DNA of 64,000 nucleotides, taken from contig JAAONU010000009.1 in the NCBI GenBank assembly GCA_012932295.1, forward strand, positions 4,638,203-4,702,202, written 5' to 3'. The stretch comes from Cyclina sinensis (lineage: Eukaryota > Mollusca > Bivalvia > Venerida > Veneridae). The notes below the pieces were generated by a model. It saw only the letters and a program-made list of their open reading frames with translations. It had not been told where the DNA came from and made no database searches. The position numbers and the translations under genes were made by a program. Numbering within the stretch: position 1 is the first letter of the stretch; each line of letters starts with the position of its first letter. This document shows positions 1-64,000 of the stretch, piece after piece.

Positions 1-943
1 TTTTTCCAGCAGCTACTCCTGTAATGAAAACATCTTCAATATGTAGATATGGAAAATATTGCGCTGACTGGAGTATTTTTGGCACCAGGTTCCGTGTCAT
101 GGTGTATAGCGTTCCCTGGGCATAAGGTGGGTACGTGTCCAGTGGATATTCATCATAACTCACACCCCATTTACCTTTACGGTAAACTTTTAAATGTTTG
201 TCTGTACCATAAATTTTCCCCCAAACATTTCCTGTTTCAGATACAGCTAACATTTTTAGCTGTTCAAGTAAGATACTAATGTTTACAAAAACGTCATCGT
301 CTGCTTTCAAAATATAGGTCACGTGAGAACAAGACAAATCTATCCACTTTAGTGCATGTAATAATTTTCCTGTAAGATTGTAGTATGAGTCGACAATGTC
401 TATTTGTAAAATATCTGCGTGTGTCAAATGTTCTTTGAATATCTGTCTTTCGACGGTGTTGTTATCACTTGTTCCAAGAATAAACAATGTTCTTATTATA
501 CCATCAACTTTTCCTTCGTTTATTTTTGAGATTTTGTCACGTGACAGCTGTCCATACGTTTCCCGAATCGCCACACGCTCATCAAAACATCCTGTTCTCG
601 ATGGCACAAGAACTAACATGTAAGGACTATGAACATGACAAAATAAAACGTTTGAAATAAGAAACTTATTTTCTATGGCATATCTTGTTGCCTTCGGTGT
701 GGGGTAGAAATACACACATTCACTCGTATATTTACATACCAAGGAATTACATTCACCAGGACATGTCATCCATATATAACAAAGCAAAACGGTTACAAAA
801 CTCAACACAAGTAATAAAGTCGTTATAAAGTACGTGCTCCGTTTCTGCAAAAGGAACCTTAAGTATGAGATATTCTGTAAAGTTGGTGTGGCCCTGCTGG
901 CAATGTTCCCATTTATATTGTTCCATTTTATATGAAATTCCAT
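1..943 (-). CDS. Beta-1,3-galactosyltransferase-like (GT31) protein, 5' part, runs off left edge
   Basis: An uninterrupted minus-strand frame starts at ATG 943-941, follows an in-frame TAA and continues past base 1 (314 codons visible). Seen: a basic N-terminal stretch, one hydrophobic signal-anchor at about residues 38-60 (TTLLLVLSFVTVLLCYIW), then a Cys-containing stem, a VAIRETYG motif, KADDDVFVN with the DDD triad at residues 215-217, and IEDVFITGVAAG with EDV at 303-305. These are the ordered hallmarks of family GT31 galactosyl/N-acetylglucosaminyltransferases: DDD binds the metal and UDP-sugar, EDV lies in the acceptor region. Expected role: a Golgi type II enzyme adding beta-1,3-linked sugar to glycans; the exact donor and acceptor cannot be read. 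No intron interrupts the visible coding part, as is common in this family. A pyrimidine-rich acceptor ending at 953-955 suggests a separate 5'UTR exon. The C-terminus is outside the window. Confidence 0.93.
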   Translation of the reverse strand, partial: MEFHIKWNNINGNIASRATPTLQNISYLRFLLQKRSTYFITTLLLVLSFVTVLLCYIWMTCPGECNSLVCKYTSECVYFYPTPKATRYAIENKFLISNVLFCHVHSPYMLVLVPSRTGCFDERVAIRETYGQLSRDKISKINEGKVDGIIRTLFILGTSDNNTVERQIFKEHLTHADILQIDIVDSYYNLTGKLLHALKWIDLSCSHVTYILKADDDVFVNISILLEQLKMLAVSETGNVWGKIYGTDKHLKVYRKGKWGVSYDEYPLDTYPPYAQGTLYTMTRNLVPKILQSAQYFPYLHIEDVFITGVAAGK

Positions 944-2033
944 TTATTTGACCTGAAAAAATATCATTCTGATTTTTAAAAAAATTGTTTCTTGCAACAG
1001 TTAAAACAGTTATTTTTACACGAATAAAAAAATGGCGATCATTCAAAAACGTGGTAGCCCTGAAGTGACACAGTTATTTCAGTTTCATTCAACACAACTG
1101 TCTCTCAAACTACTGGACAGCCTTGACTTGATAGCAACCGGTTAATCCGTCCAAATGTCAAGCGTTAACCCCCATGCCATGTCTGTTTTTCCTTGGTAAG
1201 GTCAGAAGAGGCTTCCACAGGTAGAAAACAAACGTAGCTATATACCAATGTCTTTTTAATTTGCAAAAATAAATGTTAATGTCCACCTTTATCCGGAGTT
1301 TAAAGTGGTGAAAGATGAAAAGATGTCGTATGCCATATTCGAAAATTCAAGTCTACAGACATTAGATGCGCTGTTCGACCATTTTGGAAAAATCTGCTGG
1401 GCGAATGTCTTTTGAACAAAAATATGCATAAGGCTTTAGCAGCTTGCTTTTTGTCTTAGCCACTATGTATAATAGTTATCAAAAGCGGAATGCGCTTTTA
1501 CTCCGGACATGACTTTATACCATTAAAAAGATCACGACTGGTTGGACACACGTCATATTCAAGCATATTTGCCCACTGTCAGGTACTTTTAGAACGGTCA
1601 TCGACAGTCGTTTGTACGGGAGAATGTACGTACTGGCTTCTCTGCAGATTGAGCTTAGTTTGGACGTTCTTTTTTTAGGCTATTGATTTCGTCAGTCAGA
1701 ATTTGCGAAAAGGTAAATTTCACGTCTTGTAAATTATTACGTCCATACTCGTTGTCAGTAATTTCTATAGAAAACATTTTTTTTAAAATTCATATAGGTT
1801 GAACCCCTCTTTTTCGATAACTTACAGAGCAATAAAACCAATCCCTGTGCCGAAATAATGGGGTATTAGTGTTGGTAGCAAAGCTCGAACCTATGACCTT
1901 CCATCATCGTGAATTAATAACAAGTCAATGATCTTACCATTATTCTAAGATATTAATGGTTCAATATGTAAGTCTGGCTGTCGTTAATCACGTTTGAAAA
2001 TCAAAGATAAAATATAGAATAAAATAATATTAC
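944..2033. other. Non-coding stretch upstream of the glycosyltransferase
   Basis: AT-rich sequence with no supported exon. The part nearest 943 should hold the 5'UTR acceptor and an intron. A degenerate tRNA-like B-box lies near 1890 (listed separately). Short frames here have no codon periodicity or recognisable domain. Confidence 0.5.
1850..1940 (-). repeat. Degenerate tRNA-like SINE fragment
   Basis: On the minus strand the segment reads GGTCATAGGTTCGAGCTTTG, matching an RNA polymerase III B-box (GGTTCGANNCC) with the usual preceding purines. The A-box side is poorly conserved. It is probably a decayed tRNA-derived SINE rather than a functional tRNA, as no cloverleaf with paired acceptor ends is visible. 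Confidence 0.35.
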
Positions 2034-2455
2034 CGAAACATATAGATTAAATAGAAAATGAAACAATATATTTACGTAAACACATAGATTAAATGTAAAA
2101 TGAAAACTGTATTTACTTAAACACATAGATTAAAGTTAAAATGAAAACTACATTTACTTAAACACATAGATTAAATTCAAAAGGAAAACTATATTTACTT
2201 AAACACATAGATTAAATATAAAATAAACAATACATTTACCTAAACACATAGATAAAAATATAAATGAAAACTTTATTAACTTAACTACACAGGTTAATGT
2301 AAAATAAAAAATATATTTGCTTAAACACATAGGCTAAATATAAAATAAAAACTATATTTACTTAAACACATACGTTAAATTTAAAATAAAAAAATATATT
2401 TACTTAAACACATAGGCTAAATGTAAAATGAAAACTATACTTACTTTAACGCATT
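2034..2455. repeat. Minisatellite, about 42-bp unit, about 10 copies
   Basis: Tandem, imperfect copies of a unit containing the core TTTACTTAAACACATAGATT followed by AAATATAAAATGAAAACTA. Copies differ by scattered substitutions and small indels, so it is old. No coding capacity. Confidence 0.85.
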
Positions 2456-2744
2456 GAGATTCGGAGTAGAAATACAGAATTTGTTGTTACTTCGTTATTT
2501 TTTTTCAGACATCCAAAATGATAGTTTGAATAATGTTTTTGGCGAAAATATCTTACAATAGATTTGATATTATATACATTAAAAACAGCAGAAGAATGAA
2601 TTTAGACCATAGGATTGTTGTTTATTGTAAACGTTGTAACTGATATTATGTATATTGGTAAAGGAATTCAGACGTTTCCCATATAAGGCTAAAAAGGTTA
2701 GATCGCTCGAAAAATTAATCTTAATCAGTTGATTGATAACAAAA

Positions 2745-2949
2745 GAGATATGGGGTACTTAATGTATAAAGATATGGGGTACTTAATGTATAAAGATATG
2801 GGGTACTTAATGTATAAAGATATGGGGTACTTAATGTATAAATGTATAAAGATATGGGGTACTTAATGTATAAAGATATGGGGTACTTAATGTATAAAGA
2901 TATGGGGTACTTAATGTATAAAGATATGGGGTACTTAATGTATAAAGAT
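2745..2949. repeat. Minisatellite, 24-bp unit, 8-9 nearly identical copies
   Basis: The unit AGATATGGGGTACTTAATGT plus ATAA repeats almost perfectly, with one irregular copy near 2838-2848 where a short segment is doubled. High identity suggests recent expansion. Because 24 is divisible by 3, both strands show spurious repetitive open frames (8-residue period on the plus strand); these are not genes. Confidence 0.93.
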
Positions 2950-3864
2950 GTATGCTCTTTCAGCAGCCTGTCTAAAGGCGTGCTAATATTGATAAATAGT
3001 AATCTTGAATTCAAAATTCAAAGTATAGGAACCGATCAACACAGCATTTTTCATTATTATACACGCATTGCTAGCAAAAAGGAATATAGCCTCAGGCTTA
3101 AGATATGAATCATCTTCATTGTAAACTTGAAAATCATTATTTATTAACAATTTAGTTTCATTCGTTTCCATCACTGAAGCAAAGGTTCATATACCCATAG
3201 ATCCACAAAGTTACCCTTACATTTCGATAACAATAAATTTACCCACACATTAAACTGCATTGTATGTGCTGTTCTGTTATAAACTTTTTTGTCGTGAAAA
3301 TATAACGGTATTTTTTTTTTGTTTTATTATGCAAACATGAAAGGCCAGGGTTCCATCTATTGTGACTCTACTCTGAAACTTATTCAAATGTAACAAATTT
3401 CAAGGTTTTAAGTAAATATGTCTTATTATCTGAAATGAAAATCGAGACGGATAGTGCATTGACTTGTACATTGTATATTTGATTCAAAATCATTATTGGA
3501 GTTAGACTTTCTGAATAGAATACGTGTTTATTTAGGGCACAACTAATGTTCTTAGTTTGACTGTCCTAAGCTTCCTAGAGTATTCAAATAATTTGAATTC
3601 ACAAGCTTGAAAAGATCGACTGTTTGACTTGTTGTTGTTTTTTCCATAATACTCTGCAAAGTAATAAAACGTTTAAATGTCATTTTTTTAATTAATACGC
3701 TGTCACGTGACCGATTTTGGTTTGAAGCCAATAATTGATGCATCCTTGGCCGCTCACATTCAAGTATAAAACAAAGGAGCATATGGTCAGGTCATGTTTT
3801 TGTTTTAAAGAAAAAGAAATAGGTCATTAATGAGCAATAAGTAAAATGAGTAAAGTAAAGTGCT
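2950..3864. other. Intergenic, nothing recognised
   Basis: AT-rich sequence with short open frames on both strands, none with a recognisable domain, plausible splice signals or codon bias. Confidence 0.5.
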
Positions 3865-4113
3865 TGTTTATTATAGTGTCACCCCTACTGAAAGGGCCAG
3901 CCTCCTTGGCTTATGAGACACCTTCTATTAGTGTACACATTTACTCCCCGATTCCTTATCGTATGTGCCAGGCGCCAGGCGGACAGCCAACCATTCTTTA
4001 ACTAGCTGGTGGCTCACCAACCGGTCGCATCAGACAAGCCCCTACCAGGAATCGAACCTTCGACCTCCCACTGCGTAAGCGGACGCCATAACCACTAGTC
4101 CACAGAGACGGCA
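3865..4113 (-). repeat. tRNA-derived SINE
   Basis: Read on the minus strand from about 4112, the head contains TGTGGACTAGTGGTTATGG (A-box TRGCNNAGTGG-like) and, about 35 bases on, AGGTCGAAGGTTCGATTCC (B-box). The body continues to about 3865. This is the layout of a pol III-transcribed tRNA-derived SINE. Acceptor-stem pairing expected of a working tRNA is absent. Confidence 0.75.
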
Positions 4114-4179
4114 ATAATAACTATGATATGAATCTAGGCCTAGGTACATGAAAGAGCCAACGGACAATCATTTGTGTTG

Positions 4180-4265
4180 ATGAAGCGTTATGGTAGAGCG
4201 GAGATCGAACATAAGAGCCCTGCCTTAAAGATCCTGTGCGCTACCACAAGACCACTGATCCACCA
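4180..4265 (-). repeat. Second tRNA-like (SINE head) fragment
   Basis: The minus strand reads ATCAGTGGTCTTGTGGTAGC then TTATGTTCGATCTCC, an A-box/B-box pair spaced like a tRNA. It lies about 70 bp from the previous SINE in the same orientation, but the sequence differs, so it is a separate family or an older copy. Confidence 0.5.
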
Positions 4266-4996
4266 TTTTTTCTTATTTCTTAGCTGACGCAAAGGATGTA
4301 CACTGATAGTTTATACAAAATTGTATTTAAAACGAAATCTTTGAATAAATTTTATTTTTCGCCTAGCCTGATTATCGAGTTTTTTTCTCTTCAGAACCAA
4401 ATAATAACTTGATATTCCCTGCAGATTTTTTGTCCTCGTCTACAAAAAGGCTTTTACACTATTTTTGAGATATCAGTTACACGTGTAATGAACTTGTGAT
4501 TGTTAAGAAATGGTGTCGGATAAATATTTGCCTTTTGTGGCACTATTTTGTTTTCTTCAGCATTTAGGTAAAGAAATATTCCATAATACTTAGTAATATT
4601 GGAAGAAGAAAAAATGATAGACATGTGAATTAATTAATCAGTTTTTTTTACAAAATAGATTTGAGAAGAATCTAGAATAAATCTTACAATTTTGTTATTA
4701 GGAGTGTATTAGAAAATGTCAAAATATAACGACAAATGCTATTTTAAAATGAATAAAAATAGTGTGGCTCTTCAACAATTAATTATTGTTTTTTTTTTTT
4801 GTATTAGATAATTAATCAAAGCACTTAAAGCGCTGAAAGACTGTCGGCTTGGCAGGAGGCCAACGTTTATGCCGAGGCTAATTAGCATCTGCATTTTTAG
4901 AATCAAGCCAATCTGCAAGAGTGTCAGTTGAAGTCAACTTAAAAAATTATGTCATGTAAAATAAAAGTATTATATTATAACTTGTCATTTCATATT
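4266..4996. other. Intergenic, nothing recognised
   Basis: AT-rich, with several homopolymer runs. No exon, RNA gene or repeat family supported. Confidence 0.5.
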
Positions 4997-5059
4997 TATT
5001 CGTTCGTTCGTTCGTTCGTTCGTTCATTCATTCATTCATTCATTCATTCATTCATTCAT
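4997..5059. repeat. Microsatellite (CGTT)n then (CATT)n
   Basis: About seven CGTT units pass directly into about eight CATT units, a compound tetranucleotide microsatellite. A CT dinucleotide run with GGTC repeats follows at 5095-5135. Confidence 0.95.
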
Positions 5060-5091
5060 ATTTTAGTAATTTATCGAACCAGTAAGTCAGT

Positions 5092-5094
<3 letters not shown>

Positions 5095-5126
<32 letters not shown>

Positions 5127-5135
5127 GTCGGTCGG
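5095..5135. repeat. Microsatellite (CT)n followed by (CGGT)n
   Basis: A run of CT dinucleotides to about 5122 followed by three GTCG/CGGT units. Confidence 0.93.
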
Positions 5136-6628
5136 CGTTACGGCCAAAGCCATGTTACATTTACCAAAGAAAAATCTACCTACACTCACAAGAACTACAA
5201 TTTTTGGTTAAAGAAAGAGCGATTATTGACATATAAATTTATGTCTACATTCTTTTAGACATTTATCGTATAATACGTGTGTATAATTTGTTTGCTATAG
5301 CCAACCATTGGCATTTTGCATCATAAACTCGTCTTGTTTCGGAGAAGTTCTGCGGGCAGAATTACTGCTTAATGCCATCGCATGTGGCAGCACTGCAGGT
5401 ATGACTCCACTTAATAATACCTGTTGACCATCTCTCAGTTTTCTGAAATTTAATTGGCTAATTATAATAAATGCTTGTCGTCAATTGCTTAAATATGCAA
5501 AAGAATATTGTGGCTTCGAATTCTTCATCAGCAATATTAAAATCAGGAATAATCAATGAAATTAGAATTATGTGCACAAAGTTTTCAGAAATTTCCATGG
5601 ATTCACGTAAATCAAGGAATTAGTGCCTTTGGCTGGTTAATACGAAACTTAAGTATCACAAATGCTTTTGTGTGTCTAAGGTAGACCTGACCGAAAAACT
5701 AATGCTATTAGTCAGATGAATGTTGTGATTAGCTTCAAATACCAGGACGTAGACCATACGCTACTGCTACATTGTGGTTGCTGGTGGGATTGCAGTTGTT
5801 ACGTGAAGTAACACATTGAAACTATTTAAGTTTCTGTAAGATCTTCTGTATGATATCTTGTAGATGAAGATAAAAGCAATATAAGCAGTGGAAGCTCTAG
5901 TTACTGTCGTGCTTTGATTTTTTTACTCCAGGTCGTATAAGGATATGTTTATTTGTTTCGTACAATATTTTTAATAAAACGAGCAGCATATGACCAGATT
6001 ACAAGACGATTTATTGCGTATTTAGCAACGATTGAACCACCATGTTTGAAAACTTTGATTTTATTTGCTATTAGAATTGCAGACTTTGGCATACCCATCT
6101 ATTCAATAATCGACGTGTGCATCTGATTGATTCTACGTATCTAAGACACAAGCAGATAGGCTGCATTATTGAATAATGATGAAAATATTTACATATTGTT
6201 GTTTCAAATTTGTATTCTAAATTGTTATAGAAGTATAAATCAATTTCCAAACTGAAAACGCTATGATAACTTGTTTAGAAATTACTAGGTGTTTTGTCTT
6301 ATGTTGCTTAATTCGCAATTTCGTGATATAATACTACAATCTGTCTGTTTTACTGTTTCCTCACGAAGAACTGTCCCCTAAGCTGCTTCAGTAATAAAGA
6401 AGGGCAAACATGTTTTTCATTTGTTCGTAAAAATCTTTTTTCTTGAACTGTAACTACGAAATGCCTAAAATCTTCAGAAAAAAGCTCCAATAGTGGAATA
6501 GTGCTCTAAATATATGCGCCAAAAACATTTCTGGTGGAGTATCTTCCCTTCTCGTGCACGTGCGCGCGCGAACACACACACACCACGTTTGAGCGATAAA
6601 CTCTTTATCATTTATTTTTTTGTATTAG
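5136..6628. other. Upstream of cadherin exons; one weak exon candidate
   Basis: No clear exon. A frame between an acceptor-like TATAG (ends about 5298) and a donor GTATGA at 5400 is open, reads through a Cys-containing stretch, and ends in phase 1, which would fit the phase-1 start of the exon at 6629. It has no recognisable domain or start Met. A CA dinucleotide run lies near 6571-6582. Confidence 0.3.
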
Positions 6629-6893
6629 ATGCAGCTATCACGGACTGGACTGTCCCGTCAATAAATGGATCTGCCGACGGTAGTGGAGTAATTTTTGTCA
6701 GCGAAGACCAAACGACATGGTTCATATTTGATGATATTAACGCGGTGAGTGACACTGCAGCTGGGGCCACGCATTGCTGTTCATACACGTATGTTACTCA
6801 AGCGTACCCATTTAGTATTTTGACGGATGGTGGTGTTCAGGTGACGTCGACACTTGATTATGAGACAACTCAGAGCTACGTCGTTGTTGTGGA
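6629..6893 (+). CDS. Cadherin-like gene, exon A (first cadherin repeat)
   Basis: The acceptor TTGTATTAG precedes and the donor GTAAGTG follows. The 265-nt exon starts in phase 1 and ends in phase 2. It encodes the first part of a cadherin repeat, ending in the conserved LDYETTQSYVVVV strand. Confidence 0.8.
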
Positions 6894-9108
6894 GTAAGTG
6901 CAGTCTAACACAGTCCCGCTTTGTTAAGTTTTTGATCATAATGATTTTGTTGGAATTATTGCAAACTTGTGAAAAGTAAAAAAAAATGATTATATACCTC
7001 TATTTCCATATGTTTATTTAGATTCACCACAGCTACTTCAAAAAATATCGTCGACTACTCAAACATGAAAATCCGAAATGCGATGAGTACTTACGGTTTT
7101 CCATATCTTATTTAAAAAAAAAGAAAAAAAAGAAAAGAAAAACAGCATTCTTCGAAATGCAGCACTAAAAGAAACCAAAAAATACCAAAAACACTAGGAT
7201 TTACTTACAATACTTTCAGAGCTGAAGACAGTGTTGGGGGATTAGGAACAGCCACGGTTACATTTTTGGTGACAGATGTAAATGAGGCCACACCAGTGTT
7301 TGCTGAACTTACTTACAGTGCCTGTGCGTCAAATGGGTCAGAAGCAGGTGAATGAATTTGCTTTTTGGTGGAGCCGTCTTTTTTACAATACTGACTTAAT
7401 GCGTCATTAGCATACTGCCGGATAATCCGCCATTTTAAAATTAAATTGAAAGTTCAGCCTTATATTGTTAGGTAACCATTGGTAAAAGTACAGACTAAAA
7501 AATAACGACATTTCCGGTGCGCTTAAAATGACGATTTTTAAAAGTTGACATTTATTACAAAAATAAATAAATAAAAAAAAATTAAAAAAAAAAACTGACC
7601 ATGAAACTATCAACAGTGCCAACGAGTTTGAAGGATTCAGTAGTCATTAACATTTTCACTTTTTTCATCATTATCATCATTGTTAACATCATCATCATAA
7701 ATATCAGCGTTAATGTGTTTACTCTACAGATTCGGTAGTCACAACCGTTCAAGCCACGGACCAGGATACGAGTCAACAAGTTTCCTACAGTTTAACAGGT
7801 AAGTGATGGACGGGTGATTCAGGTGGAAGAAAGAGCGTAATAGTTCAGAAAAGTTATAGAAGATATTTAATAATTCAAAGCTCTCACTACTTTCAAAGTA
7901 ATGAATTCCATTTTATAAAAGAAATTACCCCACTCTTACACTTAAAATGCTTCTATAAAGAATTACATTTATTGACTCATGCTCCGGAACTGTTATTTTT
8001 AGTAAATCACTTGTCCTTTGATGAAGTTACACTAAACTTTCATAATTCGGTTAATTTAAATCAGACGTTGTGAAATGTATGGCTGATATATTGCAACAAT
8101 TAATGAAGTAAGTATAGTTTAGTACTTATTGTATTTATTACAATTACTTTGGTTAAGTCAAAGCATCCCTATAAACACTGACCAGCTTAGTGGTAGAAAT
8201 TTTATTTTGTCTACCAATAAACTTAGCTTGCGGGTGACACTGATTAACCTATATAACGTGTCATGAAATTTGAATTACAGTGCAGTGCAATCGGACAAAC
8301 TATAATTTCAACCACTAAGTACAAAGAATTTTCAGAAAAAAAGATCTTCTAGAAGAGAATAAATCGTGTCACTCTGAAGACAATAGTTAATGGTGTCTGT
8401 CCGTTCACATTTGAAAGGATTCTGGTTTTTCTGGTTTCTGGCCTTTAATGTTAAATAGCTTTACTGCCTTTCCTATTCAATAGGTTTCTGATCTTTCACA
8501 TTTATTTGGTTTCTGGTCTTTCAAATTTATTAGGTTTCTGGCCTTTTATCTTTAATAGGTTTCTGATCTTTCACATTTAATAGGTTTCTGATCTTTCACA
8601 TTTAATAGGTTTCTGGTCTTTCAAATTTAATAGGTTTCTGGTCTTTTACATTTAATAGGTTTCTGGCCTTTACATTTAATAAGTTTATGACTTTCTACAA
8701 TTGATAGATTTCTTGCTTTCCACGTTTAGTAGGTTTCTGATGTTTAAAATGATATTCTCTCTTAATCTAGAGTGAAAAGTTTCCCTGATGCTGCTGTTTA
8801 TTAGTATTGTTAGGTTATTGCAAGGCAAATGCAGTTTTTACTTTACAGGCGGAAATACAAACAGTGACTTCAAAATTGAGGCAAATACGGGAGAAATCAA
8901 GGTAAACACAGGCAAAACTCTGGATAAAGCAGAAACAGCTGCGTATAGTCTTATAGTTGAAGCGACCGATGATGGGTCTCCGCCTTTGACAGGGACCGCA
9001 ACCGTGTCCCTGACCGTTGGTGATTGTAGCAGTGCAACTCACGCAACAGCCAGTTTCGCGGCTATTTTTGTGTTTTTCTTAATACAAGCCTATTTTGTTT
9101 TCCAGTGA
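6629..9108 (+). CDS. Small cadherin-repeat protein with GPI-anchor-like C-terminus (3' four exons)
   Basis: Four exons join in frame: 6629-6893, 7220-7347, 7730-7798 and 8849-9108 (phases 1-2, 2-1, 1-1, 1-stop), all with AG/GT borders. The product has two cadherin repeats. Repeat 1 has LDYETTQSYVVVVEAED and ends in TDVNEATPVF, the classic DxNxxPxF calcium linker. Repeat 2 has VQATDQDTSQQVSYSLTGG, FKIEANTGEIKV, LDKAETAAYSLIVEATDDGS and a final beta-strand. After a Cys and a Ser/Ala/Thr-rich spacer comes FAAIFVFFLIQAYFVFQ and the stop, with no basic cytoplasmic tail, as in GPI-anchor signals. Expected role: calcium-dependent cell-surface adhesion. The 5' exons, including the signal peptide, were not found with confidence. 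Confidence 0.82.
7220..7347 (+). CDS. Cadherin-like gene, exon B
   Basis: The acceptor ACTTTCAG and the donor GTGAAT flank 128 nt. It completes repeat 1 (AED...VTDVNEATPVFAE) and begins repeat 2. The DVNE..PVF linker is the strongest cadherin signature in the gene. Confidence 0.85.
7730..7798 (+). CDS. Cadherin-like gene, exon C
   Basis: A short phase 1-1 exon (69 nt) between CTCTACAG and GTAAGT. It encodes SVVTTVQATDQDTSQQVSYS, matching the cadherin strand with the A-x-D-x-D calcium motif. Confidence 0.8.
8400..8745. repeat. Intronic minisatellite, 26-bp unit, about 12 copies
   Basis: Tandem copies of TAATAGGTTTCTGATCTTTC plus ACATTT lie in the last intron of the cadherin gene, ending about 100 bp before exon D. 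Central copies are nearly identical and the edges diverge. The pyrimidine-rich unit resembles repeated polypyrimidine tracts. Confidence 0.9.
8849..9108 (+). CDS. Cadherin-like gene, terminal exon D
   Basis: After the acceptor CTTTACAG the frame gives the end of repeat 2 (FKIEANTGEIKV...EATDDGSPPLTGTATVSLTV), one Cys, an Ala/Ser/Thr spacer and a 17-residue hydrophobic C-terminus before TGA 9106-9108. The hydrophobic end with no following basic residues favours a GPI-anchor signal over a transmembrane receptor tail. Confidence 0.83.
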
Positions 9109-9146
9109 GTATACTACATGTAGAAAAATTCCGCTAAAAACTAGAT

Positions 9147-9152
9147 AATAAA
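9147..9152 (+). terminator. Polyadenylation signal AATAAA after cadherin-like gene
   Basis: A canonical AATAAA hexamer lies 38 bases after the stop codon of the cadherin-like gene. It would give a very short 3'UTR. Confidence 0.55.
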
Positions 9153-11635
9153 GAAGCGGTCTTCATAGTGGATATTTATAATTTAGAAACAAAGAAGGAA
9201 GTCTTAATAATGGAAGTTTATTGTACCATTTTTAGCTCGTATCATATTAAAAAAATAAAATGAACGAAAGCATCGATAATAGAAAGGACCTTGCCAAAAG
9301 TGACAAAACTTAAAAAAAACTTTAAACTATGTTGATGACAGTTAAAGTACAAATTAAAATGAGTTCTTTATTGTAAATTTTGTAACCAGTTAAACATTTT
9401 GTTAGTAATGTTGGACAAAGTGAAGCTCTTATATTTACTTTGATTTCGACAGAACGCAAAAAAATATCCTATTTCTCGACAACAGCTTGTCAAAAACTTT
9501 GATGGGGAATATTCTATCACAAGAAGAGTGTCTTATGATCTAGCCTCGTTTTAGGCAAGAGAGCCTCGTTTTACAGTACAATTTTTATTGCTGTAAAATT
9601 TTATACTGAGAGAGATTGATGATTTATTCGTTCCAAAGCTAATTATATGCAAAACCGTAACTAGCGCTCGAGTGGTCTGAATAAAGGCACAGCCTCAGTG
9701 CGAGCTCTAATATTTAAATCACATTTTTTTAAAGACTTAGTACTGTTACTGATACGATATATAGAGCGTCTGCTGATCTAGATCATTTAGCCTCAATGTA
9801 TGCTCGAGAGCCTTGTTTCGGAAATTTTTCTTCCTGTGGGTTTTTAAAGCTGAGTCGCGTGAGTTTATAAAACTCATTTTACGCGTTACTGTTATCGCTC
9901 GTTTGACCGTTAGCGCTTGACTTTCAATGAAATACGAACAGAACACATGAATTTTTCTTTAGTTTCTAAATTATCAAATTCCATAACCCATGATGTTCTT
10001 TCTTTTTATTTCCAATGAACACTTACCATAACAATTGAAAGAAAGGTAGGTAAAGAAGACACTTGGGTTTATGTAAGTGCAAATATCGTTTTGGCAGAGG
10101 TTAAGACTTTTGTTCGTTAGATAATGTGTTTTTAACAGAATCTCAGAATATTGTTTAGTTATATATTATAGCTGAAGTTTGCTTTGAGTTTTTCTTATCT
10201 GTACTTTCGTTTGTGAGGGAAAAGACCACACTAACGAGATTTTGAACATCCTGTCCTATGGGTTAAGAGTGCTAGGAAGTAAACAATGCTCTAGACCACT
10301 GAGCCAAAGAAACAATTTCCTGTGGTAGTTGTTGCCAAGAGAGAAGTGCACTCGAGCGTAACACCTAGCACTTTAGATTGGAGAGAAATAGTCCCTTCTG
10401 GATTTGTTAAATTCATTTCTATGAGGAGCTGATAGAAAACCAAATATGCTGTTACTTTCGAAGAGGTTGAAAGTCTCTTCATTTCATTTTCAGCTGTTAG
10501 TAATAATTTCTAACTTCTTATTTCTAATTTCTAATGCCTGCATTAAATTACTGTTACCTATATTACGCCTATTAAATTGACATTAGAGTATTTGACAGTC
10601 CTTTCAATAGTTTATTGAAATATCAATGACAAACACTGAATACATAAGTCATAATGATCAAAGATTGGATTACCCACAACCTTGAGAAAGACAAACATGT
10701 GATTTACTGTTTAACCTTCGTGACGGAATACTCATTACATGAATTACAAATTATTAAACTGATTAGACAACCTCTCTTGGTCATTCAAAACAAGTGGTTT
10801 TGAGAACCTCGGACTATTTTGAATTCTTTTTAACAATGACATTGCCACCATTGGCTGGTCACCATGGAATAATGTCACATTGTCACGCAAACTGACATAG
10901 ATATTTAGTCCACTTACCTTGATGACCTTTGAAAAAAAATCAATGAACGACAACATCTATAGAATGTTTCTCTATAGTAAAAGAAAATTACAAATGCCTG
11001 TCACCTGGACAAAGAGTCTTAATCAGCTGTCAGTCAGAAAGTCAGTCAGTAAATAGCTGAATATCCATCTTTTTTTATTCTTTGCTTCGAGGCCCCTTTA
11101 TTTTCCACGTTACATATATGGAAATGGTCGAGGAGCGTCCCTATCCAGCCTCAAAAAGGCATATAAAACAGAAAATTTTACATGAAAAGTTAACAATATA
11201 CAAATATATAAATTGACATTTTTCCCAAAAGCAAACATTTAGTATAAAGCATTTTTCTATAAGTAAATACACAAAATTTCAAGTGTCATATGACGAGTGT
11301 TTGAAGGTTAACATAAATAATTAGCTAACCCTTTTTTTCTTGAGGTTTTCTTATATTTCATCTGTTCTTTGATGGTTTGGATAGGTGCATTGTTTAAAAT
11401 ATGAAGAGGTAGAATTCCTTGCTCAAATTTATATTTCTTATGAAATTTCCAAATAACAATTTGCATTCAAAAATATATGTTAATCAAATTGCATTCTGCC
11501 AAAGGCCTATTCTTCAAAACATAGAAATGTTAGTCTATCATTCAAACTGAAAGCTGAATATAACCACATATCGATTTAACCTCTAAAAAGATACACGTTA
11601 AAGTAATTACTTTATGTAACATGAGGGCCATGATG
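9153..11635. other. Intergenic, no gene seen
   Basis: No exon supported. A fragment near 10285-10310 matches a tRNA-like A-box on the minus strand (TGGCTCAGTGGTCTAGAGC) without a nearby B-box, probably a truncated SINE. The rest is AT-rich unique-looking sequence. Confidence 0.45.
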
Positions 11636-11768
11636 ACCATTTATCGCTCACCTGTGTCAAATAAATAATGTGGTATCTGTTGTGTTCACTAAAAAGTGTG
11701 AATGGACGGACGGACGGACGAAGTGTGATCACAACAGCTCACTTAAGCTACGTGACAAGTGAGATAAA
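11636..11768. repeat. Interspersed repeat fragment with CGGACGG run
   Basis: The segment holds TCGCTCACCTGTGTCA, four GGAC units at 11704-11719 and a matching inverted segment ending TCACTTAAGC...GTGACAAGTGAGATAAA, so the ends are partly complementary. The CGGACGG module recurs at 27950, 28555 and 22950. Likely a short non-autonomous element. Confidence 0.5.
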
Positions 11769-13930
11769 ATACAAAGAATTACTGCATGCGTAACATTATG
11801 GTCTTAAGGCAGTAACATGGGCTTCATGAAATACAATTCATACTTTCAATTTGTAACTGAACGTTAGGCATGCCACGGTATCATTCAGCTACAATTAGTA
11901 ACACGGTCCAGTCACCGTCACCTTCATGTGCGATGTTAAAATAATCGCGATCGACGTTGTATGCACATCATCATTCAACACGGTTATGGCCTGTTATACT
12001 CAACAGGCAGGTTCTAGTCTGTCATATTCAACAATTTTTTGGCCTGACTGCTTTTATTATCATCTGTGTCGCCAACGTGATCTGTGGATTATTATCATTA
12101 TGCTTACCCCTAAAATGACCCTGAGATCAAATCCCAAGCTCGGCCACTCTTTCTGTTACTATTTTATAACGGACATAGTGTCAAACAGTCATTGGCCTCC
12201 CAACGCTGCTTCGTTCGGAAAGTTGACAGTTTCCTGCGAAAAGGGAAGGAAATGTGGCTAGGTTAGCTAGCCATTCTCACTCGAATGTGCCATTTATCAA
12301 TGTTCAAACTATCTTGGAAAGACATGGAAATTTCCGTTATTACTTATGTTGTTGTTGTTTCGGTGGAAAAAGTTGTACTGATTATAGCTGTATGTATTTC
12401 AATAGGCCTAACACATTTAGATGGAGGAGTAGTATGCAGTAAAATAGGACATACCGATTCCCCTGTCATATCAGTAACATCAGTAACCACCAAGTTTATT
12501 TCGGCGGAGAATGAGCCGGAATACATGTATAAACTTTTAAAGATATTATTTTTTCTTCAACTTTTCCATGTTTTTTTTAAAGAAAGAAATCTTTCACTAG
12601 ATGAACCTGGATTAAGTGTCACTAATTCATTCGTTTGACTGATGAATGAATGAATAAATTAAGTAATTGATTGATTTTCTGGTTGAAATTATGTAAAGTT
12701 TTCGTTTAGCTCCGTTCTCTTAATTATTTAAAAAATTGATTCAATGATTCTGCTTTGTATATTTACTTTTTGATCTTTGCTTCATTTGCGTGTATTCATG
12801 CATAAACTTTTAGGCAAACTAAGTGTCCTAGCAAGCTTTGGTACATCTTATTAAAATTTACAGGTATAAATCAGGTAACGGTAAGTGCACATTAATTCAT
12901 AATGATAGAATATACGTGACTTCCGAAGCTAGAATTCGTGGTATTTAAGTTTAAGAACCAGTGAATTCACTATTCCTTTCAAACTTACACCCCACCAGTC
13001 AGTGCTTTGATTGCTTGTCTAACGAGCTTAATAAAGGCTGTAAAACTTGTGTTATATAAATGTCATATCTACGTATCTGAATATGTATCAAAATAGAAGA
13101 ACATGTATTTAGATATAAAACACTCTTGACCACGAAAGAGATTTTAACGTAACCATTAGTAACATTGCGTAACAATAGGAAATAAACATGCAGCCACGCA
13201 CAAAGAAACACTAAACGCTTGTAACAACTAGTACATCAAGGTGTTACTTATGGCTCACGGGGTCACTCATGATGCATGACACTAATGGATGCTTTCACTG
13301 TAGCAGGCACAAATTCCAGTGCTTTCACCATAGCTGTCTTGATTGCCACTGAGGACTACTTTAACGCAGCTGGTGCCGTTGTTGCTTCCTCGCTTGCTTA
13401 TTGTCCGCCCTCCTCGCTATGACAGTCTTGCTATTTTACAGACCAACACTTCTTGAAATCCAAATATTTATTAAGTGAAGTAGAAACATTAACTAAATTA
13501 ATCCAAGCATATTTCGTATTTATTGGATTGTACAAATACTATATGATAACACTCAAACATTTAATAAAATAATTATAAGTTGTTTGGAGAAAAAGAAATG
13601 AGAAAAACGAGGCTGCTATTGTTAAAACATCGAAGTCAGATTTTTTTATTATTTTGCATTTAAGATCTGTAAGAAAACAAGTAAAATAAAATTGAAGATA
13701 TAATTCTCGCAGATGCCCTTTTCTTTTTAACTGGTCCGTTATATTTTTTGAAGAAATTATTTCCAGTAATGAAGCAAATGATGAATGAATGACAGAAAGC
13801 ATAAAAATGTTGACCTTTCAGGTGATCTCGGGTGACAAAATACAAACAAACATAAAAATGCCCTAGCAAATAAAATACTAGAGCATCACTCAATGTGATT
13901 TATACCCCCACAATACCGCCTTGTAAAGGA
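11769..13930. other. Intergenic, no gene seen
   Basis: Several short overlapping frames occur between 11926 and 12640, but none has a recognisable domain or consistent splice signals. No RNA gene or clear repeat array found. Confidence 0.45.
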
Positions 13931-14605
13931 ACAGCTGAAATATAGAACGAGTCACGCACATCTACACTTATTGACAAAGTTTCAAGTTGATAGTCCTAGA
14001 CATGTTGAAGAAGTTCGCGTCACATGATTTTGCAACGGCAGACCGTAAAACCACAATGCATGCATTGCTAAAAAATACGTCATGCATATCTACACTTGTT
14101 GGTGAACATGCACATCAAGTTTTATAACGATCGTTTTAAAAAGGTTGAACAAGTTCGCGTCACAAGATTTTGACGGGCCATTTAACTGCAAAGCGTGCAT
14201 TGGTGTGCATGAAAAGCACGTGATTCACATTTTCTCTTATAAGTGAACTACACAGCAAGTTTCAAATCGGTAGACCTAAAAGTTTAAGAGAGGTTCGCGT
14301 CAAAAGAAAGAATTTGCGGGCCGTAAAGCAACGGGCATTTACCTGCATGAAAAACACGCCACACACATTTATACTTATTGAAGATTATGCACACCAAGTT
14401 TCAAATTGATAGTCGTAGAAATATGGAATAAGTTCGCATCATAAGATTTGGCTATGACGTTCCGTAAAACAGCAGAACGGGCATTTGTGTGAATAAAAAA
14501 CACTTGACGCACGTCTACATTTATTGATAATCAGGTACACCAAGTTTCATTTGGATAGTCCTAGAAATGTGGAATTTGTTTGCGTCACAAGATTCCTGCA
14601 GTGGA
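13931..14605. repeat. Tandem repeat, about 130-145-bp unit, about 5 copies
   Basis: Diverged copies share AAGTTCGCGTCACAAGATTT (near 14010, 14150, 14290, 14428 and 14576) and a segment like CACATCTACACTTATTGA with CACCAAGTTTCAAATTGATAG. Substitution levels suggest an old array. No coding capacity. Confidence 0.8.
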
Positions 14606-15474
14606 TCGACCGACCGATCATAAGATATTTCCTATATAACCCCGTAAACAAAGTTCGGGTGGGGAACGACAAAAGATGCAAGTAGTAAAATGATATGTAT
14701 TGAAAGCCCTGTTGAATCATAGCTAGCTGCAATGAAACTTTATAATGTCATAACTCAAAAGTTTATAAGACGGCACATACAATAAAAATGTAGCAAAACA
14801 TTTTATATAATTGAGGGTTATTTCCCTACTCAAATGTTTGGCTAAAACAATGATAATTTACTATAGGGTCTATGTTTTGCGACTAGAAGTGTGTCGTTGT
14901 TTACAATTCCCAATTCCTAACAGAGTGTAACAATTTATCCATTTTAAACGAAGAGTGCTTCATAAAGCTGTTCAGAAAATGATTAATTCTGATTTATGAA
15001 TATATAATTGTCTTACGTGTGTAATTATTGGTATCGTTGAAAATATTATTTTAATAAAAGCTACACTCGACAGAACTGGATATAGCAGCAAATCATTTTT
15101 AAAATCTCAAGGGGTGGATAAGTGTAGAAATGATTCAAAGTGTATTAAGGAAGTAGTGTTTGAGGATGCAGGTTAATAAATAAGCCATATATTTCACATG
15201 ACACTTTTGAAAAAGAACTTTCCAAACCAGGAAGAGACTTTGTGTGTCGATGTAAACATGTTTGCATTAAATGCCAGTGCGCAGCCTTGGAAAAGAAGTG
15301 TTTAATTGACATTTGTTTCTTTTTCAAAACTACAGAACTTTGTAAAATCACCTTATGAGAATCAGAACATTTCAAAATCAACGTGTACACCTGATTCGAA
15401 ATTTGTAAAGATACAAAATATATTTCATTAGAAAAAAATATGTATCCCACACGTGCCTTTTACTTTTCCTTATT
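14606..15474. other. Intergenic, nothing recognised
   Basis: AT-rich sequence with only short frames and no repeat family recognised. Confidence 0.45.
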
Positions 15475-15939
15475 CATTAATTCATAAGCAATTTCGTAGT
15501 GCTGGACCACTTGATCTACATAGTCCTTCTACTCCTCATGTACTTTTTCTTGATTAATTGATACATAAGCACTTCCGTAGTGTAGGACTCCGTGATCTAC
15601 ATAGTTAATCTACTAGGTATGCACACTTTCTTAATTTATTGATTCATAAGCATTTCTTTAGCGCAGGACCATGTAATCTACATAGTCCATTTACTCCTCA
15701 TGTACTTTTTTTTTATCAATTGTTTTATAAGCATTTCCGTAGGCCAGGGCGCCGTGATCTACCTACTCAACCTATTTCGTATGTACTTTTTCTTTTTTTC
15801 TTTAAAGCGACTGACTCACAAAATTTTGCTGAAATCTTTTATTCTTTCAAATTTAAGAGGATTTAATATACTATGGAAAAAATATAATATTTTGCTTCTA
15901 TACACCATGAAAACTGAAAAAAAAAAGTTTTGACTTTAT

Positions 15940-16010
15940 CAGGATTCGAACCCACGACCTTTCGGTCAGTAAAATATAGAGCAACGACTTAGACCACTGA
16001 GCCACGGCAT
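15940..16010 (-). repeat. tRNA-like SINE head inside the MITE
   Basis: The minus strand reads GCCGTGGCTCAGTGGTCTAA (A-box) and GGTCGTGGGTTCGAATCCTG (B-box), next to an A-rich tract at 15918-15927. Both pol III boxes are near consensus. The anticodon arm is AT-rich and the acceptor ends do not pair well, so a SINE head is more likely than a functional tRNA. Confidence 0.6.
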
Positions 16011-16052
16011 CTAGTTAACAGATTGCCTCAAAATTAATCTTATAAGTAAAGT

Positions 16053-16079
16053 ATTTACCCCGTGACTAACGGGGTAAAT
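16053..16079. repeat. Perfect 11-bp hairpin
   Basis: ATTTACCCCGT and ACGGGGTAAAT are perfect inverted copies around the loop GACTA, inside the MITE. Confidence 0.85.
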
Positions 16080-16794
16080 TTTTTACCGATAAAAGTGTGT
16101 AAAACTTTATATTTTGATGTTTTTCTGTCACAAAAACTGAGTCAATAACTTAGTTTAAATATGTTCTTCACGATTACAGCAAGAATTTCAAGATGTATAA
16201 ACATTTTCTTTTTATCATCGTCTGTGAGTCAGTCGCTTTAATTATTGTTATATAAGGATTTCTGTAGTGCAGAACGCCCTGATTAACACAGTCCATCTTC
16301 TCATGTACATTTTCTTGATCTATTCTTTATAAGCATTTCCAAAGTGCAGGACGCCGTCATCTACATAGTCCATCTACTCCTCGAGTACTATTTCTTGATT
16401 TCTTGTTAAATTAGCATTTCCATAGTGCAGGACGTCGTGATCTACATAGTCCATCTACTCCCTTTGTTTTTTTCTTGATCTATTGTTTATAAGCATTTTC
16501 GTAGTGCTGAAACCCGTGATTTACAAAGTCCGTCTACTACCCCCTGTACTTTTTCTGATTAGCTTTTCCTTGTTGCAGGACCACTTGATCTACATAGTCC
16601 ATCTACTCCTCATGTACTTTTATTTGATTTATTTTCTAATAAGCATTTCTTTAGTGCAGGACGCTGTGATCTACATGGTCTATCTACTTCATTTGTTTTT
16701 TTTAATTTGTAGTTTTATAAGCATTTCCGTAGTGCCGGAGTCCGTGATCTACATAAGCCATCTACTCTCCATGTTCTTTTTCTTGATCTATAGT

Positions 16795-17400
16795 TAGGAT
16801 GCCGTGATCTACATCGTTCATCTACTCCTAATGTACTCTGTCTTCCTCTATTCTTTTATATGCTTTCCGTAGTGCAGGATGCCGTGATCTACATCGTTCA
16901 TCTACTCCTAATGTACTCTGTCTTCCTCTATTCTTTTAAATGCTTTCCGTAGTGCAGGTTTCCGTGATCTACATTGTGCATCTACTCCCCATGTAATTTT
17001 TCTTGATATATAGTTTTATAAGCATTTCCGTAGTGTAGGATGCCGTGATCTACATCGTTCATCTACTCCTAATGTACTGTGTCTTCCTCTATTCTTTTAT
17101 ATGCTTTCCGTAGTGCAGGATGCCGTGATCTACATCGTTCATCTACTCCTAATGTACTCTGTCTTCCTCTATTCTTTTAAATGCTTTCCGTAGTGCAGGT
17201 TTCCGTGATCTACATTGTGCATCTACTCCCCATGTAATTTTTTTTGATATATAGTTTTATAAGCATTTCCGTAGTGTAGGATGCCGTGATCTACATCGTT
17301 CATCTACTCCTAATGTACTCTGTCTTCCTCTATTCTTTTATATGCTTTCCGTAGTGCAGGATGCCGTGATCTACATAGTGCATCTACTCCCCATGTAATT
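16795..17400. repeat. Higher-order repeat of the satellite, 241-bp period
   Basis: Three diverged about 80-bp monomers (types containing ATCGTTCATCTACTCCTAAT, the AGGTTTCCGTGATC variant, and GATATATAGTTTTATAAGC) repeat as a block: 16861 onward matches 17102 onward almost base for base, offset 241. A third partial block follows from about 17342. Block identity exceeds monomer identity, the signature of a higher-order repeat. Confidence 0.85.
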
Positions 17401-18344
17401 TTTCTTGATATATAGTTTTATAAGCATTTCCGTAGTGCAGGACGACTTGATCTACAAAGTCCATCTACTCATCCTGTCCTTTTTTTATCTATTGTTTTAT
17501 AAGCATTTGCATAATGCTGAACCCCGTGATTTACATAGTCAATCTACTCGCTATTTATATTTTCTGACCTATTTTTTAATAAGCATGTCTGTGCTGCTGA
17601 AACCCTTATCTATAAAATTCATGTACTGCCTTTGTACATTTTCTTGATTAATTAATTTATAAGTTGGTCTCCATTAGCTACTCCCTTCCTACTTTTTTCT
17701 TGATTAATTGATATATAAGCATTTCTGTAGTGCTGAAAGCCATGATCTACCTAGTCCATCTACTCCGCATGTACTTTCTCTTGATTTATTAGGATGCCTT
17801 GATCTACATCGTTCATGTACTCTTAATGTCCTCTGTCTTCCTCTATTCTTTAATATGCTTTCCGTAGTGCAGGATGCCGTGATCTACATAGTGCATCTGC
17901 TTCCCATGTAATTTTTCTTGATATATAGTTTTATAAGCATTTCCGTAGCGCAGGACGCCGTGTTCTACATTGTCCATCTACCCCCTATGCATTTTATCTT
18001 GATTTATTGATTTATAAGCATTCGTAGTCCAGAGCTCCATGACCTTCAAAGTGCCTTTGAACTTTTGTACGAGTCCAACCAATAACCTTTAAGCATGCTT
18101 ACATATCATGTAAACTTTTGAAGTCCTGAGCTCAGTTTTCTGCAGTAATTATTCGGAAACGTGCAAGCTTATGTGACCATGGTTTTTGTACGTAAAATAC
18201 GTAAAATAATTTTCTTAAAGTTTTAACAACATTTATAAGTTATCTAGCGGACCTGCGATGTAATTGATGAAACAAATAAAAAAACAAACTGGTTGATTTT
18301 GCTTTGTATCTACTGCTTAATATGTCAAATCTACAAAAGCACAA

Positions 18345-18628
18345 AGGTGACACAGAAAGTAATTTTTCAAGAAAGAGTGATTTTTTTTGTATCAAACTTG
18401 TTCCCACAACATATTATCTTGTTCCCACAACTTAAAATCTTGTTCCCATGTTATAAATAACTTGTTCCCACAACTTAATATCTTGTGCCCACAAAATAGA
18501 TATTCTAGTTGTAGGAACAATTAATTGATTTTGTGAGAACAAGTTATTAAGTGTTGGAATAAATAAAATATCACGTTGTCATAAGATATAAAAAATAACT
18601 CTGCCTTAAAACACTTTCTATGTCACTT
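18345..18628. mobile_element. Foldback/MITE-like element upstream of the EGF gene
   Basis: The ends AGGTGACACAGAAAGTAATT and (reverse complement) AAGTGACATAGAAAGTGTTT are about 80% identical inverted repeats. The interior has four or five direct copies of CTTGTTCCCACAACTTAA-like units and an inverted copy (TGTGAGAACAAGTTATTAAG). It ends about 150 bp before the TATA box at 18779. Confidence 0.65.
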
Positions 18629-18760
18629 CTAAGCTTCCGTACAAATCCCATACATGGACATAGATATGATCGTGCACCAAAGTCGTATGAGATAAGTAAT
18701 GAGTACAGAAAAAAATCAAACATGTTAAAAGGAAGATAAAAAATACGCAGAGCGCCGGTG

Positions 18761-18815
18761 ATTGGCTTTGATAGACGCTATATATAAATCAGAAACGCAA
18801 CGACCACATTCAGAA
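18761..18815 (+). promoter_or_regulatory. Core promoter of the EGF/SEA gene (CCAAT-type box, TATA box)
   Basis: ATTGGC (inverted CCAAT) lies at 18761-18766 and TATATATAAAT at 18779-18789. About 25-30 bases further, near 18806-18812, CACATTC could serve as the initiator. The start codon follows at 18828. Spacing fits a TATA-driven pol II promoter with a 5'UTR of about 20 bases. Confidence 0.65.
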
Positions 18816-18827
18816 GGACAATTAAAA

Positions 18828-18865
18828 ATGCTTGTGTTGATTTTAGTGTTAGGACTAAATATCGG
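18828..18865 (+). CDS. EGF/SEA gene exon 1: signal peptide
   Basis: ATG opens [13 protein letters not shown] and the donor GTAATA follows in phase 2. Joined to the exon at 20312 it reads on as EVYGAKC, giving a complete signal peptide with probable cleavage after Ala18. The start lies about 40 bp after a TATA box, and the phases of exons 1 and 2 match exactly. Confidence 0.8.
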
Positions 18866-21800
18866 GTAATATTTAGTACTTAATTTTTAATTCCTTTTTT
18901 ATTGTAGGGTCAGATTATATATGAATCTTTCTCACTCCGTAAGTTACTTGTGAAAAGATCATAACCAAATTTATTAATTTCTGGTGACTATTGATTGACA
19001 GAATTGACAAATCTCACTTAGAACAATGACATTCTGAAGTGCTTGTATTCTTACACTAGAATCTAAAACAAGAAAAACAACAATGTTTGTCCTGTCATTC
19101 AGTAATACAGTTTTTATTAAAATAGATCATTATCAAATGTCACAGATCTTCAGAAATATGTTATACCAATACAAAAATGGTGAAACCGTTAAGAGGTTAA
19201 GAGAACTGTATTTTTTATGCATTCAATTAAGCATTACATTTTCCGCGAAAGTTAAAAATGATGATTTGATACGTATACGCTATGGAAACCCAATAAAGTC
19301 ACTTAATCCCATCTTATTTGTTGAGCTAATTAGCTGTAATGTTTTTATTTATTTTCAAACTAACAATTTGTTGACAACATATATTCTACCTTTTCTACAA
19401 TTGTTTGCTAAAACAAGTACAACGCCTCTAGTTTAAAGCAAATAATCTGATCTACCTTAAACGAGTATTATTTGCCGATTTCGGGTGTTTTTGTTCAGTT
19501 GATTTTTTGTTTTAATATCACATGTCTGCTTTTTCTGTCTGGAAATATCTTCTGATTGTGTTCATTCTACATACAACCATTGTTATGAAATTATAGATGT
19601 AATGCTTGGCAGCTTACTTACTCGTAAAAACATCACACACATTAATTTTCTTAAACCCAAATATTGAGTACAGAAAACGTATGAGAGGGAAGTGAATTGT
19701 TTACATGTGTCAGACCTGTTTGTCTTAAGACAATAGGCAACAGTATTTGTAGCGACTGAAAATGAATATTGATAAAAGAATTTGAACAGAAGAATAATTC
19801 ACCAACTTTGATGTCACAAGCTGTACTATCCAATGTTTGGCATGCTTAAAAGTAAAGAACTTTACAAGGTGCGCAATAAGTTAATTCATACATTATTTAC
19901 TTAAACTGTTCTGCAAAAAACAGAAGAGCATAAAATGCATAATTCCTACAAACTATACTCTTTTTTTTTGCCGAAAGATAGACACACTATTGAAATAAAT
20001 GAGTTATTAATAGGTACAAGGAGCACTCCTTGTTTTAAACCCTTTCTTGCACCGAAAAATTATCGTCGGAATTCATGGGAGAATGTCACCCGATTGAAAC
20101 TTCTCTCGGCGGAAGAAAAAGACAAGTACGCGAGTACCGCCGCGGCGGTATTTTTTATAATTTTCTGTAAGTGTCGCTTTATTGTGGGTACTGGCAATCA
20201 TCCACAAAGTCCTGTACGAGTTATTCCCCTTTACGGGTATCATTTCTACTGTGGGTACCTGGTCTCGCCTTCTCTCTATTCTTTTTTACATTTATATATT
20301 TCTATCTTCAGTGAAGTGTATGGCGCAAAGTGCACTCAAGCATATTCATGTCATAGGACATGTTACCGTTCAACGAGGTACTACACAAGATGTGGCTTGT
20401 TTTTATGGGGTCGGTGTAGAAGATACAGGTAAGATAATTGCTGCTGTGAAGTAATTTGAAATGGACACTAAATTGTGGCTAATGGTTGTATCCAGGGAAA
20501 ACGATCTCGAAGGGGAAAATATCAAGATGTGGAGTACCAAGCGAGGGATGGGGTAATAGCACTGAAATAGTAGGGTTACAATGTGGTGGGTCTCAGAGGG
20601 AGTGAGAGAAATGATATCTGAGGATGGAGTTACAGGTGTTGAGGTAACTTGGAGTACAAAAGGAGTTTCACAAGCTAGCTTCGATTTCAAGAGGAACTTT
20701 CATAGTTGCAAGCAATAATAGAGTTGTTTTGCCGTGAGCAATAAAGATCAAATATACGTAGGTATGCAGTTTTAACATGCTGAATGTGAATATGTTTTTA
20801 GCAAGAAATCCATATAGAAAAAGCTTCAATTATCATCTTGAGTAAAGCATTGAAGACAGTGTGTCAAAAGTCTTTTTAAATGATCTTATCGATATCTTAT
20901 GACGAAAATAAAACTTGTTAGATGTAGCATATCATTTCAGAACTGTAGGCTATACTTGTGTACAGACATGTTACAGAACTGTTTGTTGTAAGGGCTATAC
21001 AGGAAATGACTGTAACACGGGTGAGATAGTTTTTACTTCTTCTTAATAGACACTTTCAAAAATGTAAACGCATAACGAACGAGAGAGAAAGAGAAAAAAC
21101 AGTACAAAACAAAACAAATATTTAATCGTTCAGGAAGTTACGACTAATCTAACTTCTTTTAATAGTTAAGGTTTTAGTCGTTTTATTTCTACTCTTAAAA
21201 TGTGACAAAATGTATGAACAAGGTGTGTGAAGCAGTCGTTATAGTTGTAAAATTGTTTTTACTTTAGGGACAGTTTCTCAGCGGAAAATCCATATATATA
21301 TTTGTTTCTATTTTAGCCATTTGTTTTGGATCTACATCCTGTCAGAACGGTGGCACGTGCCAGACTCCAGATATCTGCAAATGTCCGACTGGATTTTCTT
21401 CCCCAAACTGTACTGGTAACAGAACACCATATTTAAATTTTATATGTAAAATTAAAACTGTCCTTGTTTACTTTGTGATACACTGAATGATTCAATTAAA
21501 AGGGTTCCATGACGGTTTTAACTTCCTATCCTTTTTTGTGCTTTATAATGTGTTGATGTATTTGTTGGAAAAAATTTTTAATTCGGTTATACATAAAATA
21601 ACTAAACAAAATTAGATAATTTTGTTATGCATGCATTTATTCACGTTTCTTTAATTTGTGCTGATTGTCTGAAGTTATGGTTTCTGCAATGTACATGTTT
21701 TGAAGTGCTAAACATTTACATATGTCAAATGAACACCCCACATTTAAGTATTGGTGTTTTTAATTTCCATTTAGCCATAAATGATAAGAAAATCAAAGGT

Positions 21801-24800
21801 TATTAGGCGGGACATTAAAACCTGAAGCAGCCTTATATTATAAAACAAACGAATAAAGTGCACTCGAATAAATTGTGTCATTAAAGTTTTGTGGTATAAT
21901 AACAAAATGATTTTATGACAATTCAATAAATTTACGCATTGATAGGAAGTCATAAACTTTAATATTTTTCTGCACTTGAATCGCTTGTTTTTATTCCACA
22001 GAAATCTGTATTGTTTGTTGTTTTATTTTGTCATTATTATTACTAGATGGGGACCCGCGCAAGCGCGGGCTTAGAGAATCTACCTATTTGCATTAAAAAG
22101 TCATGCCTGTAGCGAGAGAAGTACATGATCTTATTTATCTGTAAATTGACTAATCAACTACCTTCTATAATGTTTTTTTTTATACCGGAATGTTCAAAAC
22201 ATTTTTCGTGATTCACAGACTAATCGTTGAGCCACCTTGGTGACTTTCAAAAATTTCGTGCCACCCTCTTTAAAGACATATTTTTCACAAGGCAGTCTGA
22301 AGGACAGCAATATGACTTGGTGAATTGGCAAATAATGAAAAGGATTTTGATGGTGAAAAAGAAATGTGAGGTGAAAAATTTGTTTATGTTTGTATGAAAA
22401 ATGTTTCACACTGGGCTCACTATTAATTAAAATGATAGTACAATCCATGACAAGAAAAGGTATGGGCGAGTGATTTCGCCAGATTGGCACGACCAAAGTT
22501 TCATGAAATTGCTTCCATGTGTTATAAGCTATTGAGCAGACACAAAATGCATGGCCTAAACCTTTGAGAACAGCACTGGTGACCGTGACCTTGAGCCGGC
22601 TCGGTTGAAACATTGGTTCTTTCCCCCACGCCGTCCTCCCAACTTATGATTGTATCATGTCCTAAATCATGATTAGGTTCATTTTCAAAATATTCAGGGG
22701 AAACTCATATTAGTTTTACAGTGATTTGACATAAATACCATCACTTGTTTGGCCTGCAGCTCAATGTCGCTCAACATTTGACCTCCACTTATGACCTTGA
22801 CCTTGAGCCGGCCAGGTTGGAACATACATTTTGAACATTGTCTTGATGGGATGAATATCAGAATAAAGTTTCATGAAATTCCTTCCAGGGGTTTAGAAGT
22901 TAAGGAGCGGACATGAAACCCAGATGCACACACACTCACGCACAGACGGACGCACTAAGACCATTGCTATATTCCCCTACCGCTATGCGGCGGGGGATTA
23001 TAAAGATCAAGTTATTCATGTGCAGTTGATGCATTCCTACAATCCATTAGCATGTAAACTACCTTCTTGAAGTTAGCTTGAGTGTAATACACAGTTGAGA
23101 ATATGTTCTGTAATTTGACTGATTTGAATTCATGAAAACACTTCGTAACTTCCAATTTCAGCTTCGTTACATCATAGAATGCAAGTCTGTCATCGTTCGA
23201 TTAAATTTAGCAAAATCTATTTATAGTAAATTGAGCAAAATCTATTTGTAGCGTTTCTTTTTTTTAGCCTTAGGTGTTTTCCGGTACCTTTTTGGCTATT
23301 TTCTCTATTTCGTAGATACCAGTGCTTATTTAAAAAAAAAAAGAAATATCAACTTTAGATGCTCATATATTAGTGTTTCGGCGACATAGAACAGACTAGC
23401 TTGAGATCGCACTATTTCTCTGTTTCTCCGATAAATGTTTTTTAATAGACTAAGTATAGATTATAATTCTTTTTCTTTTCTTTTTCTTTTGCTATACAAC
23501 ATACTTGCTAATCAACTCAAAATGTTAATACTTATTAGTATTATATGATATTTAAGAGAAACTCTATTATAGTAATTAGCGTTTTATCTAATTTTAAAAT
23601 TAAGTGTCAAATAATTTGTGAATTGGTAACATCATTATATAATACGAACATTTTGAATTTTTGACTATTCTTCACTTATTTTTAAATAGCCTACGCTAGA
23701 CCATCAACTTGATATAGTTCACGTATGACCTGACCGACGACATCTGCTATTAGGTTATCTGAATGCTAATCTTCAAACTTTTAGCTATGCCTTTGTTTTT
23801 TTTATCTTCAGACATAAATGAGTGCACTGAAACAACACATGGATGTCAACACAACTGTATAAATACCCATGGTTCATTTATATGTACTTGCAAACGAGGC
23901 TACGTTCTAAATTCCGATCTAAGAACTTGTTTAGGTTTGTATCTGTCATTCAGTTTTGGTTGAAACTCAAAGAATTTTTGAAAAGCGTCCGCAACTTGTC
24001 TTTAAAATATTGATTTTGAAAATGTACGTATTTGACTTAAGCTAAAAACGATATAAATTGACTCTACTGTTAAAGCATAATATAAATCTAGTATATATGT
24101 TCTCATATCACAGTTGGGGTAAGTTCAAACACGGATTGTTTAAATACAATGTTATATGTGGTGCATCCAGATTAGCAAAACAATAGATAAAAACTACATT
24201 TGACTGAATATTGTAAATTTGACAAGCTTAACACGATTCATTCATGAAATTTTTACCTTCTTATTTTGCTAATCTGGACGTGTCACAATGGACGGTATTC
24301 AACACCGAGTAGAATACACTTATTTTTTCGACCTCGTCTGCGTGAGAGTAGTGAAATGTATTGCCGTAAAAGCGCATAAATTGAATGACGATAAACTCGG
24401 TGTTATTTTTTTTTTTTTTTGATTTTTTTTCTGAAGTGAAAGATTGATGTGAATGTGAATTTCGATATATTTTCAGTTCGCTGCTTCATCTGTTTTTTCT
24501 CACGTACTCACAAATTGTCAACAGTTTCGTACATTTGTTAAAAAAATATCATGGAGGAAGGAGGCAGTTAAATGCAGTTAAATGTTGATTGTCAAAGTGT
24601 ATAAATGTATGGACAAGGTTAAGATGCTGTACTCCAGATTTGACATAAATTTTTTTTTTCATAAATTATATATTTAGATGCCGTGAGATTATATCAACAT
24701 AATATTTTACTTCAAAACTGACTATAAAAGTAAAAATAGAATAAAAAAATATTTTCGTTCCAGCCTGATTTGAACTCTGGACCCTCATGTTAACAAAATA

Positions 24801-27800
24801 TTTCCAACGCTTTTACTGTCACCACCATCGCCGCATGTGATATTACAGATATTTACTTTAAATCTTATACGATATAGTTATACCGTCGCGTTACGGTATT
24901 GCACTTTGAAAGGGAAAAAAATCAATTTATAATGTAATTATTTGACTTATTTTTTGTCAGTAAGTTATTTTTTAAGCATAATTCATAAATATTACAAGAA
25001 ATTTATAATACAAGAAAACTTTCTTTTTTTTGTCATCTGCAGCACAGCCGCTTTAATGCCTCGGATAAAGCTTATTTCCTAATTATTAAGATTAAGAACA
25101 TTTCCGTTTAATTGAGTTAACAAACCTTTTAACTTCAGATGTGAATGAATGCAACACAAATAACGGCGGTTGTGAACAGATTTGCCACAACAATTTCGGA
25201 TCCTACACCTGCGGATGCAGAAGTGGGTACGCGTTAAGCACAGACGGGAGAAGCTGTCATGGTAATAATTTCATAATATGGGTCTTAGTTATATATATAA
25301 AAATTTTTTTTAGAACTGAAATATACTGATTAAAACCGCATATCTCTGTACATAACTTAAAGTATTTGTTTAACATCATTACCATTATAACCGACCCCGC
25401 GCCTCCCCCCTCAATAGTTTATATAGTTTAGATTGGATGAGATACTGCAAGACAAAGAGAGTATTCCATTACAGAGACAATCCTGGTTCTTTTGCATGCT
25501 CAGTGTATAACACTGATACATGAAAACTCTGTTTAACGTCTAATCCGAAAGACAATCAGCAGTGTCTTGGAAGAATGGGGAATTGAACTTGCGACCGCAG
25601 CGCGTTACAGTTCCCCCTCCCCATATTGATGCGTATTTTGGCATCACACACACACATACGCATGCACATGTTTAAGATAACACTCGTCAAATAGTTCACT
25701 GTTTGTTGATTTTCAGATGTAAATGAGTGTAGTCAGGGCACATCATGTTGTGCCCTGAATTGCTCTAATACATGAAAACTCTGTTTAACGTCTAATCCGA
25801 AAGACAATCAGCAATGTCTTGGAAGAATGGGGAATTGAACTTGCGACCGCAGCGCGTTACAGTTCCCCCTCCCCATATTGATGCGTATTTTGGCATCACA
25901 CACACACACATGCGCATGCACATGTTTAAGATAACACTCCTCAAATAGTTCATTGTTTGTTGATTTTCAGATGTAAATGAGTGTAGTCAGGGCACATCAG
26001 GTTGTGCCCAGAATTGCTCTAATACGGTCGGCTCATACACCTGCTCATGCCATACAGGTTATGTTCTTGCTCTTGACAGGCGGGATTGTGAAGGTCTTTT
26101 TTATTATCATTTTTTAGAATACTTAGCAAATACGATGTGGATTTAAATATCAAATATGAACTTAGAATGTTTCTTCTAGAATGTATGCTATATCTTAATT
26201 GCTGTTTGTGGTTTGATCATATTGTCGAAAAAGCAAGTGTGTTGAAAAAGTTTGAGAACTAAGAAGATACCAAAAACATCAAATGAAACATAACTCATAA
26301 TAGACAAATAAAGGTAATTTTAACTCTTTTTCAAAACGTAATTGGTAATTTAGTTAAAATTTAACTGGTTTTATAATTTTGCCCGATCGTGCACTATCTG
26401 ATAAGAAGACACTTGTTGTCTATAAACTTTTAAGCAATTATTCATTTCAGACATAGACGAATGCGTGGACGGATCACACCAGTGTAAAGATTACTGCCAA
26501 AACATACCAGGATCCTATACTTGTTATTGTCAACCAGGCTTCGCAGCAGGCTCAGACGAGTTTACCTGTGAAGGTTGGTTGTTTCATTTTTTTCTTTCCA
26601 TTTAAAGAAATTATTAATTATCGTTTGAAATTAAGTAAATCCAGCTGGGATAATGATGCACTTGTAAACGAAAAAAGAGCAAGTTTATTTTTTTAAAGGA
26701 ACTATATCCAATATGCCTAACCTCCACTCTGTAGAGAAGCCAGATCCATGAAGTCAGGGGCTGGGTTTTAATTGTTACCATGTTTTAGAACATCGCATTA
26801 GTTTGCAGAATTTACTTCATAAGACCGAAGTAACTACAACAACAACTCACATGGCAATTCATATTCAGAATGTACTTAAGCAATTGGTTCATTATCGACA
26901 TAAAAGAACGGGCATTGGGGAATGACAAAAATACACTTAGCACCAACAGCATAAAATAAAAGCAAATTATTAAATGTATGACTGCAAATACTTGATTTAA
27001 GCTCAGGACTCTAAAAAAGCCACTTTTTAAAGAATTTGTAACCAATCCTTAGATCTGTCACTTAGCCATCTAACATGGCCTTCTTTAATGCCATTGTCAG
27101 CAGCTGAAGTAGTTCACCCTGTCATAATAAATGTAAAGCATACTTAGGATGTCTGATACATTACCAAAGACCCCTGATTCATTTCTACAGCCACTGTAGA
27201 AATCATTGCTCACAGGTAAATCCATTAAGTCTGTAACACAACAAAAAATTTCCTATCCATAAAACTGGTGAAAAACTTGAAGACGGCCATTATAGCACTA
27301 CTAGTACACTCACTGCCGTATCCTAATATAAAAAAATTGAAACAGGGGTATCGGTGCCACAAATCAAGTAAAACGTTCTACAAGTTTAAAGCCAGTACCC
27401 AGATTTAAATAAAAAAATACAAGACCCGCAGTTTAAAATCACTTCTGCAACAAGGTATTTCCAAACCAATGTATTACGGAGATTTTATTTATAAATTAAA
27501 GAAAAATAAAAGCCAATACTTATTTCTCCACGTTATTTGTAAAAACCATCTTCAAATTTAACAAAAGCCATGTTACACATGGTAAATCCCCCCGCCGGGA
27601 AGAAGCTACCTGAAGGTTGTACTTTCAAACACTCAATGAAGAAAATCCCACAAAAAATAGGCAAGGTATAGTTATTGTTCTTGCAAACTGCACTTCCTAC
27701 CAATGTGCTATGTCAGTGTATTAAGTTTGAAGAAAATCGCTCAAGCACTTTTGGAGTTATGCTTCGGACAAAGTTTTTCAATTAAATTTGATAAAGGGGA

Positions 27801-30800
27801 ATAATTCTAAAAGTAGGCAAGGAAGAGTTATTATTCTTACACACTGCACCTCCTCCAAATGTGCTCTTTCAGTATATGAAGTTTGCAGAAAATCACTCAA
27901 GTACTTTTGGAGTTATGCCCCGGACAATACTGGAATGGACGCACGCACGGACGGACAGAGACCATTTCTAATATCCCCTCCGCCTTTGGCGGGGGGATAA
28001 TAAGTTCAAGAATTCAAGAATTAGATATACATGTATATGCTGGGATTTTAAAATGTAAAATGTAAACAAGTAAATCTGATAAAGGGGAATAACTCTTAAA
28101 AAAGGCAAGGTAGAGTTATTGGACTTGCACACTGCACTACCTACCAATGTGCTCTGTCAGTGTATGAAATTTGAATAAAATCCCTCAAGTAGTTTTGGAG
28201 TTATGCTCTGGACAAAATTTATCAAGTACTTCTGATAAAGGGGATAACTCAAAAAATAGGCAAGGTAGAGTAATTGGACTTCCACACTGCACTACCTACC
28301 AATGTGCTCTGTCAGTGTATGAAGTTTGTATAAAATCCCTCTAGCAGTTTTGAAGTTATGCTCCGGACAAAATTTATCAAGTAAATTTGATAAAGCGGAA
28401 TAACTCTAAAAAAAGGCATGGTAGAGTTATTGCACTTGCACACTGCACTACCTACCAATGAGTTCTGTCAGTGTATGAAGTTTGAATATAATCCCTCAAG
28501 TAGTTTTGGAGTTATGCTCCGGACAAAATTGTTTCGGACGGACGGACGCACGGACGCACGGACGGACGAAGGGCATTTCTAATATCCCCTCCGCCTTTGG
28601 CGGGGGGATAAAAAAAGGCTACCAACATGATATTCTGCAGCGCTCTGCCTGCTTGGTGATTAACTTTCTATAGTTGACTGCTTTGCTTACATCTTTATTT
28701 GCACGACGGAGGCAGGGGTTTGAGAGTTTATGGAGATTTATTGGGAATTCTTTAATAGAACGTAGAAACTCGATCAGTCTCTTTTATTCCTGCCCTCGGT
28801 GTTCTTTCTGATTTTACTCAAAGTGCTGTGGTCTCAGTAAGGTCATGTAGTACCTACTTTTTACACTACAATGCCATTAGCTTTTTATGTTTTATATTTT
28901 GTGTTCTTTTGCATGCCACATTGTCGAGTTGATGAGTGGGTTGGAGTTAATTCACCAAGACAACTTGTCCTTATTTGTTCTTATGATAACCTTTAGGGGC
29001 AAGTGTGAGGTTGGTACACGATAGAATCTGGTTTAACCAAATCCTTTACAACTTACCGTTCGAAGGCGGTAACCCATCGGGTTCTCATATTCGTTAATTG
29101 TTTGTAGGGTCTTTTTTAACTGATCTACAATTGAATGTATGCTATCTTTTCCTCAACTTATTGACTGTGTAGAAAGGCTGTGATTTTACTGTGCCTTTTT
29201 TCCCGATATGTTTTTTTCCACTTTTTTAATCATGTGCCATTTTCTTTAAAGCTTTACAAACTGAATTAAAGGTGAGACAGACCAAAACCCCGCAGACCTA
29301 TTTTCTGTGAAAAAAAATTGTGAAAAAAATTGACGCAAACCAGTCAAGATTATAAAAACATTGACGCAAACCAGTCAACATTACATTCTCCCATTCTGTT
29401 AACAATAAACTGATAAAGTTCAAAGGTAATTAGCCAATCTTCTAAACCAATAACCTTTGACAAAAATTCCTTTTTCATATATTTCTCGATGATCCACAGC
29501 ATTTTAATAGCAAATGAATTTCTTAAGAAAAATGAATTTCTACAGCAAAATGAAAAAAATCTGAACTTCTATTTTCTCAAGATCTAAATTCATTGAACCT
29601 ATCTCAACTATTTTTCAAACAGCCTAACTGTCTGTAAACTATTTTACATTACTGTTAGACAAACATTCTGTAGAGACATAAACATTCTAAAAACTGCTGA
29701 GTTTTTTCCAGGTTGAGGGTTGTGTTAAACTCGTATTGTATATTGTCCTCTTTAAGTTTCCAACTGTCAAAATCTTGCCATGCATTTTGTCACGCTAAGA
29801 ATTTTTTTCTCTTCAGTGATGTTTCAGTTCATCTAAAATAGCTATCAATACGGGAGATTCTTCGGTTTTGTTGCCTATAATCAGAATTGACTGCTTAAGT
29901 GAAAACCAAACGTTGAATGACCAAACTGATTATACTGGTCAGTTATCACCTGACTGATGCAACTAAGATCTTAAACAATAAGTAAAATCATTTCCCCGCT
30001 AATTCATTACATTCAAACGCGGGGAACTACATTTCTTTCAGCTGCATTGATTCATTTTGGTCGTTTTTGTTGTTGTTGTTGTTTTTGGATCAGACTTAGA
30101 AAAAATATTGTTTCGTTTATTCTATATACCCTTTAAGTCTGTTGATGTTTGGAGTTAATATTTATAATATCTTGAATAGAATGTAGTTAAATTTTCTGAT
30201 ATTTTGTCATAAGATGCTATGTTTCTGGGTTGAAAAAAGTTTATCTTGGGTAATATTCCTCAGTTGTTTCCTTTGATACTGACACAATCTTTTTTCTGTT
30301 CCTCTTAAAATGAACATTTCTGTTTGTAACGCACGATGATTTCGTATCGCAAAGGTGTAACATCGGTAACGTCATCCTTTGAAAACGCTCTTTGCGGTTG
30401 TATGTACTATTTCATAAAACGAACTGTGGATTTAGTATAAAAATATTGAACCTTCATATGAAAATGAAAGCATATATGACCAACGACACAGGAAAAAAGG
30501 CACTCCGACATAACTTTTGGAAACTGACCTTTTCACTTTTTTTGAGCACTTGATATCCCAGAATTAATGTCTGAAAATTTCAGCTTCCTGCATAGTGCAA
30601 ATACGACGTACTTTTATGTTTTTGAGGAACATCATGGACAAATTTGAAGTTCTTTAAAATGACGTCACATACCATAATTTGACGTCAGATTATATCTACG
30701 TTCCACTTGGAATAAGATTGACATGGCATATTTCAGACACTTAAATTTTACCTATTTTGTTTTTAAGATTCTATACCTTTTCAGTGTATCCAACATTTTT

Positions 30801-33800
30801 ACAAAAATATTATTGTTATCATTCAAAATATTGTGTTTTGTTCAGTTGATATCATTTTATACAAGGAAGAACTGTCCCCAAAAACTGTTGCCATGGTAAT
30901 GGTAATCAAGAAATTTGATACAAAATAGTCATTTTTGTGAAGGACAATATTCAGGCTATCAATATTTAACTTTAATTGAATTCTCAAAATATTTTGTAAT
31001 GAATTAGCGATGAGATTGAGAGAAGTTGTAATGATAAAATGTAAAAACAATATTTCTTTTTTCAGACGTGAATGAATGCTCCGTGAACAATGGCAACTGT
31101 GAACAAATCTGTATTAACCAGCCCGGCTCATACAGCTGTGGATGTCGTACTGGTTATATAATGACAGATGACGGTGTATGCAGAGGTATCCTTATTGTTG
31201 GACTCTCCCGCTGTGTTCAGCTAAATATTGTTCCTTAGATGAACAGTTTACTCCGATAAAAATATTGTTGAAATCAGTTACGCGGGGTCTACTTTTCCTT
31301 GTGTAAATATAACTGTTCAATATCTTCCGTTTGATAGCTTGTAATGAAATTGTAGAATAGTATTTATGACATTTCTTCGTGATGTTTATTTTAATTTAGA
31401 CATCGATGAATGCACTGATAAAACGTCAGGCTGTTCTCAGATTTGTAACAACACTGATGGCTCATTCACCTGCAGTTGTGATTCCGGATACTACATTGAC
31501 ACCGACGGCAGAACTTGCCATGGTTAGTTTTCCAGTTGAATGATACGTGTTTATAGACATGATTTACTATTATAAGGTCTTACTAAATTCTACATTCGAC
31601 TTTATTTAAAATTAGCGGCTCTGCTGCAGAAAAATATTTATACAGCGGTTATATTGTATTTGTTTCGAATGCATCACTATACTTATAAGCGTAAAATACA
31701 ACACATTTAACTTTTTTTCTGTAGTACAACATAAATAAGCATTTACCTTACAAATCTTTGTTTGACTTATATTATACAGTAAGTGTCGTGTATTTAAATG
31801 TGTTTAATTGTAATATGTGTTGTTTGTGGTGTAGTGATGTATCACATCAATGGTAGAGTATTTGTCTTGAATATTCGTAAGTGTGTATACCAAAACTCGT
31901 ATAGAAAATTTTAAATAAAACTTTGTTAAGCTTATTTCAACAATCTTGAAAATCAAAATCAAGTTTATTTCTTTTTTTTTGTTTTTACTTACGCCAGTGT
32001 TACAAGATATTTTTGTAATCTGGCATGCACTGATTTTTTTCTGCCAAGTTGGTATAATTGATTCACAGTTATTCTTATTACTGTGCAGATGTAGATGATT
32101 GTGCAGGTCCAACATGTCAAAATGGTGGTACTTGTGTTGATGGTTTGAACATGTTTACTTGTACATGTAAAAAGGGCTTCACAGGGGTGTTGTGTGAGAA
32201 AGGTATTTTGTTCTCGTTGTCACATAGTTTTATTATATCATGGTTACAAGGCACCATTTAGTATGACAGAACTATCTCATAAAGCTTATTTAACAACAAA
32301 CAATTTGTTCAATGTAAACTTTAACCATGGTTAGTGCTAACCATGATCAGACTGCACGTATGCGCAGGCTGATCTTTGTCTGCACTCACAAAGGCAGAGT
32401 CAGTTGCCTCCAGCAGAGTTAGGCTTAATATAGGGTCGTTAAAGACGACTTTGAAAATAAAGAAATGATAAGCGTTATACGAGCATTACTTCGTTCATAC
32501 TTCAGTTTGTTAAGTCCTTGTCCAAATTGCTTTAACTAATGTGTTCATATTTCAGTTTGTTAAAGTCCCTGTTTTAATTGATTTGACTGATGTGTTTATA
32601 CTTCAGTTTGAAAAGCCCTTGTTCAATTGATTTTACTAATATTTTTATAATTCAGTTTGTTAAAGTTCCTGTTCAAATTGATTTTACTGATGTGTTCATA
32701 CGTCAGTTTGTAAAGTCCCCGCTCAAATTTATTTAACTTATATTTTCATACGTCAGTTTGGAAAGTCCCTGTTCAAATTGATTTTACTTATATTTTCATA
32801 CGTCAGTTTGTTGAAGTCCCTTTTCAAATTGTTTTTACATATATTTTCATACGTCACTATTTAAAGTCCCTGTTCAAATTGATTTTACATATATTTTCAT
32901 AATTTATTTGTTAAAGTCCCTGTTCAAATTGATTTAAGTGATTTGTTCATACTCCATTTTGTTAAAGTCCCAGTTCAAATTCATTTTACTGATGCGTTTA
33001 TACTCCATTTTGTTAACGTCCCTGTTCAAATTAATTTAACTAATGTGTTCATACTTCAGTTTGTTAAAGTCTCTGTTCAAATTGATTTAACTCATGTGTT
33101 CATTCTCCAGTTTGTTAAAGTCTCTGTTCAAATTGATTTAACTCATGTGTTCATACTTCAGTTTGTTAAAGTCTCTGTTCAAATTGATTTAACTCATGTG
33201 TTCATTCTCCAGTTTGTTAAAGTCCATGTTCAAATTCATTTTACTGATATGTTCCTACTTCAGTTTGTTAAAGTTCTTGTTCAAATTTATTTCACTGATA
33301 TAGAAAAAAATGTACTAGTCGGATAGTGATCAAACCATGTTCTACTTTCTCTAAAACAATGTTGACATATTTCTTTCATTCGTAACGAATAAAGATGTTT
33401 CTTCCTGAAAAAAAGCTTTAAAAGAAGTAATTTTGCAATACCATTAAAATTGCATAATAATTGATAAAAAAACAAAGTTAGGAATAATTTTGGTACAAAT
33501 ATATATCACATTCTCAGTAAGATAAGAACTTTAGAATCAGTACTTCGTTTCAGATGTCAATGAATGCGAAATATTTAATGGAGGGTGTCAGCACATTTGC
33601 ATCAATACAGTTGGATCTTTTGTCTGCAATTGTACAGAGGGTCATGAACTGAAGAATGATGGGCTATCATGTTCCGAAGGTATGCTTTTAACAATTTTTA
33701 CGTATTGCAAAAACAAACGAGTTACTACTAAACATACTCTTTGTTTTAAGCAAGTAATAAATATCCTTCAAATCATGTATATATTTGCACTTTTGATTCA

Positions 33801-36800
33801 TTTGGGTTTTGTACTATCTAATAAAAAACGAAACGGCACTTTAATTCAATGTTCCTTACATCAAAAACTTACCAGCTGTTAGTTACGGAATACCGTTAGG
33901 GCCATCGTGGTTAGACGTTATAATCCAGATGGCGACAATGCGATCGTGCGATAATGCGATGGCGACAGTGCGATAATGCGATGTCGACAATGCGATAATG
34001 CGATGGCGACAATGCGATAACGGATAATGCGATGGCGACAATGCGATAGTCATATCGTACTGTTGCCGTCGCATCATCCCATTGTCGCCATCGCACTATC
34101 GCATTGTCGCCATTGCACTATCGCGTTTTCGCATTGTCGCCCTCTGGATTATAACGTCTAACCACGATGGTCCTAACGGTATTCCGTAGTTAGTTCCACT
34201 ACGCTAAGTTGTTCTCGTTTCTGTTATGTTACAGAAGGTGCGATGACTGTGTTTGAGCGTCTGCAAATACCTAGGCAGCTTCTTCCAGATGCCTGTTTTA
34301 CTGTAAGACTTTTTCAATGTACAGACGGCAATAACCTGGATATATATTTCACATCCACTTTAAACTGGTACACCTTAGATTCAGACACCAGCATAATATA
34401 TACACGTGGTATAGTCTATGTGAAAGTGAATAACTTTTCTGTTCCTGTGTCTCTCCGCGGAATAAAAATTACTTCTCGAGATAATGCGTTCGCTCTGAAT
34501 CACGCTGTTCCGTACAATTCAACACAAGGCACAGTTATTCAGAATGATTTGACACCTGCAGATTGTCGACAACTTGAACTTTTACCGACTGATCTGTTTG
34601 ACTTCATTAGTGCGGACTCCTTCATGAAAACACTTTTATTGTCTTTACATTCCTCACTTCCAGACTGGCTCCAGTTTGGAAAGTCCAGTCCAGAACTTTT
34701 GTCTGTACAAGACATTAGAAGTGATCTTGTTTACGGCAAAGATATGGCTGACGTATCGTGGTGTGATGGGGCGCCGGTGTTTTCGAACCATTTGTACACA
34801 GTGTTCAGATTCGATACAGGGTTCTCCCTCAGAGTGCTAGAAAATGAAGTAGAGTTTCAACCCTTAAAGGCACGAAAATTTTGTTTGATTGTTGATCTTT
34901 GCCAAAGCTATGGAGGAACCGTGTTTTTAATGATACCGGAAGAGTCTCGCGATATTTTGTCAAAACTTAGTGTGTTTCGTGCTTTGAAAAAAGAACAAAA
35001 TCTCCATATTTTGCCGAGAGGTATTGGCATTTCATTAGTTGATGGGATGAATACAAACGATTTCTCTTTTTCTCTGGAACTTTGGAATGGGGATGCAATG
35101 TTTTTACCGTAAGTGTCCATATTTCTTTCTTTAAAATGTCTTTATTCTAAACCGTTAATAGAATTTGTAATTATCTGTAAAATAAGTACTTTTGCCACTC
35201 ATACGCTTGAAAGAAAACTATGTAATACGTTGTATTCCTTTTTATCATTCTGTCCGAACCGGGTCGGTTACATTTTTCATAGAGCCAAGAATTTCAATGT
35301 AAGAATATCTCAGATTAACTTCCAAGGAAAATATTATTTCATTTGTTAGAATAAGTTAACATTAAGCTTAATAAAACATGCTCTCTGATTGGCTGTTATA
35401 AACATAATTATACGAGGAAACCAATCTTGCTTATTTACGGGTGTAAGTTTTTTTCCTTATAGCTGGCTTTAGTGAGCTTGCATGTTTGAAAATTGATTTT
35501 TCATACAGTTTTAAGGCAAAAAATCAGTATTCAGATGTGGTACGAGTCTTACATATTGATTAAAAATTTAAAAAAAGCATTTTACGACCTAATAAAAGAG
35601 TGATCTTAAATATCCAAAAAATATAACATTTCAAAGATGTTCGGTATCATTGTTATGTTGCTCTGACTGTTGGTTTTATATTAACGGTAAAATTTAAGAT
35701 CTTTTAATGTCTTGTTACTTGTTAAGAATACACGTATACTTTTTCTATATAGAGAAGTTCCTTCGAGCGATTTTTGGATTGCTGGAAATCTAGTGAAGTA
35801 TGATGACAATTTTGTGGTAGAAGGAAATGCAGAAATATATCTGCGAGTCCCTCAAAACAAAACAGTTGGTATTTCACAAACTTTTTTTCCTGTTGGATTG
35901 TATCAATGTGTGACGCAAGTATGTAACGTATATGACGAATTTTGACACAGTAGACACACCTTTGACAGGTAGAATATTACCTTTGTTGATATGATTATAC
36001 TGACAATTTGTTTCATCCGTCGGAAATATACTGTATTAAAGTCAACACCTGTGTAATAAAAAAAGCTTCTCATTGGAGACTGAGTAAGTGCGTACGTGTA
36101 AATATAACCCGAGACCGAACAGAGTTTGAGACCATTTAGGATTCCTTACTCAGGAAAAGTTGTAAGATCATATACAAGGTTGTTTTGACGTAATGAGAGC
36201 GCAGTTTTACAAAATGCTGACTTTTTTGCTTTTGTTTGTTTTCCATAATAGATTGTTTTTATTTTTAGATGTTAACGTCGATGTTTCAAGAAGAATGGAC
36301 CGGTGCAGTCGATATTCGGATGACGGGTTCTCCAGTTCGTAGATTCAAGGTTTTTGGCAAAGAACATTTGGTGACTTTTCCGCTGGTCTTTGCAACCGTT
36401 ACTGCTTACATGTCGATTGGGGGTAAACACAATTACTAAATCAAATGGTTATGTCCCCGAAGAAGGGCATACAGCTTTAATTGTCCGTCTGTCAGTCCGT
36501 CCGGCAAACATTACGTCCCAAAACTTTAACATTATCCATAACTTCTTTATTATTTAATGGAATTATTTCATACTTGAATACAGCACCCCTTTAGGATATA
36601 CCTTTCCACTGACGTATATCTTTATGACCTTGATTGATCTTGACCTCAAAGACAAAATTATGAATAATCTTTAACAATGCCTGTAACTTCCTTATCAGTA
36701 TATGGATTAACTTCATTTTACTTCCTTGGTGCAAACATGACCTTGATATTGAGGTCAAATTGTCAAGAAAATCCATTTCCTTTGAAGGACCTGCAATTTA

Positions 36801-39800
36801 TCTTCATATGGTCATCAGCTCCAATGTCAAAGCTTCACTGGGCCATTGTCATCTTTCATGATAAATATAAAATCTTACTGCCAAAACAAGTACAGGACAA
36901 AGTAACGTTGTTAATTTTAATGACTTTTTATGAACATGATGAATAGAGGTTCAGTTTAGTACACATGTGGAAAGCAACTTTAAGTGACAAAGAACATATC
37001 TCTTTACACAATTTGAATGGCTGTTTATGTGAATTCACGTAGTGATCCTTACATTTATAAAGCCTTGATTTGCAATTATGATTTTGGTTTAGGTTCTGAA
37101 CGTACATGGTGTGGCGAAGACTCTAATCCGGAAGGTATTTTTCTCTCAGCCATGGTAGAAGTAAACCCATTCAAGGGTGTTCCGTTCCTTGATGAATTCG
37201 TCATATCCCAAACAACCCGTTTGTATGCATTTGTAACAGCAGATACCAACGTCAACTCGAGGAAAGGCTATGCTGTATCTGTTAAAAATGATTTACTCGA
37301 GTTGAATACATTAATGAATAAAACTTTGACAGTCCTAGAAGATGCCATAAACGACATTGAAGTATCTTCCTCAGGGCCGTTAAAAGAAATATTAAAAGAC
37401 ATTTTTAAAAAAGCCACGACAATCAGGAGAAGTATACATGAAAACCTAGGAAATCTAGTATCCGGAAACTTAAAAGAAGACATGCGCTCTCTTGAAAATC
37501 TTCGTCAAAATTTCTATCAGCTTAGGTCAGACATTCACTTGTTTGCTGACAAAGCAGAATTTATTGCTGACGAAACAATACAAAGTTTAACAGATGTATT
37601 ACAGAATTATACTGCTTCTGCCAAAAACCATATACAAAATGTTTTTGATGAAATTGTACAGACAGCTATTTCATCTGCAGGGAATTACACAGGTTTTGGT
37701 TTGAAATTTTCGGCAGATTTTACAATCCTTGGATTGAAACTACTATGGCTTGATGTGGAGATTGTTTATTCAGAAGGATCTTTGTTAAGGTGCAGTAAAT
37801 TTGATGAAATCCGAGAGATTTTTAAAGGAGAAAGAGCACTTAGATTTATTGGTAGAATATCCACTGAACAGCGGTTAAGTAAATTTCTTGCAGTCGGAAA
37901 GGGATTTGGAATCGGAGGAGTATTTGCCAAGGATACAGACAAATGGGCCGTACAGCTTGAAGTGTTTACAAGTATGCTAGGTATAAAAGCAACAGCGGAT
38001 CTCTTTATAAAACTAAATGGAATTTATCTATATTTAGAAGGGAATGTCTGGGGTATTTTTCTTGCTGAAATAAAAGTTACAGCAGAGGCAGGCAAAGAAT
38101 GGTATCAGCTTATTTTTAATTTACGCGGTCGATTAGTAGCAAAAGCAAAGACAAAACGACAGGCAGAAGTTACGTCTACAGTGCAGAAAGGATATTTTGA
38201 TAAATTACATAGTGGAAGAATAAGGCGACAGGTTCAGACTGTAAGTTCATCCTTTCAAGATAGTTACCTAGATGCCCTTATATCAGCAATAAACATGATA
38301 TCAGAAGAAGCACAGAAGCGATTGTCTCAAGCTCAGTCTGCACTGACAGCAGCCCAGAGAGGTTTGACAAAAGCACAGAACTGGTTGGATGAAAAGCAAG
38401 TGGCTGTAAGGGCAGCTAATGTCCATTTCGATAACGCCGTCAAAAGTTTTGATGTTGCAAAACAAAAACTCGAGGAAGCAAAAGGACCTCTGGTAGCTGC
38501 CCTTAAACAATTAAAAGATGCTCAAAGAGATGTCGACAATCTTTGCAGAATTCGAACATGTTCCAGAATTTGTATACCTGGAATAAAATGCAGAATCTGT
38601 TATAAACGAGTATGGTTTTTAAAAATACCATACCCTTGTTGTCAGTTTACTAGCTGTATGATCAGTTTTCAAAACCCATTGTGTGTACTAGCAAACTTGG
38701 CTTGCAGAATCATAAGAGCAGCCGCCTATGTAATTTTAGAGATTGCAAAAATTTTTGTGAGGACTGCAATGCTTGCTTTTGATGTTGCAAAGGCGGCTGT
38801 GACTGTCGCTCAATTCGTCGTAGACAAATCCCGTGTTGTATTAACTGTTGCTGAAGGAATATTGGAAATAGCAAAGATTGGCCTTGGAGTAGCTAAAGGC
38901 ATATTAGAAGCAGCAAAAATTGCATTGGAAGTCATTAAACAAGTGATAGGTGCTGCGGCTAAAGTACTGGAATTTGTTATTGAGTACGGTTTGAAACATA
39001 TTATTGATGTGCGAAATTGTGGGTTTGACATTCAACTATCAACAAAAGATTTGCCTGTTTTTGAAGTATTTTGTGAAGTGAATGCATTTAAACTAGGCTG
39101 GACAAATATCAATCTTAAAATCAATTTTAAAAACGTATAACAGAGTGTTTGGCAAGCTGCCAAGGCTACAATCAAAGCCATTATCGATACATTTGGCAGC
39201 ATTTTTGACCACAGAAAGCGCAGAGACATTGAGTTTGATGCATCTTCACAAATCCATGTTTTGCTCCGTAAGATTCGTGAAGCACATGGAAATAACTCGG
39301 ATGAATTATACTTTAATGAAACCATCGACATTGCTAACGATATTGCAGGATTTCGTAATTCCAGTAGTAGTGATTCAGAAAATAGAATTGAACTTTTCCG
39401 TGAAAAATGTAGCAGGATCACACTTATCCAAGACTTCATGCAGTACGCTTTCGAGTCCTTACAGGATGTTGTTAACGAATCAACAGCTTATATTAGGGAA
39501 ATAAAAAATGTTAAGCAACAGTTACAGGAATATGGTGACATAGGATCAAGTACAAATATTACGGCAGAGAGTGTTGGAATAAGCAAGGAATATGCCGCAA
39601 ATGATTACAATATGACGGATGAAGATGTAGATAAGGCAATAAATAAGACAAAGGCGGCAGCTGCAGACGATCCATTGCTTGTTGAGATACGTTCTGCGGC
39701 AGTTTTGTCAGAAGAAAACGTCAACGCAGAAGCTAAATCAGTAGAATCGATAGACTTCCTGAACGCATGGTTTACAGCAATGAAAATATAACACGAGATT

Positions 39801-42800
39801 ATTTTGATGAATCTGAATGTGAGGATTTTAGAGACTGCATCTTTTATTCTATAACCCGCTTTTATGAACTGTATGAGTATGAAAATCTTCCAAATATCAC
39901 AAATATCAGATAATCTATTCTTGACCTTGAATACAAATTAATAGAGACTTTTCAGAATGAATCAACATCAATTTTAGACACGGCAGCGACTATGGAATTT
40001 GTCCTTAACCGCGTTAACAACCTTGTTGAAATGAACTTGTTTTGTACGCAACCACCGGAATTTTTGGCACCATTGCAGAACCAGACTGTCGTTTATGGCA
40101 CTGATGCGCAATTCAAATGTCCTGTGAAAAGCAATTCAGAAACAACTGTTACATGGTTGTCAAATGACACCGTAATAACTGGAGAAACTTTGGCTACTTT
40201 GACTATAACAAACGTTACCAACGAAGATACCTTTGACAAATACTACTGTATCGCAGGAAATGTGGTTGCAAACATAACTTCAAATGACGCTTTCCTAAGT
40301 GTTGTACAAGAAGGTATGTTTGTCTGTTTACAGATACTTTATCTTATTCATTTGTTGAATGTGAATGTCTCGTTTCAAGATATTCAAATAGAAAGAAGTA
40401 ATAACAATAGTAAATTATTGTATTGTTATTTAAATATCATTATTATTATCATCTCTTATGCACGGACTGCTGTTGTTGTTGATCGGGTTTCCCATTTATT
40501 GTCATAGAAATTGTGTTGTGATTGTTTCAAGGGACAGGATGCGAAGGCAGTCTGATATATATATATATATAGAATTAACACCATTTTCTTTTGATTATTT
40601 CAAAGATCAATAGTAATTTGTTGTTTATTTAAGATATTTCCAGTCACTAAAGTAAGATATACTTTTCATTCTAGTCATATGTAACTGAGTTGGAACACTC
40701 ATTAATGGCATATATAACTGCTTATTAGAATGCCTCTTGCGAGATATCTGACATCCAAATATTTTTTATATGACAAGATATTAAGTATTATATATATATA
40801 TATATATATTTTTTTTTTTTTAAAAACTTTTAACACTGATCTTCAAACATAAGATACAAATGAGTGCCAGACTTTGAACGGAGGTTGCCAGAAAATATGC
40901 CACAATTTCAAAGGATCATTTATCTGCCTGTGCCCACCTAGGAGCGTACTTATGAAAGACAGCACTTCCTGCCGAGGTATGTTTCACACACAATCTCGGT
41001 TGTAGGTTAAAGTTTAGTAAAGACCGAGGCTCGTCAAAAATAAATCAAAGTATAATCAAGGGTTTCCTTGTTCATCTGGTAATAATGATCGTTATATACA
41101 AATTGAGTAACGATGTAAATGACATTTACAATGATATAGGCTTATTTAGAGGTTATTTAACATTGTTCTTTATAATACGGATATATATTTATATGAGTGA
41201 ATACCAAGAAAATCGGATTTGCCATTCACGTAGTAAATAGTGATATATTTTTTATTAATTTATTATCTATATCAATTAATGACATGCCTTTGTTCATGGC
41301 AATAGTGCATTGCCATTTTATCATAATTTGTTGGGGTTTCCTTAAACATGACCTTTGAATCTCCTCAGTAGGTTGAAACAAGAAAAATGTTCATTTTCGA
41401 AATACTTAAAGGCATTGATGAAACAGTCTGTATATTTTTTTATGAAAAGGCAAATTTTCTCAAAATAAGTTTTTAGGACATGCATTTCATAGCTTGATTT
41501 ATGATACTATTTTCTTACGTTGCATAGATGTCAGAGAAAATTCTGTTTCGTCGTCATTTAGACTCGATGTTGAGGCAGATACATCAGATCGAGCGCTTTT
41601 CATGGCAATAATCAAAATGGTAAATATCCATATACGAATTTTACAACATTCATCTGTCGGTTTGTATTTCACATATTTAATGAAGTACAGTTTGATCAAT
41701 CTTGCATACGTTTATGTTTTTTCGAACACTTTTTAACCTTACTATTAGACCAATAATTTATTTGACCGAAAAGGAGGAATGAATATTTACAATTATTCAG
41801 TTGACCATAAACCGTTAGCTGCGCAAGAAAAATTAACCTGAAAACTTTTGTGGTGCTCATGATTGATACCTTTGATTTCTGTCAAAAATGCTGTTTTTTT
41901 ACATGTAATACAACTAATGTTATTTACGGATATGATGGTCTATTATAGACAATAACGCTTAAATGAAGTAGTGGCTAAACTGAATTTTCTAACAGAAAAT
42001 AAGAAGTTAAAATTATATGGCACAACTCAAGTAACAAATCCTGCATAGTTGTCACGCGATTCCCACCAACCCTAATGACTTTTTAAAGACGTTTGTTGTT
42101 TCATCGTCTTGTTTCCGGTTTATACTTTAACAGAAAACACATAGTAATTACCCTTTTCTACTGTTTATATAATAGATAAGGAAAAGGAAAAAACTTTATA
42201 ATTTGCCTTTTTATGTCAAAAAACGATGTTTCTTTCTAGTTACAAAATCACTTCATGACAGTGACTGGCAAGTCAATCTCTGTGTCCATCAACAACCTGA
42301 GGTTTGTATAAATAATAATTAATTCAAAGACAAGTATTTTTCATCAACTGGAAAAAGCCCTTTTAAGATTTATGACTTAACATTGTACTGTTTCTAAAAG
42401 TTCTGACAAGTACTTATATTAGAGAATAAATGAGAAACAGAAAATTATCAGTCAAACTCGGTTGACGGTTTTTAAATGGGCGATCTCGAGGTGTAATAAA
42501 AAGTTTTAACTGTCACCTTTATTTTTTGACTGTATAGGGAGGTTATGGTTTCTGACATTTAGAAACACAGTAGTTTTGTCTGTGCTGTGTGGTGGCCGTT
42601 AAACGTTTCTTTGAACTTTCAAGCAGTACTGTTATATTGTCTTCCCTCAGCAATTGCATTTTACATCAACTTTTCACACCCCTCCCTACTCACTCATACT
42701 TTTTGACTGTGTAGAGAGGCTGTGTTTCCTGAAAGTGCCTTTTCCTGATATGCGCTTTTCACACTTTACAAAATTAAAGTCTCTTGATTGCCTTGGTTCG

Positions 42801-45800
42801 GTTTATTGGGGGTTTAACGCCAGTTTTAACAGCTGTGGTCATATCCCGGCGGTCAGTCCACCTAACCAGTGTTCCTGAATATCCAACCAGTTTACAAAAC
42901 AATTTCTCCGCAAGTGACTGACTACTTCCTCACTTGCTTCAAACAAAATACATTTCTTGAATATATGCATATATGCATTTTCATATATATCTTATAGTTT
43001 ATAAAGTATCAACCTGAACCGTTAGGTTTAAATGAAAGAATATAGATTTTCTTTCAAATTCTACATACTGAAATTCAGAGAATGATTTTGTAAGTATATT
43101 TTGTAGACGTGGAAGTGTTATCGCTGATTACACCGTGGTATATAAAGTCGAGGACAATGATCATAGCACGGCCGATGCTATTGTGAAAGCTATTATGGAT
43201 TTGGAGGAGGCTACAACATTCATGCTAAATGGAAAACCGGTGCAAGGTTATTCCGGTATTGACAGGTTTTATTCATCTTTTTTTACTGGTGAACTAGTTC
43301 TTTGTTTGGATTCACAGTGCACAAACGTCCATCTGGACAAATATAAAAGCAATGTAAGGAGTACTTCTTTTAAAATGATTGCCTGCTTTGGCTTTTTGAG
43401 TAGGATTTAAACCTAGATTAACTACCTCGAAAAAAAAGACACTCAGAATTCACAGATGAAAATGTAACGTTAACATTATCCGTAACGTGTTTTAGAACTT
43501 TAGTAATACTTTGTTTTTCAGATTCTTCTTTTGATACTTAGTAACCAAAGAGTGATTAACATAAAATTGCTTGTTTGTCTCATTCTATTCGAAGTGTCAT
43601 TGCAATACTTCTAATCGTGTTCGTGTTAATATGTTTTTAATTTCGAGCGGACTATACCATACATAAGTCACTTTTGTATGTTATTTGTTCAGTTTTACCA
43701 GCAAGCTCTTCAGAACCATGTAAGATCCGTCAACTTCTTGCTGGTGAATGTTCAGAAGGCTGGAAATGCACAGTTGAAATCGGCAAACCCTACTGCATGT
43801 ATGTAAAGCGTTATTTAATATAGTAATCTTTCAAACATTTGAATTAGATATGTCAGTTTATATTCTAGTTTATTGGTGAAACGATGAATGATGCATGATA
43901 TATCAATTCCTTTTCTAAGCATAAAGTATTTTATTTTCTTCAATATCAGTGTCGGCGAGATGAAGCAGAGACATATATAAGCATTACTATTCCTTTCAGA
44001 TATTGAGAAATGGAATACTATTACAACCAACTTTTAACTTTGACGTTAGTTCTACATATTCTTAGTTGTTGGTTTCGTATTTTGGTGCGGCTTATAGAAA
44101 GAAAAAAGTAACATGTTGTATCTTTATAGAAATTTTAGCTTTTTTACTGTAAACGTAAGTAAACCAACTGGTTTCCTATCTGCATCTGTACCTTCTAGTA
44201 ACTAGTTACCTTTTGTCGTTTCAGAAAAAAACCGGATGCATCTACAAGCAGTAAGACCACTTAATCATGATATGAAAAGGTCATATTCAAAATCAAACAA
44301 TTGACGTTAATTAGTACAATTAGCCTTTCATATATCTTTACAGCTGTGATCTATCTTTTTTTAAGATATAGTTTTTTAAGACTAACTGTAGATGCATACA
44401 TATATATGTAAAAATGTGTTGGCCAAGTAATTTAAATGTGAAAAAATAAAAGGATCAAATAGATGTTTGAATGTATAATTGCTAACCGGTTTCTTTTATC
44501 ATCAGGCCAAAAAATTGTGCTAAACCTTTAGCAGTCCACTTGTTTTGTCAATATGAAACAGTTTCAAAGATTAAATGTATTTGTTTTTTTTCTTTTAGGT
44601 ACCAACGTCATGATTATCATTGTGATAGTTGTTGGATGTGTTCTTGTTGTCGGCTTGACGGTTCTGTCCGTTTTTACCGTATATGTTCGCTGTTTCAGGA
44701 ACAAACACAGGTTTTTACGTAGAATTGCTAGAAAAAACAGGCAACATTTTCTGTATAATACCATGGTCTTTGCTTAATCCAACATTCTTTTAAGGCCTAA
44801 ATTCACTTACAAAGAAAAAGTATAGTAAAATAACAGGAGTTGTAGTTTAGGTAGTACAACCATGCTTGTAATGATAGTTCCCATTTTTTAAATAGCTAAA
44901 TACAACCTCAAAATTTGAAGGACACACCAATGGTTTCACTGGTTTGGTGTTATAAAAACTAAAAGCAAAAAAGTTAGTTTGCAGTGGTAAAAAGTTATGG
45001 TAAAATACATTCATATTATATTAAACATTTTCATGTCTTTAAGGCTCAGTTTCCGACCCTGGAAGGTATTATGAAAGAAAGGTAATCAATTTGATATTCT
45101 AAAATATATCTATATTATTATATTGTTGCATTAAACCGATATCATCTTTTACTTTTCCCACGCTTAGTTTTATACAAATAAGTGGCCAAGTTAAATTTTT
45201 GACGATTGCAAATACGAGTGCATACCATTACAAACACAAATGTTTTTGGATGGGGGATCGGATGCCTCTGCAATCACGCAGTCCGGTGTCTGTAACACCC
45301 TATGGCAATGACAAAGGAAATGATCAGAATAAAATGATGGACAAGTCTCTATATTTAAAAAAATAAAAAAGTGTTAGGGTTAATATTACCTAGTATATTA
45401 TTGTACAGGTTTGATGATATCAATCTATTTATAGTCATAGTCATATATAACTATTTGTTAAAGAAAAGACCTATGTTCATGGAGAAGATTAATTCTATGC
45501 GATATATTACAGGTCATAATGAAATGCCAGTATTACTAACGAATCAAGAAACCTCTCCAGAATGTCAAGAGCACCATTCCACCAGCATGATAGAAAGTTC
45601 CCGTAAGTTTTGTGGATGATTAGTTTTCGTGCTTATCATTTTCTTTTTTTATTTACTTGTTCATTTTGTATTTACAATATGTTTGCTCTGGCATTCAACA
45701 CTGTCTGGTTGACAGGTTGGTTGGAATTAATTCACCAGGACAACTTGTACATGTCTGTTCTTGTTAAAACTTGTTGGGGCAAGTGTGAGGTTGGTGCACC

Positions 45801-48800
45801 CTTGAAGCTGGTTTTAACCCCAGTGGCAAATGTTTTGCAAGGCGGTAATCCAGTAGGTTCTCAATTTCTTTAATCTGTTTGTGGTGTCTTTTTAACAAAT
45901 GTTTTATTGATCACTCATTTATATACCCCATTAAAGAATGCATTTTCACTGATATTCTGTTTTATTTAAAATGAAGAAGTCTGGATATTATCTTTTACCA
46001 GGATTGGTCATTTGGATATGCTCGTATACACTTTTAACATTCCCTTTACTTTGGGATCAGTGATTCAGCACGTACATGCTTAGTTGTAGTGCCTTAAATA
46101 CATAAACCAGAAGAGCGCAAGCTATGTCAACATTACATAGGCCATGACGTCACATAAAACTCAACGTCGCTTTTCATGCAATGTAATCCTACAACAAACA
46201 AAACAAAATTATAATAAAATTTTAAAGTTGTCTTCTCAGTCTTCTAAAATTTATCTAAAATAAAATCTTTTAAACTATGCAGCTGTTAATTTTCCAAGAT
46301 AACTTGTACTTGATTGTTCTAATGAGACCTGTCGGGGCAAGTGTCAGGTTGGTGCACCCTAGAACCTGGTTTGAACCCTCCAGTGGCAAAAGTTTTGCCA
46401 TTGATCGTTCTGAGGCGAGGTAACCCCACGAGTTCTCATTTTCTTTGATTGTTTGTTTTGTCTCTTTTTAACTTATCACTTTTAAAATATGTTATTTTTT
46501 TCTCTACCTTTATACTGTGTAGGAAGGCTGTGTTCCCTGACTGTTGTTTATCCTATGCTTTTTTACCTTTTTTTAAATACACCGTCTTCGTTGACTCCAA
46601 AAACAATGTGCAGAATGTGTTGAAATAAGCGACAAATGCACAGCTTAGTAATAGCAAATAAAATTAAACTCAACTGGAAAGAAAATACTTATGAATGCTG
46701 GACCATGTAGGGTACTCGTTGGCGGTAACCCCACGAGTTCTCATTTTCGTTGATTGTTTGTGGCGTCTCTTTTTAAAGAGATCACTTTAAATATCTGTGC
46801 TGTTTGTTCCTCTTCTTTTAACTGTGTAGGGAGGCTGTGCTTTTGACTGCGTTTTTTATATGCGTTTTTTTGTTTTACTTGTTTTGAATACGCCGTCTTC
46901 GTTGACTCTAAAAACAATGTATAAAATGTGTTGAAATAAAGTGACAAATACACAGCTTAGTTATGGCAACTAGAATTCAACTCAACGAATAAGTATATAA
47001 CCATGAATATTCGACCATTTAGCGTACTGTTTGGAAAACAATATCAGTTTCAAATGATATCACATTTCAAAGAACAAACAGCAGGAAAAGTCTCATAGAA
47101 CAAGATGATTGGGCAGACACAATCATTTCTAAACACATAATGTTTCTACTCTTCTGTAATATAGTTGTGTCGCTTTAAAGCTCAAGCAGAGCCGATAATA
47201 AAAAATAAGGTTAACAATTATAACTTTTTGTAAAGGGAAAGAGGTTGCTTGAACAAACATGCATTCTGGTACTTTTTATGGCAGTGACAAGTGAATGATC
47301 AGAATTTTATGATAAACAGGTCTATTTCAGAAATTAAAAAGTGTAAAAGTTATAATTCCTGCAGGCGTTATGGTATAAAGCCATTTGTATCGAACAAAGT
47401 TGTTTATGTTGAAGAAAGACTTAGATTCATGGAGAACTTTAATTCTATGCGATATATTACAGGTCATGATGAAATGCCTGTATTGACGAAACAAGAACCT
47501 TCTCCTGAATGTCAAGAGCACCACTCCACGAGCATGATCGAAAGTTCCTGTAAGTTCTTTTCGATAATCCCTTTTCATACTTCTAATTTGTTTTCTGTTG
47601 TTTTTAATTCACTTGTTCATTAAATATTTTTAATATATTTGCTCTTCAAATATGGTGTCATTGATGAATCCAAAATTAATGTGTAAAATGTGTTGAAATA
47701 AAGTGTCAAATACAAAGCTACCTTAAGACAATTAGAATCAGACTCAACCGCTAAGCAATTACTTACAAAAACTCGACCAAGCAGAGTACTTTTTACAGTT
47801 AATACCAATATCAAATGATTTAGTTTTTTAAAGCATGTAATGTCTCATTAAACGAGATGAATGGGCCAGCACATTCATTTATTGGTACTAGATATTTCAC
47901 AGTTCTGTTATTCTGTGATATAATTGTATGGCTTTGAAAATAACAGCAGAGTCGAGTGTGAAACAATGTTTACAATTACATTTTTGCGGAAGGTGTGCAT
48001 GGGAGAGAAGACGAGAGGGACAGCTTAACAAATATGTCTGATCGTTAATGTGAAGATAACAAAGAGAACGTGAACCTTTAATGAAAGATGTCTTTTTTGA
48101 AAAAAAATCAAAGGGTTAATATTTTTGTAAACAGGTTTAATGATATTAAGCTTTATGTAGTCATATAAAGCCCTAATGGGATATGTTACAGGTCATAATG
48201 AAATGCCTGTAATACTGACGAAACAAGAACCTTATTCTGAATGTCAAGAACACCATTCCGCCAGTATGATCGAAAGTTCCTGTAAGTTTTGTCGATAATC
48301 CCTTTTCTTTCTTCTTATTTTTTAATTGACTTGTTCATTTTACATTTGTGATACTCGCATTTAAAATACAGTGTCTTTGTTGACTAAAAAACCCCGAAAA
48401 AAACATTGTGTAAAGATGTGTTGAAAAAATGTGAAACACATAGCTAACACATAACAAAGTAGAATCATACCCAACTTGTAAGCATATGCTTACAAATACT
48501 CGCGCAAGCACTGTTTGGGGAAAAAAGTAATTACATAATCAAATGATATCAAATTTCAAAGAACTGACAGAAAATATCTTATGAAACAAGATGATTGCGA
48601 CAGCACATTCATTTTAGGGCACTAACTATTTAACATATCTATAATTCTGTGATAACATTGTGTTACTTTGAAGTTCATAGCAGAGCCGAGTACAAAAATA
48701 AGGTAAACATTTTTTTTTCGTTTAGATAGGGGTGGTGAGAGGAGGTTTCTTGCATAACATGCAGTCTGATACTCCCTATATAATGACAAAGGAAATGATC

Positions 48801-49982
48801 AGATTTTGATAATGGACAAATCTATTTTATAAATCAAATAGTATAAGTGTTAATATTCACTATACTACTGTGTACAGTTCTAATAACAGAAGGCCGTTTG
48901 TAGTTATACAAAGCTATTTGTGTTGAAGAAAATACTTAGATTCGTAGTGAAGATAAATTGTTTGCGATACATTACAGGTCATGATGGAGTGCCAGTATTG
49001 TTGACGAAACAAGAACCTTCTTCTGAATGTCAAGAGGACAATTTCGCAAGCATGATAGAAAGTTCCTGTTAGTTTTATGGATAATTTTCTTTTCGTACTT
49101 ATAAATATCACTTTTCCCTTATTTGTTCATTTACCAATTAAAATATTTGCACCACATATTTGCACTTCAAGTACACCATTTTTGTTTACTCCGAAAACAA
49201 TGTGTAAAATGTGTTGAATCATGGGAAATAGAATCAAATGAAACTGGTAAGCATATAATTACAAATGCTTGACCACGTATAGTCCAGTTTGGAAAACAAG
49301 TGATATAAGTATCAAATAATTTGACATTTAAAGGGATACACAGGCAAATAAATGTCCCAAAAATTAAAACTGATATTATTTGCTCAAATCACGTTCAATA
49401 TGAAGAACTTCCAGTACGTTTGTAGTGAAATGCGGGCTTGAACGTAAATATTTGAACGCTTTTTTAACAGAAAGTAAAACATGAACGAAATCACCGAGTT
49501 ATTTACAAATAGGTCACATGACAAAAACAACCAATCGTCGTTTCTCTTGGGTTGCTTTTTGACGTAGATCACGTGACAGTTACTTCAACCGTCCAATCAT
49601 TCACTGCGGAATTTAGCGCGAAATCTAAACTTTCTATCTAGACCCACGTGGGTCAAGTAAGGAAACCACCCGGTTTTTCATTTAAAAGAGGAAATCTTTG
49701 TTACTGGGACAGATGATTGCATTTATTTGGATCACATTTATAGTATATTGATTGAAGAAATGAGGAAGAAAGCAAAACGTTTGCCTGTATATCCCTTTAA
49801 AGAACAAACTGGAAATGTCTCTTAGAACAGGATGATTTGGCCAGAACATTCATTTCTTGGCGGTAACTATTCCGCAGATACATTATTCTATGATATCATT
49901 CTGATGTTTCGAAATTTTCAGCACAGTCGACAGTTAAATTAGATGAATAATAATAAAATGTCTGGTTTTTTTTTCAGGTTAA
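18828..49982 (+). CDS. Large modular EGF/Ig/SEA transmembrane protein gene (whole model)
   Basis: About 26 exons were joined by AG/GT borders with compatible phases. Order: signal peptide; EMI-like Cys-rich module; EGF; eight calcium-type EGFs; an unrecognised domain over three exons (34235-36422); a giant exon (36960-40313) with coiled coil, Cys cluster, hydrophobic helices and Ig domain; EGF; SEA; Cys-rich stalk; transmembrane helix; cytoplasmic tail; stop. Coding length is about 6.7 kb (about 2,235 residues). It is expected at the cell surface as an adhesion or receptor-type protein; the SEA domain may self-cleave at GSVI. No named orthologue is recognised. The giant exon has two apparent frameshifts and two in-frame TAA codons, so the gene may be a pseudogene, a null allele or an assembly with errors. 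Possible polyadenylation hexamers are ATTAAA at 50173 and AATAAA at 51469. Confidence 0.75.
18866..20311. other. Intron 1 of EGF/SEA gene
   Basis: No further exon was recognised. The frames at 19083-19436 and 19935-20312 are incidental; the latter reads through the intron into exon 2 without a break. Confidence 0.6.
20312..20428 (+). CDS. EGF/SEA gene exon 2: Cys-rich EMI-like module, first half
   Basis: After the acceptor CTATCTTCAG (phase 2) the exon encodes [20 protein letters not shown] then [13 protein letters not shown] and ends in phase 2 before GTAAGA. Continuing into exon 3 it gives CRRYRTVGYTC. The pattern of paired Cys and aromatic residues before a CC-x-GY-x-G-x-x-C ending resembles an EMI domain, the usual N-terminal module before EGF arrays. 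EMI assignment is by pattern only. Confidence 0.72.
20941..21020 (+). CDS. EGF/SEA gene exon 3: EMI-like module, second half
   Basis: The acceptor ATCATTTCAG and the donor GTGAGA flank an 80-nt exon (phase 2 to 1) encoding [20 protein letters not shown] then GNDCNT. The [10 protein letters not shown] ending matches the terminal motif of EMI domains. Confidence 0.75.
21317..21415 (+). CDS. EGF/SEA gene exon 4: EGF-like domain 1
   Basis: A phase 1-1 exon encoding [20 protein letters not shown] then [11 protein letters not shown]: six Cys in EGF spacing with the CQNGGTC core. It lacks the DxNEC calcium-binding start, so it is a short non-calcium EGF of the tenascin/MEGF type. Confidence 0.85.
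22045..23005. mobile_element. Interspersed repeat element, about 960 bp, in intron 4
   Basis: It begins at a GC-rich palindrome CCCGCGCAAGCGCGGG (22054-22069) in otherwise AT-rich DNA. It contains two copies of GACCTTGAGCCGGC-type sequence (about 22587 and 22798) and two of AAGTTTCATGAAATT, and ends with a CAGACGGACGCAC run and the G-rich palindrome CCGCTATGCGGCGGGGGATT near 22980-23000. The same kind of terminal module closes the repeats at 27985 and 28600. No protein-coding frame seen. Confidence 0.6.
23812..23934 (+). CDS. EGF/SEA gene exon 5: calcium-binding EGF 2
   Basis: A 123-nt phase 1-1 exon after TTATCTTCAG. It begins [16 protein letters not shown], continues [20 protein letters not shown] and closes with a Cys. 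The DxNEC start and the C-x-N-x4-F-x-C beta-hydroxylation motif are both present. Confidence 0.92.
24160..24286. mobile_element. Short palindromic MITE-like element
   Basis: TCCAGATTAGCAAAA (24166-24180) and its exact inverted copy TTTTGCTAATCTGGA (24264-24278) enclose about 83 bp, with partial similarity extending outward. A second small foldback follows at once (24301-24404). Confidence 0.55.
24301..24404. repeat. Short foldback with 10-bp perfect inverted ends
   Basis: AACACCGAGT and ACTCGGTGTT are perfect inverted copies about 104 bp apart, in an intron of the EGF/SEA gene. Too short to assign to a transposon family. Confidence 0.5.
25139..25261 (+). CDS. EGF/SEA gene exon 6: calcium-binding EGF 3
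   Basis: A phase 1-1 exon encoding [20 protein letters not shown] then [20 protein letters not shown]. Calcium-binding start and C-x-N-x4-Y-x-C motif present. Flanked by AACTTCAG and GTAATA. Confidence 0.93.
25520..25771 (+). repeat. Tandem duplication, copy 1 (252 bp)
   Basis: Nearly identical to 25772-26025. It carries the end of an intron, its acceptor and the first 55 bases of an EGF exon. The two copies differ by several substitutions and one CA-repeat length change. The junction shares ATAC with the original left flank, suggesting microhomology-mediated duplication. Confidence 0.93.
25717..25775 (+). pseudogene. Truncated duplicate EGF exon ending in TGA
   Basis: After an intact acceptor (TGATTTTCAG) the frame reads [19 protein letters not shown] and then hits TGA at 25773-25775, where the duplication junction returns to intron sequence. 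Only the first half of the EGF domain remains and no donor follows at the EGF exon end. It differs from the functional copy at 25971 by Gly-to-Cys and Gln-to-Leu changes. If spliced in, it would truncate the protein. Confidence 0.85.
25772..26025 (+). repeat. Tandem duplication, copy 2 (254 bp)
   Basis: The second copy of the 252-bp unit. It ends inside the intact EGF exon at 25971-26093. Confidence 0.93.
25971..26093 (+). CDS. EGF/SEA gene exon 7: calcium-binding EGF 4
   Basis: A phase 1-1, 123-nt exon encoding [20 protein letters not shown] then [20 protein letters not shown]. Full six-Cys EGF with calcium and hydroxylation motifs. Its first half and acceptor are duplicated upstream. Confidence 0.92.
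26451..26573 (+). CDS. EGF/SEA gene exon 8: calcium-binding EGF 5
   Basis: A phase 1-1 exon encoding [20 protein letters not shown] then [25 protein letters not shown] start and C-x-N-x4-Y-x-C motif present. Confidence 0.93.
26574..27639. other. Intron 8, first part
   Basis: No exon or RNA gene recognised. Intron 8 is about 4.5 kb and holds the repeats listed below. Confidence 0.5.
27640..28612. repeat. Tandem repeat, about 150-bp unit, 5 copies, with CGGACGG/G-rich terminal modules
   Basis: Units share GATAAAGGGGAATAACTCTA, ACTGCACTACCTACCAATGT, GCTCTGTCAGTGTATGAAGT and TTTTGGAGTTATGCTCCGGA. Two units end in a CGGACGGAC run plus TTTCTAATATCCCCTCCGCC and TTTGGCGGGGGGATAA, a palindromic tail. 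This looks like a short interspersed element partly expanded in tandem. It gives spurious open frames. Confidence 0.85.
28890..29200. repeat. Dispersed repeat family D, copy 1
   Basis: Contains GGAGTTAATTCACCAAGACA, GGGGCAAGTGTGAGGTTGGT, GGCGGTAACCCATCGGGTTC and ATTGACTGTGTAGAAAGGCT. Matching segments occur in the same order at 45695-45900 and 46280-46560, and partly at 42525-42760 and 46715-46870. No coding frame. Confidence 0.7.
29201..31065. other. Intron 8, last part
   Basis: No exon recognised. A duplicated TTGACGCAAACCAGTCAA-type segment occurs at about 29331 and 29360. GTTGCCATGGTAAT at 30887-30900 resembles an RFX X-box half-palindrome, about 165 bp before exon 9. Confidence 0.45.
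31066..31185 (+). CDS. EGF/SEA gene exon 9: calcium-binding EGF 6
   Basis: A phase 1-1 exon (120 nt) encoding [20 protein letters not shown] then [19 protein letters not shown]. Calcium and hydroxylation motifs present. Flanked by TTTTTTCAG and GTATCC. Confidence 0.92.
31400..31522 (+). CDS. EGF/SEA gene exon 10: calcium-binding EGF 7
   Basis: A phase 1-1 exon encoding [20 protein letters not shown] then [20 protein letters not shown]. Acceptor TTAATTTAG, donor GTTAGT. Confidence 0.92.
32089..32202 (+). CDS. EGF/SEA gene exon 11: Notch-type EGF 8
   Basis: A phase 1-1 exon (114 nt) encoding [20 protein letters not shown] then [16 protein letters not shown]. The shorter loops, CQNGGTC core and GFTG-x-x-C ending are of the Notch/Delta class, unlike the fibrillin-like neighbours. 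Confidence 0.93.
32490..33305. repeat. Minisatellite, 51-bp unit, about 16 copies
   Basis: Copies of TTCATACTTCAGTTTGTTAA then AGTCCCTGTTCAAATTGATT and TAACTGATGTG fill most of the intron before exon 12. The last four or five copies are the most alike. The 51-bp period equals 17 codons and the unit lacks a stop in one frame, giving a 127-codon repetitive frame at 32943-33326 that should not be called a protein. Confidence 0.93.
33554..33679 (+). CDS. EGF/SEA gene exon 12: calcium-binding EGF 9
   Basis: A phase 1-1 exon (126 nt) encoding [20 protein letters not shown] then [20 protein letters not shown]. It is the last EGF before the unrecognised domain. Confidence 0.92.
33884..34188. mobile_element. 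305-bp foldback element with 6-bp target duplication
   Basis: Both ends read TACGGAATACCGTTAGG inward from opposite strands, and inverted similarity continues for about 60 bp (one G/A difference near the ends). The element is flanked by GTTAGT on both sides (33878-33883 and 34189-34194). The centre is a series of GCGATAATGCGATGGCGACA-type units on one side and their inverted equivalents on the other, so nearly the whole element folds on itself. No coding frame. It lies 46 bp before exon 13. Confidence 0.85.
34235..35108 (+). CDS. EGF/SEA gene exon 13: unrecognised extracellular domain, part 1
   Basis: An 874-nt exon (phase 1 to 2) follows GTTATGTTACAG; its frame opens [20 protein letters not shown] and runs without a stop to the donor GTAAGT. 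The product is beta-rich in appearance, with spaced Cys, N-glycosylation sites (NFS, NST) and a C-terminal segment [21 protein letters not shown] do not recognise the family. Its intact frame contrasts with the broken giant exon downstream. The internal ATG at 34243 is not the gene start. Confidence 0.85.
35109..35752. other. Intron 13
   Basis: AT-rich. The open frame at 35113-35349 has no splice context and is taken as incidental. Confidence 0.5.
35753..35918 (+). CDS. EGF/SEA gene exon 14: unrecognised domain, part 2
   Basis: A phase 2 to 0 exon (166 nt) between TTTCTATATAG and GTATGT. It reads [20 protein letters not shown] then [20 protein letters not shown], ending QCVTQ. It joins exon 13 in frame and carries one N-glycosylation site (NKT). 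Confidence 0.78.
36269..36422 (+). CDS. EGF/SEA gene exon 15: unrecognised domain, part 3
   Basis: After TATTTTTAG the frame reads [20 protein letters not shown] then [20 protein letters not shown] and ends at the donor GTAAAC in phase 1. It joins exon 14 in phase 0. Confidence 0.75.
36440..36950. mobile_element. Interspersed repeat filling intron 15
   Basis: Starts with TGTCCCCGAAGAAGGGCATA and a GTCCGTCTGTCAGTCCGTCC run, then GACCTTGA-rich sequence (TATGACCTTGATTGATCTTG, ACATGACCTTGATATTGAGG). The style is that of the dispersed elements at 22.0 and 27.6 kb. It occupies nearly the whole intron and may have been inserted close to the acceptor of the giant exon. Confidence 0.5.
36960..40313 (+). 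pseudogene. EGF/SEA gene giant exon 16: coiled coil, Cys cluster, helices, Ig; with frameshifts and stops
   Basis: The acceptor GTTCAGTTTAG leads to [16 protein letters not shown], then the frame shifts by one near 37013-37016 into a 2.1-kb frame ([15 protein letters not shown]...). That frame holds N-glycosylation sites, furin-like sites (KTKRQ at 38148-38162; RIRRQ at 38217-38231), a coiled coil (about 38240-38540), a 10-Cys cluster ([16 protein letters not shown]...; 38544-38706) and long hydrophobic helices (38700-39010). TAA at 39138-39140 interrupts; the same frame resumes with [20 protein letters not shown] and RKRRD to 39785. A second shift near 39779-39791 leads into [15 protein letters not shown], then TAA at 39911-39913, then the Ig domain (40040-40310: FKCPVKSN...VTWLSND...YYCIAGN). 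The donor is GTATGT. Four lesions in 3.35 kb suggest decay or assembly errors. The domain before the Ig is not recognised. Confidence 0.78.
40314..40853. other. Intron 16 with two TA microsatellites
   Basis: (TA)n runs at about 40556-40571 and 40790-40809, the latter followed by a T-run. Nothing else recognised. Confidence 0.6.
40854..40976 (+). CDS. EGF/SEA gene exon 17: calcium-binding EGF 10
   Basis: A phase 1-1 exon encoding [20 protein letters not shown] then [20 protein letters not shown]. Same class as EGFs 2-9, now after the Ig domain. The hydroxylation motif C-x-N-x4-F-x-C is kept. Confidence 0.9.
41528..41619 (+). CDS. EGF/SEA gene exon 18: SEA domain, part 1
   Basis: A 92-nt exon (phase 1 to 0) after CGTTGCATAG encoding [20 protein letters not shown] then [11 protein letters not shown]. 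It forms the first strand and helix of a SEA fold when joined to the next exons. Confidence 0.75.
42240..42301 (+). CDS. EGF/SEA gene exon 19: SEA domain, part 2
   Basis: A 62-nt exon (phase 0 to 2) between TTTCTTTCTAG and GTTTGT, encoding [20 protein letters not shown]. Joins both neighbours in frame. Confidence 0.72.
42525..42760. repeat. Dispersed repeat family D, partial copy
   Basis: TTTGACTGTATAGGGAGGTT and TTTGACTGTGTAGAGAGGCT, followed by TTTCCTGAAAGTGCC, match the right end of the family D repeats at 28.9, 46.3 and 46.8 kb. Confidence 0.5.
43107..43246 (+). CDS. EGF/SEA gene exon 20: SEA domain core with GSVI site
   Basis: After TTTTGTAG the frame (phase 2) reads [20 protein letters not shown] then a helix with [24 protein letters not shown]-x-D-Y is the SEA-domain strand; in mucin-type SEA domains the Gly-Ser bond self-cleaves. 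The donor used is GTTATT in phase 1. An alternative donor GTAAGG at 43354 would extend the exon but breaks the phase with exon 21. Confidence 0.72.
43693..43798 (+). CDS. EGF/SEA gene exon 21: Cys-rich juxtamembrane module
   Basis: A phase 1 to 2 exon (106 nt) encoding [20 protein letters not shown] then [14 protein letters not shown]. Four Cys in an EGF-remnant pattern lie between the SEA domain and the membrane. Confidence 0.7.
44225..44250 (+). CDS. EGF/SEA gene exon 22: 26-nt micro-exon
   Basis: A very short exon (phase 2 to 1) between GTCGTTTCAG and GTAAGA encoding KKPDASTSS. It links the Cys-rich module to the transmembrane exon with exact phase agreement on both sides. Confidence 0.68.
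44599..44710 (+). CDS. EGF/SEA gene exon 23: transmembrane helix
   Basis: After TTTCTTTTAG the frame reads [20 protein letters not shown] then [16 protein letters not shown]: a 25-residue hydrophobic helix followed by basic stop-transfer residues. The donor assumed is GTTTTT after CACAG (phase 2), which matches the phase of the tail exons. If that donor is skipped, the frame continues through [20 protein letters not shown] to TAA at 44775-44777, giving a shorter basic tail. Confidence 0.78.
45044..45079 (+). other. Possible small cytoplasmic exon, uncertain
   Basis: Between TGTCTTTAAG and GTAATC a 36-nt stretch could encode [12 protein letters not shown]. It needs phase 1 at its start, which the transmembrane exon does not supply. 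Left unassigned. Confidence 0.25.
45409..45602 (+). CDS. Cytoplasmic-tail exon, copy 1 (intact)
   Basis: After TATTGTACAG the 194-nt exon (phase 2 in, phase 1 out) reads [20 protein letters not shown] then [20 protein letters not shown] and [15 protein letters not shown] before GTAAGT. Its first half is more hydrophobic than copy 2. It joins exon 23 in frame and, through phase 1, the terminal exon at 49978. Confidence 0.6.
45695..45900. repeat. Dispersed repeat family D, copy 2
   Basis: GGAATTAATTCACCAGGACA, TTGGGGCAAGTGTGAGGTTG, AAGGCGGTAATCCAGTAGGT and TTGTGGTGTCTTTTTAAC match copy 1 (28.9 kb) in the same order. It lies between tail-exon copies 1 and 2. Confidence 0.7.
46280..46560. repeat. 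Dispersed repeat family D, copy 3
   Basis: AAGATAACTTGTACTTGATT, TCGGGGCAAGTGTCAGGTTG, GAGGTAACCCCACGAGTTCT and TACTGTGTAGGAAGGCTGTG match family D. A partial fourth copy follows at 46715-46870 (GGCGGTAACCCCACGAGTTC ... TAGGGAGGCTGTGC). Confidence 0.7.
47365..47549 (+). CDS. Cytoplasmic-tail exon, copy 2 (intact)
   Basis: After AATTCCTGCAG the 185-nt exon (phase 2 in, phase 1 out) reads [20 protein letters not shown] then [20 protein letters not shown] and [15 protein letters not shown] before GTAAGT. Joined to exon 23 it gives [15 protein letters not shown], a hydrophilic tail expected on the cytosolic face. It is the best candidate for the main isoform. Joined to 49978 it ends ...ESSC and TAA. 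Confidence 0.65.
48135..48281 (+). pseudogene. Cytoplasmic-tail exon, copy 3 (deleted, frame-broken)
   Basis: The acceptor TTGTAAACAG and the donor GTAAGT are kept, but the middle is deleted (147 nt, not frame-compatible). Reading from the acceptor gives [11 protein letters not shown] and then TAA. The 3' half still encodes [20 protein letters not shown] and SASMIESS in another frame. Confidence 0.7.
48878..49067 (+). pseudogene. Cytoplasmic-tail exon, copy 4 (frame-broken)
   Basis: The acceptor TGTGTACAG is kept, the donor has changed to GTTAGT, and the length (190 nt) does not preserve the frame. The phase-2 frame meets TGA after about 16 codons. The 3' half encodes [20 protein letters not shown] and FASMIESS in the shifted frame and, if the donor is ignored, ends at once in TAG. 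Confidence 0.68.
49978..49982 (+). CDS. EGF/SEA gene terminal exon: completes one codon, then TAA
   Basis: TTTTTTTTCAG precedes GTTAAG. With the phase-1 ends of the tail exons, GT completes CGT (copy 1) or TGT (copies 2-4) and the next codon is TAA. The strong polypyrimidine acceptor and exact phase fit support it, although only two coding bases plus the stop are involved. Confidence 0.5.
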
Positions 49983-51954
49983 GATCTTTGACTCTTCAAA
50001 CTTGCAGTAGAAATCAGCAAGATATTACTTTAGTTTATTGAACATTAACAATGCATCTTTTAAGACATGAATTTTAGTTGTTAAAAAGTTGTTTACTTGC
50101 AAGAAAATATTTTTGTAATCAGATGTGATCATAAGTGATGTATGGTTTACTATTTTATATTTATATTTTTTTATTAAATATTTATATTTATGTTTTGTTA
50201 GTTAACCAGGTACTGTTTATATTAATCATAGGTAGGTTTGCTTGAGAGTTAAACATGCTTTGTAGACCAAGTCATAGAGGTAAAAGGACTTCCGCAAGGA
50301 AAGCTTGGTCACCTGCTATTAGTATTTGATGTTATGCACGTGATAATGGCCAGTCAACAATCTTTTTTTCAAATTGTGCATATTGTCTTTGCAACCATTC
50401 GAGAACTTTTCATTGCATTTATTATGGATTTAAATTTGTTGAGGCTGAACGGGTGACTATTGTATTTCATCCAAAACTTCCATTGGCAGGCTCTAACAGA
50501 TCTTTCATCGTAAAGATATGGATATTTATCAATTATCTTAAAAGAAAAATGTTTCAGTTATAGATGTGGTAGTGTTAAAGACACTATAATAAGAGAGGAA
50601 TGACATTTTTTAAAAAGATAAATACTTTTGTAGATGTAGATAACATTTTTCCAATCAGTCTCGGTTGAATTATCGGGGCTCTAAGCAGCTATGCAAGCGA
50701 TCGACAACCAGTTGCCGGTGAAAAGCCACCTTTTATCTAGTTAGTAAGTTGCAATGAACCAAACATAATGTTGTTTGCCACAGAATGATGCAAAGAACCA
50801 AACACAATGTAGGTTGCCACAGATGATGCAAAGAATCAAACACAATAATAAATGCCACAGAATGAAGCAAAGAACTAAGAACCAATCAAAATGTTTGTTG
50901 CCACAGAATAGTGCAAAGACCCAAAGACAATGCTGGTTGCTAAAGAATTATTGCAAGTCGCCGAAAAAAGGTACCTGTCATAAATGATTGCTAGTTACAA
51001 CGAGTCTTTTATCTAGAGAATATTGTTTGTACAGATTGCTGCAGTTGAAAACACCATTTGCCATTCAATCAGTTTGAAGCTTTTAAAAATATTGCAGTCA
51101 CACTCAATTCACTGATTACCACTTTTAAGCTAATATTAGTCGCCTCGAAGTTGATTAAAGTCCCATTGTCCAAGTGACATTTGGCTTTGACTTGTCGTTT
51201 GTTGTAAAATTTTAAACAGAATATTACGATGTGCTTTATTGTTACATGATTCATATTTACCAATTGTGTGTAAGAATGTTTTATTTTTCTCTGCTTCTAC
51301 TGTAAAGACATTATATTAACCAGAATAGTACTTGGATCATAATTTGATGTCTACCGAATACGTTTTATCAGTGTACATTTATTCATGTTTGACTGTTTTC
51401 ACAAATCTATTGCATGACATAACTTTTCTGTGCTCACTATATTCTTATTCTTATTTATATGTTTTTAAAATAAAGTCTAACAGAGCAATTGTCACAGTCT
51501 TACATCTTTCAATTATTTCTCTGCCCAATCCCATATCGCGTGCATTTGTTTTATGTTTTAGATAAGATTTTAGTGAGTATTAAATATGTCGGTCTGCATT
51601 TTTCATTATCACATTTTCATAACAAATTCTTTTTTTCTTTTGTAAACCAAAACGCCGCCGGTTATTCTATTTACGATAAACAAATTTTGCAGTCAATTGA
51701 GAAATTTCCCATATATGAATGATTAAACTTCAAAGCTTATTTTCCCATAATTGTACATTTTACAGTAATGTTAATTGCAAGTACTTCTGGGTAACTGTCT
51801 ACATGTTTAAGCGCTATACGAGTGTTGTTTATAGTTTAAATTAAAGTAGACTTGGCTAATATAAAATTTGTATATTATAAAACCATTAATCTAATCGAAA
51901 CATTTTTGTCATCTTAACGTCCGGTTTTGTGAAAATTGTGACATGATAACTTAG
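49983..51954. other. Probable 3'UTR and intergenic
   Basis: Candidate polyadenylation hexamers are ATTAAA at 50173-50178 and AATAAA at 51469-51474. A short minisatellite lies at 50749-50955. No coding exon recognised. Confidence 0.45.
50749..50955. repeat. Minisatellite, about 40-bp unit, 5 copies
   Basis: Units of the type GCAAAGAACCAAACACAATG then TAGGTTGCCACAGAATGAT. Copies diverge by indels. The open frame over it (50775-50987) is a by-product. Confidence 0.85.
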
Positions 51955-52635
51955 TTAATTTTTATACTTCATGGAGAAGAGTCTCACTTCTTCATATTCG
52001 TCTCTGTTTCCTACTAAAATAAACCAGTTACAATGTTGCATATGGAAACATGTCTTTTTGAGACTTTCGTCCAGAAAACGGTACTGAAACTTCTCGTCAA
52101 CATTAAATTCTTCAAGCTTAACAACGAAAAAGCGTGTGTTAATGGAAGTCCTTAGCTGTGTCGGTGTTTTCAACCCGTTTGCTTTCATTACTGTCTGTAT
52201 TAGTAACTTTGTGGTGTTTAAATAACCACATCTTAGCACAAAGTCGAGCAGGGTCCATACGTATTGATTTCTTGCAATTAAAAGCGATTCCATTTCTTTT
52301 TGGAAATGTCATCAATGTTCACATTACGTTTGCTTTTCTGTCGGCGGCACATAAATGCAGCACTGTATTTCTTTGGTTGCCCATTGCAAGAGGGTCAACT
52401 TTCTTCGTCATAAGCAGATCCATACTTGTCTCCCTTCTCCAGCCAGTCGCGAGAAGAAAAGGTGTAAGCCGAGAGTATCTTAAGCATTTATGTCAGCTTT
52501 CCTTTTCAGCAAGATGTTTTCGATTTCAATGTGCTTTCAAGTCACAGGCATGGTGTAAAGGAGTCTGCTGGGTTGCGTCCCGGTCATCAACACTAGCACC
52601 ACTCGTTAACAGCATCATTACTGTTTTCAGTTTTC
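51955..52635 (-). pseudogene. Ankyrin-repeat protein pseudogene (exon fragment)
   Basis: On the minus strand an acceptor-like TTTATTACAG (ends 52636) opens onto LKTVMMLLTSGASVDDRDAT then QQTPLHHACDLKAH, a textbook ankyrin repeat. The frame then breaks, resumes as IEIENILLKRKADINA, hits TAA, shifts again to LTPFLLATGWRRE...VDPLAMGNQRNTVLHLCAAD, meets TGA, and finally continues as MESLLIARNQYVWTLLDFVL in a 112-codon frame ending at 51955. At least two frameshifts and two stops are present. The TPLHHA/TPFLLA/TVLHLCA motifs every 33 or so residues identify the fold; the parent gene is not identified. Confidence 0.82.
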
Positions 52636-54224
52636 CTGTAATAAAATGTAGAAATGCGATAACCGTAAAATGGAACTTAATAAACATTTACAGTTACACT
52701 AACTCGTTTGACACCTGAAAAATGTGTGTCATTTGAGCGCATGGTACGCAAAACTTTCTTCTGTCTTCATATTTCCTGAAAGAATTTCAGTTTAACCGTC
52801 CGTTTTAGTTTATATAATAATAAATCAATCCTTACACATGTTATTTTGTTTAAAAGCATCTTTTCGATTATGTAAAGAATAAAATTAACCGTTTTTTACC
52901 AGATTTGACGGCCTCGTATAGTGATAAAGTATCACCCCTGATAGAGTTGACAACACTGTTATCTTGCAGCGGCAAGGTTTGAGACTATGTATCAAAAGGA
53001 GGTCATGTTAATCCAGGATAAGTAGGTAAAGTAATTTTTAAAAACTAATGTCATGGAAGTGGGTATAATTAATAATGAGAACGCAATATTTAGGCATTTT
53101 ATTGATCGACTTAGATAGTGAATAAGTGACCGACCGTCCAATCAAAGAAATTTAAGGGAATGCATTTATTAAATTGTAATTTTCTACTTACATACGGACA
53201 ACAAATCTCTAATGATAGCTAATGAGGTCAGCTATTACTCTTCTCCCCTAAGTCGGTCAGGTGGTTCCTATTTCCTTCGACGGGTTTCTGGCTTGCACAC
53301 TTTTAACCCTAGTAATAAAAGCGTTAAATCTTAATTGACTGATATATTTGAAAGTGCTAAATGATGTTGTTTGTACGTTTTGTAACAACAAATAAAAGAG
53401 CGAGTGTTTAAGTCCTGAAATCTGTGAATATACCATAGAAATGTTTGTTCTACAAGTATTCGAAACATGTTCTAATAATACACTCTTGAAAAGTAAGAGT
53501 TTAAATTCATAAAGCTTAATGTTCAGATACAATCTGAACTTATAAACGAACTTATTGACAGAGAAATTCCATAACAGCGTTATGAGAAAGTGTATTATTA
53601 GTTCAGTTACACCCACGTGTGTTAAGAATAGCCATTACAAGCTCGACATCCGGAGACTCTTGGTCAATTGCGCTATTCAGAAACCCGACGCGTCTGCGAC
53701 TGTCCTACATAAAATATAAAAGGTTATCCAAAGGTTTGCCAAATTGTGAAACAGTACGATTTATATGAATCAGTATAATGTTACAGTCAGATTCTTACGG
53801 CTTGCTCAATTGTTAAATTGACTTTTTCCGGTGAAAAATAATATTTGAATAGTTGTACGTGTATTTAACTAATATATGAGGAGAAAGTATGAAATTTCTT
53901 GCATGATATGCTTCGTTATTTTTGCTTAAGAGGAAATATCCGTATTTAGTATTTGAAATATGGTTATTTTTTATAAAGTAGGTAGATTTTGTTCTCTTAT
54001 AGCTATAAGGACTTGCAAAATGTAACATCTCTTTCGTCCGGTTACGAAATAATATATGCAGTTTCCGTCTTAACGACTACTGCATACTTGATTAACCTGC
54101 ATACCATTGCGTCTACACAGTTTATTATTCAGTCAAAACGTTACACCCCAATGACATATCAGTTTGTCACATGATGGATAGTTCATTTAAGAAATAAAGA
54201 GAAAGAATGAATACAATTGCAAAA
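52636..54224. other. Intergenic, nothing recognised
   Basis: AT-rich with short frames on both strands; none shows a domain or convincing splice context. No upstream exon of the ankyrin pseudogene was found. Confidence 0.45.
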
Positions 54225-54445
54225 AAGTGATCGAGGGGTGCCTACTCGAACCGGAGATCGTTAGTTTAAATCCGACAAGTGGTTAGATTTTCCAGAGACT
54301 TTCCGTATTCCATACCTTTGGCACGAGTACTGGTTTGAACCCAGGTCGGTAGCATTCCGGGTGCTGTAGATGCAGTAGATTGCACCAATATCACTATTAT
54401 TTCTCCTGCTGGTGAAGATGCCGAGCTGTTCCGGAACAAGAAATA
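54225..54445 (+). repeat. SINE-like element
   Basis: AGTGATCGAGGGGTGCCTAC and GGAGATCGTTAGTTTAAATC resemble a degenerate pol III A-box/B-box pair on the plus strand. A second B-box-like GGTTTGAACCCAGGTCGG follows at about 54330. GC content is above the flanks. Confidence 0.45.
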
Positions 54446-55169
54446 ATTTTCTCAATGTTCAAACCATTTGTTAAAGTTAACATAGGTATGTAAATATTGT
54501 ACCGCTGTGTTTAAAACTGAATCAAGTTATTGAAAAAATGCCCACTCAATCAAAAGTAATAATGACGTTTTCACGTCGACTTACAGTTTTATGTAACTGG
54601 TAAACATAATCGGTATTTATTTGCTCTACAAGATATGAAAACAAAAACCTTTCTTAATTATATATTAACAGGTGCTATTAAAATTTTTTATGAAATCCAA
54701 AAAATTCCAGATTATAATTGTCATTGACAACTTAAGCGCCAAGTTTTTCTTAAATATTTAAAATGATGACAAAAACTGTGAAATGATGTAAACACGCAGA
54801 AATTGATGTTGCATCAAAATGAAGGGTTTTATTTTTCTTGGGTTGCTGATTCATATAAAAAAACAAAAATACTAAATGACTAAGCATGCGTATTTGAACC
54901 ACCACTGACCTGTTTGAAATTTTCACTATTTATCTGTGACGGACAGATGCCTTTAACTTTGGAAAAGACACTGTTCAAATCTATTTCCGCCCGTGTGCTG
55001 TCAATAGGGGTTTTAAGCCTCCTGTCTGAACCTTTAATTTAAAAATAGTTCAATAACTGTACTCTTTCATTTGTTTTTTTTGTCCTTTTCTTTTCATCTT
55101 TTATTCAATTCATTACAATTTACACGGTAACAATTAAGGACGTTTTCTATAGTTTCACGAAAATTTAAT

Positions 55170-56100
55170 CCTTTCATAGAATTTTCTTTTTTTTTTTTTT
55201 GGTATAAAAGGTAAAATTTAATTGCAAACTCAAAAATAAAATGAAAATATATGTTGACGGGTTAGATTTTGTGTAAAATGGTAGTTTCCATGGTAACCGT
55301 TTACAAAAACTGTCAAAATAACTAACTTCCTTAAGAGATAACAAAAATAACATAGAAAGCTTCATATACTCAACAAACATGATTTTATACATTAATTACT
55401 TTATCTTTTGATACAGTATTAAATAAATAATAATCTGAACATTTTTCTTTAAAAAATTAGTTTTTCATATTTCTTCAAAAATATTTCTACAAAAATGAGA
55501 GAAAAAAGTATTTATTCTGCAAATAAATAAAGATATTGAAAAACTACTTTCATAAAATTTACTAATTTTTTGGTAAAGATGGTAAAATTTAATGGTTTAT
55601 TCAAAAAGAAAAAGAAAAATATATGTTGATGGGTTAGTTTTTTGTAAAATGGCAGTTTCCATAGTAACCGTATATGCCAAAACATGAAAATGACTACACT
55701 TTCTTAAAAGAAAATAAAACTGTACTACATGCATTGTAATATACACAACAAACATGAATTTACACATAAATTACTATTTTTTATACTGAATGAAACAAAT
55801 AGTAACCTGGACATTTTCTTTACAAAATTAGTTTTGCACATTCATTCTTCACTCAACAAAAAACTATAAAAATAAACATGTATTCTGCATATAAATAAAG
55901 ATATTGAAACATTCTTTTTATTGATTTTGATATTTTTTTGATTCAACATCCTTTAAATGTACCTTTTAAAATTATACACTAAAATGTTTAGGTTGACTTT
56001 CTACATTTTTCAGAAATCCATGGTAACCGTTTCACTAGTGATAAAGAAGTTGTGAAATTCATCAAAAATGATCTATTTTCAGGTTCGAATCGTATTTTGG
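55170..56100. repeat. Threefold diverged duplication, about 365-bp period, each with an X-box-like motif
   Basis: Segments around 55195-55400 and 55565-55780 align along their length (shared GGTAAAATTTAAT, ATATATGTTGA, GGGTTAG, TTTGTGTAAAATGG-type pieces, CAACAAACATGA). A third, weaker copy lies at 55930-56060. Each holds TTTCCATGGTAACCG or a close variant: 55284-55297, 55655-55668 and 56015-56027. Confidence 0.7.
55284..55297. promoter_or_regulatory. RFX X-box-like palindrome, copy 1
   Basis: GTTTCCATGGTAAC matches the X-box consensus bound by RFX factors (RYYNYYATRRNRAC). Variants follow at 55655 (GTTTCCATAGTAAC) and 56015 (AATCCATGGTAAC). Function is inferred from the motif only. Confidence 0.4.
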
Positions 56101-56169
56101 GCATAAAAATTGAAGACAGTTTCTATTATCCTGTTTGTTTAAGTAACCCTCACTTTTCCTTTCACTTTC

Positions 56170-56436
56170 TCAGTCAATAACTTGTATAAACCAGTCTTTC
56201 TGAATGGCATCTATTGCAGTTTCATTACTAAAGCCAGTTGTGGATGGTGTTAATACAGTCTGCTGTCCAATGTGAATTGCATCATTCTGATTGACAGCAG
56301 CTAGAGTTTCGGTACTGACGCCACTGTTGGATGGGGTAACGGGTGATAAAATATGCTGTCCAATGTGAATTGTGTCGTTCTGATTGACAACTGCTACACT
56401 TGGCGCCGCTTGGTGGGTGTGGTAATGCGCGCAAAA
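56170..56436 (-). CDS. Possible terminal exon with an in-frame 31-residue tandem repeat
   Basis: On the minus strand an 88-codon open region runs from after TAA (56439-56437) to TGA at 56172-56170. It encodes HQAAPSVAVVNQNDTIHIGQ then HILSPVTPSNSGVSTETLAA, a second VNQNDAIHIGQQTVLTPST, and the end ETAIDAIQKDWFIQVID. The 93-bp repeat unit is exactly 31 codons and most differences between the units are conservative or silent, which suggests selection on a protein. No start Met is in frame and no clear acceptor was identified, so it would be a 3' exon of a gene extending to higher coordinates, or a relic. Family not recognised. Confidence 0.45.
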   Translation of the reverse strand, partial: FCAHYHTHQAAPSVAVVNQNDTIHIGQHILSPVTPSNSGVSTETLAAVNQNDAIHIGQQTVLTPSTTGFSNETAIDAIQKDWFIQVID

Positions 56437-58437
56437 TTATTGGCATTGTCATGTTTAGAATCCGGTTTCAGAGAAAGTCAATACTGTTTAAATGTGTCAT
56501 GTATTCTTCTGATCCTTTCTCCCGTATATATCTTTTCGCAAAATGCCCGTTTATTCGATATTGTTTACTATCTATATGTTTCGTTGCTTTCCGTATCCCA
56601 AACTGAATACTATACACAACCTTCTTTAAAAAGAGTTACTGTGGGTGACTATTTCCCTTGGAAGCGCATCACGATGCGCAAAATTTGCTACCGAAAACGT
56701 CCTTAAATTGTATATTGTATTTTGACTCCCTGAAATTGACTCTCGGTAAGGGAGGTACAGATTTTGTCAAGTCATTACTTCAAGTTCCGTTGATAAATGC
56801 CTACCTGATAAATTTAGTTTTATCAGTCACACCATGTTTATGAGGCACCTCATCAATACACATTCTGACCTAGAAGGAACTACATTCATTTGTTTATTTT
56901 GTCATTTCATATATCCTGTTCCTATATCTTACATAGATATATCTTATAAACAGATTTCTAGTGACACATTATCTTACTGAGTTGATTATTGAAATCATTT
57001 TACAAGGAAAACATTAGCTAAAATATCGATTAACCCTGTTCAACGTTTGATTCCTTGCATCGGTAAGTTCAAGATGGCGAAATTGTGAAACCAAACATCC
57101 TTGAAATGCGAAATAAAACTAAGAGAACGGAACATTTTTACCTTCTACTAGTTTGAAAATATTCAACTGATCAGTTTTGAATCGAACTGTTTTTTTTTTA
57201 AATATTAAAGACTCTCTTACTTTTGACTAAACACATTCGGGACTATTTCTTATCGATTTGACCCTTGGCTTTAAATTCGCATATTATTGCGCGCGAGATG
57301 AACTTGGAAGTTTAATATTAAAAAAAGAAAGAAACGCAAATAAAAATTGAAAACATTATTAATAGAATACCAAGCAAGTGTCTGATATATATAAAATTTA
57401 TCAGGCTCGGCAAGAAAAAAATGCAGAGCTCGGCAGTACAACCGTGTCTGAAAGGTAACGTCTTGTATGTCGTCCGTGCACACAGAAAAAAATGTAATTT
57501 GCAGTAACTTGTCCATATTATTTAACATTTTTAAAATCTGAACATTATATTTGTAAGCGAGCAAAATAAGAATGAAAAATAACATCTATGTGAAGCCGGG
57601 AGTCCAACGCACTTCGAGGTCCGAATTATTATGTGTATCATTTGGTAGAAAGCCCGTTTAGTATATACAATACAAATGCACTTAAATGTTAAAAATCCAC
57701 ATACAAATGACATAAAAGAATGGCCTATGACATAGGTCTTACAAATCCCAGGTCCGCAACAGAAAGATGCATATAAAATATAAATGATTTTTATTTTATG
57801 CCTACCAATGAAATATAGGGAAATATCAGTGAGATAAAAGTGATAATACACTGTTTTGAATCAGTTAATTACCATTTTGATAATACACTGTTTGTGCCGG
57901 AACTACTGCTTGATGAAACTTCAGGAATTTCCCCACCACAAGAGAATCCGCTGTATTTCAGACTGTGACAGCGAGTGAAATATATTTACCTTGTTAAATC
58001 CAATTATAATATTGAATTCCTGAGCCTAACTAGTTGTGAACAATGATGAAATCCGCCATAAATTATTTAAAATGTCTGATTTGTTTACATAACTCACATG
58101 GACAATATCCAATATGGCCGACTTTCAATTCAATTAATTGAATATTACTCGGTATTAATCCGCTTTTATAATTAAAGTATGTATGGCAAAAATTCAATAA
58201 ATATTGATAAACTGTGTAGACAAAAATAAATGTTATTTGATGAAAGTGTATTCAGTTTATTTCAGCAGAAGTAAAGTTATCATATGTATTGGAGATTGTC
58301 TGCACTTTTTTTGTGCGGAGTAACCAAAGTACGCATTAACTGATTTGGGGCTAACCATGGGGAATTTATTGAAGGCCCTGATTAAAAATATCATAAAAAA
58401 CCCATTTTTGACGTGTTGGCATAAAATAAAAAGAAAA
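56437..58437. other. Intergenic, nothing recognised
   Basis: No exon joins convincingly to the frame at 56170-56436. AT-rich with short frames only. Confidence 0.4.
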
Positions 58438-58590
58438 TTTGTTTGTTTTTTAGTGGAAGATGGGAATTTATTTCATCTCGTGAACACCATATGTAGATAT
58501 TTTCACTCGTGGCTGCGCCACTCGTGAAAATATCACATATGGTGTTCACTCGATGAAATAAATTCTCATCTTCCACAAAAACAAACAAAT
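58438..58590. repeat. Long near-perfect hairpin (about 75-bp arms)
   Basis: The left arm 58438-58513 and the right arm 58517-58590 are inverted copies with a few mismatches around the centre GGC-TGC-GCC. Key blocks are GGAAGATGGGAATTTATTTC and TGAACACCATATGT with their inverted equivalents. It looks like a foldback transposon and produces mirrored open frames on both strands. Confidence 0.88.
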
Positions 58591-58629
58591 ATCCTCTATA
58601 TAAATAAATAAAATATCATAATATTTCAA

Positions 58630-61600
58630 ATGTATTGAAATGAATAATCATTTGTTTTCATTGATTTGATTTGCACGAAAACACGGATATTTCATGTTTT
58701 ACTTTTGCACGAAAAAGCACGTGCATTTGCCAGAAACAAAAAACATGGATATAATTTTCTACAACATTTGCTCGAAAAGCAGAGACATCTTGCTGATAAT
58801 ATTCGTGAAAAAAAGGTTAATTGCATTTGACTGAAAAACATGGAAATCTTATGGGTTTCATTTGACCGCACCCAGACCATAAATTCACGAAAGACACAAA
58901 CATCACTTTATGACACGGATATTTTATCTTTTACTTTTGCAAAAAAGCACATATACTGGCCCGAAAAGTAAATAAGGATATATTTTTCACAACATTTGCT
59001 TGAAAAAATACCGATATATTATTGATAATAATTTATAATAATTAAAAAAAAAAAACAATGCATTCGGCCGAAAAACATGGAAATCTTATGCATTTCATTT
59101 GACCGCACCCGGACATTAATTTCACGAAAAACAAAAACATCATATTGACAACATTTTAACAAAAACACGAACATTTTATAAATGACATTTTTGCTCGAGA
59201 AACCAACGTTTTATAGACTTCATTTGCATAAAAAACACGAATAATTTATTTATTTCCTTTTTCAAGTAAAAAGCATAACATTTGCACAAAAACAAACACG
59301 GATATCTTTCAGAAAAGAAAAGGACATTTGATTTATTAAATTTATACGAAAAACACGGATATTTTAATTATTATATATGTAATTAAACACGTTATTTTAT
59401 GTATAATATTTACTCGAAAAACACAGACAACTTATAGATTTCACTTGAAAGAAAACACGAATATTTCATTTATTACTTTGCATGAAAAAGATGGATATCT
59501 TATTGATCACATTTGCACAATCTTATCTTATTTAAGACATTTGCCCGAAAAGCACGGACAACTTATGGAATTCATTTACATGAAAAACATGGATATTTTA
59601 TTTTTTTCTGCGTAAGATCGAAAATGTATTTCACGAGTGAGCATCAGATGAAATACGTGACGAGTGAAAATGTAAAAATCTGATGCTCTCGAGTGAATGA
59701 ATTGCAGATCTCATACAGAAAAACACAACAACAAATATTCTATTTATTTCATACTTTTCTGAGCTGTTTATTGAAAATATAAGCTGTGAACAATTTCACA
59801 AACACATTGTGCACCCAATTGTCTACAACTGTCTGTACGTGCGTGACGTGATTCAAATACTACCAAGAAAAACGATTAAATAAATGATAGCCTGCTTATT
59901 TTGTGGTGACTTTCACCTTCTGTAAGAAAACAACAAAGACAACAACAACTACCAACAATAACTTTTCGTGATTTAAACTGATGCAGATAAATAATACAGA
60001 AATGACAAAATTAGCAATAAAATAAAATCCTGTGCGTTCTGGATTTTTATTTGTCCGCCATATTGTTTTCTGTGTGAGTGAATTTGTAAAAAACTACATT
60101 TTAATAGGATTATATAACGTTCTGTTTTCTGGCTTACTTAAGTGAATTTGGCTGTTTTCTGATTCATTCATTTACAGGAATCAGAACTTTAAATAATGTA
60201 AACAAGTTGGAAAACTCGTAGATAATTTTAGACATATGTAGAAAAAACAACGGAAATGCAACGCCGTTTTTGAGTACCTTTCCAAAACACAGTTTTATGT
60301 ATGATCTTACACCGAAAACGGTCCATGTGAAAAGTTTAATGTCTGTACTCAATAAATGCATCAAAATCCAATACAATTCTTGTCGTTTAATACTCTTGCT
60401 GACGATTTTTTAAAATCGTTTCCCATGACACGTTGTTGTTGTAGACAGCTAATTACAGAACGACACGTACGTGTTAAAATACGGTCTCTTGTTCTTACCA
60501 AATTTTCAGCGTGGAAACTAAATCTGTTGCTTTTCACCCCAAGGTGTGATCGCATTAAAATAACTGACAACTATGATGAAAAGCATAATATCTATAGATC
60601 TACTCAATAAATGATACATTATCTAATTCAAATGAAAAATCATTATCAAAATTTTTAGGTATTTGCCTAAAAAGTCCAGATTCTTGAGACATTCTGTTTA
60701 TTTTTACCAGTTTAACCCTTTTTGAAGTTGTTGACGGCTTTTTGTTGTTGTTGTTTGTTTACCTACATGTACATTGTTTGTGAATAAACAGAGGGAAGTT
60801 GCTGTGTAGATAAGTGAATGGGATACACTTTGAGGGAAAAAAGTAGTACAGCACAGTGAAATCTATATTTTTTGTAAATTTCACTACTGGTTTATCGGAA
60901 TATGATCTACTGTTATATTACAGTAAAACACTAAACGGTATGAAATAAGTACGAATATTTGATTGATAGCATTTGTACAAAAACTACAAATATATGTTTG
61001 ATTATATATGGTTGTCAAATACGGACATCTTACTGATAACAATTGAAACAAAGACATGAATATCTTATTAATTGGATTTTGCACGAAAATACGGACAGTG
61101 TATGGATAACTTTTGCCCCAAAACACGGACATCATATTGTCAATATTTACACGAAAAGCACGGACATTCAATACATGAAATTTGTACGAAAATCAAGGAC
61201 ATCTTAAGGATTTCTTTTGCACGAAAAACACAAGAATTTTATTCATGATGTTTGCTCAAAACACTAAGACAGCTAATGGATTTCATTTGTACGAAAAAAA
61301 AAAGATATTTCACTGTGTTGATACATGAAACTGATGTAGTCTTTTGAAAAGCTAACATTCTTGTTTGTATCATGACGTGTAATTATTACGATGATCTCCA
61401 TTATATATATAAAAACGTGCAAAAACGTTTGTTCTCTTTTTGGTGATATTTTGCTAACATTTATCGTTACATTCACGGAAAAAATATGGATGTATTTTCA
61501 TAAAATTTGCCCAAAAGACTCGGACATTTTATTAATTAAATTTGCACGAAAACGAGGACATCGTTTTGCATACATTTACACAGACATTTAATTTGTAACA

Positions 61601-62050
61601 TCTTATCCAATACATGGACTTCTTATTGATGACATTTGCCTGGAAAACACGGACAATTTATATATGGCATTTGCACACAGGAAAATAGATTCCATTTGCA
61701 AGAAAAAAAACATGGATATTTCATCTTTTACTTTTACACAAAAAGGCACGAACATTAAATTGATGACATTGGCACGAAATGCACAGATATATATTTGCTC
61801 CTAAAACACGGACATATTTACAAAATTTGAACAAAGACACTGACATCTTATTAATTGCATTTGGTCGAAAAACTCGGATATCTTATGGATTGCACTTGCC
61901 CGAAAAACACGGACAATAAATAAACGAAAACACAGACATCTTATTGATAGCATTTGCACGAAAATCATGGACATTTTATTCATTATATATTTAAACGAAA
62001 AACAATCATGACATCTTAGGGTCTTTCTTTTGCAGAAAGACACAGCGACA
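58630..62050. repeat. Degenerate minisatellite, about 35-40-bp unit, about 3.4 kb
   Basis: Dozens of diverged copies of a unit like CATTTGCACGAAAAACACGG followed by ACATCTTATTGATAG. Variants contain CCCGAAAAGCACGGAC and ACGAAAACACGGATATTTTA. The array is broken near 59620-60870, where about 1.2 kb of other sequence, including a second inverted motif (59640-59690), intervenes. Confidence 0.85.
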
Positions 62051-62862
62051 TTATTTAAATAACACACATCAGCGAGGGTGCTAGAGGATATTGACAATAT
62101 TGAGTACATATACACAAAAATAGTTCTAAGGTTTGAATAATTTTATTTTCTTAAATGATCACTATATTGTAAAATCTACATATTGAAAATTTATTTTTTA
62201 TTTAAGTATTCACTGTTTGTAACAACGACAGTTTTTTCACTTCCTTCTGATTATAAACAAAATTCATCCGCTTACACGCGACATATTCAGCAGGGTTCAA
62301 AGAGGACTACACGAGGTTACAACATGAAGGAATTAGCTGTATTTCAAATCTATTTCATGTGAATATGGAAATTTTGTATATTTAGGACTGCTCCAAAAAA
62401 ACAGAGAATTTATTTTTAACCCGCGGTCCTATGGGGACACGCAGAATCCTCGAATTAACCGAGGTCTCAAGCTATCCGAAATCAACCATATTTTCAATAG
62501 TTACGGGCTCCCTGATGGCACTGATGTGCTTTATCGCACAGTCCTTTGATTATGGACACAATAGAAGATTTGAACCTTTTTTCTCCCCATGAAGATTTGC
62601 TTACGTTAGAATTAACTTGCATAGTTATTTCCATTGGAGGATGTTACGGTCATGCGTTATATTTATGCACTTGGGACACTTGCACAAAACGTATTGATTT
62701 GCTATCTACGATAGATAAACGCTATCTACGATAACTAAACACTTTCATTGTTTTAAACCATTTCATAATTGTCGGCTAAACAATTATTGAATTCTTTACT
62801 TAAAGCCATTCAAAACCAACGCGACGTGCGAGTACATTGTGCAAAGGAGACTTACAGGTCAG
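62051..62862. other. Intergenic, nothing recognised
   Basis: AT-rich. A short frame at 62546-62734 shows no domain. A GC-rich patch at about 62420-62470 is unexplained. Confidence 0.4.
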
Positions 62863-62863
62863 C

Positions 62864-63102
62864 ATGTTGGAGGAGAATCAAGAGAGGATTCATCATTCTG
62901 AAGATCCAGAAGTGAATGAAGAGCAAGAGGAACACGAAGCAACATAAAAGTACCAAGACAATCAAGCACCGTACGGAAAAGACCAGTGAAATTTAAGGAT
63001 TATTTGGTAGGACAGCAACAAGTAATGGGAGCTCTTTTACTGAAAATGCAACAGGAGAGCCACAGGATGATGTTTGAACTGTTAAAAAGTTACACAGAGT
63101 GA
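62864..63102 (+). pseudogene. Transposon-associated small ORF remnants
   Basis: ATG at 62864 opens an acidic frame (MLEENQERIHHSEDPEVNEE) ending at TAA 62945-62947. A second frame, offset by two, then reads RQSSTVRKRPVKFKDYLVGQ and on to MQQESHRMMFELLKSYTE before TGA 63100-63102. The acidic-then-RKRP pattern suggests one broken ORF. Basic RPxKFKDY-type motifs are seen in accessory or gag-like proteins of transposons. Its closeness to the transposase relic suggests a single decayed element. Tentative. Confidence 0.4.
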
Positions 63103-63387
63103 TTTTAATTTATAGTATTTTTATTGTGTTTATTATTTGCATCTTCAACAGCGTTGCCACTCGTCCGCCGACGGTACGGTCTTCCTGACCCTGCATTAGC
63201 TGTAAATGCTAAGGAAGCAAGTCCTAGAACTGAAAATAAAATCAAGTTTTCCCATTCACGGATAAAATTGAAATGCGCACCCATAAGCTTCAGTTAAGTT
63301 TTTTATGAGTTTCTTCAGGTTTTATTTTTCTTTTTTGATGTAACCTGGTGTTGATTTTAATTCATTTTGTATTTTAGGCTGCTAACG

Positions 63388-64000
63388 ATGCCGCGGAAGT
63401 TGTTATTTCAACATCAAGAAAAGGAAAACGCGGGAATACAGTCGCTATGATGACAAGACACGTGCTAAAATCGCTCGTTACGCTATTGACAATGGTATCA
63501 GGCTAGTAGAAAATTCAGTGCTGACCTTGGAGCTAAAGTCAATGAATCAGCTGTTCGCGGAATACGGAATTCCTACTTGAAAATAAAGAAATAGCGTGGT
63601 ACCGACGTCATAATGAAGCTACCGCATTCACAAAGGGGAGCTCCAACTATGATAGGTGACCTTGACGAGGATGTTCAGAACTGAATTCGTAAAGTGCGTA
63701 TTTGGGATGGTGTTGTTAATGTGAGGGTGATTAAAGCTAGTGCCGAGGCAGTCGTGATGAAACACGCGAAACATAAAATTGAAAGATAGGGAGGACACAT
63801 TCGGATTACAGAAGATCTGGAGCGATCAATTCTGAGACATATGGGATTCGTAAAATGGCGTGGAACAAAGGACGTGAAAAAGTTACCAATGGATTTTGAG
63901 GACATTAAGTACTTTAACAAGGTGTCGACGGTTGTTACTGAACACGGTGTTCCGGACAATCTTATCATTAACTGGGATCAAACAGGCTGCCAGATCGTTC
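63388..64000 (+). pseudogene. Decayed DDE-superfamily transposase, runs off right edge
   Basis: Starting near ATG 63388, frames shift twice but read SRYDDKTRAKIARYAIDNGI, then KFSADLGAKVNESAVRGIRN, then GTDVIMKLPHSQRGAPTMIG and, after TGA and TAG stops, GGHIRITEDLERSILRHMGF and on to GVPDNLIINWDQTGCQIV at the window end. An N-terminal helix-turn-helix-like segment followed by NWDQT places it among pogo/CENP-B-like DDE transposases, where the Asp of NWD is the first catalytic Asp. At least two frameshifts and two stops make it inactive. The catalytic C-terminal half is outside the window. Confidence 0.75.

What the first reader, a model, noticed from the sequence alone, without database searches (positions are those of the whole stretch)
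45409..49982. Tandem array of four cytoplasmic-tail exons whose phases force mutually exclusive use
Four copies of one exon (45409, 47365, 48135, 48878) keep their acceptor and the motif YITGH-[DN]-E-MPV...ECQE...SMIESS. Each exon enters in phase 2 and leaves in phase 1, so two copies cannot be spliced together in frame, yet each can join the transmembrane exon (phase 2) and a shared terminal exon where the next codon is TAA. Copies 1 and 2 are open; copies 3 and 4 are broken. Copies 1 and 2 also differ in the membrane-proximal half (hydrophobic versus polar). This suggests an alternative-tail system, or one caught while decaying, that would change receptor signalling without changing the ectodomain.
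Basis: partly seen in the sequence, partly recalled or inferred. Interest (0 to 1): 0.78.

Follow-up and report, generated by a model that had tools for sequence, protein, structure and literature searches.

The report
Repeated tail exons in decaying gene
A clam-like genome carries a run of four copies of a short exon that probably codes for the inner tail of a large cell-surface protein, but the copies look smaller than first thought, nothing in their reading frame forces the cell to use only one, and this particular gene copy is damaged.

Summary
The four copies are real, but the exon limits were drawn too wide, and the phase argument falls with them. The genome holds three tandem paralogues: A (window, four copies), B (four), C (one). 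Such exons can be joined, skipped or chosen. A missed mini-exon (45044-45081) links the phase-2 membrane exon to them. On this model copies 3 and 4 are intact. Gene A itself is broken: two nonsense codons, a one-base deletion, a stop in the mini-exon; the compared exons of B and C are open. The hydrophobic/polar contrast of copies 1 and 2 comes from reading aligned DNA in different frames. No RNA was available, so actual use stays open. An AATAAA block after 5 of 8 copies is the interesting loose end. Kind: tandem array of symmetric exons.

The parts
44599..44710 (+). transmembrane exon, leaves in phase 2 at a GTTTTT donor (44711); a GC site at 44741 is also phase 2
45409..45512 (+). outer part of copy 1, most likely intron end, not coding
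45513..45602 (+). core exon, copy 1, 90 nt, phase 1-1
47463..47549 (+). core exon, copy 2, 87 nt, phase 1-1
48192..48281 (+). core exon, copy 3, 90 nt, phase 1-1, open
48978..49067 (+). core exon, copy 4, 90 nt, phase 1-1, open; donor GTTAGT
47697..47702 (+). AATAAA after copy 2, aligned with AATAAA after B1, B2, B4 and C1; possible poly(A) signal
49978..50180 (+). shared terminal exon: acceptor TTTTTTTTTCAG, then GT TAA in phase 1; right end not known, 50180 is arbitrary
37093..40330 (+). large ectodomain exon of gene A, homologous to exons open over the 1079 codons compared in B and C; ends with an Ig domain; right end approximate
39138..39140 (+). nonsense codon TAA in gene A; B and C read TTA
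39783..39786 (+). one base fewer than B and C in an A run of gene A; shifts the frame
39911..39913 (+). second nonsense codon TAA in gene A, in the ancestral frame; B and C read GAA

Best explanation
The array consists of tandem copies of one short coding exon of 87-96 nt (about 30 residues), entered and left in phase 1, at the 3' end of a family of large single-pass membrane proteins with EGF and Ig domains. A 32/38-nt mini-exon converts the phase-2 membrane exon to phase 1. Copies can therefore be spliced in any number, giving tails with one or more units ending in about ..SMIESS, then a stop at the start of the shared last exon. Gene A in the window is a recent pseudogene; B (three usable copies) and C (one) look intact in what was compared. 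Shown: where coding constraint lies, the phases, the paralogues, the lesions. Inferred: that these junctions are used, that the units are cytoplasmic, and that copies are joined rather than chosen.
For: Core frame kept in 8 of 8 scored copies with three in-frame length differences (-3, -3, +6 nt) and no stop; best of 237 overlapping flank windows 4 of 8. Identity: core 0.807, outer part 0.710, downstream 0.697, upstream 0.643. Pooled pN 0.173, pS 0.355; differences by codon position 177/94/196, second-position deficit p = 0.006. Copy 3 has lost much of the outer part, yet its core differs from copies 1 and 2 with pN 0.08 and 0.06 against pS 0.43 and 0.33. The inner AG is present in 8 of 8 and scores 1.5 to 4.7; the outer AG is lost in B4 and scores -16.5 to 7.9. 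B and C read open from membrane exon through mini-exon and core copies to a stop in the last exon.
Against: Copies A1, A2 and B2 are open through the outer part in phase 2; random sequence of that make-up is open in about 4% of trials for 98-104 nt and 10% for 71 nt, so three of eight is more than naive chance, though copies are not independent. The outer acceptor scores above the inner one in A1 and C1. My donor matrix gives the donors of the core copies low scores (-10.5 to -1.1), although most read GTAAGT; the matrix rests on 18 donors, mostly of homologous EGF exons. The 50 nt before the core are also fairly conserved (0.765), so the left border is not proven. Third-position excess alone is marginal (p = 0.053; in B copies alone 0.31), and the shifted frame +1 also shows pS 0.290 above pN 0.173. 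The donor of the membrane exon is poor or odd in all three genes (A 2.4, B 0.3, C 7.7). No homologue of the tail unit was found.
Confidence: 0.66

Rival explanations
1. One reading: exons start at the outer acceptor, join the membrane exon directly in phase 2, leave in phase 1, and so can be used only one at a time.
For: In gene A, copies 1 and 2 are open and in phase this way, as is B2, which is more than naive chance.
Against: 5 of 8 scored copies fail, among them the only copy of gene C; the outer stretch shows intron-like identity and no kept frame. Gene A, where it works best, is broken.
Confidence: 0.1
2. Composite terminal exons (same core limits as the best explanation, other use): each copy can either be spliced onward or be the last exon, with a stop within a few codons of the donor and its own AATAAA about 125 nt on. 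Poly(A) choice would set the number and kind of tail units, much as membrane and secreted IgM are chosen (the IgM comparison is recalled).
For: AATAAA at +121 to +148 after 5 of 8 copies; the 20-nt window there has identity 0.824 (7 copies compared), like the end of the core (0.819), against 0.61-0.64 at 20-60 nt upstream and 0.68-0.71 after it; read-through stops within 6 codons in 6 of 8; the shared last exon has no poly(A) signal at an aligned place.
Against: The adjoining upstream window is 0.758; A3 and A4 have lost the hexamer and A1 has it only in a displaced block; the peak rests on fewer letters because of gaps. By my rough estimate, made without a call, keeping it in 5 or 6 copies at this divergence is only a little above expectation.
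Confidence: 0.18
3. The mini-exon is the last coding exon, as its likeness to the C-termini of two homologues suggests, and the copies downstream are relics or belong to rare transcripts.
For: C reads R-INPLKVFWKK; P0003 (Mercenaria) ends RLNPTKVGWTE and P0007 (unnamed source) ends HALPHRVAWSE.
Against: Only 2 of the 5 homologous C-termini aligned show this. Relics would hardly keep frame in 8 of 8 copies nor a GT donor; B and C run on for 24 and 8 codons past the mini-exon without a stop.
Confidence: 0.16

Closest known systems
Tandemly duplicated symmetric (phase 1-1) exons, as for EGF modules
   Same: Copies in one orientation with the same phase at both ends can be added or skipped without frame shift; EGF exons of these same genes are of that class (phase-1 donor found for 17 of 27 EGF exons listed).
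   Different: The unit is a short tail piece, probably without a fold (inferred), rather than an extracellular domain.
Mutually exclusive exon clusters (PMC5740500, passages seen)
   Same: Neighbouring homologous exons in one gene.
   Different: Three causes named there, frame shift, branch-point closeness and U2/U12 mismatch, do not apply. Competing RNA structures were not properly tested.
Uncharacterised EGF/Ig membrane proteins of Mercenaria and Ruditapes (P0001 LOC128548733, P0003 LOC128556350, P0012 'fibrillin-2-like')
   Same: Sequence identity 60%, 47% and 56% over 80%, 90% and 25% of the query.
   Different: None of the homologues held contains the pieces EC[QE]E, IESS or QEP[ST] of the tail unit; some end before or at the membrane, so this is weak.

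Membership tests
mutually exclusive exon cluster | homologous neighbouring exons of like length | tested here: met
mutually exclusive exon cluster | joint inclusion shifts the frame | tested here: not met
mutually exclusive exon cluster | donor and next branch point too close (under about 50 nt) | tested here: not met
   introns between core copies of A are 1860, 642 and 696 nt, by subtraction of the coordinates
mutually exclusive exon cluster | U2/U12 incompatibility | tested here: not met
   by eye only: donors GTAAGT, GTTAGT, GTAATT, GTGAGT with AG acceptors
mutually exclusive exon cluster | no reads joining two copies | not testable with these tools
   no RNA data held
symmetric phase 1-1 exon array | same phase at both ends in all copies | tested here: met
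   8 of 8 scored copies, of 9 known; B3 has lost its donor
symmetric phase 1-1 exon array | several copies present in one mRNA | not testable with these tools
   no RNA data held
composite terminal exon (splice or poly(A) choice) | in-frame stop and poly(A) signal downstream of a used donor | tested here: inconclusive
EGF/Ig single-pass membrane protein family | EGF_CA and Ig domains by profile | tested here: met
   EGF_CA 33.5 bits (cut-off 27), Ig_3 42.8 bits (cut-off 30)
EGF/Ig single-pass membrane protein family | SEA domain before the membrane | tested here: inconclusive
   GSVIADYTVVF looks SEA-like from memory; no Pfam match for the 62-residue piece

The most novel reading that the evidence does not exclude
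Each tail unit is a composite exon that is either spliced to the next unit or cut and polyadenylated, so that the cell sets the number of roughly 30-residue, E/S/P-rich tail units on one unchanged ectodomain by poly(A) choice, and paralogues differ in the length of that ladder (one, three or four units).
Probability: 0.13. Interest if true: 0.6.

Novelty: new member of a known kind. Interest (0 to 1): 0.3.

Why it matters
It corrects a tempting phase argument: taking intron into an exon can create a false rule of mutual exclusion. If the repeats are used in B and C, the cluster would be a natural series (one and three units, four in the broken gene) for testing what a repeated cytoplasmic unit does to a receptor. 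The gene in the window should not be used for that, being broken.

Tried and rejected
Homologues of the tail unit were sought with a long protein query scored over its whole length (7992 candidates scored of more), over the membrane-to-tail part (232 candidates, none at E <= 1) and with a short tail query (29 candidates, none at E <= 1); none showed the unit. Pfam gave no match for the 64-residue reader exon and one weak, sub-cut-off match for the membrane-plus-tail piece. A splice-site matrix from 36 acceptors and 18 donors of the same genes was made; its donor half rests mostly on homologous EGF exons, has leave-one-out outliers (down to -17.5) and scores the core donors low (-10.5 to -1.1), so I did not use it to reject donors, and this is a choice a reader may question. 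Inverted repeats were listed (11 pairs); none pairs one site with all four copies, but this is no real test of docking structures. A tree of nine copies is poorly resolved (supports 44-78), so the order of duplications is left open. The counts after the first stop include frame-shifted codons and were replaced. A tblastx listing was too noisy to use and was cut in display. Literature: five searches listed no paper on this array; the lists were capped (10 of 922, 10 of 29) and I saw titles and starts of abstracts; of PMC5740500 I saw passages only (12 of 18 places).

Full report
What is there. The window is C18:4638203-4702202 of a 903-Mb genome. The closest proteins are uncharacterised ones of the clams Mercenaria and Ruditapes (for example P0001, 60% identity over 80% of the query), so an animal near those bivalves is likely. 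A DNA search of the genome with copy 1 found eight places, all within 105 kb of that contig (a lower bound by the tool's own words). Fetching the flanks showed three tandem paralogues, A (window), B and C, each with EGF exons, a large exon, a membrane exon and tail copies. A has four copies; B four (outer starts 97263, 100982 and 105159, and a decayed one near 101755, window numbering); C one (150515). In B and C the large exon is open over the 1079 codons compared. Pfam finds EGF and Ig domains in the window's exons.

Exon limits. For eight copies (B3 left out because its donor GT is gone) I measured the stretch from the outer AG to an inner AG (TTACAG|GTCAT; TTATAG in B1) and from there to the donor. 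The first is 104, 98, 57, 100, 100, 71, 98 and 100 nt. Entered in phase 2 it leads openly into the motif in three copies (A1, A2, B2); a fourth, B4, has the right length but contains stops and has lost the outer AG. The second stretch is 90, 87, 90, 90, 90, 90, 87 and 96 nt, frame kept and open in all eight. With 87-nt windows slid along the alignment, the core has 8 of 8 copies open in one frame; 237 overlapping flank windows reach at most 4. Mean identity is 0.807 in the core, 0.710 in the outer part, 0.697 downstream and 0.643 upstream. Pooled pN is 0.173 and pS 0.355; the second codon position varies least (177/94/196; p = 0.006 for the second position, 0.053 for the third). Copies 1 to 3 of A have pN 0.04-0.08 against pS 0.33-0.51. 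Copy 3 lacks much of the outer part, and its core is still conserved.

Against this: three copies are open through the outer part in phase 2, where random sequence of that make-up would be so in about 4% of trials for 98-104 nt and 10% for 71 nt. The 50 nt before the core are also fairly conserved (0.765), with no clear codon pattern (95/70/85). The shifted-frame control is not clean: frame +1 gives pS 0.290 and pN 0.173 (frame +2: 0.139 and 0.216). In the B copies alone the codon-position pattern is weak (27/17/26, p = 0.31), and pairs such as B2-C1 and B4-C1 have dN/dS of 0.86-0.91. The acceptor matrix prefers the outer site in A1 and C1 and the inner one in the other six; the donor matrix scores the core donors low.

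The missing link. Between the membrane exon and the first copy lies a mini-exon that aligns in all three genes, with AG before it and GTAATC after it: 38 nt in A (45044-45081), 32 nt in B and C. It enters in phase 2, as the membrane exon leaves, and leaves in phase 1, as the core exon needs. Joined in a script, B (membrane, mini, three cores, last exon) and C (membrane, mini, core, last exon) read open to a stop at the start of the last exon. In A the mini-exon has TGA where B and C have TGG. Two of five aligned homologous C-termini end in a like sequence (P0003 RLNPTKVGWTE and P0007 HALPHRVAWSE, against C's R-INPLKVFWKK), so the mini-exon may be an old C-terminus of the family; the closest homologue, P0001, ends otherwise. 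The donor of the membrane exon is unsettled: GTTTTT in A and C, GTAAAA 30 nt farther in B (matrix scores 2.4, 7.7, 0.3), and C has a 17-nt insert beside it.

What follows for exclusivity. A phase 1-1 exon can be skipped, chosen or joined. The introns between the cores of A are 1860, 642 and 696 nt, and all their sites are GT-AG. PMC5740500 (passages) names splice-site incompatibility, branch-point closeness and frame shift as causes of mutually exclusive splicing, besides RNA structure and proteins; the first three do not apply here. Regulation by proteins or RNA structure is not excluded.

Gene A is broken. TAA at 39138 (TTA in B and C), one base fewer in an A run near 39783, a second TAA at 39911 (GAA in B and C), and the mini-exon TGA. 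Away from these, A still looks like a gene: dN/dS before the first stop is 0.36 against B and 0.35 against C (B against C 0.46), and the 213 codons between the first stop and the deletion are 97.8% identical to B. So the lesions look recent, or the stretch was copied between genes. The deletion lies in a homopolymer and could be a sequencing fault; that would not explain the three substitutions. I did not compare every exon upstream of 34177, and reads were not available.

A loose end. After 5 of 8 copies an AATAAA sits at +121 to +148. In an alignment of seven copies (A1 and B3 left out of the count) the 20-nt window there has identity 0.824, like the end of the core (0.819), against 0.61-0.64 at 20-60 nt upstream, 0.758 in the adjoining window and 0.68-0.71 just after. 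If the donor is not used, 6 of 8 copies stop within six codons. The shared last exon shows no poly(A) signal at an aligned place. This is what composite terminal exons would look like, but gaps reduce the data and retention of the hexamer is, by my rough estimate without a call, only modestly above expectation. The confidences of the best explanation and of this rival overlap, as both share the core limits.

Verdict. A real array, with coordinates and phases corrected; an ordinary kind (symmetric exon array) in a gene family that I found no paper on; mutual exclusion by phase not supported; the window's gene most likely a pseudogene. Use in B and C remains to be shown by RNA.

Noticed in passing
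window 49328-49800: Insertion of about 465 nt with 29-nt inverted ends (86% complementary) between copy 4 and the last exon; gene C aligns across the site without it. Looks like a small DNA transposon.
   Followed up: partly
window 45716-45887 and 46285-46469: Two related dispersed repeat pieces in the intron after copy 1, also at 73189-73381 upstream of gene B's EGF exons; they lengthen that intron, and the AATAAA block belonging to copy 1 seems displaced to about 46930.
   Followed up: partly
window 36861-40330: This stretch is 92% identical between A and B, while matched stretches farther 3' are 70-82%; suggests gene conversion between tandem paralogues.
   Followed up: no
window 6502-9108: Cadherin domain (8776-9108 above the Pfam cut-off; 6502-6897 only weak, below it) of what seems another gene upstream of the cluster.
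   Followed up: no
window 16243-17586: Tandem arrays with a unit of about 80 nt, up to about 10 copies.
   Followed up: no
window 25717: Partial second copy of the EGF exon at 25971, cut off by a stop after 19 codons.
   Followed up: no
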